Of a DNA stretch of 64,000 nt, positions 1-64,000 are shown piece by piece. The translations under genes and the position numbers were made by a program. Source of the DNA: Rugalucina vietnamica (taxonomy: Eukaryota > Mollusca > Bivalvia > Lucinida > Lucinidae); contig OZ024875.1 in assembly GCA_964017185.1 (NCBI GenBank), positions 28,033,456 through 28,097,455 on the forward strand, read 5' to 3'. How positions within the stretch are numbered: the first letter of the stretch is position 1; each line of letters starts with the position of its first letter. Below the pieces are notes generated by a model that was not told the DNA's origin, made no database searches, and saw only the letters and a list, made by a program, of their open reading frames with translations.

Positions 1-215
1 ACAATGTGGTTTCCGAACAGGTCCGACACAAATCGGCCTGTACAGTCACAGAAAAGAGCTAGAAGCTTGAAATTTCGGATTTAAGTAGAAGAGGAATTGT
101 TCTATCCGAGTAGCGAAATCAAATGCGCTGATCAGCTTCGCGGTTACCGCGAAGCTGATATGCGTCTATGTTTTCGCATATGCAGATTGGTTTTCCCATG
201 TGGCGATTGAAATCA
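1..215 (-). repeat. MITE family A, copy 1 (cut by window start)
   Basis: A member of a roughly 240-bp non-autonomous inverted-repeat family seen about ten times here. Its ends read TGAGCCGCC followed by CATGGGAAAACCAACAAT. The middle carries a near-perfect hairpin built on GATCAGCTTCGCGG and its complement. This copy lacks its outermost left end because the window starts inside it. No coding capacity is seen, so an autonomous partner must supply transposase. The superfamily cannot be assigned because most copies show no clear target duplication. Confidence 0.75.
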
Positions 216-1845
216 TGACCCTTGGATGACCTTGACCTATTTTACGGCAAGGTCAACTTAGGTCGCCCATGCATTTGAATGGGACAAAATAGGAAAATGT
301 CATTATATAGCTGAAAACTTGAGCAAAATGAGCAAATGGACACAAGATGTATGTTTATGAAATATTTTGGACCAGGGGGTCGTCTGCCCCTGCCCCGGGG
401 CTATATACATGTATATGACCATTAGATTCAAACATCTTCTTCTCTGAAACTACTTGGCCAATCAAAGCCAAACTTTATGTGGAGCATCCTTAGGAAGAAG
501 GAATGAAAGTTTGTATAAATGGTTAAGATCACATGACCAAGATGGCCGACATGGCTGTAAATAGCAAAAACCTTTAAATATCTTCTTCAGAACCAGAAGG
601 ACTTGCCTTGAAGCATCTGGGAATAAAGCTCTACACAGTTTATATAAATCATGACCCTGGGATGAACTTGACCTTATTTACAGCAAGGTCAACTTAGGTC
701 GCCCATGCATTTGAATGAGGAATTATACGAAAATGTCATTTAATGGCAGAAAACTTGCTAGGAATGAGAAAATGGACAGAAGATTTTTAAGTAATGAAAA
801 TATTTTGGGCGCAGGGGTTGTCTGCCCCTTCCCTGGGGCTATATACATGTACATGGTGTGATCATAATATTCAAACAGCTTCTTCTCTGAAACCACTTGG
901 CCAATCAAAGCCAAACTCTATGTGGACCATCCTTAAGAAGAGTGAATACAAATTTGTATAACTGGTCAGGGTCACATGACCAAGATGGTCGCTATGGCTG
1001 TAAATAACAAAAACCTTTAAGAATCTTCTTCTTCAGAACCAGAAGGCTTATGATTTTGAAACTTGGCATGAAGCATCTGGGAATAGAGCTCCACAAAATT
1101 TATATAAATCATGACGCTGGGATGACCTTGACCTATTTTAAGGCAAGGTCAACATAGGTCGCCCATGCATTTGAATAGGAAAAAATAGGAAAATGTCATT
1201 TTATGTCAGATTACTTGCTAGGAATGAGCAAATGGACAGAAGATTTATGTCCATGAAATTATTGTGGCCCTAGGGTGGCTGTCCGTTCACTGCCCCGGGG
1301 CTATATACATGTATATGAACAAAATATTCAAACATCTTCTTTCCGTAAACCGCTTGGCCGATCAAAGCAAAACTTTATATGGCGCAAAATTAGGAAGGTG
1401 AAATGAAAGTTTGCAAAACTAGTCAATGTCACATGACCAAGATGGCCACCATGGCTATGAATAACAAAAACCTTTAAAAATCTTCTTCAGAACCAGAAGG
1501 CCTATGATTTTGAAAATTGGCATGAAGCATCAAGGAATGGAGCTCTACAAAGTTTGCATAAATCATGTCCCTGGGATAACCTTGATCTATTTTACGACAA
1601 GGTCAACTTAGGCCGCCAAAGCATTTGAATGGGGAAAATTGTTGAAATTCATTTGAAGGGCATACTTGCAGTAAATAAGCAAATAGACTGAATTCTTATG
1701 ATTAGAAAGAAATATTGACTCCAGGGGTTATTCTGACTCTGTCCTAGGGTTATGGACATGTATACTACCAACGTCAAACACGTTTATTAATATATATCTC
1801 AGGTCTCAGGCGAGCGTTTACAGGACCTTGGTCCTCTGGTTATTA
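216..1845 (+). repeat. Tandem 450-bp-monomer element, Helentron/HINE-like candidate
   Basis: About three and a half diverged copies of a 445-455 bp monomer; the phrase gaccaagatggccgcc recurs near 535, 979 and 1434. The array ends near 1845 with a small hairpin, AGGACCTTGGTCCT, followed by CTGG. The same monomer occurs inverted at 8225-9383 and 11095-12640, and forward at 51120-51765. Internal tandem repeats with a 3' hairpin before a CTRR-like end fit Helentron-associated elements of bivalves, but no Rep/helicase coding is present, so the class is inferred. It lies in the intron upstream of the rolling-stone-like exon. Confidence 0.6.
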
Positions 1846-2305
1846 TTATTAAGTAAGTTTATATGATTATGTTCCGTGTAGGCATGACAGTCCAAAACCT
1901 GTCGAAATCAGTATAACACAGGCCTGCAAACCAGAGATACCCAATGGTATAAGAGTTAAAGGACCATTAACCACAAGAACTTAATCGTGGTTGTGACGCA
2001 AAACTCGAAATAAAAGAAGAATGTTGAAGAGATTCGGTTGACGTTCCATGTTTTTTACTTAATGAAAATTAAGTATCATTTTGAAGCGAGTGACGTTATA
2101 CGTAAAACTGTGCAGTGGAAATATAAAGATGATTTTTAATTTATTTCGCTATACCAAAATGGTTTCACCGAACGTTTATAATGATAATTCGTTCTGAAAA
2201 TTTCAGGTATCTGCTCTGATATGACCTGTTATCATATATTTACTGTAAAATACGTTCTTTTTACATATGCGATACAGGCGCAAGTCCTATGCACGTATCG
2301 GGACA
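1846..2305. other. No gene seen
   Basis: AT-rich intronic or intergenic sequence without a coding signal or recognisable repeat. Confidence 0.5.
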
Positions 2306-2309
2306 CCAT

Positions 2310-2494
2310 ATCTCGAAAGCTGTATCAGTTCAAAATTTGTCAAAATCCATATCTCCCTAGGGAGATATGGACTCATATCACACCCCCATATCACACCCCA
2401 AATCTCGAAAGCTGTATCAGTTCAAAATTTGTCAAAATCCATATCTCCCTAGGGAGATATGGACTCATATCACACCCCCATATCACACCCCAAA
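2310..2494 (+). repeat. Direct duplication of about 92 bp
   Basis: Two nearly identical adjacent copies, starting near 2310 and 2402. Each contains the short palindrome catatctccctagggagata. Two overlapping reading frames here only mirror the duplication and are not taken as genes. Confidence 0.8.
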
Positions 2495-2764
2495 CCTCAT
2501 ATCACATCTCACGTGACCCCCACATTCGAAGCGCTCTGTTCTATTCAATAGTACGTTGTAAATTGTTCTCAATTTATAAATCAAATTTTTGTATTTGAAT
2601 TTTCTGTATTAATGGTTAAATGTTATTGAATAAAATTTGTGACCAGAATTTTTTTTTTTTCATTTTTTCTTTTTTCCACTTGAAATTATGTTGGGAAACA
2701 TTTTGTGCATTGAACTGTATCAAACACTTTTTTTTTCAATAAAAATATATGATAAAGAGATCAT

Positions 2765-2932
2765 GATATGGCAATTTTCATATCATACCCCGTATCAACC
2801 CTCGACTTCCGTATCAGCCCTCGACTCCCATATCAGCCCTCGGGCCTTCGGCCCTCAGGCTGATATGGGAGTCTCGGGCTGATACGGAAGTCTCAGGTTG
2901 ATACGGGGTATGATATGAAAATTGCCATATGA
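2765..2932. repeat. Long palindrome (foldback), arms about 80 bp
   Basis: The two arms are reverse complements with few mismatches and meet at gggccttcggccc near 2847, with almost no spacer. Inside each arm the phrase gtatcagccctcgact repeats in variant form, so the arm is itself a small tandem repeat. It could extrude as a cruciform or fold as an RNA hairpin. It has no coding content and may be a minimal foldback transposon. Confidence 0.85.
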
Positions 2933-2939
2933 TAATCTC

Positions 2940-3429
2940 TTAGTATCTCAAGACAAACTGGGTGATTTTCAATCTTGCCAATACTGTTAGTTATTACCAT
3001 GACGATAGCTTTCTGGGCATTAGTTTATTACCGTGAGTACGCGACGACTAAAATACGTTTGTGTACATTTTGTTAAAATTGTCAAAGAATAAACGAATTA
3101 TCTGTCTATATTTGACATTAAATCCAAAATTTTGTTAATAAAATCTTAATTTGACAATCATTGTGGTAAAATATAATCAGAAATGACAGTCAACCAATAC
3201 CACAAAAAGTATTGAGTCAACTGATTTCAGTAAAATGGTTATTTAATGTTGTAAGTATGCATTGACGTTTAACGCCTCGTCAATATTCATAATGGAAGCA
3301 TGGCCATGAAAAATATCAGAATATGTAAACTAAGCGTAATCATTCTTATTCAGTTTCTTATTAGTCAACAACTTTACAACAATTTCAGCATCATTCAGTG
3401 TGAAATAAAAGTGTGTTTTCATTTTTCAG
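2940..3429 (+). other. Intron sequence upstream of the rolling-stone-like exon
   Basis: AT-rich, without coding signal. It ends in the pyrimidine-rich acceptor cattttcatttttcag at 3429. Confidence 0.6.
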
Positions 3430-3884
3430 CGGGGTATCCAAATGCTGGCAGCGCCCTCAACATTTCTACTCATGTCATCAACGCAGTTTACGTCATTCTA
3501 AACGTCAGCGTCACTGGAATGCCCATCAGACTTCTACATTTCTGGCACCCTGTCATATATGGGATCATTTATTCATTCTTCTCATTATTTTATCACCTTG
3601 GTAACGGATTAAATCACCATGGAAACCCATACATCTATAAACCAATAAACTGGAATAATGCCGGTCAAGCCGTGGGTTATTGTCTAGCAATTACTTTTGT
3701 CGGTATACCAGTAGTACATTTTGTTTTATTTGGTGTACATTTCGTCAAGGTTTATATAAGTAGATCATCAAGATTATGGCGCTGTTGCGTAAAGACATCC
3801 CCTGAATGGGGGTCCCACGAAATGGAGAGAGGCGAGACTTTTACTAGTGAAGAATCGGAAGCAGAACCGAAACTTTATACTTGA
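3430..3884 (+). CDS. Rolling-stone-like membrane protein, last coding exon
   Basis: The exon starts after a strong acceptor at 3429, with one base of the first codon carried from the previous exon. It runs about 151 codons to a stop at 3882-3884. It encodes the C-terminal half of a protein resembling Drosophila rolling stone, a multi-pass membrane protein implicated in myoblast fusion. Visible matches are the block MPIRLLHFWHPVIYG, then HGNPYIYKPINWNNAG, then a long hydrophobic segment. At least three membrane spans are apparent: around ISTHVINAVYVILNVSV, IIYSFFSLFYHLG and GYCLAITFVGIPVVHF. The tail is short and acidic-basic, ending EAEPKLYT. Upstream exons lie outside the window. The ATG at 3300 is intronic and not the real start. 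Family assignment is from recalled similarity. Confidence 0.8.
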
Positions 3885-3889
3885 GCAGA

Positions 3890-4650
3890 GGAAGCAAAAT
3901 ATTGAACCATGGAATCAAAACTCACCACAGGAAACAGCGTGCACTTAATATTCAAGTTCAGCAAAAGAATCATAATACTAAAATCTTACCAGATGAACCA
4001 ACGTACATTTTAAAGTTAAGCGAATGAATCGAAACTTCAGAACAAAATTTCAGCAGAGGAGTAAAAGCTTTTCAACAAAAGTTCAGTGGAAGAATCAAAA
4101 CTTTAAAACAAAAGTTGAGCAAAGAAGTTTAAAGTTTAAAACAAATATTCAGTTTAGGAATCAAAACTTTATGACAAAAGTTCAGTACAGTAATTGCAGC
4201 TTTAAAACATAAAAAGTTAAGCAGCGCAATCACAACTTTAAAACAAATGCTTTAGCAAAGGAATCAAAATTTTAAGACAAATTCAGTCAATGAATCGAAA
4301 CTTTAAAACAAACTCTCAGCAGAGGAATTAAAAGATTTTAAATAGAAGATCAGCAGAGGAAATAAAACTTCAGTAGAGGAATCAAAACTTTAACACAAAA
4401 GTTCAGCAGAGGGATTAAGACTTTAAAACAAAAGTTCAGCAGAGGAATCAAAACTTTAAAACTAAAATTCAGCAGCGGAATTAAAACTTGAAGACAAAAG
4501 TTCAGCAGATGAATTAAGACTTTGAAACAAAGGTTCAGTAGAGGGATTAAAACTTTACAACAAAAATTCAACAGAGGAATTAAAACTTCAAAACAAACGT
4601 TCAGCAGAAAAATCAAACCATTTCTCATAAAATATTAAATGTTTAACTGA
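3890..4650 (+). repeat. 33-bp minisatellite
   Basis: About twenty diverged copies of a 32-36 bp unit close to aatcaaaactttaaaacaaa plus agttcagcagagg begin just after the rolling-stone-like stop codon. It probably lies in the 3' UTR or just beyond. Reading frames on both strands (leucine-rich on the minus strand) are by-products of the repeat. Confidence 0.85.
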
Positions 4651-6104
4651 GGAAACGAAACTTTTACACATTAGGTTCATCAGAAAAAAAACACAACAAC
4701 ATTTTATCTGTAAAGTTCGACAAGGGATTCGCACAAAAACAAGTGTCTACTTGTATTAAAAACAGTATACCCTGAGTTCCAGTTTTAATGCAACATTTAC
4801 ATTTTTTCATCTTTCAATTGAAATTAATCAACCATTTTTCATTAAATTTTCACCACTTCTTATTCATATGTCGTTGCTTATTTTCTGTTAATCAACACTA
4901 TTATATTAACCAAGAAGATTTGGATTTATATTTCATCTTACACGACTCAAAAATGAAAATATATCCACGCTAACCGACAACATATAACAGAGTTAATATA
5001 ACAGCAAATCTGTTGGTAGCGTATGGCACCCACCTAATATCATGCGAGTCAGTGAGCCCTTTAGAAGTGCACACCTGGATGGTAAACAAGATGTTTCCAC
5101 CATACATTATTAAACAAATAATTCACACATGACCATTCATCACCTGGAGAATCATTTTGGATATAAATAAATCTATTTTAGGATATCCTTAAATACATGA
5201 ATGGATATCCAAAATTCATTTTTGGGCATCGTTAATTCATTGATGAATATTCTCTATTTGTTAAAGGATATACTATACTAACACAAACTCCTAACGCAAC
5301 CAGAAATATGGCTGACATTTATAGAAAAAAGTTTTGCAGGTAAACCAAACTGATAGAAGTGAGTCAAAAATGGTCAACAAACATTTTAAAACCATTAGTT
5401 ATTTTCTAAATATTAGGGATCACTGAGCTGTGCTCTGATTGGTCAAAACGCCATTTTTCCCTTTTTAGGGTATTATTGACGTTTTGATGACCGTGGCTTT
5501 GCATTTCATAATTTTGAAACGTTCTTCTATTCTGGAAAACGTTGTTGCATGGGAAAATACCGCCCCAATTTCTTACAGGGTTACTTTTAACTTTAAAACT
5601 TAGCGTTTTTTAGTTTCCCTCATGAACGCCTATTCATGCAATACAAATTCAAAATCGAAGAAAATCACTAAAACGATGATTTTCATTCATTTTAAAGTCC
5701 GAAACTGTCAAGTTGTGTTGCCTATAAATGTTACTTAGCTCAGCTCTGAAGATCGTACCGGTTTGGGTTAAATCCTATCCAGACAATTTGGCAAAAATCG
5801 AATTTTCGCCTACCATCAATCGATTGCATATCATTTCCTGGTTACTGCTCAGCGATCCTCAGAATTTTAACCAAACATGCAACGAATGACACAACTCTGC
5901 TCAGATGCGTTTGGATGCTCCATAAACTTAGCTCTTTGTGTTAGTATATATATATATTCATTATAGCATATCTTATAATCATAATAGCATATCCTTTAAC
6001 CATTTCACAGGATATCCTAAATTCATCCATAATTGAATTGTGCATATCCAAAACTGAATACTGTTGTCAATGTCTGTGCCTTCTATTCTCACTTAATCTA
6101 TATT
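4651..6104. other. Intergenic, no gene; possible small inverted-repeat element
   Basis: AT-rich. Near 5275 and 5945 the phrase actaacacaaa occurs in opposite orientation, flanked by TA-rich sequence. This may mark a roughly 670-bp non-autonomous element, but the inverted ends are short and the call is weak. Confidence 0.3.
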
Positions 6105-6318
6105 TGACGAATGAATTCTCCCATCATTATCAATTGGATGAGTCCACTTTCATTTTAGGGCTGTTAGGAGTGATTTTTATTTTTTTATTCCATTTTTCGA
6201 CGATTTTTGTCTTAGCAAACAGAATAGCCCCAGATGGGACGCCGCGTTCTGCGGCGTCACATCTGGGGCTATTCTGTTTGCCTATGTCCCACAAAAGGGA
6301 CGCCAGGCTTAAATGAGT
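6105..6318 (+). repeat. MITE family B, copy 1, with perfect 22-bp stem
   Basis: At 6215-6281 two 22-bp arms beginning GCAAACAGAATAGCCCC are exact reverse complements around an inner GACGCCGC/GCGGCGTC stem. Flanking parts (ccatcattatcaattgga on the left, ggacgccaggcttaaatg on the right) recur in the copies at 27165-27415 and 54190-54745, which defines a family of 200 bp or more. No coding. Confidence 0.8.
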
Positions 6319-6956
6319 TAATATATTCATAAATAATAAAAAGCAAAAACGTCAAATCATTGTTGTTTTTTTTTCATGTGCCTGTTTTCGTCATGGATGC
6401 TGCTTGACAAGTGTGGATCACTGGGGAGTCAAGCAAGAAAAAATCTGAATAAAAAGACGATCATCAGTTGAGCTCTTGTAGACCAATTGCAGGAGGAAAT
6501 TACGCCAGACTGATTCTACTTAAATTAGATATATATAGATTCTAAATAATGTTGTTATTGGGAAACTGAAGAAAATGAACAAAACATCAGGATATGTAAC
6601 AATTATTTTATGTCTAGACAAGTTATGCTAACAACAGAAATACTGGTACAGATATTATGTCATTTGCAATGAATACTTTTGTAAAATGGTTTAATTACTG
6701 TAAATATTCGTGAGACCTTAATTTTCATCCATTTTCACCAATTCATTTCCTTGTAAACGCAATTCCAACCAACAAAAAACTTTATTAATATTATATCATT
6801 TGGAATGATGTATCTAAATAATGGAATGTAGAAGTAATGCAGAATTTATATGTATAAATTATCTGAATGACCGGTCAGTGGTAGCGATATCACAATCATG
6901 ATACAACTTGAGTGATTTTGAAATTTTATTCCATTTTTGAAATTCTCCTGTAAGCC

Positions 6957-7050
6957 ATCAGAATAGGCTCAGATGGGACGCCACGTTCTGCGGCCTCACA
7001 TCTGGGGCTATACTGTTTGCCTATGTACAAAAAGGACACCAGGTGAAAAG
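6957..7050 (+). repeat. MITE family B, partial copy
   Basis: Matches the hairpin core of the copy at 6105-6318 (cagatgggacgccacgttct then catctggggctatactgttt), with several mismatches and without the left flank. Confidence 0.7.
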
Positions 7051-8220
7051 TTCATTTGAGTGGAAACATTTCTTTCTGTCTTTGTGATAATAAAAATAAG
7101 TGTTTCACATTTCCACATTTCTATTTACATATACGCATATACATGTACACGTATCAACAAGGATAATGCTGAGAATCTAAGCCATTTTTACACATGGTAA
7201 ATTCCTCTATACATATTTCATTTTAATCATAAATTCATATAGAAAATAATATATGTACATGTATATAACAGGTTCCAAATGAGAAAAATTGTAGTAAAAA
7301 GGCACTTATACAAATGATGACTCCAAGGAGTCGAATGTAAGGGATATATACCACAGGGCTGTGAAAAGTATTTCTGTAAAAAAAAGAGAAAAAAAGGGTA
7401 AACCCCTATACACACTTCAGGTATAAGTACCTGATTGTTAGTTTGGTTTTTTCCCACCTCGGTTTTTGGAGTGGGAATCTTTTTCTGATTGCGCCTTTTC
7501 CTGATCTTTGCCTACTTGTACCTTTTCAAAATTCATCTTTTATTTTATTTTATTTTTTTTAATTTTTTTGTCAAAAATGAGGAAATCAGCTAAAAAGAGG
7601 AAAATTCAAAGCCCAGTATCGCATGTAATGATAATAAAAAACATTCCCCTGATTACAATAATTCTTGTATATATGGATAATCACTAAAAAGGCTTGCTTA
7701 TCTCACAAACAACATACACAAATTGATGTAAATGAACCCTTAAATAGAGGATCTTACAAGAGCAGTCATTTCATATGAAATTTATTAAACAAGCCTTCCA
7801 TTCTATCAAAAGACTTTTAAAGTATGATTTTATAACCTTATAAGTGGACATATTTTCAATAAAATGTACATTATTGTTAGGGACGTCGTCAATGACGTTA
7901 CATATTCCCTCAAATGTTCAGAACACTTTTTACTATATGACGTTATCCGCTGGAAAAGAGCGCTGTCATGTGATAATTTGTTTTGTAACAATGTACCAAA
8001 CAATATTTTACAGTTGCAGTAACACAACTGTATAGTGGCAATTGATTACAAAGGAGCTGGGTGGGAATTTAGGCCTACCGTCCATCGGGGTTGTAAGGCA
8101 AAGCTTATAACTAATCGACGAGGACCACATGACTATTGGAAAATTGCTGCGGTCTTTGCCTACCTTGCAAAGGTGGTTAATTAAAACCATCCATACATAT
8201 ATAAGCTTTACTTGTTTATG
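7051..8220. other. No gene seen
   Basis: AT-rich intergenic sequence with low-complexity T and A runs near 7540-7570. Short frames on both strands lack any family resemblance. Confidence 0.5.
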
Positions 8221-8224
8221 CACA

Positions 8225-9383
8225 TTTCAGATGTTTTAAAATCATAGGCCTTCTGGTTCTAAAAAAGAAGACTTCCAAAGATTTTTGCTATTTATAGCCA
8301 TGGTGGCCATCTTGGTCATATGATCTTGACCAATTATACAAACTTTCATTCACTCTTGCTAAGGCTGCTCCACATGAAGTTCGGCTTTGATTGGCTTAGC
8401 GGTTTCTGAGGAGAAGCTGTTTGAATATTATGGTCATCAACATGTATATAGCTCTGAGGTTGGGGCAGACAGCCCCTGGGCCTAAAATATAAAGCATAAA
8501 TCTTTTGTCCATTTGCTCATTCCTAGCAAGTTTTTTGCCATGACATGACATTTTCCTATTTTCCCCCATTCAAATGCATGGGCTACCTATGTTGACCTTG
8601 CCGTAAAAAAGTTCAAGGTCATCCCAGGGTCATGATTTATATAAACTTTGTAAAGCACCATTGCCTGATGCTTCATGCCAAGTTTCAAAATCATAGGCCT
8701 TCTGATTCTGTAGAAGAATTTTATAGCCATGGCAGCCATCTTGGTCATAAGACCTTGGCTATTTATACAAACATTCATTCCCTTTTCCCAAGGATGCTCC
8801 ACATAATTTTTGGCTTTGATTGGCCAAGTGGTTTCAGACAAAAAGATGTTTGAATATTATGGTCATATACATGTAAATAGCCCCGGGGCAGGGGCAGACA
8901 ACCCTCTGGGCCCAAAATATTTTCATAAACATAAATCTTCTGTCCACTTGGATCATTTCTAGCAAGTTTCCTGCCATTTAATTACATTTTCCTATTTTTT
9001 CCCATTCAAATGCATGGATGACCTAAGTTGACCTTGCCATTAAAAAGGTCGAGGTCATCCCAGGGTCATGATTTATACAACTATGTAGAGCTTCATTACC
9101 TGATGCTTCATGCCAAGGATCAAAATCATAGGTTTTCTGGTTTTGGAGAATAAGATTTTTAAAGGTTTTTGATATTTATAGCGATGGCGGCCATCTTGGT
9201 CATGTAACCTGGACCATTTATATAAACTTTTGTTCCCCCTGCCTAAGGGTGCTCCACATGAAGTTTGGCTTTGATTGGCCAAGAGGAGAAGATCTTTGAA
9301 AATGTGAACAACTGACGACGACGTTGACGGCGCATAGATATACTATAAGTTCACCTGTGAGCCTTTGGCTCAGGTGAGCTAAA
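8225..9383 (-). repeat. 450-bp-monomer element, inverted copy, terminal hairpin at 9383
   Basis: Carries about two and a half copies of the 450-bp monomer in reverse orientation relative to 216-1845. Its right end is a hairpin, cacctgtgagcctttggctc then aggtgagctaaaa, preceded by a GAC/GAC-rich linker. The 8225 end looks truncated. Non-coding. Confidence 0.65.
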
Positions 9384-9723
9384 AATAGTTGAATAGACAA
9401 GCACAGGTTGGTTTTGCTGTTTTATTTGTTGGTTTACGTCATAATCAACAATTTTGAACATGTCATGACGCGCAAAATGTGTTTTAAAATATATAACCAC
9501 TTAAACAATTAAAGAATATGTATATGATGGATGTTTGACTGTACCACTTTTACTGAGCAGGCTTAGACATTCTTAGCAGTTAATCAATAATTAGATGGTT
9601 GGCCAGTCAGTTTTAATTTTTGCTTGGAGGCACAAGCAGCCCATCTATTTCTCACGGCCCCAATGGGCAGGTAGCCTAAGGTCTGTCAGAAATACTAATG
9701 TCATATTTTCACAACACTACATA

Positions 9724-10821
9724 CGGGGGATGATCCAAAATAACGTTGACTTTTGCTGTAGCTTCTATACAACTCATTCAAATGCTTATAAAATAACATG
9801 AACATAAATCGGAATATGTCTAATATATTGTGGCAAAATATCAGACAAAAATAACGACCCGTTAAAAATCTACAGTCACAACAAAAAGGCCACTATGTAT
9901 GGTGTACCAGAAGGGTCAAAACCACCGGTAGCAGTCCACTGGTACATTTATGTACCTATGGTCTACCTGGCGCACGTCATCTTTGATTTCGTAACATCGG
10001 TGACGTTTTTATTCATTTTGAAATTAATACCCTCTTAGCGATCACGGCCATCTATTCAACATGTACCATAGATAAAAGATTGTTTTGCGTATTGTGCTTT
10101 GTACTTCTCATAGTTTCCGTCAGTATCCAAAATTCGAAACAAATTCTTACTTTAAATTGCTTAAAAATCGCCTCATCATCAGCCGTCTGCATGCAGTCAG
10201 CGCATTACGCATTTACGTCACCATTGACACCCGTTATTTTTGTTTCTTTTACCATCTTTGTTATGCTATTTTATCGTTAGAATCACAACGAGAATATTTT
10301 AACACAACTGATTAATTCATTGAGTACTCCCGTTTTGTTTACATTTACTTTTTTTCGGTCTTTGTGTTGGCGCTTTCAAAAATCGCGGCAAGTTTAGTAA
10401 TAGCATAAATTTAGGCTGTGTCTGGCTCGACGTTTTTAACGTTAAATGCACTGAAAAAGCGCACAATTGATATTAATATTTCAAAAACTCACTACTCAAA
10501 TTTGCTGAAACTTATGCACAGCAATATCTTAACAACTTGCTTTTTTACTGGACTAAGTTTGGCACGATTCGCATGCCTATGCTGCATTTAGTAGGAACAT
10601 GTATGACACAGGACACAACTGAAATTTCGCGTGCGCCGCCTATGCGTCACCATGGTTATAAAATGGCGTGACGTGTTTCAGATACTTATGAAATACGTAA
10701 TTGTTTTATCTTATCTTGTTATAGGAATGTTCTGATTTATCTCAATATACATTTTTTCTAAAATTTATCTACGTATGTTGAAGCTACAGCAAAAGTTTAC
10801 GTTATTTTGGATTTTCCCTCG
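9724..10821. mobile_element. 1.1-kb mariner-like non-autonomous element (1 of 3)
   Basis: Inverted ends of about 45 bp: the left begins CGGGGGATGATCCAAAATAA and the right, reversed, begins CGAGGGAAAATCCAAAATAA; both continue with ACTTTTGCTGTAGCTTC. A TA dinucleotide flanks each end, as expected for Tc1/mariner. No transposase is recognisable inside. Similar-sized elements with related ends lie at 36870-37887 and 49318-50340. Confidence 0.75.
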
Positions 10822-11094
10822 TACATAAGGGCACTATAAGGCAAAGGCATCACACTGAAAAAACCCTAATAACATAAGAGACTAGAACTAATCTTGCTGA
10901 TATGTATAGAAATATGAATATTTTAACCATATCATATATGACATAATGTTATAATGAGTATTATAAAATAGCACTAGTATAAAATTACAGTATGTACATA
11001 CTCATCCAAGTGCACACAAGTCTAATACAGTATTATATTGTTTTAATTATCAAGGCTATACCTAAACAACTAAAATGTCTAATGTTCTCATCCT

Positions 11095-12640
11095 CAAGGT
11101 TTCGAAACTGTTTTTTAAACCAGAGGACCAATGGTCCTGTAAACGATCACCTGAGATCAGCTGCATATACCAATAAACATGTTTGAATATTATGGTATAT
11201 AACTCCAGTGCAGGGGCAGATAAGCCCTTGGGCCATTTTCTTTTTTCAGAATCTTCAATATTCTGTCCATTTGCCAATTTCCTGTTGGCTTTTTCCTTCA
11301 AATGACATTTTAACAGTTTTCCCAATTCAGATGCACAGGCAACCCATGTTGACCTTGCCATAAACTTGGTCAAGGTCATCACAGGGTCATGATTTATATA
11401 TACATTGGAGTACTTTAGCCATCGATGCCTCACGCCAAGTTTCCTTGAAATCAGTCTATTGGTTTCAGAGAAGATGATTTTTGATGGGTTTTTACCATAT
11501 ATGGGCATGGCGGCCATCTTGGTCATGTGACCTAGATTATTTATATACACATTGATTCCCCTATTCTATAGATGCTTCACTTAAAATTTGGCTTTGTTTG
11601 GCCAAGTGGTTTCAGAGGAGAAGACGTTTGAATATTATGGAAATATACATGTATATTGCCCCGGGGTGGGGGCACATGAGCCCCTGGGGTCCAATTTTTT
11701 TCAGAATCATTAATATCCAGTCCTACTGCCCATTTCCTGCAAGACTTTCACTTTAAATGACATTTTAAAAGTTTTCCCCATTCAAATGCATTGGTGACCT
11801 ATGTTGACCTTCCCGTAAAATAGGTCAAGGTCATCACAGGGTCATGATTTATATACACATTGTAGTGCTTGAGCCATCAACGCTTCGTGCCAAGTTTCGT
11901 TGAAATCGGTCAACCGGTTCTGGAGAAGAAGATTTTTGAACGGTTTTTACCATATATGGGCATGGCGGCCATCTTGGTCATGTGACCTGGATTTTTTATA
12001 TACATATTTGTTACCCCTTCCTATTGATGCTTCACATAAAATTTCGCTTTGATTGGCCAAGCGGTTTCAGAGGAGAAGATGTTTGAATATTATGGAGATA
12101 TACATGTATATTGCCCCGGGGTGGGGGCGGATGAGCCCCTGGTGCCCAATTTTTTTCAGAATCATTAATATTCAGTCCTACTGCTCATTTTCTGCAAGAT
12201 TTTTTCCTTTAAATGACAATTTAACAATTTTTCCCATTCAAATGCATTCGCCACCTATGTTGACCTTGCCGTAAAATAGGTAAAGGTCATCATAGGGTCA
12301 TGATTTATATACACATTGTAGTGCTTGAGCCATTAATGCTTCATGCCAAGTTTGGTTGAAATCGGTCCGGTGGTTCCGGAGAAGAAGATTTTTGAAGGGT
12401 TTTTACCATATATGGGCATGGCGGCCATCTTGGTCATGTGACCTAGATTATTTATATACACATTGGTTCCCCCTTCCCATAGATGCTTCATGTAAAATTT
12501 GGCTTTGATTGGCCAAGTGGTTTCAGAGGAGAAGATCTTTGAAAATGGTGGACGACGGACGGACGGACGACGGACGACCGACGGAGCATGGGTATACTAT
12601 AAGCTCACCTTGTGAGCCTGACGGCTCAGGTGAGCTAAAA
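11095..12640 (-). repeat. 450-bp-monomer element, inverted copy with both ends
   Basis: Roughly three monomers of about 460 bp, more alike than those at 216-1845. The left end has the hairpin aggaccaatggtcct. The right end has a GACGGACGGACGACGGACGA microsatellite and then the hairpin cacctTGTGAGCC...GGCTCAGGTGAGCTAAAA. This is the most complete copy of the family here and shows the order hairpin, monomers, microsatellite, hairpin. Non-coding; Helentron-associated class is inferred. Confidence 0.65.
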
Positions 12641-12799
12641 AATGCCACAGAATTTTGGAGATTGTTTTACAAATAAAATATCTCCCTGATTCCTCTTTTA
12701 AACACATCACATGTATGAAGAAGATTTCTGTCAAAACTTCTGAAAGCTCAGTGCATGTTGTTCGTATGATAAAACTACATGTACACTTTACCGGTATTT

Positions 12800-13480
12800 G
12801 TAGATGCCCCTTAATATCTCTTAAGAGTATCAAAATCTCCACATGCTTTTCATAATCCTCACATATATTACACTCAACTAGAAGTAGCCTTTGACTGAAA
12901 ATTTGTTGACAGAGTCGTTAAACCCCAAATCAAAGAATTAACCACTCTTATCTCAAACAGTAACAATATTTCTAAATATTGTTCATAATCCTTTAGGACC
13001 AATTATGTTCATTCATTAGTTTACATCTTTTACTTTTAATAGAAGAAGCTAGTGCCTCTTATCTCTATAAATCACAGGAAATCACATAAGTTCTAAATGC
13101 TGTTTATAAGATGAGGCTATAGTTTGGTAGAAGTTGCCTCTTTTATCTCTAAGAGTCTCAAAATCACTAAATGTTGTTCATAATCCTCGTAAACTTTAGG
13201 GCATGTTCTCCTCATAAGACAACATTATAATCTAGTATAAGCTGTCCCTGGAATCCCTAAAGTTTCACACTGTGTAAATGGTATTCATGATACTAGATTC
13301 TAAAGGAACCTGCACCTCCAATCTCTAGAAATATGAGTATCTGTTGTTGTTAAGATGATACTATACTCTAGTGGAAGACCCTCTTATCTCTAAGAGTCTC
13401 AAAATTTCTAAATGCTGTTCATAATCCTCATAAACTTTAGGTCCTAGTCTGTTCATAAGATGAGCCTATAAAATACAAGC
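12800..13480 (+). repeat. Degenerate tandem repeat, period roughly 80-160 bp
   Basis: The phrase cctcttatctctaagagtct, followed by aaatgctgttcataatcctc, recurs in eroded form near 12810, 12950, 13057, 13138 and 13381. Copies differ in length and many positions, so the array is old. Non-coding. Confidence 0.6.
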
Positions 13481-16400
13481 AGTGCAGTTATTTGTACCCC
13501 AAATGATACTGCAATGAGTATATGCATGTATAGTATGAGAACATCAAAGCGTTAACAATGTTTGAATGGTTTAACAAAGGAATCAGGAATATCATGGATC
13601 TAATTGATGAAAATGGTTTATTTTACAATTTTCAAAAGGGGTGGTCTCACGGTATATGAAATTTACATTGGGTTCTGCCCACGCACCAATTTTTTTGATA
13701 TTATGCATATTGCTTGCTTGGTGAATGACCACTTCATCAGTAATATAGATATCCTCTTAACTACTTAAAATTTTTAAATACAACATTTTGTATTAGAGGG
13801 GGTCTGAATATAGGGGTATGTGTAATTAAAGTCGCCAATAACCGTCAAAATAGCATCTTCCTGATTCTATTTGTTTGTAAAATAATCTAGAATGATCACT
13901 GATCATATCTGTATTGCATTATTGTTGATAGCTATAATGTTGAATTCGGCTGATAATCATTTATTTCGCAGATGACCCCAAATTTTAGCTCCATAATGGT
14001 GTAATCACAAGTTTGATTTTTAATTTAAACATGTTCCTGGTTTTGTCAACCAATAATTTTAACCTTAAATTAGGCTACACATATATAGATTATTTGCTGA
14101 AAATTTCGTAAAATTTGAAGACCGGTAACATCTGTTTCTAGAACATCGAATGATACAAGTCAGAATTCTGAAGAACGTAAAATTAATAATGATTTGATCC
14201 AATTATAAATAATTCATGTTATCAACATGTTACAAAGCAAACTTTTTGTGAAACAATTTCCAGGTAAGCAGTTTTGTGTCTTGCATGACCATCAACGCTA
14301 TTTTACATATTTTGAATATTGATTTAAGTAAGAAAATTGCACCCTGTCTTGGACCTTAAAACGCATATCTGTCCATCATTGTTAGTTTTCATAATTAGTT
14401 TTAGAACATGATTCTATCTATTAGTTAGCCATTTTCTATAATGTATTTGTGTTTATGTTGCAATTACCTAGTTTTTACTGTTTTGTTTATTTTATTTATT
14501 TTGTTTTCAAAAAACAAGTTGTTTAGGTATTATATATTTTACTGCCTTTAACTTATGCCATATGGAAAACCTAAAGGATTTAGCAGTTTGCATAAAATAA
14601 CCAGATGAGGCTAAGGACATTTTTCCCCCTGCTGCTTATATCATGATCTCAGAAAAAACACCCCACCCACCCAAGGATATACTTTAGGAAAACCAATAGG
14701 ATGAAGAGAGAAAATGAAATCTCAATAGATAAAATTATATGATAAGTTACTAACAACAGGAACCGGTTAACTACTTTTGTGTGTTTTTCTTTTCTCCTCC
14801 ATTTGATGCATAATATACACATACTTGACAGCATTTTAACAATACATAATAGCATGTTTGAAACAGGTTATATCATATATCAAATCTGAGATGAAAATTA
14901 TTACTTATGCATGCATTTAATCATCTGCTACAGCAGGCAGACCTTTTGCTGGAAGTTTAAAACATACTTCAGGTTCATTACCCGAAATTGTACAATATGG
15001 CCCACCTTCTCTCTTTGAATGTTTTACTGCTTCCAAAGGATCTAACAATTATATTTTATTTCCAACACTTCACAATTGGAAACCCTAACCCACAATGGAG
15101 CTTTTGAACTTATAAACTTACATGTAGCTGAGAGGGTTTTTTTACCTAGCTGACAGATAATTGACAAAACAGCCATAATTTCTAACCAAAGGATAGGATT
15201 AAAGAAGAGTATCTAGACAACAATCAGCATGAAATTACAAACATGAACATGAGTGATAAATGTGGAGATTTGTAAACATCAAGTTTGGATATTTGTCTGA
15301 GTGTTCAGTAACTTCGGCTACATTATTCATTACCCTAATATTCATTTCAAAAATAGAAAAAAGAACCACATTTAAATGGTAGATAATAATATCAATAATG
15401 GATGTTTTTAATGAAGAATTAAAACAATCTGATATTTAAAGTGAAAGCTATATCTGAGCATCATATCTGAACACTTACAAAGAGAAAAGCCTGTCACATA
15501 GTTGAATTATGTACTGTAATTACTGGATAAGTATAAGGATGATGGTGATATAGAAACCTTCGAAAGTGCCACTGTATTTGGTATTCTTGTCAGTCTTTTA
15601 ACTTAAGTTGGCATCAACAACAGTTAAATAAGTAAAGTTATGTACAATCTTATAAACAACATTACAAGATGAGAAAGCAAATCGAGGAATCAATCAAATG
15701 TCTATTACCATTACGGTGGTCGATCACAAATTAAATAAATGTTACTCCAATAAAATTATCCAAATGCATCTAAACCTAAAGAAATATTTAGTGATGAAAT
15801 TATAGAACCTTTCATTGATATATTTGAAATTTTGGTTGAGACCTAAAAATGTTTGCTGATCATTTGTATAATAAATTAATAATAACTTTGAGGTGGGTCA
15901 GTATTATATATGTGAAATTTCCAAATCAGATAAACATTATTATACTAAGTATTCATATTTCTCATGTGTTTTATCATTTCTATTGATAAAATTGTGGAAT
16001 AATATGATTTTAGACGAAAAAACAGCTAAAAACATTAAAATCAATTTTCGTCAAAAATTGACCAACATGTATATCATGTACATTTCAACAGTGTTACCGG
16101 TTTTGAAAATTTATAAAACTTTACCAGCATGAAGAGGGTACTGCTGGCCAATTTTATAGACAGTATCATAGGTTGACAAGCACCAGAACATATAAAAATA
16201 TGAGACACAATTTGTCATTCTCGAAAATAATTTTGATGAAATTTTGACAATTTCAAGTTTAAGTTTCCATGGATAATCTATCTGTCTATCTATTTAAGCC
16301 AAAATGGTATCAAAGTAAGCCATATAGAGTCCTTTTTTTAATTCCATTTTTAATTGGGTTAATAAAAGTTATTTAAGTGATAACATATAGGCAAATTATC

Positions 16401-16505
16401 AGGCAGGTATGGTCACAAAGATGGAGTACGTCAGGGTGCTATCCTGAGACCTAAAAATGTTTTTCAAAATAAATAAGTGCATTTTTATAGGTGTTAGAAT
16501 GAAGG
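13481..16505. other. Intergenic, no gene; bounded by an inverted repeat pair
   Basis: AT-rich. A segment near 13637-13697 (ggtctcac... then cccacgcaccaattttttt) recurs inverted at 16509-16562. The pair could bound a 2.9-kb element, but nothing between looks like a transposase and no target duplication was found. Confidence 0.35.
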
Positions 16506-16559
16506 CATTCACCATACAAAGCTAGAAAAAAATTGGTGCGTGGGCGCATATGAGACCCC

Positions 16560-17364
16560 CCCCCACTTTGCAAGAAAGGTATAATATTCATGGGACCTAC
16601 CTAGATTATCTGCATTTAATTCAAAACATTCCAAGATTATGGAGAGATACGATTGAGGAAAATAGGGAGAAAAATGTTTTATATAGATATAATGTGCAAA
16701 TAAATTGTTATGTTTTTAAACTTTTACGGAAAAAGAAAGGTTGTAGAGATATTTACGATACACTAATTTCAGCTAATGACGTATCAGTACCAAACTATTG
16801 GACTACTGAAATTGGGGATGTATCAAATGATGAGTGGAAAAGATTTAGTAAAAATTTAATTTATATTCAGGAAATCAAATTACGAGATTTTCAGTATAAG
16901 ATAAACAATCGAATTCTTCTTACGAACACATTCTTATATAAAATAAAAAAGAAAGATAGCAACCGTTGTTCATATTGTAATCAAGAACCAGAAACTATCA
17001 CTTCATATTGTAATCAAGAACCAGAAACTATCACACACCTGCTCTTCCATTGTAAGAACGTTTTGGACTTTTGGAATACCTTAAAACATGGTTACAAAGA
17101 ACAACAAATATTACCCTACAGATCGATTTGAAGAAAATTATTTTCTCATATCCTGCACAGCCGTTAGTTAGCTATATTATTACAGCTGCAAAGTATTTCG
17201 TATATAAAAGTAAATTTTTCACAAAAAATCTAAGTATTAAAAGTTTTGAAAACTTTCTGAAACAAAAATTTCTGAACGAAATGTATATAGCAAAAATTAA
17301 TAAAACATATGATAAGTTTTTAGGCAAATGGTCTAGTCTGTACAAGTATATGATTACACTATAA
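16560..17364 (+). pseudogene. LINE fragment, L1/Tx1-type ORF2 C-terminus
   Basis: The frame opening near 16560 encodes the end of a non-LTR retrotransposon ORF2, downstream of the reverse transcriptase. It shows the conserved core LRDFQYKINNRILLTNTFLY followed by a CCHC-type knuckle (CSYCNQEPETIT ... HLLFHC). A 33-bp tandem duplication repeats SYCNQEPETIT inside the knuckle. The frame shifts near 17080 and coding continues in another frame (WLQRTTNITLQIDLKKIIF) to a stop at 17364. The copy is 5'-truncated and inactive. A poly(A) stretch at 17859-17886, after an ATAAATAAAAT signal, may be its tail. Confidence 0.75.
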
Positions 17365-17851
17365 TATTATCTAGCCTGGTAATGTCCCTTTACTTTTTCC
17401 AAACTAATGATAAATCATTACATAAAATAAGTACCCAAGTAGGTTAACAATGTATTTTGGCAAAGCAGAAAGAAAAGTTTAAGACCAATGATTTAAGAAG
17501 TTTTCTTTTTTACTCATAACAGCTAAGCCCAGTTTCCGGAAACAATATTAGTATATGTATTTACGAATTTCTTTCATAGTGGCTATGTTCGCTTGTGTTA
17601 ATGTTCAAAGGCAAATAATTCTTCAAAGAGAAATACCAATCAACTCTGCTGTCAGATAAGGTTAAAATTTAAAATAAGTATTGTACTCAAGCCGCAGAGA
17701 CTCAAGCGTACATATCCATTTGTCGCCGCGAATTACAGTTCTATATACATGTATATGTGGATAGTTATATAAGATCAAATTTCACATTTGTTTGATACAG
17801 TAATGCATGTATTCTATATATAGTTTCATGTGAACCAATTGTTTATAAATA

Positions 17852-17888
<37 letters not shown>

Positions 17889-17903
17889 TTTGAAAATAAT
17901 AAT
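17365..17903 (+). other. Probable LINE 3' UTR and poly(A) tract
   Basis: No gene. It ends in about 28 consecutive A at 17859-17886. Whether this tail belongs to the LINE fragment upstream is inference. Confidence 0.4.
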
Positions 17904-18143
17904 TGAGCCGCTGCATGGGAAAACCAACAATCTGCATAGGCGAAAACAAAGGCGTAGATCAGCTTTGCAGTAACTGCAAAGCTGATCAGCGCCTTCGTTT
18001 TTGCAACACCGATACATGTAATACACTCGTTCTTCTTAAATCAAAAATTTCAAGTTATCTAGCCTGCTCCTGTGACTGTACAGGCCGGTTTGTATCAGAC
18101 CTGGCCAGAACCCAAATTGTTGGTTTTCTCATGCATCGGCTCA
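17904..18143 (+). repeat. MITE family A, full copy
   Basis: Both inverted ends (TGAGCCGCTGCATGGGAAAA and its partner) and the central GATCAGCTTTGCAG hairpin are present. Flanks show at most a two-base AT repeat. It lies just beyond the 3' end of the NEK kinase gene. Confidence 0.85.
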
Positions 18144-18313
18144 ATTTATACATGTATTATTTTTTAATCATTATTCAGATCTTTTTCATTTCACCCCACA
18201 GTCTCAGAGGTGAGAGTAGATCAGAGAATAGTATCAAAGCGTTAAAAGTGCTAATGAAATCAATAACCTTAACCATGTGGTAGTCTCTGTGAACATTCTT
18301 TTAAAATACTGGC

Positions 18314-18419
18314 TCAAAAATTTGTTTCACTCACTTTGACCTCTTGTTCATCATTAATCATGCTCATAATGTCAAGGACATGCTGTAGGTTCTCTAAACC
18401 AATAGCTTTCGTCAAACTC
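18314..18419 (-). CDS. NEK-like kinase exon 14, probable last exon
   Basis: Acceptor cattttag. It encodes [20 protein letters not shown] then [14 protein letters not shown] and a TGA stop at 18314-18316. A possible donor (AAA|GTGAGT) at 18334 could instead splice to an exon I did not find. The readthrough stop is preferred because no further exon is visible before the MITE at 17904-18143. Confidence 0.6.
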
Positions 18420-21400
18420 CTAAAATGATTAATAACAAAATGTATTAACAAGGTTCAAAGTTATGGCACTAGGCTGAAACCAAAGATGTATTATCTATTC
18501 AATTTGGTCATGCCCATAATGTAAAGGACTTGTTGATCGTGCTGATTATTCTAAAGAAGCTAGTGACCTTGGTCAAACTGAAGAACTCAATGAGGTCATA
18601 TTTAACAGTGTTTTTTTTTTATGTATAGTTTTTTTACATGTGTATGTATAAAACTGGGTTCTATTTCAGGTTTTCATTTTTTTCCCAATCTGAAAAAATT
18701 CCCAGTTGACCTGTACAATTGGCAATTTTGAAAATACCACACGAATTTCTTTACATTTTAATGACAAAATGCTTCCCACCCTATTTTCATTGCTAAAATT
18801 TCGCAAAGTTATCCCAAATTTAACAGAGCTTATTTAAATGGCAACATGTACTTACGTCTGGACTGCTATTCTGTGAGCATTTGTTAGAGTTTCTGTTTGA
18901 TCCAGTTTTAACTCACCTGAAAACAGGATTATTTGATTTAGATGCTTGGCCTAGAGATTTTTCATGCTCAACTTAAATAAAATTGAAATTCAAACAGTGC
19001 AAAAGAAAATGTATTGAAATCCATTATACTACTACTCAAATCATAAAGCTAGTATCTCACTGGCATGCGAATTCCTCGCGACTGTTACGCGAATTTAATC
19101 GCGGCACTTTCGCACGACATTCGTGCGAGTGTCGTGAGAATTTTCACGTGCCTCGAACTAGTCGCGAACTGGTCGCGAAGGTTTTAAACATGTTTAAAAA
19201 TTGGATGTGAATTTTTTTCCCAAAATATTTCGCAAGACTGTCGCGCAACTGTCGTGCGACGGTCGTGCTAATGTCGCTAACCTGTCGCCTCGAAATTTTG
19301 GCGAATTTACAATGCAAAATTTTCGCGACACTCGTACGAATGTCGTGCGAGTGTCGCACGACGGTCGCGCGACAGTCTTGAAACAACATGCCAAAAACTC
19401 GCGACTATCTGGCGAGAAAATAAAACTTAGCGTCATTCGTACGAATGTTGTGCGACACTCGCACAAATGTCGCACAACTGTCGTACGAATTAAAATGAAA
19501 ATAAGATACATTCGCAGGAAAGTCGTGAGACACTCTCACGAAATTCGCGAATTTGTCGCATACATGTCTATTCAATGAGACTGCAACATGAAAGTTTTGT
19601 TTATATCGTTAGTCTTTGTAGCGTAATAGTCGTGAACTATTCGCGAACTAGTCTCCGGTTGTCGCATCCCAGTAAGATAGGGGCTTAAGATGATTATTAC
19701 TACTGCTCATTGACGTTAAACTTTAGGGGAAAAGAATTTTATAATTTAGCTCCTTTTGATTAATAATACTTCATATTTTGTAATCAGCATGTTTTGGGTT
19801 ATTGATCTCATTTTATTTCAAGCAAATTTGGTTTTAGAAAATGATAAGTCACCAATCAAAATTAAATCTAACAATTATCACATACCCAGTAGTTTTTCTA
19901 GTTCTTTTTTCTCTTGACTGAGGTGTCCTGTGGAGCCATTAATTTCCCTTTTACCCCTGAAAATAAAGAAAAATATTCTTCACTGCACCGAAATTCAAGT
20001 TTAATTCCATTTAAGGAAACATGAGGCCCTACAGCACCATATGGGGGTGGGGGGAGGTTTCTAGCTCACTGCTTCCTAAAATGAAATGACCTTTCTACCA
20101 AGCTCCCTGAAATGCTTTCTCTAAAATCTCAATCCCTGCTCCTTAAACCCCCAAAAGGGTTTGCTTGCTCCCCAGCACCCTTTAAACATTTTCTCTGCAG
20201 CTCCCTGAAAATAAATGACCTTTCTCACTTGCTCAAAAAAAGCTGGTTTGGTCTCAGAAATGACACAATCAAAAAGTCTGTATGGAGCAATTAGTGATAG
20301 TGTCTTATTCTAAAAATACTACAATTTTTGTAACATAAAAGTATTTGCTTAAATTATTCATTTCTTGACATACACAGTATTGTAAGCAGAAGTAATGTCA
20401 GAAAACTATTATCCAGCAGGACTCAAATGTACAAAATTTTGCCAATAATTAACAAATATCCTCTGAATGATAATAGAAGAAAGCTGATCAGTGCCTTGGT
20501 TTTCAATACATAGGCAGTACAATTCCTCTTCTTTCTAAATATAATGTATGGAATTTCAAGCCCTACTCTGCAGCTTTGTTTGTGTCTGACCTGCTCAAAA
20601 ACCCCGAAGACAGATTTCTCATAACAAGGCACAGTTGATCAACTTACCTATGACTGATCACAATATCATCATCATCATCATCATCGTCATCATCTCTGGT
20701 AAACTTCACTGACTGAGCTCTCGTGAACAGGGTCACATTTTTCTCTCCCTCCCTCAAAATGTCTGGATCCTGATAGAAAATACACAAAATATACATCATA
20801 TAAGCCTTCTACAAACAAACACAGTTTCAAACATTAATTTCTAATCACCCAGCCCCAAGGAAAAATGCGGGCTCTTGACTTCTGTCCAGCAAACCCTGTG
20901 TTAGAGTTCAGCTAGACAGCTAGAAACATGCAAGGTATTCAATGGTTACTCATATAAACAACAATGCATTTATGTATTAAAGCATCAACAGACAATCAAT
21001 AGTTATAGATAAGAAGTTCTATGGATAAGATGGGAAAAGACCCTAAAAGCCTAAAACTGAGGGGTCAATTTTTAAAACGTGAAGTTTAACAAGACTTTTA
21101 AACCGCGGTATGACCCATCAATTTTCTCATTAATATGCTCACTGCTCTTAAAGGATCTGTTTTATTTTTATTTGCTATTACTGCAGCTGGTGTTGTGCCA
21201 TTCGCGGCCCTAAAACGTCTCCCTGTACATCATCCATAGTGCAGATTATAGTTTCCTTTTGGTCCTTTGAGATCAGCGAGGGTATGCTGAGAAATTAGAA
21301 ATTCATTACTGATTTAGATTCATTTCTAACCAATGTTTTATTAATTTGGCTTTATTTGGATAATACTAGTCTTTGTATTGACTATCCTTTTGAAAGTTGT

Positions 21401-24400
21401 GAAATTACAGTACTTCCCTTTCGCCCTATCTAAAGGGTCACTGAAGAGGTTCTAGTAGCTGAAACCGCGGTATGACCCATCTCCTTTCTCATTAATATGC
21501 TCACTGCTCTTAAAGGATCTGTTTTATTTTTGTTTTAAACTGTATTGTTAGGTATTATGTAAATTGTATGGCAGCAATCCTAAATGCAAATAGGTGGAGA
21601 TAACTATTGGTTTTTTGTACCCACCCAAAAATATACAATTTCTCACACTGCTAATGTTTATAGAGCAAAATATAGTTTCCTATGTAGTTAAATTCAGTTT
21701 ACTGCATTTTTGCTATAAATTGAAGCAAAATTGATGTTGCAAACTTAAATCAGTTTTGGTTTTGTTGGTGTTGCACATGCGCTTCAATTGGAACCTGCTC
21801 TAAGGTCATTTCATTTCCAATTGGAAATTAAGAATGGGGACCATTACTATTTTTAGGTTTGAAATATGTTCCACCCCTTTTTACTGGAGACACCTAATAT
21901 TATGCTTACAAAATACATGTTAGTGAGAAGCTGGGATTTTCACCAGACCATGGAACATGTGATTCGAAGCAGAATGACCTTAAAACGTGTTCCAATGATG
22001 CGCATGCGCAATAACAACAAATTTAAACCAAAGCTGTTTTTTTATCCTCAACATCAATGTTGCAATGTTGCACCTGTTTATAGCAAAAACTTGCAGTCAA
22101 ATACATACATGTTGGAAACTATTGTTTTGCTCCATGAACATAAGCTGTGCAAGAAATTGTAAATATTTGGATATGTACAAACAATCAAGAGTTATCTCTA
22201 ACTGTTGGCATTTGGGAACGCTGTCAAATCCATTTTTGTACAATTAACAATTACACCCAAAAATATAGTTTAAAAATTTGCTTAAATTAGGTATTTTAGA
22301 AATTTACCCAACAATTTCAGGCATTTAGGGACTCAGTAGATCCCATTTGTGATATTCGTCTACATTGACAGTTGTTAAATGTGAATTGGTTTAAAATTCT
22401 ATATTAGATATAATTTTGAAATGAGTCACGGAACCTGCGAAAAATTTAAGGCATGTTGCTTAATTTATTTTTTCAAGCCTAGCATAAATATGGTATATCT
22501 TCTATCTGCTACACTAGCATTAATATGGTACATCTCCTCCTTACCTTAAAATTTGAACTCGAGTCATCCACGCTATTTCTTCTTACTGGAAAATTAAAGA
22601 CCCATAAAACAAAGTTAAAGTTAGTTTATGACCAAGAGCTGGAATTCGAATCAGGAAAAGTTACATACTGGAGAAACGCCAAAATGACAATTTCTGGGGA
22701 ACAGCATACTAGCTTGTGCAGTTGGAACCAACATTCATTCCATCCCTCAGATGGCAAATGAACATATCGTAAGCCAAGGGTGCAGTTATTTACCCAAAGG
22801 TGACCAATCAGTTACCTGAACTAACTAAATCAAAGCATTTGTAACCAACCCCCTAAATTTGTGCTTCACCAATGCTTATTATTATACATGTATTTCAGAT
22901 AAATATACTATACTTTAAGTTTGGTTATGGCTTAAATGTCTATTAACAATTTTAAGTCATGCTGGGATGGAGCCACTGCTTCCTTGGTTTAAACCAGTAT
23001 TCTTGCATAGATATCTATGTGCATAGCGGTTTGAAGCCGTTTTCAATCGGTCAAAAGCCGGGTTCAAACAGCAAAACCCATGTTCAAAACATGAAATTGA
23101 TGTGCCGTTTGAACCGGTTTTTGGCGAGTTTTTACATTGTTAATGTTATTTTCAACAGACTTCAAGTGAACTAATGTGAAAATGCAAGAACAGCAATCAG
23201 CCATGTTTAAATTTGTTTCAGAGTTCAAACATTCGCCGCTGGATCACTCGGAAGGGGTTTGAACACGCGGCCTGTGGCCTTGTGTTCAAACACCTTTCTT
23301 GTGATCCATCAGATGTTTGAACGCTGAAAACCATGGTTGATCCCTATAATATGGGGCTCTTAAAATGTCTTGCTAAAAGACACTACACAAAGAAGGTAGG
23401 TATATATATCAAACCCAGGACATCTTGCTCTAGAGTCCTTTATGCTACCTCTCAGCACTTCCCGATAAACATCTTTTTATGCTTATTAATCATAACTTTG
23501 CACAAAATAGATATATTTTTGAACATGTTTGTTTCAGAAATAAAACGGTAACCTACCTTTTTTCTTTCTTTTTGCCAATTAATGGAATAAATTAGATGTT
23601 TTTGACCTGTATACTTATGCTTTAACGATACATGAATATCTAATAGACCAGTTTATGAAATGAATAATTCCAGATAATATTTGAGCCGCCACATGGGAAA
23701 ACCAACAATCTGCACAGGCAAAAGCAAAGATGCAGATCAGCTTTGCAGTAACTGCGAAGCTGATCAGCGCCTTTGTTTTGATACACTGATAGAACAAATT
23801 CCTCTACTTTTTAAATCCAAAATTTCCTCTGACCATCTTCTGTGACTGTACAGCTCTGTTTGTGTCGAACCTGGTCAGAAACCAAAATTGTTGGTATTCT
23901 CATGCAGCGGTTCATATTCCAGATAATATTTACCATCAGCTTGTTTTCTCAGAAATCCTTGCTTCTTCTTTTTCCCTTTACTGACCTGGCCCTTAAAATA
24001 AAATCATGTGAAAGTTTTGTACAGAAAATATGCTGCTTGATCACTGCAGTGATTCCATACAACTCAAATTGTACATGTAATAAACAGTGTCATAAATACT
24101 GAAAATCTAACATATCAGATTTTTTTTTCTGAATACTGTGTTGTTTTACATGTATACATAGCCACTAGTAAACAAAAACTGATAGCTGCATACAGTATAC
24201 TTATGCATGCATAAATAGTAAAGTCCCTCTGTTATTTTTTTTTATTTTTATTTTTTTTTTAAATCTAAATGCCAAGCCCCGAAGACACTTCTGTTGGTGA
24301 ACAGCCCAGAGTTGTCTCAAACTATAAAGACAGGGTCTTCTCATTTGCTTTGAGAGTGTGTTTTCTGTCAAATAGGGGTCTTTTTTTAACTTACTGTTAT

Positions 24401-27400
24401 AAAAAACGAGTGCTCTTCTGGGATAAATCAAGTTGATTTTTTTTTTTTTGGGGGGGGGGGGGGGAGGGGGGCGCTTTAGTGCACTACCATAGAACAAGAC
24501 CCGAGGTTATAAAACATTTTTCATGCTCAGCTCAGTTGAGACTAAAATTAATCCTGCTCTTAAATGTTAAAATTCCCACAATTGTTGGCATTTTAACATT
24601 TATTAGCAGGATAAATTACAGGATTTGGTAATTTAAATGTAAACTTTCAATGTACATGTATTAAGGGTAGTTCAGTATTTATGAGCAGTTTAAATTTCAT
24701 GCTCAGCCGAGTTGAGCAGGAAAAAAGTTATATAGCCTCGGGGCAGGTTGTTTATACTTACATTTTCTGGAGACCCGTGACCTCTTGAAGCCTCTTCATA
24801 TACTTCATCAGCTTCAAAGGGATATGGAGTAATATTGTCCTTAACATGTGATATAACACCTTTTACATGCTGATCTGGGTTGTCAAAATATTCATTTAAA
24901 TCTTTGTCGTTTTCCTCAACAAAAGCCTGTTTTGGTTTCCGCGGTCTACCTATAACAGGTTTAGAATGTTTTGTTTTTGTAGATTCAACAATTTTATCAC
25001 AGACTTTCATCTTACTACTGGCTTTTACAGTGCTATCAATGGAATCTTCAATTATCTGAGTTCTTGACAACTGGGATTTTGAACTTTTACCGGGTAAAGG
25101 CAGTGAATTTGAACCTGAAAATGTGGCTGACAGTGAAAACCCATGCCGTGTGCCTGAACCTGAATTTGCGCCTCTCCCCTCAACCACACTACCACTTTTA
25201 GTTCTTAACTTTGCCTGATTTTTAACATCAGTCTCATTTAACGATTTAGTTCTTACTGCAGATTTTCTGCTTTTATCATCTTTAAAAACATCATCAGCTC
25301 TTCTTCTTGCAACTTTGTTGTTTTTAAGCTGAAATGTATCCTTAAGGCCTTTATACTTATACTTAAAACTGTCAAAATTAACAGTTTCTTCAGAAGAAGT
25401 TCTTAGTTCAGATTTTAATTGAACCACTGGAAACTTTGCTTTTTCATTAAAAGAGTCCTCTTCTTCCAAATCACCTACTTCTTCATCTTCTTCATTCTCT
25501 TCCAGGGTACTGGAATATTGCCGAATTAAAGTACCATCTGGATCATCATCAAAATTAACAGATTTAGCATTTGCATTGTCTTTTCCTTTCACAACTGAAT
25601 CACCAGTGGCATAATCACTGTCTGCATCATCATTATCCCCCTTAAAAACAAAGGTATCTAACTGCTCAGTAAACTGTTTCAGTAAACTGTTATCTAGAAT
25701 AGTCTCTCCTGCTTCTAGCTCTTCAGCCTCACTTTCACTGTTGCTATGGTCACTGTCGCCATGGTAAACAAATGTACCACAATCCTCCCCTATATCACTA
25801 CCTTGTGTTGACTGTAAAGTATTGATTTTCTTAGAAATCCTTGAAATAGAGTTTCTATATTGTTCTTCTTGAGACTTTCCCTTTTTTCTGAGCATGTTTT
25901 TGAAAGAACCAGATAAGTTTCCTGAAATATCACTGGCTTTTTGTTTGTATTTTGCGTATGTTTCCATATCGGGTACTGGTAAATGCTGAATGTCTTGAAT
26001 GGCTCTGCCCTGGAATAAATTAGATGAACTGAGTTGAGTGTTGAAAACCTTCAATTTGGTTTAGGTTAGGCATTTGTTAATATAAAGGCTGAGAAAGCAG
26101 TGGAAAATAATTTATCTCATGATAACACTTCATTGTTCGCACAGACCAGACAGAGTGCATTCAGTGCATTAGACAATGAAACTGTAAGTAAATGTACTTA
26201 AAAAAACACATTATTACACAATATTAACAGGCATATATTAACGAAGAAATAAGCTGTGTATTAATGTGGCAATTCACATGCTCAAGTAATGTTTATACAC
26301 AACATTTATTTATGCTCGTTACCAGGCGCCACGCAAAGCACATGCTTATAATGAGTAACTGATCTCTGCCCGGAACGAGCATAAGAATGAAAGCCTGTAC
26401 GGATATTAAAATGTGACAAGGCTGTAAAATATAGCGCGCCATTATTTCTTTTGTTTGTGCAGAATTTATGTGATAATAGCTATGCTCTCTGTTTTCAACA
26501 CTCCCCATTGGGACCTAGCAAATGTTCAAGAATGGAAAATCGTGTTTGATCCCTATATTGATTGATATCTTTCTCACCAAATACATCAAATAAAACCTAT
26601 TTCATTCCATTGCACATTTTGTGAAAGCAGTACATATAATTATTTTAGAATGTGGCTTTACGTTATCCTAACTAACCAAGCCAAAGCTATTCTAAACAAA
26701 ACTTCTGAAAATTTCAAGCAGTTAAAAGAGAACTTCATACATAAAATAAGTGTCAAAAATCATCATAGCAAAATATTTTACACCCGAAGAACTGAGCAAA
26801 GTACAGAATTGGTTCTTTGTTACAGGTTTGAGTCCTTGCTGATCATACTAATGCACGATTTATTTTGGCATGCAAAGCAAAAGCCTAAAATTAAAAACAA
26901 ATTTGCAACATCGTAGGCAAAATAATCATATGAATATTGTGAACATTAGATAACAATCAACACAGAACAAAAGAGAGAAGTTCTATTTCAGAATACTCCC
27001 ACAAATCTTAAGATAATTGATTTTTGTAATGGTTAACGCTTTTTTGGGAGCCTCATGTAGCTCACACCCCTTCAAAGAAAATTTTCTTGCATCATGTCTA
27101 ATTAAAGATGAAAAAGGAAAGAAATAAGTGCAAGCTAATGAGGAAAGGCATAACCTAGCATAATCTTCTTATTTTTTTTTTTATTTTTTTTTTTAAGCTG
27201 GCATCCTTTTCATGGGACACTGGGTCATTGGCAAACAGTATAGCCCAAGATGTGCATTCTGCGGCATCCCATCTGGGGCTATTCTGTTTGCTAAGAGGAT
27301 TTTCATAAAAATAATTTAAACAGAAATCTAAAATCACTCCTGATGCCCAGAAAAATGAAAGTAGACTCACCCAAATGATAATGATGGGAAAATCCATTTG

Positions 27401-30400
27401 TTAAAATGGTTTAATGTTGCATCGGATAAAACATCTACACTGTAAAGCATCATGCCTATCTACAATGACTAACTACAGACCAATTTGTATAATTCGAACG
27501 CCAAATTTTCGAAACTACCGGAATTTTCGAAGACATTTGATGATCCTGAAAATTCTGCTATTGTTTTTTGTTAAAATATAACCGATTTTTCAAATTTCGA
27601 TATTTCGAAAAATTCCATTTTTCGAACAGTTTAGCCGGTCCCGATCAATGAAATTCCTATCAAAATACCCCTTGAAATTCGAAGCCAATCAAGGTCACGC
27701 ATGAGTATGATTTCCTTGTAAAGCCAGATCAATTATTACACAGGACTTCAAGTGATTTCACAGGTATATCCGCTTCAGGTTACAGACATTGGATAAACTG
27801 GCAGTCAAACTAATTACCGGTAGGTGATGATCAATAATTTGAGTAAATGATGTCTTTAATTGAGTTCGATTGCAACAATTACCGTGTTTGATTTAAAATT
27901 AATTGAAAATGATATTTGACTTTAATTTGAACATTTCTTATCCTTTGATTTGTTGTTAATTGTCTCTGTTTTCACTTTTTTGTGTTTGTTTTAATCTGTT
28001 TGTGGTAAATGGCATTATGATAAAACCCTTATAAACACATTTTCTTCATTTCTTGGACACAGATTCCCATATATACATATTGAAACTGCCAAGTCTGACC
28101 ATATAATTGTCTGAATGAAAATGACCAATCCAATTTTTGTGATTCTCGAAAGTTCAAAATCTCGATCATTCGAAAGATTTTATGCGGTCCCTTGCGTTTC
28201 GAATTATCAAACTTCGACTGTATATAACAAAAACTGATTGAATTCTACAGTAACAATCAATAACTCCATGCTAGAAAGCAGTAGCTTAGATACAAAGGAC
28301 ATTTGATGACAAGATGAGGTAGATGTTTCCTTACCATATCTCTAGTTAACGTATTTTGTGTCTAAAATTTAAAACAAAAACCAAAGATAAATAATTTACT
28401 ATTCCATTCATTTTTTTCAAGTTGATCTTTTACATCTACATACTGAATATTTATCAGTAATGTGAGAATAGTCAATTAAGTGAGCTAAACTGTTCCTAAA
28501 CAAGCATCCCAGGAGCAGTTCACCACTATTTACAGCACATTCCTTTGACAAAATAACAGGAAAATTATCTAGTTGAATTGGTGGAAAAGGAAGAATAACC
28601 ATAGAATATGGTTGACTGATAAGGTCAATAGAATATGATAAAATGCATGTACTTTCATAATCAAACCTTTGGAATTTTGCTATCATTCTTTGATCCATAT
28701 AAGCTCCCTATGTCGGAACACCACCTTTTCCATAAAAGGTGTAAAAGATAAGCTTGGTTATTAAAAGTTAGAGGTATAAACTCACCCTATGGTATAGTAG
28801 TAGGTCATTCTTGACAATTTCTTTTGCACTCGGCCGAGCCTCAGGCTGCTGGCTCATCATGTCCTGAACCAAGGTACGTAAATCTAGACTGTAGAATTCT
28901 GGTAGTTCCGGTACCTGGCAATGATTATCAGGATTAATATTTGGTTTGACTGTGCAATAACAAGGACTATTAGCCTAATAAAGAGGCTTATCATATGACG
29001 TCGCTGTTTTCAAGTAGATAACATCATGTAATAAAAAGTGTTATGTTGTTCGGGTACCTGGCAAAGATTATCAGGATTAATGTTTGGTTTTAAAATGCAA
29101 TAACAGGGACTATCAGCCTAATGAAGTGGTAAATAAATGGGTCCTATGAAAATAAGGGACATTTTAAGGGACATGCCTTTTAGTATGTACAACTATCTAA
29201 AAATACATAAATTTGGAAATGTTTGTGATAAGACAGGAGAAGCCCAAAATCGAATCCACTTCATAAAACAAGTGCCTTATCCACTTCACTATGGACGCTT
29301 CTAGGCTTAGTTGTAAATGACAGAAATCTAAACATATTGCAATCCAATTCCTGTTTTGATTTTTTTGGGGGGGAGGCATTAGTTTTTTTATTTTCGCAAT
29401 TTTCACGATAAGATGAATTCGCAAAAATAAATCACCATAAAACTGGACACCATAAAAATGTCCATTTTTATATGTCTATCATTACTCTGTTAAAGGCCAG
29501 TTACACAATCTGATCAAATAAATTGCTGCAAAATTTAGCAAGAAGACAAAATCACGAAATTTAATAGCTGCGAAAGCAAAATGCGTTACATTATCATGAA
29601 ATCTTGTGACAATAATTGACCAAACGCTCTGCCTCAAATTAAAATTCAGGACAAACAAAAATTGCATTCATTTTACATGCTGTTGATTGTAAAATGTATT
29701 CACAATTAGCCACATGTACATGCGTTTGTTTGTCCTAGGTTTCTGTCACAAATTTACTGGTCAGAAAATATGAGCCGCCCCATGGGAAAACCAACAATCT
29801 GCATAGGCGAACACCAAGGCGCAGATCAGCTTCGCGGTAACTGCGAAGCTGATCAGCGCCTTTGTTTTCGCTACCCGGATAGTACAATTCCTCCTCTACT
29901 TAACTCCAAAATTTCAAGCTTCTAGCCTGCTTCTGTGCTTGTACAGGCCGGTTTGTGTCGGACCTGTTCGGAAACCACATTGTTGGTTTTCCCACGAGGC
30001 CGCTCATACCTTGCCGCTCTTGATTTCTCTGATAATTGCCCAGAGTGCTCTCCCTTTGAAAGCTCTGTTGAATGTCATCACCTCATAGATACAGCAGCCC
30101 AGCCCCCAAATATCAGTCTGAAAAACAGAAAATGAACTTCTATAGTAGCACAAAGTTCACAACAATTGAAATATTTGTGGAATCTCTAAGAAATTCTTTT
30201 CCCCAAAAAACATTAGTTAAGAAAGTTTTTGTTAGGAAAAGCCTTAGTGTGCATTCATAATGAAGTTGTTATCATTTGAGCCGCCTCGTGGGAAAACCAA
30301 CAATGTGGTTTCTGAACAGGTCTGACACAAACCGACCTGTACAAGCACAGAAAAGAGCTGGAAGCTTGAAATTTTGGATTTAGGAAGACGAGGAATCGTA

Positions 30401-33400
30401 CTATCCGTGTAGCGAAAACAAAGGCGCTGATCAGCTTCGCGGTTACCGCGAAGCTGATCTGCGCCTTTGTTTTCGCCTATGCAGATTGTTGGTTTTCCCA
30501 TGGGGCGGCTCATTTGTTTTGTTTTCTTGTTACTCCCATCAATCAATTTCTGATTATTCTTGGGAGGTGTACATTGTACACTCCGGTGTGTTTGCAGGAT
30601 GAGCCTACATGCATGAGGATAGAACCTGTGTAGGGATCTTTAACCTGCACAGGGGATGACTGTCCCTGCACAGGGGGCCTCCAGTTAATGTCCCGATCCG
30701 AAGGACGGCACGAAGGGAAGCAAGTTCGGACCAACAAATTTTCCTCACCGCCGGCGGGGATCGATCCCGGGACCTCTAGCACAAGAAGCCAGTGCGCTAA
30801 CCACTCGGCTACCTCGCTTCCTATTTGGGTTTAGCAGTAATTTAACTTTATTCAAACAGTGTCTGGTCATGGAATCAAGTCCTAGACAGTCAGTTTTCTT
30901 AAAAACCTGTCACATTAACACTACACTCACCTTGTGATTATATGATTTCCCCAGAAATAATTCTGGACTCATATACGATGGAGTGCCGACAAATGTATCT
31001 GCTTTACTCTGGTTTAGATCCAACACTCTGGAAGAAAATAGATCTAGCTAGGTCATGAGAAAACATGCATTTTGCCAATGGGAATCGGCTGTATGGAAAT
31101 AATTTCAGTGGACCAGCCAAATATTTGTTTTTACAAAATTGTTACTTAGGTAGTTATTAGTACATACCTGAATCTCATTTTATGCTTTATACTGGTTTGG
31201 AAACACAGTTCTGTTCTTGGAGCCAAGCTGGCCAAATTGCAAACTGTTATGTATTTTATTTAATTGTAAACTGTAATGTAATTTATTTTTCATACATGCA
31301 GCATAGATTGTATAAAAAGTATAACAAACACAGAGACGGGCCTTGTTTGTTTGCTTTATTTGTGGTTTAACATTTCAGTGAACAATTTTTCACTTATGTC
31401 GGGACGGAGCCAACACTTCCTGTGTTTAACCTGTACTATGCATTTTGATCATGGACAAAACCTGGTGCTAGTGGGGCTTGAAGCCCCAATTTCTTGGCCC
31501 AGAGTATCATGCATTAACTTGAAAGCAACCAAGCTAAATTACACTTTTTAACAAGGTGGGGTTTTATATGAGCTACCGCATACAAAAATCAACAATCTGT
31601 ACAGTGATCAGCGCCTTTGTTTTCGCTACACAGACAGTATGATTCCTCCTCTACTTTCATACAAATTTTCAAGATTCTAGCAATGTTCTGTTGGTGTATA
31701 TGCTGGTTTATGTCACACCTGGTTGGAATCCCAAATTGTTTTTTTTTTCATGCAGCGGCTCATATACATTAATTCTAGATCCCTCTTACTTGGCAATCCC
31801 CAGGTCCCCGAGTTTAGTTCGAAGATCTGTAGTGAGGAAAATATTTTTTGTCTTCATGTCTCTGTGTAGAATCTTCTGATCATGCAAGTACTGAAAAAGA
31901 AAAAAGAGAAATTAACATGAGAAAAATTCTTGCATTCAATAATATGAACAAAGCTTTTTGTATTATAAATGCAAACTACCCAGAAAGTCCATGAGGGCAT
32001 ATGGCAGTATACAGAGATAGATAGAACTAAAAGACGATGGACCACTACTGAGTATTACCTTGCTTTCAGTTGGTTAAACTATTTGTCAAAATCCCGATAG
32101 TACAATTCTTCTTCATAAATCTGAAATTTCATGCTTCTTGCCAACTACTATAGAGGCACAGACCGTTTTGTGTCAGACCCGTCCGGAAATCCCAAAGACC
32201 GGTTTTCTCAATCATATTGCATTTCATATATATATAGTATAAATTATTTCTTTTAATAAACATGATAAAAGAGAATAATTGGTAGTTTTCTTGACTTAAG
32301 AAAATCTTGTTCACACAGAATTAAACATGTCTTTATAATCTCAGTCGGAAATATAAAGGCCCTAATTTAATGATCTACTTTAGACGTAAAATAAATTTGT
32401 ATAAGGCCTGGAGAAATACAGAAAGCAGATTTTCAAAATATCTAAAACTGACTTAATTTTACTACCTTCAAAGCACCTCCAATCTCAAAAATCCACTCTG
32501 ACACCAGAGACTCTGGCAAAGTATACTCCAGCCGTGCACACAGCTGCCAGTATTCCTCCAAATCTCCTCCCCCACAATACTCTGTGATGATGTAGAGACA
32601 GTCATCGTTCACGCAGGAGTCGATGTACTTCAGGATACTCTCGTGTTTGAGACGTGAGAGCAGGCTGGCCTCTCGTAGAGCCTGTTCTCGTCCTTCTTCA
32701 TCACACCGACAAAGATCTATCTCCTTAACAGCAAACTGAAATATAAGCCTCCATATGATAAAACCAACAATATGGGTTTCTGACCAGGCCCCACACAAAC
32801 CAGCCTGTACAGTTGCAGAAAATGGCTAGAATCACCAAATGATTGATTGTACATGTACTTATAAGCTGTGCAGTTACTGCATTTTTCTTTATTTACTTTT
32901 GAAACATTGGGATCGCTTTGCCAGTTTCAGGGTTACATGTCAGGGATCATGAGATATCTTAATGAAGTTGCTTGATTCATAATATCAACAAAAATTCCAA
33001 AATAATGTTGAAGAAAGGAAGATCTCAATGCGACAGTATAGCTTGACATTCTATTATGAGTTAATTGAAGTCCCGGGATCACCAGAATGAATTAATAAGA
33101 GCTGTCGCAGGACAGTGTGCTCGACTGCTTCTGACCTTTGTCAAACATAAGGTCAAACCCGACCAGTAACCCAAAGCATTATGCTCATACATCTTTTTGC
33201 CTTGATGCAATAAGGCTAAATCACTGAACTATGAAAGTTAACTATAACTACCTAAGATTTAGAGGTCTCACTCATATTGTGAAAGAAGTGTGTTCATATA
33301 CCAACTGAGTGCCAAGACACGAGGCAAAATCACTGAACCGTGAAATAAGGTCACACTGACCTATAAGGTCTAGTGATACTTACTCATAATGTGAAAGAAA

Positions 33401-36400
33401 TATGATCATATACCCATTCAGTGTTGAGATATAAAGCAAAATCACTGAACCATGAAATTAGGTCATAGTGACCTATAAGTATGTTTGGGTTAAAGGTCTG
33501 GTCATACTCATTCATAATCAGAAAGAAGTATGAAAAAATACCAACTGAGTGTCGAGAAATAAGGCAAAATCACTGAACCATGAAATTAGGTCACAGTGAC
33601 CCAGGAATACTTTACGGTCAAAGGTCTTGTCATACTCATACATATCGTGCAAGAAGTATGTCCATATACCAATTGAGTGCCGAGATATAAAGGAAAATCA
33701 CTGAACTGTGAAATTAGGTCACAGTGACCTAGGACTACTTTAGGGTCAAAGGTCTTGTCATACGCAAACATAGTGTGAAAGAAGTATGTTCATAAACCAC
33801 TTGAGTGCTGAGATAAAAGGCAAAGTCACTGAACCGTGAAATTAGGTCACAGTGACCTATAAGTATATTGGGGTCAAAGGTCTGGTCATACTCACTCATA
33901 ATCTGAAAAAAAGTATGAAACTATACTAATTGAGTGTCAAGATATAAGGCAAAATCACTGAACCGCGAAATTAGGTCACAGTGACCTAGGACTACTTCAG
34001 GGTCAAAGGTCTTGTCATACGCAAACATACTTTGAAAGAAGTTTGTTCATAAACCATTTGAGTACCGAGATAAAAGGCAAAATCACTGAACCGTGAAATT
34101 AGGTCACAGTGACCTATAAGTATATTGGGGTCAAAGGTCTGGTCATCCTGACTCATAATCTGAAAAAAGTATGAAAATATACTAATTGAGTGTCAAGATA
34201 TAAGGTAAAATCACTGAACCGTGAAATTAGGTCACAGTGACCTATAAGTATATTGGGGTCAAAGGCCTGGTCGTACTCACTCATAATGAAAGAAGTAAGA
34301 AAATATACTAATTGAGTGTCAAGATATAAGGCAAAATCACTGAACCATGGAAAGTAGGTCAAACGACCCTTACCGTCATGACACACAAGTCAGTGTCACA
34401 AAGTCAAAAGATGAATGACCAACCATCTTCCTAAGTTGTTTCTATTAAGAAATAAAAAGAAAAAAAAATTCGGGGAGTTCTAGATTTTGACCTCTAGCCC
34501 CGCCCCCCTGACTCCGACCCAGAGGTCCGATGTCATGGAACCTAAAGTGTATGAAGTATGAATGCTTTATGATAAGTTGTTGTCAAGATATGGACTCCTT
34601 GTAAAAGTTGCACAGCAGTACATCTATTTTTACAGTGTTCTATTTTTAACCTCCAGCCCCACCCCCCAGGCATGGACCCAGAGATCCGATGCCATGAAAT
34701 GAAACTCAACCCTACAGGGTACCTATGGTCCGAGTATGAAAGCCCTCTGATAAAAAGTTTTCAAGATATAGACTTCTAGAATACTATATCACAGAAAAGC
34801 CATTATTATTAATGGTGTTCTAGATTTTAACCTCTAGCCCCACCCCCTGGCATGGACCCAGGGATCTGATGCCATGGAATGAAAGCCGACCCTACAGGGT
34901 GTCAATGGCCCAAGTATCAATGCTTTCTGATGAGTGGTTGTCAAGATATGGACTTCTAGAAAACTTTAACACAAGAATTGCCATTTTTGAAGGTGTTCTA
35001 GATTTTAACCTCCAGCCCCACCCCCTGGCCTGGACCCAGGGGCCCGATGCCATGGAATGAAAGCTAACCCTACAGGGTATCTATGGTCCAAGTATGAATG
35101 CTTTCTGGTGAGTGGTTGTCAAGATATGGACTTCTAGAAAACTTTAACGCAAGTGTGACGCGCACGGGAACGGGAACGCACACGGGAACGGGAACGCACA
35201 CGGGAACGGGAACGTGGACGACCGGGGTGACAACAATAGCTCTATGCACTTCGTGCAGTCGAGCTAAAAATCAGTCTAACAACACTTACGTCACTTTTGT
35301 TTTTATTTCTTCCAGAAACTATTTTGATTCAGGTCATCAAAGCTTAGTCTGGCGGGTCAGACGTCAAAATGAATCTTTGATACCTGATCGTTTATCATTC
35401 TGACATAGAACCATTGGGTATAATACTTTCATTCTGACGGCTTACTAGTAAGAGAAGGTGTCCATGCACTACAATGTAACAAAATCATTTTGGATTTTTT
35501 CTAACTTGCTTGTGATGACATTATGATAAACTGAAGTTTTCTTCAATATCTCAATTCAATCTAACAAGTTTACCACAATTATGCTTAATTAGCCCATCAA
35601 TTTGACTATTTTTCTTATTTTTTACAGCCAACTGGTAGCCATTTTGTAATTTTGCATTGGGCCAATCCATACATGGGTTTAAAATCTGGTCTAAACACAA
35701 AGTATAAACCCAAAATTTGATTAAACTGGTTTCAAATATGAGAAAATATGATACTTAAACACTTTAGACAAAACAACTCTTGAGAGATTATTCCCAGCGG
35801 GCACATGACGTCAAAATGACGTCAGATCGACGTCGAATCGACATCGATCTGACGTCATGTGCCTGCTGGGTTTGCTAGGTGCCATTTGGAGTGATACGTG
35901 ATTCACGTATCCAGTGTTACATTAAAAAGATAGGGATCCATCACTACCGTGACTGTAAGGCTAAGGTAGTGATATCATTTCAAACGGCTTACCAGTTAGA
36001 CTAATCAAAGTTTTGTACAGAAATCGCTTGGAGGCTGTCAGCAATTTGGCATATTTCAGAAAATTGGCTATTAAGATCGGATATTTCTGGAATGGCACGA
36101 TAGCTGTGCGTAAACAGCACGGCCTTCATGCTGATTGCCAGTGTCTACCTTTTTGTGGATAACCCTTTTTTTCACACAAAAAGAGGGATCACCTAAAACC
36201 CGTGACGACATAAAACGTGACGGTTTTACAATTTTACATATCCTAAAAGCCGTGATGCAAGGTCGTTCCGTGACGTTTTTGTCACGGGTTTTTCGGGTAT
36301 GACAATTGCAAGACCGCACGTGAGATAGCTTGTTATGTGAATCGGTAATAAATGAACAACAAATAACACGGCTAACAAACCTTTAAATGCGTAACCACCG

Positions 36401-39400
36401 GTTAAGAAAGAAAATCTGATTCACGCCCTTCCGGTTCCGCATATGAAGACCAAGAAAAGGTAAACAAAACAATTACACTACTAGGATCGATTGATGATTA
36501 TATTTTAGTACAGAAATATATCGATTATCTATGAATGCTATTTTGTCACTTATTTACTATTGTAACTCAGCACCAAAGTAGCTCGCAAAATAATTTGACA
36601 GTCTTTGAGTTATTTATTCCCATCTTCGAACCTGGTGTTCCAACAAGGCCAAAGTCGGCGAAATACAACTAAAAATTGGACAATTTGCTGGTAAATGTCA
36701 AATTTTATTGATTGTTCCACGACAAATTTACAGATATGTATTAACTAAGTTGCATCTGATATCTGTGCCAGTATTTCGTTGTGTTAGTGCCCGTCATTAT
36801 CGATTTGAAGGGAAGGAAAAGATGGGTACGCATTTAATCATTAAAATATGAAGGATATATTTCAAGATACGAGGCTTGTCCCAAAAGTCCCGTTACACAT
36901 ACATTTTATTCTGAACGCATAGCAGGAACCAACAACAGTTACTCATGCAAAATATTTGGCCATATTGGAACTTATTTTACTGTTCAAAATGATACTCACT
37001 TCAATGACCTCACTGCTACAGTTACCTTGGTAACCATAAGTAGGCATGACCGGAGCAAGTCAAATTGTGCAAAATGTTTCCTTAATTTCTATTTTTTGCA
37101 ACCTGCTAAATCAACGTAGGTATAATGTGATCATTTAGAAAAATATACCAGCCTAACAACTATTCTATGAGCATCATTTAGTGATAATTTTATGAAATTT
37201 AAGAAAGATTTGATAGTTTGGGAGACAAACAAAGAAGCTTGCCTATAAAACTTCAACGACAAAATTACGACGTCGGCAAAAACATGCGGAGCAAAAATAT
37301 ATGGTCGTTATATTTAAACATCTAAAATATGTTCTTTAAGGGAAACCAAGCAAACGTTTAGCTTGATATTAGTTGGTGACTTCAATACTAGAACAAAACA
37401 CCTACTTTTAAAACGATATATTAGCTAACAGTAATATTACTTGACCTAATGAAACATGGATAGTAGTTAACAGTGGTTAGCATTTGGTTAATAATTATTA
37501 TTTTGCATGGCTGATCTTTATAGCATTATTTTGACGATTTGCTTATAAACATTTTACACAGATTTCCAAATATATGCTACAGTATCGTTTAGCTAAATAT
37601 AAATCTAATTTTGAAATAGATTTTTTTGTTTGTTGTGTATTTATACAAATGGCAAAATATTAAGAAAAAATAAAAATTAAAGGCAACGTCATTACACCTG
37701 CTCCGCTGAAGTAGGGGAACAAGGGTTCAAACCTCCACTGCATTTTAACAAATGCACATAGCAGTACGACAATTTGCCCCCTCAGCCCTTAGATATAGTA
37801 CTTGGTGAACATAAGTGATGTAAGGCTCTGACGTTTTGTTATCAAGGCAAAACAATGAGTGTAATGGAACTTTTGGGACAACCCTCGTACGTTTGAAAAC
37901 CTCAACCTGTTCAAGTTATGGTATTTATTTCCCTGTAAAGCGTTTTGAAAGACATAAAACCAAGAAAAAACAAATTAAAGTATACAGAATGCTGTAAAAT
38001 CGTCTTCATGAACAGGAATATCATGCATGTGAACTATTGTATTACATGTATTTCATAGACAGTTTGTATTATTTTATATCAAACATTTTCACTGCAAATA
38101 TCACAAACACACCAAATTTGAGTAAGCAACTATTAAGAAAGGACGAGAGAATGTGACAATAATCTTCAGCGTAAAACAATTAACAAAAACAAAAACTTTA
38201 ATACATGTGTTCTATAATGACTATATTGCTATCATTCTAATGATTAAATTCGTAACCGAAATGTTGACACAGCTTTTAACCACATATGCATAGAATGCAT
38301 TGGCCAGAGGCAAAGAAACTGTCACCAAACCTCACACAATGTTAAAATCATCTGCGCACTGTATTGCTTTCCGTTAATATGGACGTAATGAGCGGGAATC
38401 TAAAAATATCCTTGCGACTGACCCATATTTTCGTCGTGTACAATGCAATCCCAACATGTGTAGTGGGGTAGGGAATAAAAATCATGATTATAAAGAAAAA
38501 ATTCTGGAAATCCTTTGGGGTCCAAATATAGCAATGTCTAACTAATAAAATAGCATTGAGAGAATTATAATATTTGTCTTCGAATCGAAATATTTTACTC
38601 GGAAACACGAGCTGCAAAAGTCACATTTTGTTTACTTTTTGTTGGCCATCTAAGGACATGAATCGGATTTCTTTTCTTAACCGCGGTTACGCATTTAAAG
38701 GTTTGTTAGCCGTGAATAAGAACTGTGTTGAAACATGTTATGGATATATATTTTGACGATTAAATTATATAAATTATCTATTCTTTCTGTTTTTCTTCCT
38801 CTTTGGGTTCACATATTTCCTGCAATAGTAAGGAATTCCACTCTCTGGTATGTCGTCTATGTCGAGACCCTCGCATTCCGGGTGATACCATATATTGCAC
38901 TTGTCACATATAACATATTTGCCATCTTCTGGCATCTGACAAGTGCAATATATTTTTAGGTAGGCAGAGTACCTCACGCCATCGGGGAAAGTGGAATTCC
39001 TACTTCTTGCAGGAAATAGAGAGAACTCATTCTGTTCAAAGCAGTGTATCAAATGCCCACGCATGAGTTCTGTATCATAATCCTGGGTGGTAGGATCTGT
39101 TCCAAAGGCTTCAGCAACAGCGTTTGCAATAGCGTACAGGCCGCAGTCGCCGCTATTGTTTTGATACGCACAGTCCATAAACTTTAACAGTATCTTATCA
39201 TTGCGTTTAGGAGGACCGTCTCTCAATAGCTGACACACTACTTGTTGTGTCGGAAAACTCATGCTTGTGAAAGCAGAGTCATAAATCTTTATTTCATTAG
39301 AAGATTTAACTTTCATTGTTGATAGTGTGTCCACCTTTTTGAGGGTCTCTATTTACTATCTGAATGAAGTTTCCTCTTGCTTTCTTGAATGTAAGATTGC

Positions 39401-42400
39401 TGGCTTTTATACATGTATCAAGACTCCAAATGTGTGGAAACTGTCGTTTAAACATCTCCTGCGCAGCGGCGATAATCCGGTCATTCAGCCAGGCACTTGG
39501 CAGATACAGAATACTTTTTTCTTCATCTTTTAATGTTATATTACCAACATTAATCCAGTCAGGTCCGGCAACGGTATGTGGCGTCACAGGTTCTCTTGAA
39601 GATAATGTGCCTGAAAATCAGAGCTGATACATAGAAATCTCCTAACTGGAATGTTGTGTCGTAGCTAAGACATTGTTCTGTAGTATCAAAATAAAGTACC
39701 ATTTCCAGTTCATCTAACATGAGTGAGTCTCCACATATTACAACTAAGTTCGAGAATGTGTGAATGGCATGGATGAACTCATTGCTGCTGTCCCGTGCGA
39801 TGGCGTGGATGTTGAAAAGAGCATCTCTAGATATCCTCATTTCATTGTTTCCTTTATAATGGAGATTTTGAATCTGCTTCAAATTCCTTGGCATTTCCTC
39901 TTCGTGGATTTCATTTTAATAAACAGCATTTGGATCTTCCGACTTTGTTTGTTTCAACCATCTATCTAAGAACTGGGCTTGGTTCTGACGAATGGTCTGG
40001 CGGTGTTCTTTGCATTTTCATGAGCAAGCGATTGTGAAACTTCGTCATTTCCAATATACTGTATCAGAAATTGGCCGTTATCATGTCCGGGTTCATGAAA
40101 AACAAACTTCACAAACTCTTTGGATGCTCCATTTTCAGTTGCGATATAAAAGTACTTCTTTTTTATCTTTGGATTTTTTCTTGGCAACGCCACAGTTCCC
40201 TGATTTATCCAGCGATGGCCATCGGCACGCCAGTCTTGCGCCTTCGCCCCTTCTGCTTGGAATTTATACAGCTCTCCTCCTTTAGGACGAAATGGTAATG
40301 ATGTAACTGGTTCGAGATCTGTGTCCGGGTCTCTTAAATTTTCTATGATTGCTTCAGCCGAAAAATTCCTAAATTGTGTTTCCATGTCGTTTCATTCTTC
40401 TAAATAACAGCGGATATGTTACTATGACGCCGACGTCGCTACGTTTCTTTCTTACCGGTTCCGGTAATTGTTTTAATGGCCGTGACGACTCGATGAATAA
40501 TAGAGACATTTCCCGTGACCATTCCGTGACTTATATAACAAAACCCGTGACTACCCGTGACGGAAAACATACCCGTGACGACCCGTGACTCTGCCGTGAC
40601 GGTACAAACAAAACCCGTGACAACCCGTGACAATACCGTCACGGACATAATAACCGTCACGGGTTTTAGTAGATCTGACAAAAAGAAGGTAAATGTGTGT
40701 ATCCTACGACCTATCGTACATGGTTTAGTCGTGGACAAAAAATGTCAAATGAAAACCAAAAGGTTTGAAGCCGAACCAAATGACCAGTTGTCTGGGCACT
40801 ATGAGGAATATGAAGTGGACCTAGTCAAATATCGGTGCGTTCCTTTACCGGAATGGACCGGAATGGACATGATTACCGGAATGGACATCAAATTTACCGG
40901 AATGGACCTATATTTTCCTTTTTCTTTATTTTTTTTCTTCTAAACCCAATTGTATGTGATAAATAAGACATTATCTATGTTATAATAGAAAATTTCCCCA
41001 TATGCAAAAAAGATATGGCCTAATCAGTCAGCTCGTCTTCACCGACGCCCATTATCACCAACACGTTATCATGATTGCATTACAAATTGCAAGTTGAATA
41101 GTGTTCAGTGGATAATATTAATAATAATTAATCAAAATAATAATTATTTGCATGACACTGGTCACTAGAAATATATGACATCGCTCACTAAATTGTATCT
41201 TGTAACTATAAAATGTTGGTCCAAAATTCAACGTTCACATATCAACTGAAGCATCACTATGACTTTGTACCCGTCACCTGGTTCAGAACGCAAAACAAAA
41301 ACTGACAGATGACGCCGTAACCAAATCTGACAGGTATGTATTAATTGACAATATATTTGGTCAGGATGGTATTGTTGCAGCGGACGACACCATTTGTTTT
41401 GACGAGAAGTGTGCTGAGTTTGAAGCTGCATGCTCAGAAAAATCAGGTAAGTTTCTTAAACATTTCCAAAGCAAATTGAAAATGCAGTTAATGCAGAAAG
41501 TCAATGAGCCACAGAGATTGGGATTGATTGATTCACAGTGGACAAACAATAACTGTGAATCAATCAATCATGTGCTGAAACAGATGAATGACTGGAAGTC
41601 CAAACCATTAACAGAACAGTGGGATCATGGAATTAGTAGACGGGCAGTTCAAAGAACTCCGAAGTTCACTTGTGGGAGTTGGAGATTTCCGATTGGCGGA
41701 ATCTCACAAGAGATTTCAGGTATCGAAGTCAGAGTGGGTTTCGAAAACCGCTGCACAGAAAGGTAGGTTGTACAATCGTTTCCGCAACACCAAGCTTCAG
41801 GATCAGAAATTTGTTAAATCAACAGATGGTCAGAGCAAGGTGGTGGCACCAAAGACTCACGGTAAGAAGAAGAATCAAACAAAGAGGAAAGTAAATGTTA
41901 GGACAGTCACTGTGAAGAAAGCCATGAAGAAACCAGAGGTAAGTGATAGCGACAGTGACATGTCTGAATGAGTCAGATTTACTTTATCGGCTATATAAAT
42001 GAATATAGTATGGTCGTGTACCGTTTCTCGATGTTGGGATGCCCGGCTGGGTAGGGGCGATCATACTATTTTTTTTTGTATAGTTGATGAACGTGGGACG
42101 AGAATCAGTTGTTCAGAGGTACATGTATATACTTTTCCCGTGACAAAAAAACAACAACAAAAAAACACATAGTCATGGTCATTCCTCCTCTTTTTCAATG
42201 TCCTATATCATACAATTTCACATTCGATAAGCGAATACAACACGTTCCTCGATGTTGAGATGCCCGGCGGGGTAGGGGCGGGTTTGTTGTATTCATTTAA
42301 CGAATGGCGAAATTGTATCGATTATGAACACATGTATAACTGTTTGATTATTGTTGAGCTTTGTTTTTGAATATAGTAGATAAGATGGTTGACGCAGAAA

Positions 42401-43942
42401 CTTGTATGTAACAGTTTAGTATTCGAAACACGGCTTGGTAGATGCAATTTTTAGGATGAGACTGGTTCTGACTGCACCAGTTCCTGGTCAATGCTTGATT
42501 TACAATTTCACATTCGATAAGCGAATATAACATGCACGTGTACCGTTTCTCGATGTTGAGATGCCCGGCGGGGTAGGGGCGGGCTTGTTGTATTCATTTA
42601 ACGAATGGCGAAATTGTATTAATCAAGAAATGAACGTCTTTTGATGTATGTACTCGATACTGCTTTTTAGTGCTTATTGCGTGTGCTGTTTTGTACTTTT
42701 CATTTTTAATACATGAATATCATTGTTTTCGACCACTAAGACATAAATTATAAAACTCGAAGATTTGGCTATATAGGTACTATCTATACATCGACAAGCA
42801 AATGCCTTTGTTTTGTAAATACATGTAGCATATACATGCACTATTGTTTTCATGCTTCTTTGTTTTCGTTTTTGTGTGCTTTGATTTTTTTTGTGGATTC
42901 ATCTTTACCTTTACTATATAAAATGATTATCTCCGACCAATGAGACCTAAACCGTTATGCTTAGCTTGAAAACTCGAAGATTCAATGTACCTGGTACTAT
43001 CTATAAACTATAGTTTTCATGCTCCTTTTGTTTTCGTTCTAGTGTGCTTTGATGTTGATTGTTTTAATTTTTCATTTAATGCATAAAATAAAATTATCTC
43101 CGACCAAAGAGACACAAACCGTTCTGCTCAGCTTAAAAGATTTGATTCGATTAAAGGTACTATCTCTATAAACAGCAAAAAGCAAATGTGCTCGTTTTGT
43201 GTGTTCACATACTACTGTCTGACCATGTTAAGAAATGTATAATAAACTTTAATACATCATGCTTTTGATTCATTTTGATGTTCCTATGTGTGGTTTTCAG
43301 ACAAGCAATGACCTAAAGACATTGAGTAGGCACAAAATATGGTAATGACGATACCATCATAGATCTAGATCTACGACAGCAGCAATGCCGATCTCGATAC
43401 ATACCGGAGACAAACCATACTGTGATAGTCTGTTGCTCTCGTTCTTCTCGGCGACCGTGGCTGTATGTGACTAATTTCCCCTTTAAACAATGAACTATTC
43501 ATATATTTTTATTCAGTTTTAGCAAAATGGCCCAATATTTAGTTAGAAGGTAGAAAACGAGACCCGTCGCACCCCCCCCCCCACTTCCGCGACTATTGAG
43601 TTTCTGATCGATATAAAATAGCTCAGATACTAAAGATTTCTTGATCTACGTAGCTTCTTTTCATATCATCCTACACCATTTGCAAATGAAAAACACAATT
43701 TAAGTGGCCTGGGATAAAAAATATAGGTCCATTCCGGTAAATTTGATGTCCATTCCGGTAATCATGTCCATTCCGGTCCATTCCGGTAAAGGAACGCACC
43801 CGTCAAATATTACTTTTTTCAGGCCCAAAACTGATGAACATGACAATACCTGTTCACCATCCTGTTGATTAACAAGAAACACCTTTCCATAGGCACCCTC
43901 GCCCAATAGTCGATCGTACTCAAGATCAAGGCTTTCATTCAT
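18314..43942 (-). CDS. NEK-family (NIMA-related) serine/threonine kinase, spliced gene, 14 exons
   Basis: Fourteen exons join in phase to about 843 codons. Residues about 9-265 form the kinase domain: glycine loop GEGAYG at 14-19, catalytic lysine in FAVKE at 35, helix-C glutamate near 53, HRDMKTKN with aspartate 132, DLG at 150-152 in place of DFG, and activation segment GTPSYMSPE at 169-177. The segment after the kinase is long, acidic and serine-rich, with a ten-aspartate run. NEK kinases act in mitosis, cilia and the DNA-damage response. The LHRD..KNIFL style recalls NEK11, NEK1 and NEK5, but the exact orthologue is unresolved, so no symbol is given. Intron 1 is 11 kb and filled with transposons. 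Start: ATG at 43942, since the upstream in-frame codon is TTG. Confidence 0.85.
18856..18916 (-). CDS. NEK-like kinase exon 13
   Basis: 61 nt, phase 1 to 2, acceptor gttttcag, donor AGAC|GTAAGT. It encodes [20 protein letters not shown]. Confidence 0.75.
19050..19672. mobile_element. CpG-rich non-autonomous DNA element
   Basis: Against an AT-rich background this segment holds dozens of variants of TCGTGCGA / TCGCGCGAC in both orientations. The edges share an inverted match, CTCACTGGCATGCGA on the left and, reversed, CTTACTGGGATGCGA on the right. Clustered subterminal motifs of this kind are typical transposase-binding arrays. No coding; frames on both strands are by-products. It lies in NEK intron 12. 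Confidence 0.6.
19886..19956 (-). CDS. NEK-like kinase exon 12
   Basis: 71 nt, phase 2 to 1, acceptor tttattttcag, donor CTGG|GTATGT. It encodes [20 protein letters not shown] and KLL, probably helical or coiled. Confidence 0.75.
20470..20635 (-). repeat. MITE family A, degraded copy next to exon 11
   Basis: Recognisable by aagctgatcagtgccttggt, then cagtacaattcctcttcttt and gtttgtgtctgacctgctca. Its terminal part reaches to about 10-20 bp from the exon 11 donor. Confidence 0.6.
20648..20769 (-). CDS. NEK-like kinase exon 11
   Basis: 122 nt, phase 0 to 2. It encodes [20 protein letters not shown] and then ten consecutive aspartates from a GAT/GAC triplet run, ending IVISH. Donor ATAG|GTAAGT. 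A degraded family A MITE follows within about 20 bp of the donor. Confidence 0.8.
21095..21540 (+). repeat. Two direct copies of an 80-bp segment, 360 bp apart
   Basis: The phrases accgcggtatgacccatc and gctcactgctcttaaaggat occur at 21100-21180 and again at 21460-21535. They may be the ends of a small inserted element. No coding. Confidence 0.6.
21545..22265. repeat. Foldback element with roughly 300-bp diverged arms
   Basis: The left arm (about 21545-21850) and the reverse complement of the right arm (about 21960-22262) align along their length. For example ggagataactattggttttt matches agagataactcttgattgtt, and cacatgcgcttcaattggaa matches gcgcatgcgcatcattggaa. The spacer is about 100 bp. 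It lies in NEK intron 10, so the pre-mRNA could form a long imperfect hairpin. Confidence 0.7.
22545..22585 (-). CDS. NEK-like kinase exon 10
   Basis: 41 nt, phase 1 to 0, encoding (V)[13 protein letters not shown]. Good splice sites (attttccag, AAG|GTAAGG). It restores the frame between exons 9 and 11, which would otherwise clash. Confidence 0.7.
23682..23915 (+). repeat. MITE family A, full copy beside exon 9
   Basis: Ends TGAGCCGCCACATGGGAAAA and GGTTCAT, with the central GATCAGCTTTGCAG hairpin. The 15-bp repeat ATTCCAGATAATATT flanks it on both sides, unusually long for a target duplication; other copies show 2 bp or none. Confidence 0.8.
23934..23991 (-). CDS. NEK-like kinase exon 9
   Basis: 58 nt encoding [19 protein letters not shown], phase 0 to 1, acceptor attttaag, donor GATG|GTAAAT. 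A family A MITE lies 18 bp past the donor, flanked by a 15-bp direct repeat that reaches into the splice site. Confidence 0.75.
24762..26009 (-). CDS. NEK-like kinase exon 8 (large C-terminal exon)
   Basis: 416 codons in one open frame from acceptor tttattccag to donor AAT|GTAAGT. The product is low-complexity, acidic and serine-rich, with clusters such as [18 protein letters not shown] and basic patches such as [14 protein letters not shown], an AT-hook-like sequence. No folded domain is recognised. Such tails in NEKs carry partner-binding and phosphorylation sites. Confidence 0.85.
26085..27160. other. NEK intron 7 sequence, nothing recognised
   Basis: AT-rich, without coding signal or repeat family I can identify. 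Confidence 0.5.
27165..27415 (-). repeat. MITE family B, reverse copy
   Basis: The same hairpin core (gatgtgcattctgcggcatc, catctggggctattctgttt) and flank (aaatcactcctgatgcccag, ccaaatgataatgatgggaa) as the copy at 6105-6318, inverted. It begins with a T/A-rich run. Confidence 0.75.
27476..28220. mobile_element. Pogo/Tigger-like non-autonomous element
   Basis: TA-flanked. The right end, reversed, reads CAGTCGAAGTTTGATAATTC and the left end reads CAGACCAATTTGTATAATTC. Both are followed by TTCGAAA-rich subterminal repeats and a shared gcggtccc/gccggtccc block. These are typical of pogo-group Tc1/mariner ends. The 745-bp interior has no transposase. NEK intron 7. Confidence 0.75.
28335..28361 (-). 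CDS. NEK-like kinase exon 7 (27-nt microexon)
   Basis: Nine codons, TQNTLTRDM, between acceptor aaattttag and donor ATG|GTAAGG. It is called because both splice signals fit and it keeps phase 0 between exons 6 and 8. Skipping it would also keep the frame, so it could be alternative. Confidence 0.65.
28788..28914 (-). CDS. NEK-like kinase exon 6
   Basis: About 43 codons, completing the kinase fold with the NEK-typical [13 protein letters not shown]. Acceptor ttgccag, donor AGG|GTGAGT. Phase 0 at both ends is required by the flanking exons; my edges may be off by two bases. Confidence 0.8.
29770..30007 (+). repeat. MITE family A, full copy forming part of the exon 5 donor
   Basis: Ends TGAGCCGCCCCATGGGAAAA and GGCCGCTCA, flanked by TA. 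The minus-strand donor GTATGAGC has its GT from the host and the following ATGAGC from the MITE end. Confidence 0.85.
30010..30117 (-). CDS. NEK-like kinase exon 5
   Basis: 36 codons, phase 0. It encodes [20 protein letters not shown] and onward (subdomains IX-X). The donor reads AAG|GTATGAGC, and the bases from about +3 are the terminal bases of a family A MITE, so the transposon supplies part of the 5' splice site. Confidence 0.9.
30277..30512 (-). repeat. MITE family A, full copy
   Basis: Both ends and the perfect central hairpin (GATCAGCTTCGCGGTTACCG and onward) are intact. It is the best-preserved copy here and lies in NEK intron 4. Confidence 0.85.
30543..30821 (-). repeat. tRNA-derived SINE
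   Basis: Read on the minus strand it starts with a tRNA-like head: box A GTAGCCGAGTGG and box B-like GGTCCCGGGATCGATCC, spaced as in tRNA. A body with ggttaaagatccctacacag follows. The head supplies an internal RNA polymerase III promoter; mobilisation would need a LINE. Which tRNA founded it is unclear, possibly a serine/leucine type. Confidence 0.75.
30931..31027 (-). CDS. NEK-like kinase exon 4
   Basis: 97 nt, phase 2 to 0, acceptor ttttcttccag, donor AAG|GTGAGT. It encodes the activation segment ending [19 protein letters not shown]. Confidence 0.9.
31568..31763 (+). repeat. MITE family A, shortened copy beside exon 3
   Basis: Left end atgagctaccgcat, then an interior missing part of the hairpin, then the right end catgcagcggctcat. 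Only 20 bp separate it from the exon 3 donor GTAAGA. Confidence 0.75.
31790..31890 (-). CDS. NEK-like kinase exon 3
   Basis: 101 nt, phase 0 to 2, donor CAA|GTAAGA. It encodes the catalytic loop HRDMKTKN and the metal-binding GDLGIAK. DLG in place of DFG is unusual but keeps the aspartate. A family A MITE ends 20 bp past the donor. Confidence 0.9.
32095..32215 (+). repeat. MITE family A, partial copy
   Basis: Right half only: cgatagtacaattcttcttc, then gttttgtgtcagacccgtcc and ggttttctca. NEK intron 2. Confidence 0.6.
32466..32735 (-). CDS. NEK-like kinase exon 2
   Basis: 90 codons, phase 0 at both ends, acceptor atatttcag and donor AAG|GTAGTA. It carries the ATP-binding lysine (FAVKEID), helix C ([12 protein letters not shown]) and the hinge [14 protein letters not shown] family A MITE fragment begins about 6 bp upstream of the acceptor AG. 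Confidence 0.9.
32743..32832 (-). repeat. MITE family A, terminal fragment beside exon 2 acceptor
   Basis: Ninety bases from one end (ataagcctccatatgataaaa through cagcctgtacagttgcagaa). On the minus strand it supplies the intron sequence up to about 6 bp before the acceptor AG. Confidence 0.7.
33200..34400 (+). repeat. Satellite, period about 128 bp, ten copies
   Basis: The phrase aaaatcactgaaccgtgaaa recurs at spacings of about 110-135 bp, mostly 126-129, each followed by ttaggtcacagtgacctat. The half-site pair aggtcacagtgacct is an inverted repeat resembling a nuclear-receptor response element and is present in most copies. Confidence 0.85.
34460..35150 (+). repeat. Satellite, period about 176 bp, four copies
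   Basis: Units start with tctagattttaacctctagc and contain gatgccatggaatgaaagc, near 34471, 34648, 34820 and 34998. Confidence 0.85.
35157..35215 (+). repeat. ACGGGA-rich microsatellite
   Basis: Three repeats of an 18-bp unit, acgggaacgggaacgcac. A short frame reading [10 protein letters not shown] is its by-product. Confidence 0.9.
35793..35870. repeat. 78-bp palindromic MITE with CRE-like sites
   Basis: The ends CCCAGCGGGCACATGACGTC and, reversed, CCCAGCAGGCACATGACGTC pair along nearly the whole length. Three TGACGTCA palindromes (CREB/ATF-type sites) lie inside. Non-coding. Confidence 0.8.
36870..37887. mobile_element. 1-kb mariner-like non-autonomous element (2 of 3)
   Basis: TA-flanked inverted ends of 29 bp: CGAGGCTTGTCCCAAAAGTC on the left, CGAGGGTTGTCCCAAAAGTT on the right (reversed), then CATTACAC/CGTTACAC. 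No transposase is recognisable. It is inserted within the Ulp1-bearing element and so is younger than it. Confidence 0.8.
38774..40385 (-). pseudogene. Transposase N-part plus Ulp1-type protease and PHD finger, in broken frames
   Basis: Four overlapping minus-strand frames follow in order. 40385-39966: unrecognised N-terminal domain containing [18 protein letters not shown]. 39894-39559: a block [19 protein letters not shown] that resembles the first catalytic aspartate region of Mutator-type transposases, and then stops matching. 39587-39306: [14 protein letters not shown], typical of the start of Ulp1/SENP (C48) proteases. 39334-38774: [20 protein letters not shown], the Ulp1 glutamine-cysteine motif, then a PHD finger ([25 protein letters not shown]) and a lysine-rich tail. 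The frames do not join cleanly and the usual HW catalytic histidine is not evident. Introns could explain some breaks, but decay is likelier. Confidence 0.6.
41302..41971 (+). pseudogene. Mutator-like transposase, C-terminal remnant
   Basis: The frame reads [20 protein letters not shown], then [15 protein letters not shown] and [20 protein letters not shown], the conserved NNNCES.NH..K end of this transposase type. Coding changes frame near 41620 and continues as [19 protein letters not shown] to a lysine-rich tail and stop at 41971. The N-terminal DNA-binding and most of the DDE region are missing. The related N-terminal half is found, in opposite orientation, at 39559-40385. Confidence 0.7.
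42005..42617 (+). other. Three hairpins sharing a GC-rich core
   Basis: Near 42005-42069, 42212-42316 and 42502-42617 the core CGATGTTGAGATGCCCGGCG plus GGGTAGGGGCG recurs. In each copy it is enclosed by a long stem. Copies 2 and 3 share stem arms (acaatttcacattcg... and ...cgaatggcgaaattgt). Copy 1 has an unrelated stem, ATAGTATG/CATACTAT. Within the core, TCTC/GAGA and GCCC/GGGC can pair, suggesting a three-way junction. All three follow the transposase stop. Function unknown. Confidence 0.6.
42655..43200 (+). repeat. Diverged internal repeats of the Mutator-like element
   Basis: Units containing ttttcatgcttctttgtttt then attatctccgaccaatgaga recur about three times with period near 180-220 bp. 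Non-coding. Confidence 0.6.
43850..43942 (-). CDS. NEK-like kinase exon 1
   Basis: 31 codons, ending CAG|GTATTG, phase 0. It encodes the N-terminus and glycine-rich loop ([11 protein letters not shown]). The donor lies only 48 bp from the end of the Mutator-like element in intron 1. Confidence 0.85.
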
Positions 43943-44240
43943 GGTCAATCGTACATTTTTCAGCAAATATTTGCAAACAATTCAAAACTGACATCAAGTC
44001 TGTCAAATTCCGAGTATTTTGAACCTCTACTTCCGGTTACCTGTAAAATAAGGGAAGTAACTCGTCAACAATAAATTACAAAACTACTATTCATTTTCCA
44101 ACGAAAACTTTCCCCATAGCAGATCCTGGTTATCTCGATCCTAAAATCCCGATTCCTTTTCTGTCGAAATCGAGTGAAACCAACGCGTATTACTATGGAT
44201 AAACATACAAAGTAATATTGCTTTTATATTTTAGAAAAAT
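43943..44240 (-). promoter_or_regulatory. Probable NEK 5' UTR and promoter region
   Basis: The only non-repeat DNA between the kinase start and the LINE at 44241. No TATA box or other decisive signal seen; the call rests on position. Confidence 0.35.
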
Positions 44241-44998
44241 CAGAATCAGAATAGTTTACTGGTGAAACGTCAAACTGACGTCAATACCACACCAGGGGGG
44301 GGGGGGGATGAGGGGGGCTTGGCTTGACCGGAGGGGATAAGTCCCGAGCTCTCACAAGAGAAGTAAATTTAGACACACAATCATCTGACAATGCAGCAGA
44401 GGAGATCAGTGAATCAGGGAGTTCATTCCAATCTCTAATAGTCTGGAGGAAAAACTGTGTAAATAGGCATTTGTACTTGCTGAATGTATCTGAAATGCCA
44501 AGGAGTGTTGATTCCTACAACGCCTATTTTTTGGGATAAGGTCATCCGTGGGTATTTTTGCTCTCCCTTTTAGACCTTTGTAAAGCAATATAATTCTATT
44601 ATCGTTCCTTCTTTTCTGCAGTGATTCCCATTTTATTTTTTTAAGGATGTCAGTCATATAGTTCCTAGTTACAAACCTAGCCGCACGCTTTTGTACATTC
44701 TCCAAATCATCTAACAGACCTTCATAATGAGGGTACCAAACTGAGCTACCAAATTCAAGAATAGGTATCACCAGACCTTTATAGGCAGCTTCTCTCACAT
44801 CTTGGGGGCAAGAAAACCAAGGGTCTTATTGGCTTTGGTGCACACATTGCTGATGTGAGTGTTCCATTTTAAATCCTTAGTTATTGTTACACCAAGATAT
44901 TTGATACTTTCAACATTTTCTAACACAGTACCCTCAAGCTTGTAAGAAGCCTGAATTTTACTAGTACGTTTATTCGTCAGCTGCATCATGTTGCACTT
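44241..44998 (-). mobile_element. LINE (CR1/Jockey-like group), 3' piece of outer copy
   Basis: Encodes the C-terminal part after the reverse transcriptase (NVESIKYLGVTITKDLKWNT, RAARFVTRNYMTD) in two frames. It ends in ATTCTGATTCTG, the family's short 3' repeat. It starts at exactly the codon region (KCNMMQLTNK) where the piece at 47171-48400 stops. The two are therefore halves of one element split by the inner LINE. Confidence 0.75.
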
Positions 44999-47170
44999 CT
45001 GAATCTGAATAGTTTACTGGTGACACGCCAAATGACATTATTTCACCAGGGGGTTCGGATGGGGGAGAAATTAGTCCCTTGAACGCACGAGTGAAGCGAA
45101 CTTGGACACACAGTCATCAGACATTTCAGTAGAGGAGACAAGTGAATCAGGGAGGTCATTCCAGTCCCTGATAGTCTGTGGAAAGAAACTACTTTTGTAC
45201 GCTTCTTTGCTAGCTGAAGGTATCTGAAAAGCCAAAGAGTGTTGATTTCTACAACGCCTATTCTTTGGGATAAGGTCATCTGTGGGTATTCTGGCTTTAC
45301 CCTTTAGACCTTTGTATAGCAATATAAGTCTACTATCCTTCCTCCTTTTCTTAAAAGATTCCCATTTCAGTTGACCTAAAATGCCAGTCATGCTACCAGT
45401 TTCAAAAACATAATTTCCCGTCACAAACCTTGCCGCACGATTTTGGACCTTTTCCAGTTCTTCCTGGAGGCCATGAGTGTGAGGGTCCCAAACTGAGCTT
45501 CCATATTCCAAGACCGGCCGCACCAGTCCTTTATATGCTGCTTCTTTCACATCTGGGGGACAAGAATACAAATTTTTCCTCAAGATTCCGAGAGTTTTGT
45601 TAGCCTTTGTACAAACATTGGAAATATGAGTATTCCATTTCAAATCATTTGTGATAGTTACACCCAGGTATTTTATGCTTTCAACGTTTTCCAGTAAAGT
45701 GCCCTCAAGGGTGTAGCTAGCCTGTATCTTACTAGACCGTTTATTTGTCAGCTGCATCATGTTGCATTTGACGGGTTGAAATCTCATTCCCCATTTTCTA
45801 GCCCAACTGCCTAAGCGATCAATGTCTCTTTGAAGTTTCAATGTATCCTCTTCATTCTTGATTTCACGATAGCAAACACAATCATCAGCAAAGAGTCTTA
45901 TTTCAGACTCGATGTCTGCTGAGATGCCATTTATATACAAGGAAAACAGCAAGGGGCCGAGAACGGTGCCCTGAGGGACACCCGACACAACTGGAGCCCA
46001 GTCCGATTTAATACCATTAACCACTACCCTTTGTTGTCTGAAACAAAGGAAACATTTATCCAATTCAGTGTTGTTCCACCTATTCCATAGCTGAACAATT
46101 TGCTTTTAAGGAGTTCATGGGGAGGAGTATCGAAAGCCTTTTCAAAATCGAGTATAAATGTGTCGACCTGGCCTTTTTTGTCTAAGATTTTGGCCCAGTC
46201 ATTTATCACTGTAGTCAACTGAGTTTCACAGCTATGCCATTTCCTAAATGCGTGTTGCCTGTCCGACAGGAGTTCATGTTCATCAAGATGGGCCATAATA
46301 TTAGAGCATACAATATGTTCAAGAAGCTTACAAGGAATGCATGTCAAAGAAACAGGGCGGTAATTGTGGGCAAGTGACCTGTCGCCCTTCTTAAACAGGG
46401 GGCAAATATTAGCAAGAGACCATTCTTTAGGAATTTCACCTGTATCAATTGACTGCTGGAAGAGATGGGCGAATACCGGCCCTAATTCCATAGCCAGTTT
46501 CTTTAGGACTCTGGGATGAAGCTCATCAGGCCCTAAGGCTTTAGACGGGTTTAGACCTTTAAGAAGTTTGGTCACCCCTTCCTTTGTGACCACAATATCA
46601 TGCATGAATGGGGCAGATCTATCCATAAGAGGGACCTGTTTGTATTCACTTTTAGTGAAAACATCCGAGAACTGACCATTAAATTCTTCCGCCTTCTCAA
46701 ATTCGGATTGTGCTATTCCACTTCCATTTCTCTTTTTCAACGGGGGAATAACTTGGGTATCTTTTTTCTGACTGTTTATGTACCTGTAAAAATCTCTAGG
46801 ATTAGCCTGAACATCTCCTACCAAGTTGTTCACGTAAAGATCAGCTTTGATCTCTTTCCGTAAAGATTCAAATTTAGATCTAAATTTTGCATTACCAGTC
46901 TTTTTAGCTTTTGCATGAGTTGCATTTTTTCTGCGAATCTTCCTTCTTATTTCAGGTGTTATCCAAGGGACAGAGGAAACTGGGCGACTAATTTTTGAGG
47001 GGATGTTTATCTGCCGATTCCTGAATAAACGATGTAATGAGATTGAAATTTTCCTGGACCGACCGAGTATCTGAGTAACCGTTGAAGTATATTTCCTTTG
47101 CAAATTTAAGTGTTTCTGCTCTCATGGATTCATAATCACCTTTCTGATAACGATACACTTTTCTCCTAGG
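44999..47170 (-). mobile_element. LINE (CR1/Jockey-like group), inner copy
   Basis: Minus strand, 5'-truncated. It has a linker (WITPEIRRKIRRKNATHAKA), then reverse transcriptase (ALGPDELHPRVLKKLA, PLFKKGDRSLAHNYRPVSLT, FILDFEKAFD, SGVPQGTVLGPLLF, FADDC), then the C-terminal domain to a stop at 45071, and a 3' end ATTCAGATTCAG. The endonuclease is missing. Frame changes near 46050 and 47000 break the ORF. The reverse transcriptase and short 3' repeat suggest the CR1/L2/Jockey group. Confidence 0.8.
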
Positions 47171-48400
47171 TTTGACGGGTTGGAATCTCATACCCCATTT
47201 CCGGGCCCAACTACCTAATCGATCAATATCCTTCTGAAGTTTCACTGTATCCTCCACATTTTTAATTTCACGATAAAAGACACAATCATCAGCAAAGAGT
47301 CTGATTTCCGATTCAATATCCGAGGTGATATCATTTATATGCAACGCAAACAACAAGGGGCCAAGAACGGTGCCCTGTGGGACACCAGATACAACAGTGG
47401 CCCAGTCTGATTTAACGCCATTAACCAGAACTCTTTGTTGTCTATAGCAAAGGAAGGCATCAATCCATTTAATTGTCTTTCCACCAATTCCATAACTGAA
47501 CAATTTGCTTTTAAGGAGTTCATGCGGAGGAGTGTCAAAAGCTTTTTCAAAATCCAAGATAAATGTATCAACCTGACCTTGATTGTCTAAGATCTTTGCC
47601 CAATCATCAATCACTGTAGCTAACTGTGTTTCACAACTATGGGATTTCCTGAATGCATGTTGCCTGTCTGACAAAAGATTATGATGATCCAAATGAGACA
47701 TGATATTAGAACACACTATATGTTCCAAAAGTTTGCAGGGTACGCAGGTCAAGGAAACTGGACGACAGTTGCAAGCAAGAGACCTGTCAGCCTTTTTGAA
47801 CAGGGGACAAATGTTTGCTAAAGACCATTCTTTGGGGATTTCACCCGAGTCTATTGACTGTTGAAAAAGATGTGCAAAAACAGGACCTATATAGCTCAGA
47901 TGCCAATTCCTAAAGGACCCTGGGATGAAGCTCATGTGGGTCTAAAGCTTTCGACGGGTTCAAACCTTTGAAGGTTTTGTTACACCTTCTTTAGATACCA
48001 CTATGTCTTCCATGAACGGGGCTTTTCTATTCAAAAGAGGGACCTGGCTATGTTCAGTTTTGGTGAACACATCCGTAAACTGACCATTGAATTCACCAGC
48101 CTTTTCAAAATCTGATTAAGCAAGATCACTTCCATTTCGCTTTTTCAAAAGGGGGGGGGGGTACCTTGAACATCTTTTTTCTGACTATTTATGTATATAC
48201 CGATAAATATCTCTTGGATTAGCCTTAACATCACCGACTAAGTTATTTGCATACAACTCATGCTGTTTTCTGATATCTGCTTTGATTTCTCTTCTCAAAG
48301 TTTCAAATTTTGTTCTAAATTTTGCACTCCCAGTTTTCTTCGCTTTAGCGTGAGTTGCATTTTTTCTGCGAATCTTTCTTCTTATTTCAGGAGTTACCAT
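47171..48400 (-). mobile_element. LINE (CR1/Jockey-like group), 5' piece of outer copy
   Basis: Starts near 48400 within the linker (TPEIRRKIRRKNATHAKAKK) and continues through the reverse transcriptase to RLGSWARKWGMRFQPVK, where it meets the inner copy. Frame breaks and a G-run near 48150 show decay. Very similar to the inner copy, so both belong to one subfamily. Confidence 0.75.
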
Positions 48401-48559
48401 CACCCTATAGATTCACTGTACGACAGAAAAAGAGAGAGGTAGCTGACACCAGTGGAGTAGCGCATTTTTCGGACAAAATTTGCGCGATAGTGGTAAGTAT
48501 TTAGCATGTTTTCTGGTAATCGGATTTGTTTATGTTCCACTTTTTACCTTTGATTGCTT

Positions 48560-50500
48560 TTACAATCCGTCCGTCGTCCGTCGTCGTCAACATTTTCAAA
48601 TGACTTCTCCTCTGAAGCTGCCAGGCCGAATCTTTTCATATTTCACATATAGCATCTACAGGTGGGGGAACGAATATTTGTGTTTTTTATTTCGATCGGA
48701 TAAGAACTCTGGTTGCTATGGCAACTTATGCTTCCCATAGACTAATAATGGAGAAAAGTGAAAATTGCCTATTTTTGCTGTCTTGTTTGAGATATTTGAA
48801 TTTTGTTTTTGCAGAAATGTTTATTGAGTAGTCCTCTACGTTTCATGTGACTTTTGTCCTAATCGTTCATTTTGATTGGTTGCAGGGGCCCCATACAGAG
48901 CAAAATTTCGAAAAACATTCAAAACTCTTCTTATCAGAAACTGTCGAGGGGATGAAGCCTATACTTTGTATACATGTTCCTGACAGTGGCCTCTACATAA
49001 TTTGTGTTTTTTATTCCAGACGGATAAGAACTCTGGTTGCTAAGGCAACTTAAAGTTTCCATAGACTTATAATGGGAAAAGTGGAAATCGGCTATTTTTC
49101 CGCTAAAATTGCAGACACTTGAATTTTGTTTTTGCAGAAATGTTTATTGAGTAGTGTTTGACGTTTCTTGCGAGTTTTGTCCTAATCCTTTATTTTGATT
49201 GGTTGCTGGGGCCCCATAAAGGGCAAAATTTTGAAGAAAAAAAAAAAAAAAAAAAAAAAACATTCAAAAATATTCTCCTCAGAAACTGTTAAGTGGATGA
49301 ATCCTGTACTTTGTATACGTGGGATTATCAAAAATTACGTGGACTTTTCTTATAACTTATGATTATTTGACTCGATTCCACTCAAACTTTCAATTTACAT
49401 GGACTTATGTAATATGCAGCAGTGTGCAAAATTTCATCACAATCCCTTCATCCGTTACAAAATTATTGTGAAATGAAAACACCCACTTTCCCCACCATGG
49501 AGCACTCCGATGACGTCAGTGACGTCGACGCAAAAACACTGATTTTGAACCACAAAATGTGCTTTTTAGGGCTACTGATTTTTACAGTTTTACGGCTCAA
49601 AGTATGTTAAAAGATTATTTAATTATTTGAGCATGGTTTAAATTACAAATCTATATAAAAAAATTATGCATTTCCTTGATATGAGAATAAATTTGGACTG
49701 GGCATAAGGATGCTGACTTTTGACATTATAATTTAGACGCTAGAACATTTTAAATGACGGATATGAATTTCGATATTTATTTGGGTCCTATTTGTTCAAA
49801 CGTGCACAAAATGTTTCATTTGTAATGCTTTATCGAAGGACCTTGAAGCTTTACCGTCAAATTACGAAATTAGGATTAGTCTCAAATGGGAATTGTACAA
49901 TATTGCCGGTTGATCTGTGTTGCATGAAGTTCAGACATCGCTTAAACATTATGAAAAAAAGCAAACATGTATGCCTAAGCAAAACAATGTAGGTGCACAA
50001 CCGGACCACCGTAATTTTTGAGCAAGCATAAATAGTTTTGTTCTGGATTTATTAAGACACATTGCACGTTTGGCTGTGATCTGCAAAACCGTTTTGAAGA
50101 AAACGCAAAAGAAATGCGATACTGCAGTGTCAAACTTAACGTCATTTCTGACGTGCTCCGCCATGGGGAGGGTGGGGTAAGAAAAATCATCACTAACTGC
50201 TAATAAAACATTTTATATTAACCAAACTTTCAGAATCTAGTGGAGTTATGCAAGTTTATCGCCAGCTGAAATTTGAATATGTTTGCCGGAATTGTTGTCA
50301 AGTTATGGGAAAAGTCCACGTAATTTTTGATGACCCCTCGTACATGTTCCTGACAGTAGCCTCTACATAATTTGTGTTTTTTTTATTCCAGTCGAATAAG
50401 AACTCTGGTTGCTATGCTAACTTTAAGTTTCCATAGACTTATAATGGGAAAAGTGAAAATTAGCTATTTTTTTGAAAACTATTGCAGCCTGAAATCTGAA
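48560..50500 (+). repeat. Element with 350-bp tandem monomers
   Basis: Starts with a CCGTCCGTCGTCCGTCGTCG microsatellite. Monomers containing ggataagaactctggttgct and ttttgattggttgc start near 48640, 49000 and, beyond an insertion, 50370. Its design resembles the 450-bp-monomer elements. The third unit is split by the mariner-like element at 49318-50340. A 27-base A run lies near 49235. Confidence 0.65.
49318..50340. mobile_element. 1-kb mariner-like non-autonomous element (3 of 3)
   Basis: Ends CGTGGGATTATCAAAAATTA and, reversed, CGAGGGGTCATCAAAAATTA, both continuing CGTGGACTTTTC, flanked by TA. The monomer copy at 48960-48990 preserves the uninterrupted sequence ctttgtatacatgttcctga, which shows the exact insertion point and that a TA was duplicated. 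No transposase is recognisable. Confidence 0.85.
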
Positions 50501-51115
50501 AATTGGTAGATGCAAACAACTAATGGATTAGATGAAGGTATATGATTAATTTAGGTCAAGGTCATCTCTTGACCTAGACGGAATATTTCCATCGGTATTC
50601 CGTTAGACCTCTCCATACCGACGGAAATGACTTCTATTGAGCCCTTAGTCGAAAATGACAAATTATCGAAGGCTCCAAAGAAATTGAAAATTATGTTATG
50701 TTATATCTTTTCTGACTTATAGGACTTAATTTATACATATTCGCGATGTAAAATGACACAGATTCATAAAATTCTTCGTGTTTTCTGTTGAAAATATCAC
50801 ATACGTCTAAAAATAGATAAGGGGAGACTACTGTAGAATATAAGACAAAAAGTAGAAAATCGATTGTTTTTTGCAAATTTATTGAAATTCTGTAGGCTAA
50901 CAAGACGTTTACTAAAAGATTTATGCATTTTCTAACAAAACATAACACAAATTCTAACAATTATCCCCAAATAAAGCAATTATAAGCTTCTTACGAAATC
51001 CATAATCTGTCCGACCATAGTTTAAAGGCAACCTATGCTAAGCTGTCACGGAAGAGGAGCGAGGTCACGAAGTGTATCGGAGTGCAGGTTAGCCAGCTGA
51101 TCTACTCGACCTTGG
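50500..51115. other. No gene; repeat fragments
   Basis: The phrase tagatgcaaacaactaatgg recurs at 51610, so this is repeat-derived. No coding signal. Confidence 0.5.
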
Positions 51116-51119
51116 CCGG

Positions 51120-51765
51120 TCTGTCGTCCATACACACTTTTCAAAGATTTTTTTCTCTGAAACCACTGGGCCAATCAAAGCCAAATTTTATATGGAGCAT
51201 CTATAGGAAGTGGGAACTAATTTGTATGTAAATAATCCAGGTCACATGACCAAGATGGCCGTCATGCCCATATATGGTAAAAACCATTAAAATATCTTCT
51301 TCTCCAGAACTGGTCAACCGATTTCAACGAAACTTTGCATGAAGTATGGATGATTCAAGTACTACAATGTATATATAAAACATGACCCTGTGGTGACCTT
51401 GACCTATTTTATGGCAAGGTCAACATAGGTCATCAATGCATTTGAATGGGAAAAACTTTTAAAATGCCATTTTAAGTGAAAGTATTGCAGGAAATGGGCA
51501 GTAGGACTGAAAGTTAATGATTCTGAAAAAAATGGACCCCAGGAGCCCATCTGCTCTTAAAAATGTTATTTTTTGAAAACTATTGCAGCCTGAGAACTGA
51601 AAAGTGATAGATGCAAACAACTGATAGAGTAGATGAAGGTATGTGATTAATGTAGGTAAATGTCGATTTTGGAAACTTAGGCAAACATGGAAACATGGGA
51701 AAAAGTGACAACTAGGTCTCGGGTAAGCATTTACAGGACCAATGTTCCTATGGAAACCATTGCAG
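51120..51765 (+). repeat. 450-bp-monomer element, forward copy
   Basis: About one and a half monomers (gaccaagatggccgtcatgc, gaccctgtggtgaccttgac) ending near the hairpin-like tttacaggaccaatgttcct. Degraded. Confidence 0.6.
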
Positions 51766-52035
51766 CCATAGGCCTGAAACTTGACCAAGATGACCGTCAT
51801 ACCCATATATGGAAAAAACAACAACACTTTATCCAGTGACTGTACTTGTTGACTCTCCGCTGAGCGATCGTTGCCCTTGGGCTACTTGTTTTTTCTTTGC
51901 TTCATCTTTAAGAAAAATCCATTCAAAAATAATTTTGATTCGGACACCTACAGATTCGGACCGTCTCACAAAGTACATCTCACAAAGTGTATAAAACTCT
52001 AAAAAAAACTATCATGAACCGTCCAAGAATTGTTC

Positions 52036-52036
<1 letters not shown>

Positions 52037-52084
<48 letters not shown>

Positions 52085-52147
52085 GCAATAATAATAATAA
52101 TAATAGCAATAATAATAATAATAATAATAAATAAATAAATAAATAAG
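52037..52147 (+). repeat. AAT microsatellite
   Basis: About 35 AAT triplets with two AGC-type interruptions, then AAAT units. Confidence 0.95.
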
Positions 52148-52717
52148 AAAACAGGAAGTGCGAATGAGTCAAATGTTACCAGCGAACAACACTGAGAGCG
52201 AAAAGACTCGTTACCGCGATATCATGAAAAATAAATTCGTTCAAATCAATTACTACGATTCCTTATTTTGGACCATCCCACATTCTCAAATGATGAGTCC
52301 GTGACCTAATTAACAATGGCGCTTTGAAGTGAATAAACACAGGTAAATCTCAGGTGTTGTTCTCTTAGAATGTTTTATTATTGTGCTTTGCAATGATCAT
52401 AAAACACCAAAGTTGTTATTTAATCATCTGTGTAAACTGATTATCTGATCAATCGATTTTATTCGATAATTATTCCAAAAAGTTGTTTCCATTTCCGGCT
52501 GTGCAAAGATGTTTTTTCAGGTCAGTGACTTCCTGACTTCTAACATTTAAAAATAGAAAGTTTCAAACTTTAGATTTTAATCAGTCAATGTGATAGTGGG
52601 TTGGGCAGCCCCCACCTTCCTTACAATGTACACGAAGATGAACTTTTAACAATACTAACACATTTACTGAGGAACGAGGGTGTTGCAGTATCTTTAGTCT
52701 TTACAGTTAGATAACAC

Positions 52718-53737
52718 GGGTATAGCTAAACAGCGAAAGGAAGGTTCCTTTCGCGAAAGGAAGATTTTTGTACGAAAGGAACATTTTATCATTATCGCGA
52801 ATGCTATTTAAGAGCCTTTAATTGCTTTTGTGACGGGATAGCCTCCCTTGGAAATATGCAAATTTCAAACTCGAGACTTTGTGAATCGAGTAAGTGTTGG
52901 GTATATAGCGCAGTAAACCACCCTTGGTGGATGAGCATGCTTTTCCACCGACGGGGTTTCTGTGGCTTGGCTCGGCCGTTCGTTACATTTGGTGGCAGCG
53001 GTGGGATGATGACAACTGCCAGACAGGAGTTGCCTTACCCATGTAGTCCCCAGGCCAAGACTCGGGACTAGTCTTCTCGGAGGGGGAAGTAATGTGACGG
53101 GATAGCCTCCCTTGGAAATATGCAAATTTCAAACTCGAGACTTTGTGAATCGAGTAAGTGTTGGGTATATAGCGCAGTGGATGAGCATGCTTTTCCACCG
53201 ACGGGGTTTCTGTGGCTTGGCTCGGCCGTTCGTTACACTTTGTTACACATGTTGTAATAAAAACAATATCAAGTAAAATGTGTAAAATGTCAAAAAAAAG
53301 TTATTTGGCGCAAAAAGAGGAACTTGTACATAAAAAGCTCACTAAATTTAGGCAACGAAAGGAAGATTTGGGATTCGCATATGAAATATGACACTAAATA
53401 TCATTATCATCATAGCTGCCTTTCGTCTTTTTATACATTCTGCAATAAAATAATAAGATAGAATAAAAAACAATTTTACTATTAAGAAAATTTGGTCGAA
53501 ATGGAGGACAGAAAATGATTTTTGACCTTAGCCGTAATGGCGAAAGGAAGATTTTCCGCTGCCTTACAGTTTTATAAAGTCAATTTAAGATAGAGTGAAT
53601 GTCATACAAAACTATTACTTATTTCCTTTAACCGTTTAACACTTAAAACATGCACAATTATAGTCAGTGAGTTCAAAATTTTGAAATAAAATCTTCCTTT
53701 TGTGTGAGAACGTTCCTTTCGCTATATAGTCATACCG
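52718..53737. mobile_element. Mutator-type MITE with 9-bp target duplication
   Basis: AGATAACAC flanks it at 52709-52717 and 53738-53746. Ends GGGTATAGCTAAACAGCGAA and, reversed, CGGTATGACTATATAGCGAA. The motif CGAAAGGAA(GATT) recurs about eight times near the ends and in the interior. No coding. About 400 bp of its length is a nested LTR-type insertion. Confidence 0.8.
52829..53237 (+). mobile_element. Miniature LTR element (TRIM), nested
   Basis: Direct terminal repeats of about 159 and 145 bp (TGTGACGGGATAG to GTTCGTTACA) enclose about 105 bp of non-coding sequence. A TGGTGGCAGCGG primer-site-like stretch follows the left repeat and a GGAGGGGGAAG purine tract precedes the right. CTTT flanks both sides. 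It has no genes, as is usual for TRIMs, and looks structurally whole and fairly young since the repeats are otherwise almost identical. Confidence 0.8.
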
Positions 53738-54189
53738 AGATAACACCACTGTTGACACTGACCAAATTCTTATCTGATATCTCCCACTTTTATTTCTAAC
53801 CCTCTTCAGCTTTTGGTATACCGGAGCTCTATCTGAAGTCTCTAGAGGTTAAGATGTAAAGGAAGATTAGAATTATTATCAATATCAATAGAATTATTGA
53901 TATTCAGATCATTTGTTTTCTTATTTAGACATTTGTTACGTTTAATAATGATAAACAGAATTTGTAAAAAAATACAAGAAAACATTACATGTTGAAAAAG
54001 TATTAGATTTGTAACTAACACTCTTTATTTTCATTGTAATAATATTTGATACACACTAATTATTATGTATATCCGAATATTTTCGTAATTTATGTGGTAA
54101 GCATGCTTACATTAGGCCTTAAAAGTTTCAAATCTTTACCTGTGAAGCTCACTCAGTGATGTCAGAAGTACTAATGTGGGGTTTATACC

Positions 54190-54745
54190 TAACCCATTAA
54201 GCCTGGCGTCCTGTTTATATGGAACATGCGACATCCCATCTGGGGCTAATCTGTTTGCTTTAATTGATCTGGTCGGCAAGCTACTCTTTCGTGAGAAAAA
54301 ATCAATATTGGTTACCGGAACTGTTCATTTCCCGACTCTTTGCTCATTCGGTCGAGGGTGTAACTCGGTCATTATCGCTATATGCTTTATTAATCGTGTT
54401 ATGATGCTCATAAAACCGTATTTTATCAGAAATATTAAGGGGTTCATACCTTGAGTTGAAGAAATGATGATGATCTTAAGATATTATCAAAGCTTTTAAG
54501 AAAATAAATAATTTTGTTTCCATATCTTCTGCTTTAAATTCAGTAAGGCCATATCAATAAACACCGAGTCATTCACCTCGTACGAATGACCGATGATGTC
54601 ATTCCGACTGGATCAATGAATTTCATTGAAAACTGAAATTGAAATTTAAAATCATACCAGCAGAAGTCCCCAAATTTGATTGTGGACTCACCCACATGAT
54701 AATTGATGTTTTGCAAAAATGGGCTAAATTTAATACTACAAGAAG
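54190..54745 (-). repeat. MITE family B, long degraded copy
   Basis: Left part ccattaagcctggcgtcctg and catctggggctaatctgttt; right part gtggactcacccacatgata matches the outer flank of the family. The middle is unlike the other copies, so it may contain another insertion. Confidence 0.5.
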
Positions 54746-54855
54746 ACCCATTTTGAAATATCGGGAAATGAACTGATATTTTTATGTGTTTTCTTTGCTT
54801 TGATGCCATTACATCTAATGGAGTGGAATTTTCATTTATTTGCAGGTCATTTAAG

Positions 54856-54919
54856 ATGGCACGAGAGTATATTTTAACATTCATCATAGTTTTCATATTC
54901 CTAGTCAGCGTTTCTGCAG
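54856..54919 (+). CDS. L1CAM/neuroglian-like adhesion gene, exon 1 (signal peptide)
   Basis: ATG at 54856 opens MAREYILTFIIVFIFLVSVSA, a classical hydrophobic signal peptide, ending GCAG|GTTAGT in phase 1. A possible 5'-UTR acceptor (ttcatttatttgcag) ends at 54845, so a non-coding first exon probably lies upstream. The product is expected at the cell surface. Confidence 0.8.
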
Positions 54920-55204
54920 GTTAGTTAATGACATTAATTTATTTTACAATTCACTTTAAAGGTCTCCATTAGCATGCCACTGCAATAATTTCCTTAGTTT
55001 TACGTCAATGAAAAACTGACAATGTTTCCTTAAAAAAGATATTGTAGTTATCATGCAGTAATTTTGCACATTTCAATGTTTGATTTTGTATAATTTACTG
55101 GAATAAATCAACCATCTGTTAACCTGGTTAATGACATAAAGTTTTAGCAAAACATAGTCCTTTTTAAAAGGAAATCTGTAATGGATTTTAAATATCTTTT
55201 CCAG

Positions 55205-55310
55205 TAAATCGACCACCAGGCATCTTCATACAACCCCAAAAGAATCTCTACTTCAAGCCAAAAGAAACTGTAGAATTGCCATGTGTTGCCACAGGATTTC
55301 CAAAACCAAC
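55205..55310 (+). CDS. L1CAM/neuroglian-like adhesion gene, exon 2 (Ig1, first half)
   Basis: 106 nt, phase 1 to 2, acceptor tcttttccag, donor CCAAC|GTAATT. It encodes VNRPPGIFIQPQKNLYFKPK then ETVELPCVATGFPKPT; the cysteine is the first of the Ig1 pair and GFPKPT is typical of L1-family Ig1. Confidence 0.85.
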
Positions 55311-55667
55311 GTAATTATTATGTCATTGTCTAAAGTTGTTCAAATTAGGGATGTCGTTAGTTAACGATTCATTAAAATTTCAAATGGCAATATTACAAAT
55401 ACACATAAATAACCGTGTATTAATTTTGCTTATGTAGTCGGCATTTACTTAACAAGTTGAGGTCTTAACGATGACGTTAAGCTAACAAAGTTTTGAACAA
55501 CTGGCCCCTGTACTGTTAACTTTTCATTTTCTTGTTAAAGATGGTTTGAATTAGCATCTTATGAAAATGCTGCAATAAAGATACATTTTTTATTCACATA
55601 TTTATATTTAATATGTTTTCAAATAACAAAGCCAACAGCAACACATTTTTCTCATTTCATATCTCAG

Positions 55668-55887
55668 GTACAAATGGAAGTTTAACGGCAAAGACTTCAA
55701 CCCAAGTGGTCAAGATGACAGAGTTGTACAACTCCCAAACCAGGGAACAATTGTGTTCAACGCTCCCGAAGACAAAGATGAAGGGATCTATCAGTGTTTT
55801 GCCGACAATGGCTATGGTGTGTCGGCGTCCGTAAAGTGCAATTTGAGAGAGGCTAAACTTGCCAGTTTTCCTATTGAAGAAGCTAGG
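55668..55887 (+). CDS. L1CAM/neuroglian-like adhesion gene, exon 3 (Ig1, second half)
   Basis: 220 nt, phase 2 to 0, acceptor atatctcag, donor AGG|GTAAGA. It contains the Ig tryptophan (YKWKFNGKDF) and the second cysteine in DEGIYQCFADNGYG. It ends in the linker REAKLASFPIEEAR. Confidence 0.9.
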
Positions 55888-56082
55888 GTAAGACATTATG
55901 TTACATGTTACATATTATAAATTTTAAAGAATCTGTAGTGCTGCACCGTTCTTAATTTTGTGCAAAGCCACTCTTAGAACCAATGTAGACCTAGAAAAAC
56001 ATCTAAAGCAAGATACTTTGGTACATGTAGCTTGAATGATCAGTTAATGACCACATAATTTTTAATTTTCAACTATTAAGCC

Positions 56083-56278
56083 TGTAGTGTCTTATGTGGG
56101 TAAGACAATAATAAGAGTTATTGAATGGTTACATTTTTATTGTTTACTACTACAAATCTAAAGTATGAATGATGCCAATAATCATAGCATGCAGAGTGCG
56201 TGAGAGATAAAGTAGTTCCAAATATCTATAAGGTCATAAAGGCGGAGCTATTCAAATGATGTAGATTAATACATTACA
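56083..56278 (-). repeat. 3' LTR of the Ty3/gypsy element
   Basis: 196 bp, nearly identical to the 5' LTR. Confidence 0.95.
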
Positions 56279-56978
56279 TTCCCCCTAAACTTAGATGAAA
56301 ACTTCGTGTGGTATTTAAGTGTCAAAACATATTTCCTGTTGATATTTTAGCTGTAAACATATCACTGATATCTGTCAGTTTTAGTTTGCACGCTGAGTGG
56401 AAACTAAGCACTCTGTCTCTGTTTTACAAATAAATAATCCAGATCGTAGACAGTTCCCATGATATGGAATTTATCCAATTACCAGTCTGACACTAGGGTG
56501 TGTATTTTCTCAATGAAATTTCTGCACTGGTTCATGAGAAAGTTCAGGTCACAGTTCCAATGTAGATTAAACATGTTTGCCTCTAAAATAGTTTCATATG
56601 TTTTGCATGCAGGTTAAATGAAAAGTAAGCTAACTACACATTTAAAACAACATTACTTGAAAGCAAATAAATTGAAATAGCTTTATGAAGTTCTCTTTAT
56701 GTGAGACTTAAACTGCTTCTGTTTCTGAAGTTTACGGCCTAATTTACAGCATCTCAGTCATATCGAGCCAAACGAATATTAATCCAATTGAATTCTGAAA
56801 TAAAGAATTTCACTTGATTTTAGATCCGTAGAATATTGAATGAATAGAATGATGGTTAATCCAAATGAAACAATATTGATAATTGATTAAGCACGTAAAT
56901 TTCACTATAACTGATAATAGCTATTTCACATTAAAACAATTATACTCCACAGAATTATTTAGGCTACATATCACTTAT

Positions 56979-59900
56979 TTAACACACATAATCCTTGAGA
57001 TACGCGGGAGCGGTTTTGTTTCGCGATGATCTGCGTGGCGTATCCGTTTCTCCACTGCTTTTGACGTTGGTATTGTCAGTATCTGCGCTGCTCTGGTTGT
57101 TGGTATTTTGTGTGTTTGCGCTGTCCTGATTGTTGGTATTTTGTGTCCCTGCGCCGACCGATTTGAAGTTTGATGTATCGCGCGTGATTTGTTTATCTTC
57201 CCTTTGCGCAGTCACCATGCTCCCTTTTTTCTCGATAATTTCATATGGCTTGGGGTCAAACGGCGTTGTGAATTTGTTTTGCTTGTCCTGTTGTACTAAC
57301 ACGGTATCTCCCGTACGTAATTTTGACCGTTTAGCGTTTCTCCTTTTGTCCGCATACACTTTCATTTTCAGTTTAGCATTTTTGTCTGCATGTTTAGCCT
57401 TGTCGTGGCTCTCATCGGTTTCAGTGTTAACAGGTGATCTTGGTAATTTAATATTTGTTTCCCGTCCGTAAAACAGAACAGCTGGTGTTTGTTTTGTTGA
57501 TGGGTGCTTTGTAGCACGATAATTTCTCAGGAATGCGTACATGTCCTGTCTCCAGCATGTGTTTTGTGTATGAGAAGCTCGTATTGATTTGCCAAGTGTT
57601 CTCATAAATCGTTCGCACTGAGCGTTGCTTTCAGGATGTCTGGGCGTAATTTTCCTGTGTTTGAAACCAAGATAATCCGCAAACTGTTTGAATTCGGCTG
57701 AGTTCATGGGCGCACCATTATCTGATTTGAGGGTCAGGGGCACACCTACTTCACTGAATATTTTGTCCAATACTGGGATTACTGTCTTTGCGTTTATGGA
57801 GCTCAGAATTTCGACAATTGGAAATCTCGAATATTCTTCCATAAGTACCATAATGTATTTTCCATCTGGCCACGGCCCAGAAAAATCCAAACTTACTTCA
57901 TCCATTACCTTGTCCGGCATTTTGCTCATTTTCAACGGCTCTGGTGTGTGTTTTGGTGTTGAAGCCAAGCAAGGTATGCAGCTTTTACAAGTCTCTTCGA
58001 CAAGTTTGTCCATGTATGGAAAGTACACCTTTTCGCGTAGTAGCTGTTTTGTTCGCACAATGCCTTGATGCCCCTCATGTGCTATTGAAATAACTTTCCT
58101 TTGAAGTGACTTGGGGATGACAAGCTTGCTTTCATGTAACAATACATCTCCATTTTCATGCGTATATACAGTCAGTTCATTTTTGCACCGAGAAAATGTA
58201 TCCAATGTGCCGTTTTCACCGTAACGATTAGTCCAGGTTCCGGATTTCACGTTCTGAATTACCGTTTGCAAGTCATTGTCATTTGCAGTTTCACATGCAA
58301 TTTCCTGTAACGTCATTGCCTTGGGTACGTCGTGTCTCGCGATAAATGCTACGTATTCCTCTGCTATTTTCGATGATTCACAATCCTTAGGATTTGTCAT
58401 GCCAGGATGTCGACTTATATAGTCACTCATGTTTAAATGTCCTGGTTTATATTGAACATCGAAGTCATATGCTTGTAAGCGTAAACGCCAACGTTCTAGT
58501 CTCATGGGAGGTTTCGACTTCGGGTTGCCATAAATGTTTTCCAATGCTTTGGCGTCACTGATCAACGTAAATTTATGGCCAAATAAGTATATATGCCAGT
58601 GTTCAATGGCCCATACTATTGCTAAATTCTCCTTTTCAGTTTGTGAGTACCGTTTTTCAGTTTCTGTTAGTGATTTGCTAGCATAGCAAACAACTTTCCC
58701 ATCTTGCAGCATTATTCCTGCTAAGCCAACTGGGCTTGCATCCACAATTATTTCTGTTTCGCGGTTCGGATCGAAGTATGTCATGACAGTGTCACTGCTT
58801 AGAGCTGTCTTTAACTGATCGAACGCGGTTTGATGCTCTGGATTCCATTGCCACGTAACTTCCTTTTTGAGTAAAGCACGAAGCGGTTCAGTGATGGTTG
58901 AGTAATGCACTATAAATCTAGATACATAGTTTGTCATAGCCAGAAAACTGCGTAATTCCGATACGTTTGTGGGTGGAGGTGCATTCTTGATTACGTCACA
59001 CTTTTTCGGATCTGCGGATAATCCATTTTCTCCGAAAACATAACCAAAGAATTCTAATTTGTGCTTGTTGAACTCACATTTGGCTTTGTTTAGGGTCAGG
59101 TTTCTGTCCTGCAACCGTTTTAATACAGCCTCTAGCCGTTCATCATGTTCATGTTGATTTCTGCCGTATACAATTATGTCGTCACTAATGTTCCGTACAC
59201 CTTCTAATCCTTCAAGGGACGAACTGATAATGTTTTGAAATATTTCCGCTGCACTGTTTATTCCGAAGTTCAAGCGTTTATACCTGCGTAATCCAACATG
59301 TGTTGTGAACGTCGTTACGTTGCGTGATTTTTCGGCTAACAATAGCTGGTGATAACCGTTACGTAAATCCAATTTACTGAATACACGTGCACCGTTTAAG
59401 TCCACAATTACGTCATCTATCGTAGGGATGATGTGACGTGTGCGTTTGATTGCTTGGTTTGGCAGTCTCATGTCAACACAAATCCGTATTTCATTTGTTT
59501 TACTTTTGGGTTTGGGCGCGACAACAATCGGCGATACCCAGTCTGTTGGACCGTCAACACGTTCAATTATGTCTAAATCCTCCAAGCGTTTCAGTTCAGC
59601 TTCCACCTGCTTTCTGAGATGGAACGGAATTCTCCTGTGCGGCTGTGTAACCGGTTGAACATTCTGATCGATGTACAGTTCTATCTGGGTGTCTTTGAGC
59701 TGCCCTATTCCTTTGAATACATTAGAGTATTTCTGACAAAGATAGTCCACTTTGCTATTTTCTACAGCGTGTATTTCTGGAATTACTTGTAAGTCCACAG
59801 AGGTCATGTACGACAGTAAATTCCCACTTTTGCCCTGTGCCACGTAAAAAGGTGCTGTGGTCAGTTTACTTTCAGTTTCAATAGTTGCTTGAAACATGCC

Positions 59901-60959
59901 CAACAATGAAACTTTTGCATCTGTGCCGTATGCGTACGCCTTAGTGTCTGATTTTGACAGTTTTGGTTTTGATTTCATTGACTGATACGTCGATTCATCA
60001 ATTACATTTATGCTACTTCCCGTGTCCACCAAAATACATACTGGATTGTCATTTAATTGTATTTTTATCCTAGGGCGTGATGTTACTTTGTTTACATTTG
60101 ACAAACCGAATAAATAGTCATCGCTACCATTGACACCATTGTCACTGTTCTCTACATTATGTAATGGTCTTGGTTTTCCCTGTCTCTTCTTTGCTCTACA
60201 CACAGATTCATAGTGATTTTTCTTATGACAGAAATTGCAAATTTTCCCTTCGGCGGGACATTTATAATTCATGTGTGGGTATTCCTTTCCACAATTCATA
60301 CACGTTTTATTTTTTCTCCTTTCCGGTCCTTCAAATTGTTGTTGTCGTCGTGGTCTCTGTTGTTGTTGTTGTTGTTGGGGATTTGGGTGTTGTCTCCTTG
60401 GTCTCCTTCTGTTGATGGCATTTGTCTCATTTGATTTATTTTCGATTTGCGACGCTTGAGTTTCTGAAATTTCTAATGCCCTTGCCGCTTTGATTAAATT
60501 TTCTAGTGATAGTTCTTCTCGTAGTGCTTTACGGCGTAATCGTGTTGATGCACAACACTGAATTATTTGTGACTTGATTTCCTTGTTTTTGTCACCAAAG
60601 TCACAGTTCTCAGCAAGATTTTTCAGTCTGGTATAGTATGCGTCCATAGTTTCATTGGGTTCTTGTTTTGTTTGCCTAAATTTGTAGATCTCGAATTCTG
60701 CTGATTTCTTAGGTGCGAAGTAATTATTCAATGCTGTCACCGCTGCATCGTAATCATCTCCAGTGCTGTCCAATGTGTCAAAAATCTCATTGACTTCCTC
60801 GCCCGCATAGTGAAGTAATAATGCACGTTTTCGTTTCTTGTCCTTTATGTCGAGACCGACCAAAAGGTTTTCGAGGCGAGCACTCCATTTCTTCCAGCGT
60901 GTGTCGACTGCTGGGTCTCGAACACTGAAGCTAGGAAACACTGGTAGTCCTTGTGCCAT
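56979..60959 (-). CDS. Gag-Pol polyprotein of the Ty3/gypsy element
   Basis: 1326 residues in one frame. Capsid-like gag comes first, then a basic glutamine-rich stretch and two zinc knuckles near 220-255 (CMNCGK..., CNFCHKKNHYESVC). Next are the aspartic protease with VDTGSS near 312, reverse transcriptase (about 430-760, with SDDIIVYG as the active-site box), RNase H (VDASPVGLAG, to about 870) and integrase (HHCC knuckle, then LDFSGPWP, SDNGAP and NAQCERF as the D,D,E core). It has no envelope. The serine-tRNA primer site and domain order fit the Mag-like branch of Ty3/gypsy; this placement is inferred. Confidence 0.9.
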   Translation of the reverse strand: MAQGLPVFPSFSVRDPAVDTRWKKWSARLENLLVGLDIKDKKRKRALLLHYAGEEVNEIFDTLDSTGDDYDAAVTALNNYFAPKKSAEFEIYKFRQTKQEPNETMDAYYTRLKNLAENCDFGDKNKEIKSQIIQCCASTRLRRKALREELSLENLIKAARALEISETQASQIENKSNETNAINRRRPRRQHPNPQQQQQQQRPRRQQQFEGPERRKNKTCMNCGKEYPHMNYKCPAEGKICNFCHKKNHYESVCRAKKRQGKPRPLHNVENSDNGVNGSDDYLFGLSNVNKVTSRPRIKIQLNDNPVCILVDTGSSINVIDESTYQSMKSKPKLSKSDTKAYAYGTDAKVSLLGMFQATIETESKLTTAPFYVAQGKSGNLLSYMTSVDLQVIPEIHAVENSKVDYLCQKYSNVFKGIGQLKDTQIELYIDQNVQPVTQPHRRIPFHLRKQVEAELKRLEDLDIIERVDGPTDWVSPIVVAPKPKSKTNEIRICVDMRLPNQAIKRTRHIIPTIDDVIVDLNGARVFSKLDLRNGYHQLLLAEKSRNVTTFTTHVGLRRYKRLNFGINSAAEIFQNIISSSLEGLEGVRNISDDIIVYGRNQHEHDERLEAVLKRLQDRNLTLNKAKCEFNKHKLEFFGYVFGENGLSADPKKCDVIKNAPPPTNVSELRSFLAMTNYVSRFIVHYSTITEPLRALLKKEVTWQWNPEHQTAFDQLKTALSSDTVMTYFDPNRETEIIVDASPVGLAGIMLQDGKVVCYASKSLTETEKRYSQTEKENLAIVWAIEHWHIYLFGHKFTLISDAKALENIYGNPKSKPPMRLERWRLRLQAYDFDVQYKPGHLNMSDYISRHPGMTNPKDCESSKIAEEYVAFIARHDVPKAMTLQEIACETANDNDLQTVIQNVKSGTWTNRYGENGTLDTFSRCKNELTVYTHENGDVLLHESKLVIPKSLQRKVISIAHEGHQGIVRTKQLLREKVYFPYMDKLVEETCKSCIPCLASTPKHTPEPLKMSKMPDKVMDEVSLDFSGPWPDGKYIMVLMEEYSRFPIVEILSSINAKTVIPVLDKIFSEVGVPLTLKSDNGAPMNSAEFKQFADYLGFKHRKITPRHPESNAQCERFMRTLGKSIRASHTQNTCWRQDMYAFLRNYRATKHPSTKQTPAVLFYGRETNIKLPRSPVNTETDESHDKAKHADKNAKLKMKVYADKRRNAKRSKLRTGDTVLVQQDKQNKFTTPFDPKPYEIIEKKGSMVTAQREDKQITRDTSNFKSVGAGTQNTNNQDSANTQNTNNQSSADTDNTNVKSSGETDTPRRSSRNKTAPAYLKDYVC

Positions 60960-61131
60960 TGTTAGTTAATGATCATCAGTCTTATTAATGAAGCATTATA
61001 ATGTCACAGTAGGTTTCTAATCCAGCGAAGTTTATTCAACTTAATCCATAACTTGTTTGTGTTCTTGAAATGAAGAGTTATTGACACATTAGTCCTTCAT
61101 TTTTGTCTTTTCCAGCATCACTCGTCGCCAA

Positions 61132-61327
61132 TGTAGTGTCTTATGTGGGTAAGACAATAATAAGAGTTATTGAACGGTTACATTTTTATTGTTTACTACT
61201 ACAAATCTAAAGTATGAATGATGCCAATAATCATAGCATGCAGAGTGCGTGAGAGATAAAGTAGTTCCAAATATCTATAAGGTCATAAAGGCGGAGCTAT
61301 TCAAATGATGTAGATTAATACATTACA
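61132..61327 (-). repeat. 5' LTR of the Ty3/gypsy element
   Basis: 196 bp, begins and ends TG...CA. Would hold the element's promoter. Confidence 0.95.
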
Positions 61328-61405
61328 AAGCCCCTCACAGATCCCTTTGGTTGTTCAGCTTGATTTTTGTTGTCAGATCCAATTGTGGAAATTCACTCTT
61401 TTCAG

Positions 61406-61556
61406 ACCCATAGAGTCTATGCTGGTGACTCGCTTATGTTACCATGTACCCCACCCACTAGCTACCCAGCTGCTGATGTCTACTGGGTCGTGAAAGAGCC
61501 CGATGGGAGATGGACACCACTGAACTTTGGGAAAAGATTCACAATGGATCTTGAAG
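61406..61556 (+). CDS. L1CAM/neuroglian-like adhesion gene, exon 4 (Ig2, first half)
   Basis: 151 nt, phase 0 to 1. Acceptor cactcttttcag is chosen over one at 61376 because only it joins exon 3 in frame and gives the linker length of vertebrate L1. It encodes THRVYAGDSLMLPCTPP with the first Ig2 cysteine, then VYWVVKEPDGRWTPLNFGKR and TMDLEG. Together with exons 1-3 this marks an L1CAM/neuroglian/NrCAM-type receptor used in neurite growth and adhesion. Later Ig, fibronectin and cytoplasmic parts lie beyond the window. Confidence 0.85.
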
Positions 61557-61910
61557 GTATTAAGCAATTTAAGCTAATAAAATAAAGCATAGTGTGACCT
61601 TAAACTTGCCAGAAGCAGTCATACTTTGAATAAGCATTCCACTTAGGCTGTGCTGAAACCTACTCTGACATAGAACTACGATTGGACTGATCACTCAAGT
61701 ACTCTTTGATCTCAACATGATTGAAAAATTGTTGACTGGTATGACTGTGACACCATATCTAGACCTCGTTTTCTTGTCAATGCTCATTTAAGGTTCAGCA
61801 TTCCCAGGAAATGTTATTATGTCTCAAGTTATTGTATTAGCTTCTTGCAAAACATCTTTGTCATCTTATCTGTTAAAGTAGGAACTAAGCAATAGCCTGT
61901 ATTATGGAAG

Positions 61911-62146
61911 GGAGCCGCGTCATGAGAAAACCAACAATGTGGTTTCTGACCAGGTATGACACAAACTCGCCTGTACAGTCACAGAAGCAGGCTAGAAACA
62001 TGAAATTTTAGATTTAGAAAGAAGAGGAATTGTACTGTCCATGTAGCGAAAACAAAGTCACGATCAGCTTCGCAGTTACTGTGAAGCTGATCTGCGCCTT
62101 TGTTTTCGCATGTGCAAAATGTTGCTTTCTCATATGAGATGGCTCA
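61911..62146 (-). repeat. MITE family A, copy in adhesion-gene intron 4
   Basis: Ends GGAGCCGCGTCATGAGAAAA and ATGGCTCA with the central gatcagcttcgcagttact hairpin. It lies 80 bp upstream of the exon 5 acceptor. Confidence 0.8.
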
Positions 62147-62221
62147 AATGTTCATCCATGAAACCAAAATTAAAGCTCTAGATCATGTATTGTCAATGAC
62201 TGAAAAATCACGGTGCACTTT

Positions 62222-64000
62222 TTCAGGTCGTCTGAGGTTTGTGAACATAGAGAAGGGTGATGCCAAGGGTGGTCAAGCGTATGCCTGTCACACTATTAAC
62301 TACTTCATTAACAAGCCTGGCACGCTATTAACTACTTCATTAACTATTTCAGGTCGTCTGAGGTTTGTGAACATAGAGAAGGGTGATGCCAAGGGTCGTC
62401 AAGCGTATGCCTGTCACACTATTAACTACTTCATTAACTATTTCAGGTCGTCTGAGGTTTGTGAACATAGAGAAGGGTGATGGCAAGGGTGGTAAAGCGT
62501 ACCCCTGTCACACTATTAACTACTTCATTAACTATTTCAGGTCGTCTGAGGTTTGTGAACATAGAGAAGGGTGATGCCAAGGGTGGTAAAGCATACGCCT
62601 GTCACACTATTAACTACTTCATTAACTATTTCAGGTCGTCTGAGGTTTGTGAACATAGAGAAGGGTGATGCCAAGGGTGGTAAAGCGTTTGCCTGTCACA
62701 CTATTAACTACTTCATTAACTATTTCAGGTTGTCTGTGGTTTGTGAACATAGAGAAGGGTGATGCCAAGGGTGGTAAAGCGTATGCCTGTCACACTATTA
62801 ACTACTTCATTAACTATTTCATGTCGTCTGAGGTTTGTGAACATAGAGAAGGGTGATGCCAAGGGTGGTAAAGCGTATGCCTGTCACGCTATTAACTACT
62901 TCATTAACTATTTCATGTCGTCTGAGGTTTGTGAACATAGAGAAGGGTGATGCCAAGGGAGGTAAAGCGTACGCCTGTCACACTATTAACTACTTCATTA
63001 ACTATTTCAGGTAGCTGAGGTTTTTGAACATAGAGAAGGGTGATGCCAAGGGAGGTAAAGCGTATGCCTGTCACACTATTAACTACTTCATTAACTATTT
63101 CATGTCGTCTGAGGTTTGTGAACATAGAGAAGGGTGATGCCAAGGGAGGTAAAGCGTACGCCTGTCACACTATTAACTACTTCATTAACTATTTCAGGTA
63201 GCTGAGGTTTTTGAACATAGAGAAGGGTGATGCCAAGGGAGGTAAAGCGTATGCCTGTCACACTATTAACTACTTCATTAACTATTTCAGGTAGCTGAGG
63301 TTTTTGAACATAGAGAAGGGTGGTGCCAAGGGAGGTAAAGCGTATGCCTGTCACACTATTAACTACTTCATTAACTATTTCAGGTTGTCTGAGGTTTGTG
63401 AACATAGAGAAGGGTGATGCCAAGGGTGGTAAAGCGTATGCCTGTCACACTATTAACTACTTCATTAACTATTTCAGGTCGTCTGAGGTTTGTGAACATA
63501 GAGAAGTGTGATGCCAAGGGTGGTAAAGCGTACGCCTGTCACACTATTAACTACTTCATTAACTATTTCAGGTCGTCTGAGGTTTGTGAACATAGAGAAG
63601 TGTGATGCCAAGGGTGGTAAAACGTATGCCTGTCACACTATTAACTACTTCATTTACTATTTCAGGTCGTCTGAGGTTTGTGAACATAGAGAAGGGTGAT
63701 GCAAAGGGTGGTAAAGCGTACGCCTGTCACACTATTAACTACTTCATTAACTATTTCAGGTCGTCTGAGGTTTGTGAACATAGAGAAGGGTGATGCCAAG
63801 GGTGGTAAAGCGTATGCCTGTCACACTATTAACTACTTCATTAACTATTTCAGGTCGTCTGAGGTTTGTGAACATAGAGAAGGGTGATGCCAAGGGTGGT
63901 AAAGCGTATGCCTGTCACACTATTAACTACTTCATTAACTATTTCAGGTCGTCTGAGGTTTGTGAACATAGAGAAGTGTGATGCCAAGGGTGGTAAAGCG
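62222..64000 (+). repeat. 94-bp tandem array of 3' splice site plus partial exon
   Basis: Unit starts (TTTCAG) fall at 62222, 62347, 62441 and then every 93-94 bp to 63942: 18 full units and one cut by the window. The first unit is 125 bp and has ggtggtcaagcg where all later full units but the second have GGTAAAGC or close variants. Each unit has an acceptor-like TTAACTATTTCAG, the first 85 bases of the Ig2 exon and branch-point-like TTAAC motifs. Because 94 is not a multiple of three, the frame shifts by one every unit. Confidence 0.95.
62227..62480 (+). CDS. L1CAM/neuroglian-like adhesion gene, exon 5 region (Ig2, second half; first array units)
   Basis: After acceptor gcactttttcag the phase-1 exon reads GRLRFVNIEKGDAKGGQAYA then CHTINYFINKPG, matching the second half of Ig2 with its second cysteine. 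From about 62325 it runs into a tandem copy of itself and, if read straight through, stops at 62480. The genuine exon end is therefore either lost or lies past the array outside the window. Confidence 0.6.

Follow-up and report, generated by a model that had tools for sequence, protein, structure and literature searches.

A tandem array duplicating an intron–exon boundary in three copies of a neuroglian/L1-like gene of a bivalve

Intron 4 of a neuroglian/L1-like gene in the bivalve Rugalucina vietnamica ends in a long tandem array, each unit of which joins the 3' end of the intron to the first part of exon 5. The most probable explanation (roughly 0.8) is an intronic minisatellite that duplicates the intron–exon boundary and leaves the gene to use the last acceptor through exon definition. 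On comparison with published systems, the array is best read as a member of the 'mirage' class of minisatellites, larger than the amphioxus cases, in a bivalve, and borne by three paralogues. The window, meaning the whole stretch of 64,000 nucleotides that was analysed (C7:28033456-28097455), belongs to an assembly of 1.09 Gb in 47 contigs and contains the start of one array, here called locus A; loci B and C lie elsewhere in the genome (Table 1).

Host gene and organization of the array

Exons 1–6 match in phase and form a single open frame through exon 6, and exon pieces 7–9 follow downstream. The joined gene model codes for 422 amino acids and finds its best PDB match in neurofascin (E 8.2e-56), the next being contactin-2 (E 2.7e-45). 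A search of a large protein collection, which admitted only proteins 0.55–1.75 times the query length, returned 17 relatives that include molluscan proteins named 'neuroglian-like', the best of them 63% identical and from Ruditapes philippinarum. Many are ~420–460 residues long, a range that is shaped by the length limit of the search and is no proof of a short gene. The PDB match and the named relatives relate the N-terminal Ig1–Ig4 region to L1-family proteins, and the L1CAM-like identity proposed in the first-pass annotation stands: judged by sequence similarity, the host gene is neuroglian/L1-like. In 10 of 10 aligned relatives (of the 17, mostly predicted gene models) the exon-4/5 junction is read through with one copy of the segment that is repeated here. 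No further exons, such as might code for FN3 domains or a FIGEY cytoplasmic tail, were found in 20 kb of locus A past exon 9 compared with 13 kb of locus C. The single-copy part of intron 4 aligns to locus C; against locus B, only a dispersed element in it aligns. This short element, probably a MITE-like repeat, occurs in introns of all three loci (e.g. window 61912-62137) and is ~73–92% identical in the longer matches.

Table 1. Positions of the three loci, of the exons and array units of locus A, and of other features of the window. Positions are those of the window unless a contig (C7, C9) is named; unit numbers include the last copy, and a slash marks a splice junction here and in the text.
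Feature	Position	Strand	Remarks
Locus A	this window, C7	+	45 units
Locus B	C7:28281998-28282183	-	exon 4 match; 37 units
Locus C	C9:21401474-21401659	-	exon 4 match; 34 units
Exon 1, coding part	54856..54919	+	signal-peptide-like MAREYILTFIIVFIFLVSVSA; donor GTTAGT; counterpart at all three loci
Exon 2	55205..55310	+	Ig1, first half
Exon 3	55668..55887	+	Ig1, second half
Exon 4	61406..61556	+	Ig2, first half; phase 0 to 1; weak donor AAG/GTATTA
Intron 4, single-copy part to first acceptor	61557..62226	+	AG at 62225-62226, which is the AG of unit 1
Unit 1, exon-like part	62227..62308	+	acceptor CACTTTTTCAG; 126-bp unit
Units 2-19 of 45	62341..64000	+	unit 19 cut by window end; array continues to 66505
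Exon 5	window-equivalent 66424-66552 (C7:28099879-28100007)	+	donor GTAAGT at 66553; outside window
Exon 6	window-equivalent 67146-67248 (C7:28100601-28100703)	+	outside window
Retrotransposon-type polyprotein frame	56979..60959	-	1326 aa, open throughout; within intron 3, outside array; from ORF list, class by eye
Overlapping reverse-transcriptase-like frames	44406-47935	-	partly duplicated pieces; non-LTR type by eye
Frame matching Pfam 'Protein rolling stone' (PF21534)	3300-3884	+	
Frame matching PHD finger (PF00628)	38774-39334	-	
Other tandem repeat	33365-34361		period ~128 bp
Other tandem repeat	210-1638		period ~460 bp
Other tandem repeat	11241-12543		period ~455 bp
Other tandem repeat	4012-4608		period ~33 bp

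Within the window, TRF reports a tandem repeat at 62315-64000 with a period of 94, 18.0 copies and 96% matches. The array begins at window position 62227 and ends beyond the window edge, at window-equivalent 66505 (C7:28099960); its units are mostly 94 bp long, and 19 of them begin within the window. The earlier claim of at least 18 head-to-tail 94-bp copies running past the window was therefore correct. Each unit consists of the 12 nt that end the intron (TAACTATTTCAG) and the first 82 nt of exon 5. Duplication of the acceptor of the second Ig2 exon, as first proposed, is thereby borne out; the split of 85 exon bases plus 9 is corrected by the last unit to 82 plus 12. Unit 1 of locus A measures 126 bp, with 32 extra bases. 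The full exon 5 and its donor are reached from the last unit alone, where the exon continues ...TTCATGAGAAAAG...GGAT/GTAAGT.

Across the three loci there are 116 units, excluding one chance landmark match each at loci B and C. With the last unit of each locus cut at 94 bp, 104 units are 94 bp long, four are 93 bp, one is 98 bp, two are 101 bp and five are 126 bp. The acceptor AG is present in 16 of the 19 units in the window (absent in units 7, 8 and 10) and in 111 of 116 overall, having been lost in 4/45 units at A, 1/37 at B and 0/34 at C. In nearly all units a branch-point-like TTAAC motif precedes the next exon by ~23 nt, and each of its five columns agrees with the consensus in 111–116 of the 116.

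Three gene copies with constrained exons

When the exon 4+5 peptide was compared with the whole genome (123 matches), strong matches to exon 4 were confined to loci A, B and C, and four places elsewhere had E values of 0.06 or worse. DNA matches of the unit number at least 53 (three candidate regions were scored) and all fall within the three arrays; no array outside loci A–C was found in these genome searches, the DNA search giving a lower bound. At every locus the array sits between exon 4 and exon 5, and the last unit runs on into exon 5 and its donor. Exons 8 and 9 are likewise present at all three loci; at locus A the exon-9 match takes in a single TGA on its upstream side, immediately ahead of the point where the frame of the model exon opens. 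A weaker seventh match (51%), at C7:6937573, indicates another related Ig4 in the genome.

Exons 2–6 are open in all three copies, and dN/dS values are 0.037/0.284 for A–B, 0.018/0.120 for A–C and 0.056/0.292 for B–C, giving ratios of 0.13–0.19. This purifying selection indicates that the array-bearing genes appear to work, and it lends indirect support, at the level of sequence, to the view that regular splicing is undisturbed.

The units present a different picture. First, distinct variants among the 116 aligned units are spread evenly over codon positions 1, 2 and 3 (28, 29 and 26). Second, these comprise 63 missense, 19 silent and one stop change, and the resulting ratio of missense-or-stop to silent, 64:19, compares with a neutral expectation of 63:20 (chi-square p 0.85). 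Differences between loci in exons 2–6 are distributed otherwise: 20 in codons with a changed amino acid and 36 silent for A–B (Fisher p 1.3e-6 against the units), and 10 and 16 for A–C (p 5e-4). Third, the 12 intronic columns contain 12 distinct variants (1.0 per site) versus 83 in the 80 coding columns scored, where the coding part has 0.96–1.07 variants per site. The two AG columns are altered in 5 of 232 cells, which lies within the 2–6% mean distance of units to the consensus of the three loci. In-frame stops occur within the unit's own exon part in three units of A, four of B and none of C. The internal units thus show no selection on either peptide or splice signal, and coding use of the units was rejected on the even spread over codon positions and the neutral missense:silent ratio.

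Turnover of units and probable exchange between arrays

Unit differences hardly set the loci apart. On average, two units differ by 3.8% within A, 5.5% within B and 9.1% within C, as against 4.8% for A–B, 7.2% for A–C and 8.0% for B–C. Nearest-neighbour units are mostly from the same locus for A (33.3/45) and C (25.3/34), and those of the 37 units of B lie in A for 19.7 and in B for 16.2. Consensus units of A and B are the same, and that of C differs at 1 of 94 positions. Measured against a null that ignores mutation hot spots, shared unit variants number 20 for A–B (null mean 6.5; reached in 0 of 2000 draws), 20 for B–C (10.2; 0 of 2000) and 13 for A–C (7.9; 62 of 2000). As judged from these sequences, units of A and B seem clearly mixed, those of C less clearly.

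Loci A and B also have in common linked rare variants (units A3 and B29) and a 126-bp unit type. Their exon 2 is identical over 106/106 nt, whereas exons 3–6 differ at 56 of 603 positions (chance 3e-5), which suggests gene conversion between two old paralogues. Introns of A and B are mostly unalignable save for short pieces; those of A and C align in long stretches, at 81–86% over pieces of 0.7–1.2 kb that include exons. Together, the shared A–B unit variants and the identical exon 2 point to exchange, and exchange between A and B would be the simplest reading of the data. The consensus units are nearly identical despite an A–B dS of 0.28, so neutrality of the units needs exchange between loci. 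Arrays left unchanged since the A–B duplication, with no exchange, were considered and rejected, since units lie 2–6% from their consensus versus an exon dS of 0.28. Independent origin of the three arrays is unlikely because all have the same junction, TTCAT/TAACTATTTCAG. Locus C in addition contains a block duplication of 13 units, with mean differences of 5.5 at lag 13 versus 8.6 overall.

Probable choice of the last acceptor

Reading forward from exon 4 was carried out for 109 acceptors (41 at A, 36 at B and 32 at C), which are the 116 units less five without AG and two units of locus C that the search pattern missed. An open frame up to the exon-5 donor follows from only three of the 109, namely the terminal acceptor of each locus, and read-through from all 106 non-terminal acceptors ends in a stop. 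A 42-residue tail after exon 4, followed by a stop, arises from 35/40 non-terminal acceptors at A, 26/35 at B and 21/31 at C. That only the right, presumably last, unit can give a full receptor is thus upheld among the acceptors examined. The companion claim, that reading through any two units leads to a stop, agrees with the 106 non-terminal acceptors and breaks down in its literal form at units 1 and 2 of locus A, which share one frame (the 126 bp of unit 1 make 42 codons) and meet their stop in unit 3.

The 34-nt stretch that precedes the last acceptor recurs identically at 30 of 43 internal junctions in A, 2 of 35 in B and 0 of 32 in C; the last junctions of B and C carry small differences from the internal ones. 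At least in A, therefore, the upstream sequence does not mark the last acceptor. This acceptor stands apart in being followed by the rest of the exon, which is not duplicated, and, 129 nt on, by the GTAAGT donor. Since only the last acceptor has both, the likely selector is exon definition, an established principle.

The preferred explanation, the boundary-duplicating minisatellite with use of the last acceptor, can be set out as a sequence of steps. A tandem duplication of the last 12 nt of intron 4 and the first 82 nt of exon 5 would have founded the minisatellite, and unequal exchange, including exchange between gene copies, may have altered it since. Splicing would remove the array within an intron 4 of ~4.9 kb (4,867 nt with the last acceptor, 670 nt with the first). 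The spliceosome would pick the last acceptor because only that copy has a good donor 129 nt further on. Exons begun at upstream acceptors would be 223 nt to ~4.3 kb long and run into early stops, and mis-spliced RNA would presumably decay. Four observations count against this explanation. First, the local upstream identity in A leads one to expect some use of upstream acceptors. Second, moderate donor-like sites (2.9–4.0 on a rough scale) occur in a minority of units. Third, an array in all three gene copies could mean that it is kept for a reason. Fourth, near-identical consensus units beside an A–B dS of 0.28 require, if the units are neutral, exchange between loci, for which the signs are less clear at locus C.

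An alternative is that the array is a regulatory bank of acceptors. Splicing into an internal unit would bring an early stop, and either the RNA would decay or an Ig1–Ig2 fragment ending in a novel tail would be secreted. Unit number or splicing factors would then govern what share of transcripts reaches the last acceptor, and thereby receptor dose. Such a role would fit the retention of AG in 111/116 units and of a branch-point-like motif in nearly all, the tail of constant length from 35/40 non-terminal A acceptors, and the array kept by every one of the three gene copies found; a donor-side VNTR in human ABCA7 is described as altering splicing with its length (PMC5954066). However, the units vary neutrally, their splice signals included (12 variants in 12 intronic columns versus 83 in 80 coding ones), and unit number differs among the loci, and we regard this alternative as unlikely. 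The earlier proposal that the array selects, silences or varies the gene finds no support: the units are without visible coding constraint, AG changes are at background level, the exons of all three copies are constrained, and the same architecture has been published as 'mirage' with splicing undisturbed. An active choice among acceptors is possible and is not indicated by these data.

Array frames on further contigs

Near-identical units are hard to assemble, and the first-pass annotation had allowed for a collapsed or expanded assembly. An artefact, either through expansion of a few true units or through one locus assembled three times, is nevertheless highly improbable. The loci lie on two contigs (66 and 63 Mb) and differ in flanks, unit numbers and unit types, and two further public contigs are listed with array frames of unit types not found at loci A–C.

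The latter were found with a 65-residue array frame, which matched 24 of 26 candidate proteins of a public collection at E values up to 1. All have ENA as source, and no match came from any other recognisable one; the search requires shared five-residue words and says little on other bivalves. In an end-aligned, ungapped comparison, 16 representatives listed with longest contigs of 4,015,724 or 2,472,275 bases match frames of loci A–C exactly, and these contigs appear to be the same assembly at contig level. All eight cluster representatives listed with longest contigs of 7,678,935 or 2,579,116 bases are without an exact match to those frames, and they would come from another haplotype or a close relative. 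The other unit types listed from these contigs make a one-off error of assembly less likely and favour a variable unit content. Among the frames from the further ENA contigs, P0019 is a 93-residue frame in which two consecutive units share one frame, and P0039 looks like unit 1 of locus C together with the adjoining intron sequence.

Possible use of units as exons

Donor strength was scored with a rough matrix of donor-site frequencies, on which the eight donor variants of these genes reach at most 7.1, with exon 2 (0.1) and exon 4 at loci A and C (0.3) at the lower end. On this scale GTG/GTAAAG, the strongest donor-like site in the consensus unit, scores 1.1, and a minority of units (20 counted) reach 2.9–4.0, values that fall within the range of the real donors. 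The stretch from the acceptor to this internal site would make a 45-nt exon of phase 1-1, so that units might act as cassette micro-exons, each step adding 15 residues to Ig2; in the consensus the 45 nt are in frame and free of stops, and the frame would be kept whatever number was included. Against this, the intron between neighbouring units would be only 49 nt, which is very short; the units are without coding constraint; C stands at the key donor position (exon offset 47) in 31/116 units; and such an insert appears in none of 10 aligned relatives. We accordingly give micro-exons very little credence. Recursive splicing by an AG/GT ratchet was also rejected, since the consensus CAG/GTCGTC scores -3.3 with the same rough matrix, below all eight real donor variants; the exception is AG/GTAGCT in units 9, 11 and 12 of locus A, which scores 2.4 on that matrix.

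Alternative exons of Dscam1 are complete, in frame and diverse. A bank of mutually exclusive half-Ig exons of this type, suggested by the dozens of copies of an Ig2 half-exon in a receptor of the Ig superfamily, has practically no chance of being correct, as each unit stops 47 nt short of the exon end and lacks the donor there, most unit lengths are not divisible by three, and the units show no coding constraint. Both systems hold many copies of part of an Ig-domain exon in a neural Ig receptor, but those of the array are incomplete, mostly out of frame and not diverse.

Relation to known systems

In the cited accounts, the amphioxus 'mirage' minisatellites are tandem repeats over an intron–exon boundary, in Adh3 and in the globin genes BflGb6 and BflGb9 (PMC3087553), and PGBD5 and troponin C are also named (PMC3902484). 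BflGb6 has six and three units of 150–160 bp on two haplotypes (PMC3087553), and the Adh3 units are 10–72 bp long (PMC3087553, PMC3902484). Regular splicing of the globin and Adh3 genes is indicated there by RT-PCR (PMC3087553), and somatic length instability is reported at Adh3 (PMC3087553, PMC3902484).

The bivalve array resembles these systems in several respects. Tandem units (45, 37 and 34) span the intron–exon boundary, and, as described for BflGb6, each holds the 3' end of an intron and the 5' part of an exon. An authentic exon is retained at the end of the array, with exons 2–6 of the gene open at all three loci (the 3' end of the gene was not found). Splice signals persist in many units (AG in 111/116), and turnover and length variation are evident between loci, in the block duplication of C and on the further contigs. 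It differs from the amphioxus cases, as far as the cited texts describe them, in its 34–45 units of mostly 94 bp, its presence in three paralogues of a bivalve and its signs of exchange between loci; the splicing data there come from RT-PCR, and the bivalve array is known from genomic sequence.

Two other published systems are related in part. The VNTR in intron 18 of human ABCA7 likewise places a copy of a splice site in each unit beside the real exon, with retention of one unit seen; unlike the present array it is described as lying on the donor side, with an intronic 25-bp unit whose length alters splicing (PMC5954066). The intron gain reported for a potato RdRp gene involves, as here, duplication of the 3' part of an intron with the 5' part of an exon, which brings a branch site and an acceptor; that case is presented as a single duplication creating a new intron through a recruited GTAAG donor, whereas the present array has dozens of copies without any sign of new introns (PMC4974935). 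Among the matches listed from the open-licence literature, judged by title and the start of the abstract, there was no report of a boundary-spanning array in a mollusc.

Boundary-duplicating minisatellites, described from amphioxus in the papers found, would now include a bivalve case of much greater size, borne by every copy found of a gene whose exons are still under selection. It offers a natural test of exon definition, in which one acceptor has to be chosen among dozens of locally near-identical ones and the correct answer is given by the reading frame. It is conceivable, though doubtful, that the array acts as a length-dependent dimmer, with up to 45 near-equivalent acceptors, each upstream one leading to a dead or secreted short product. 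Unit number, shifted by unequal exchange among alleles and among gene copies, would then set receptor dose and would vary between individuals. Should unit number indeed affect splicing, the dose of a cell-adhesion receptor would vary heritably through these arrays.
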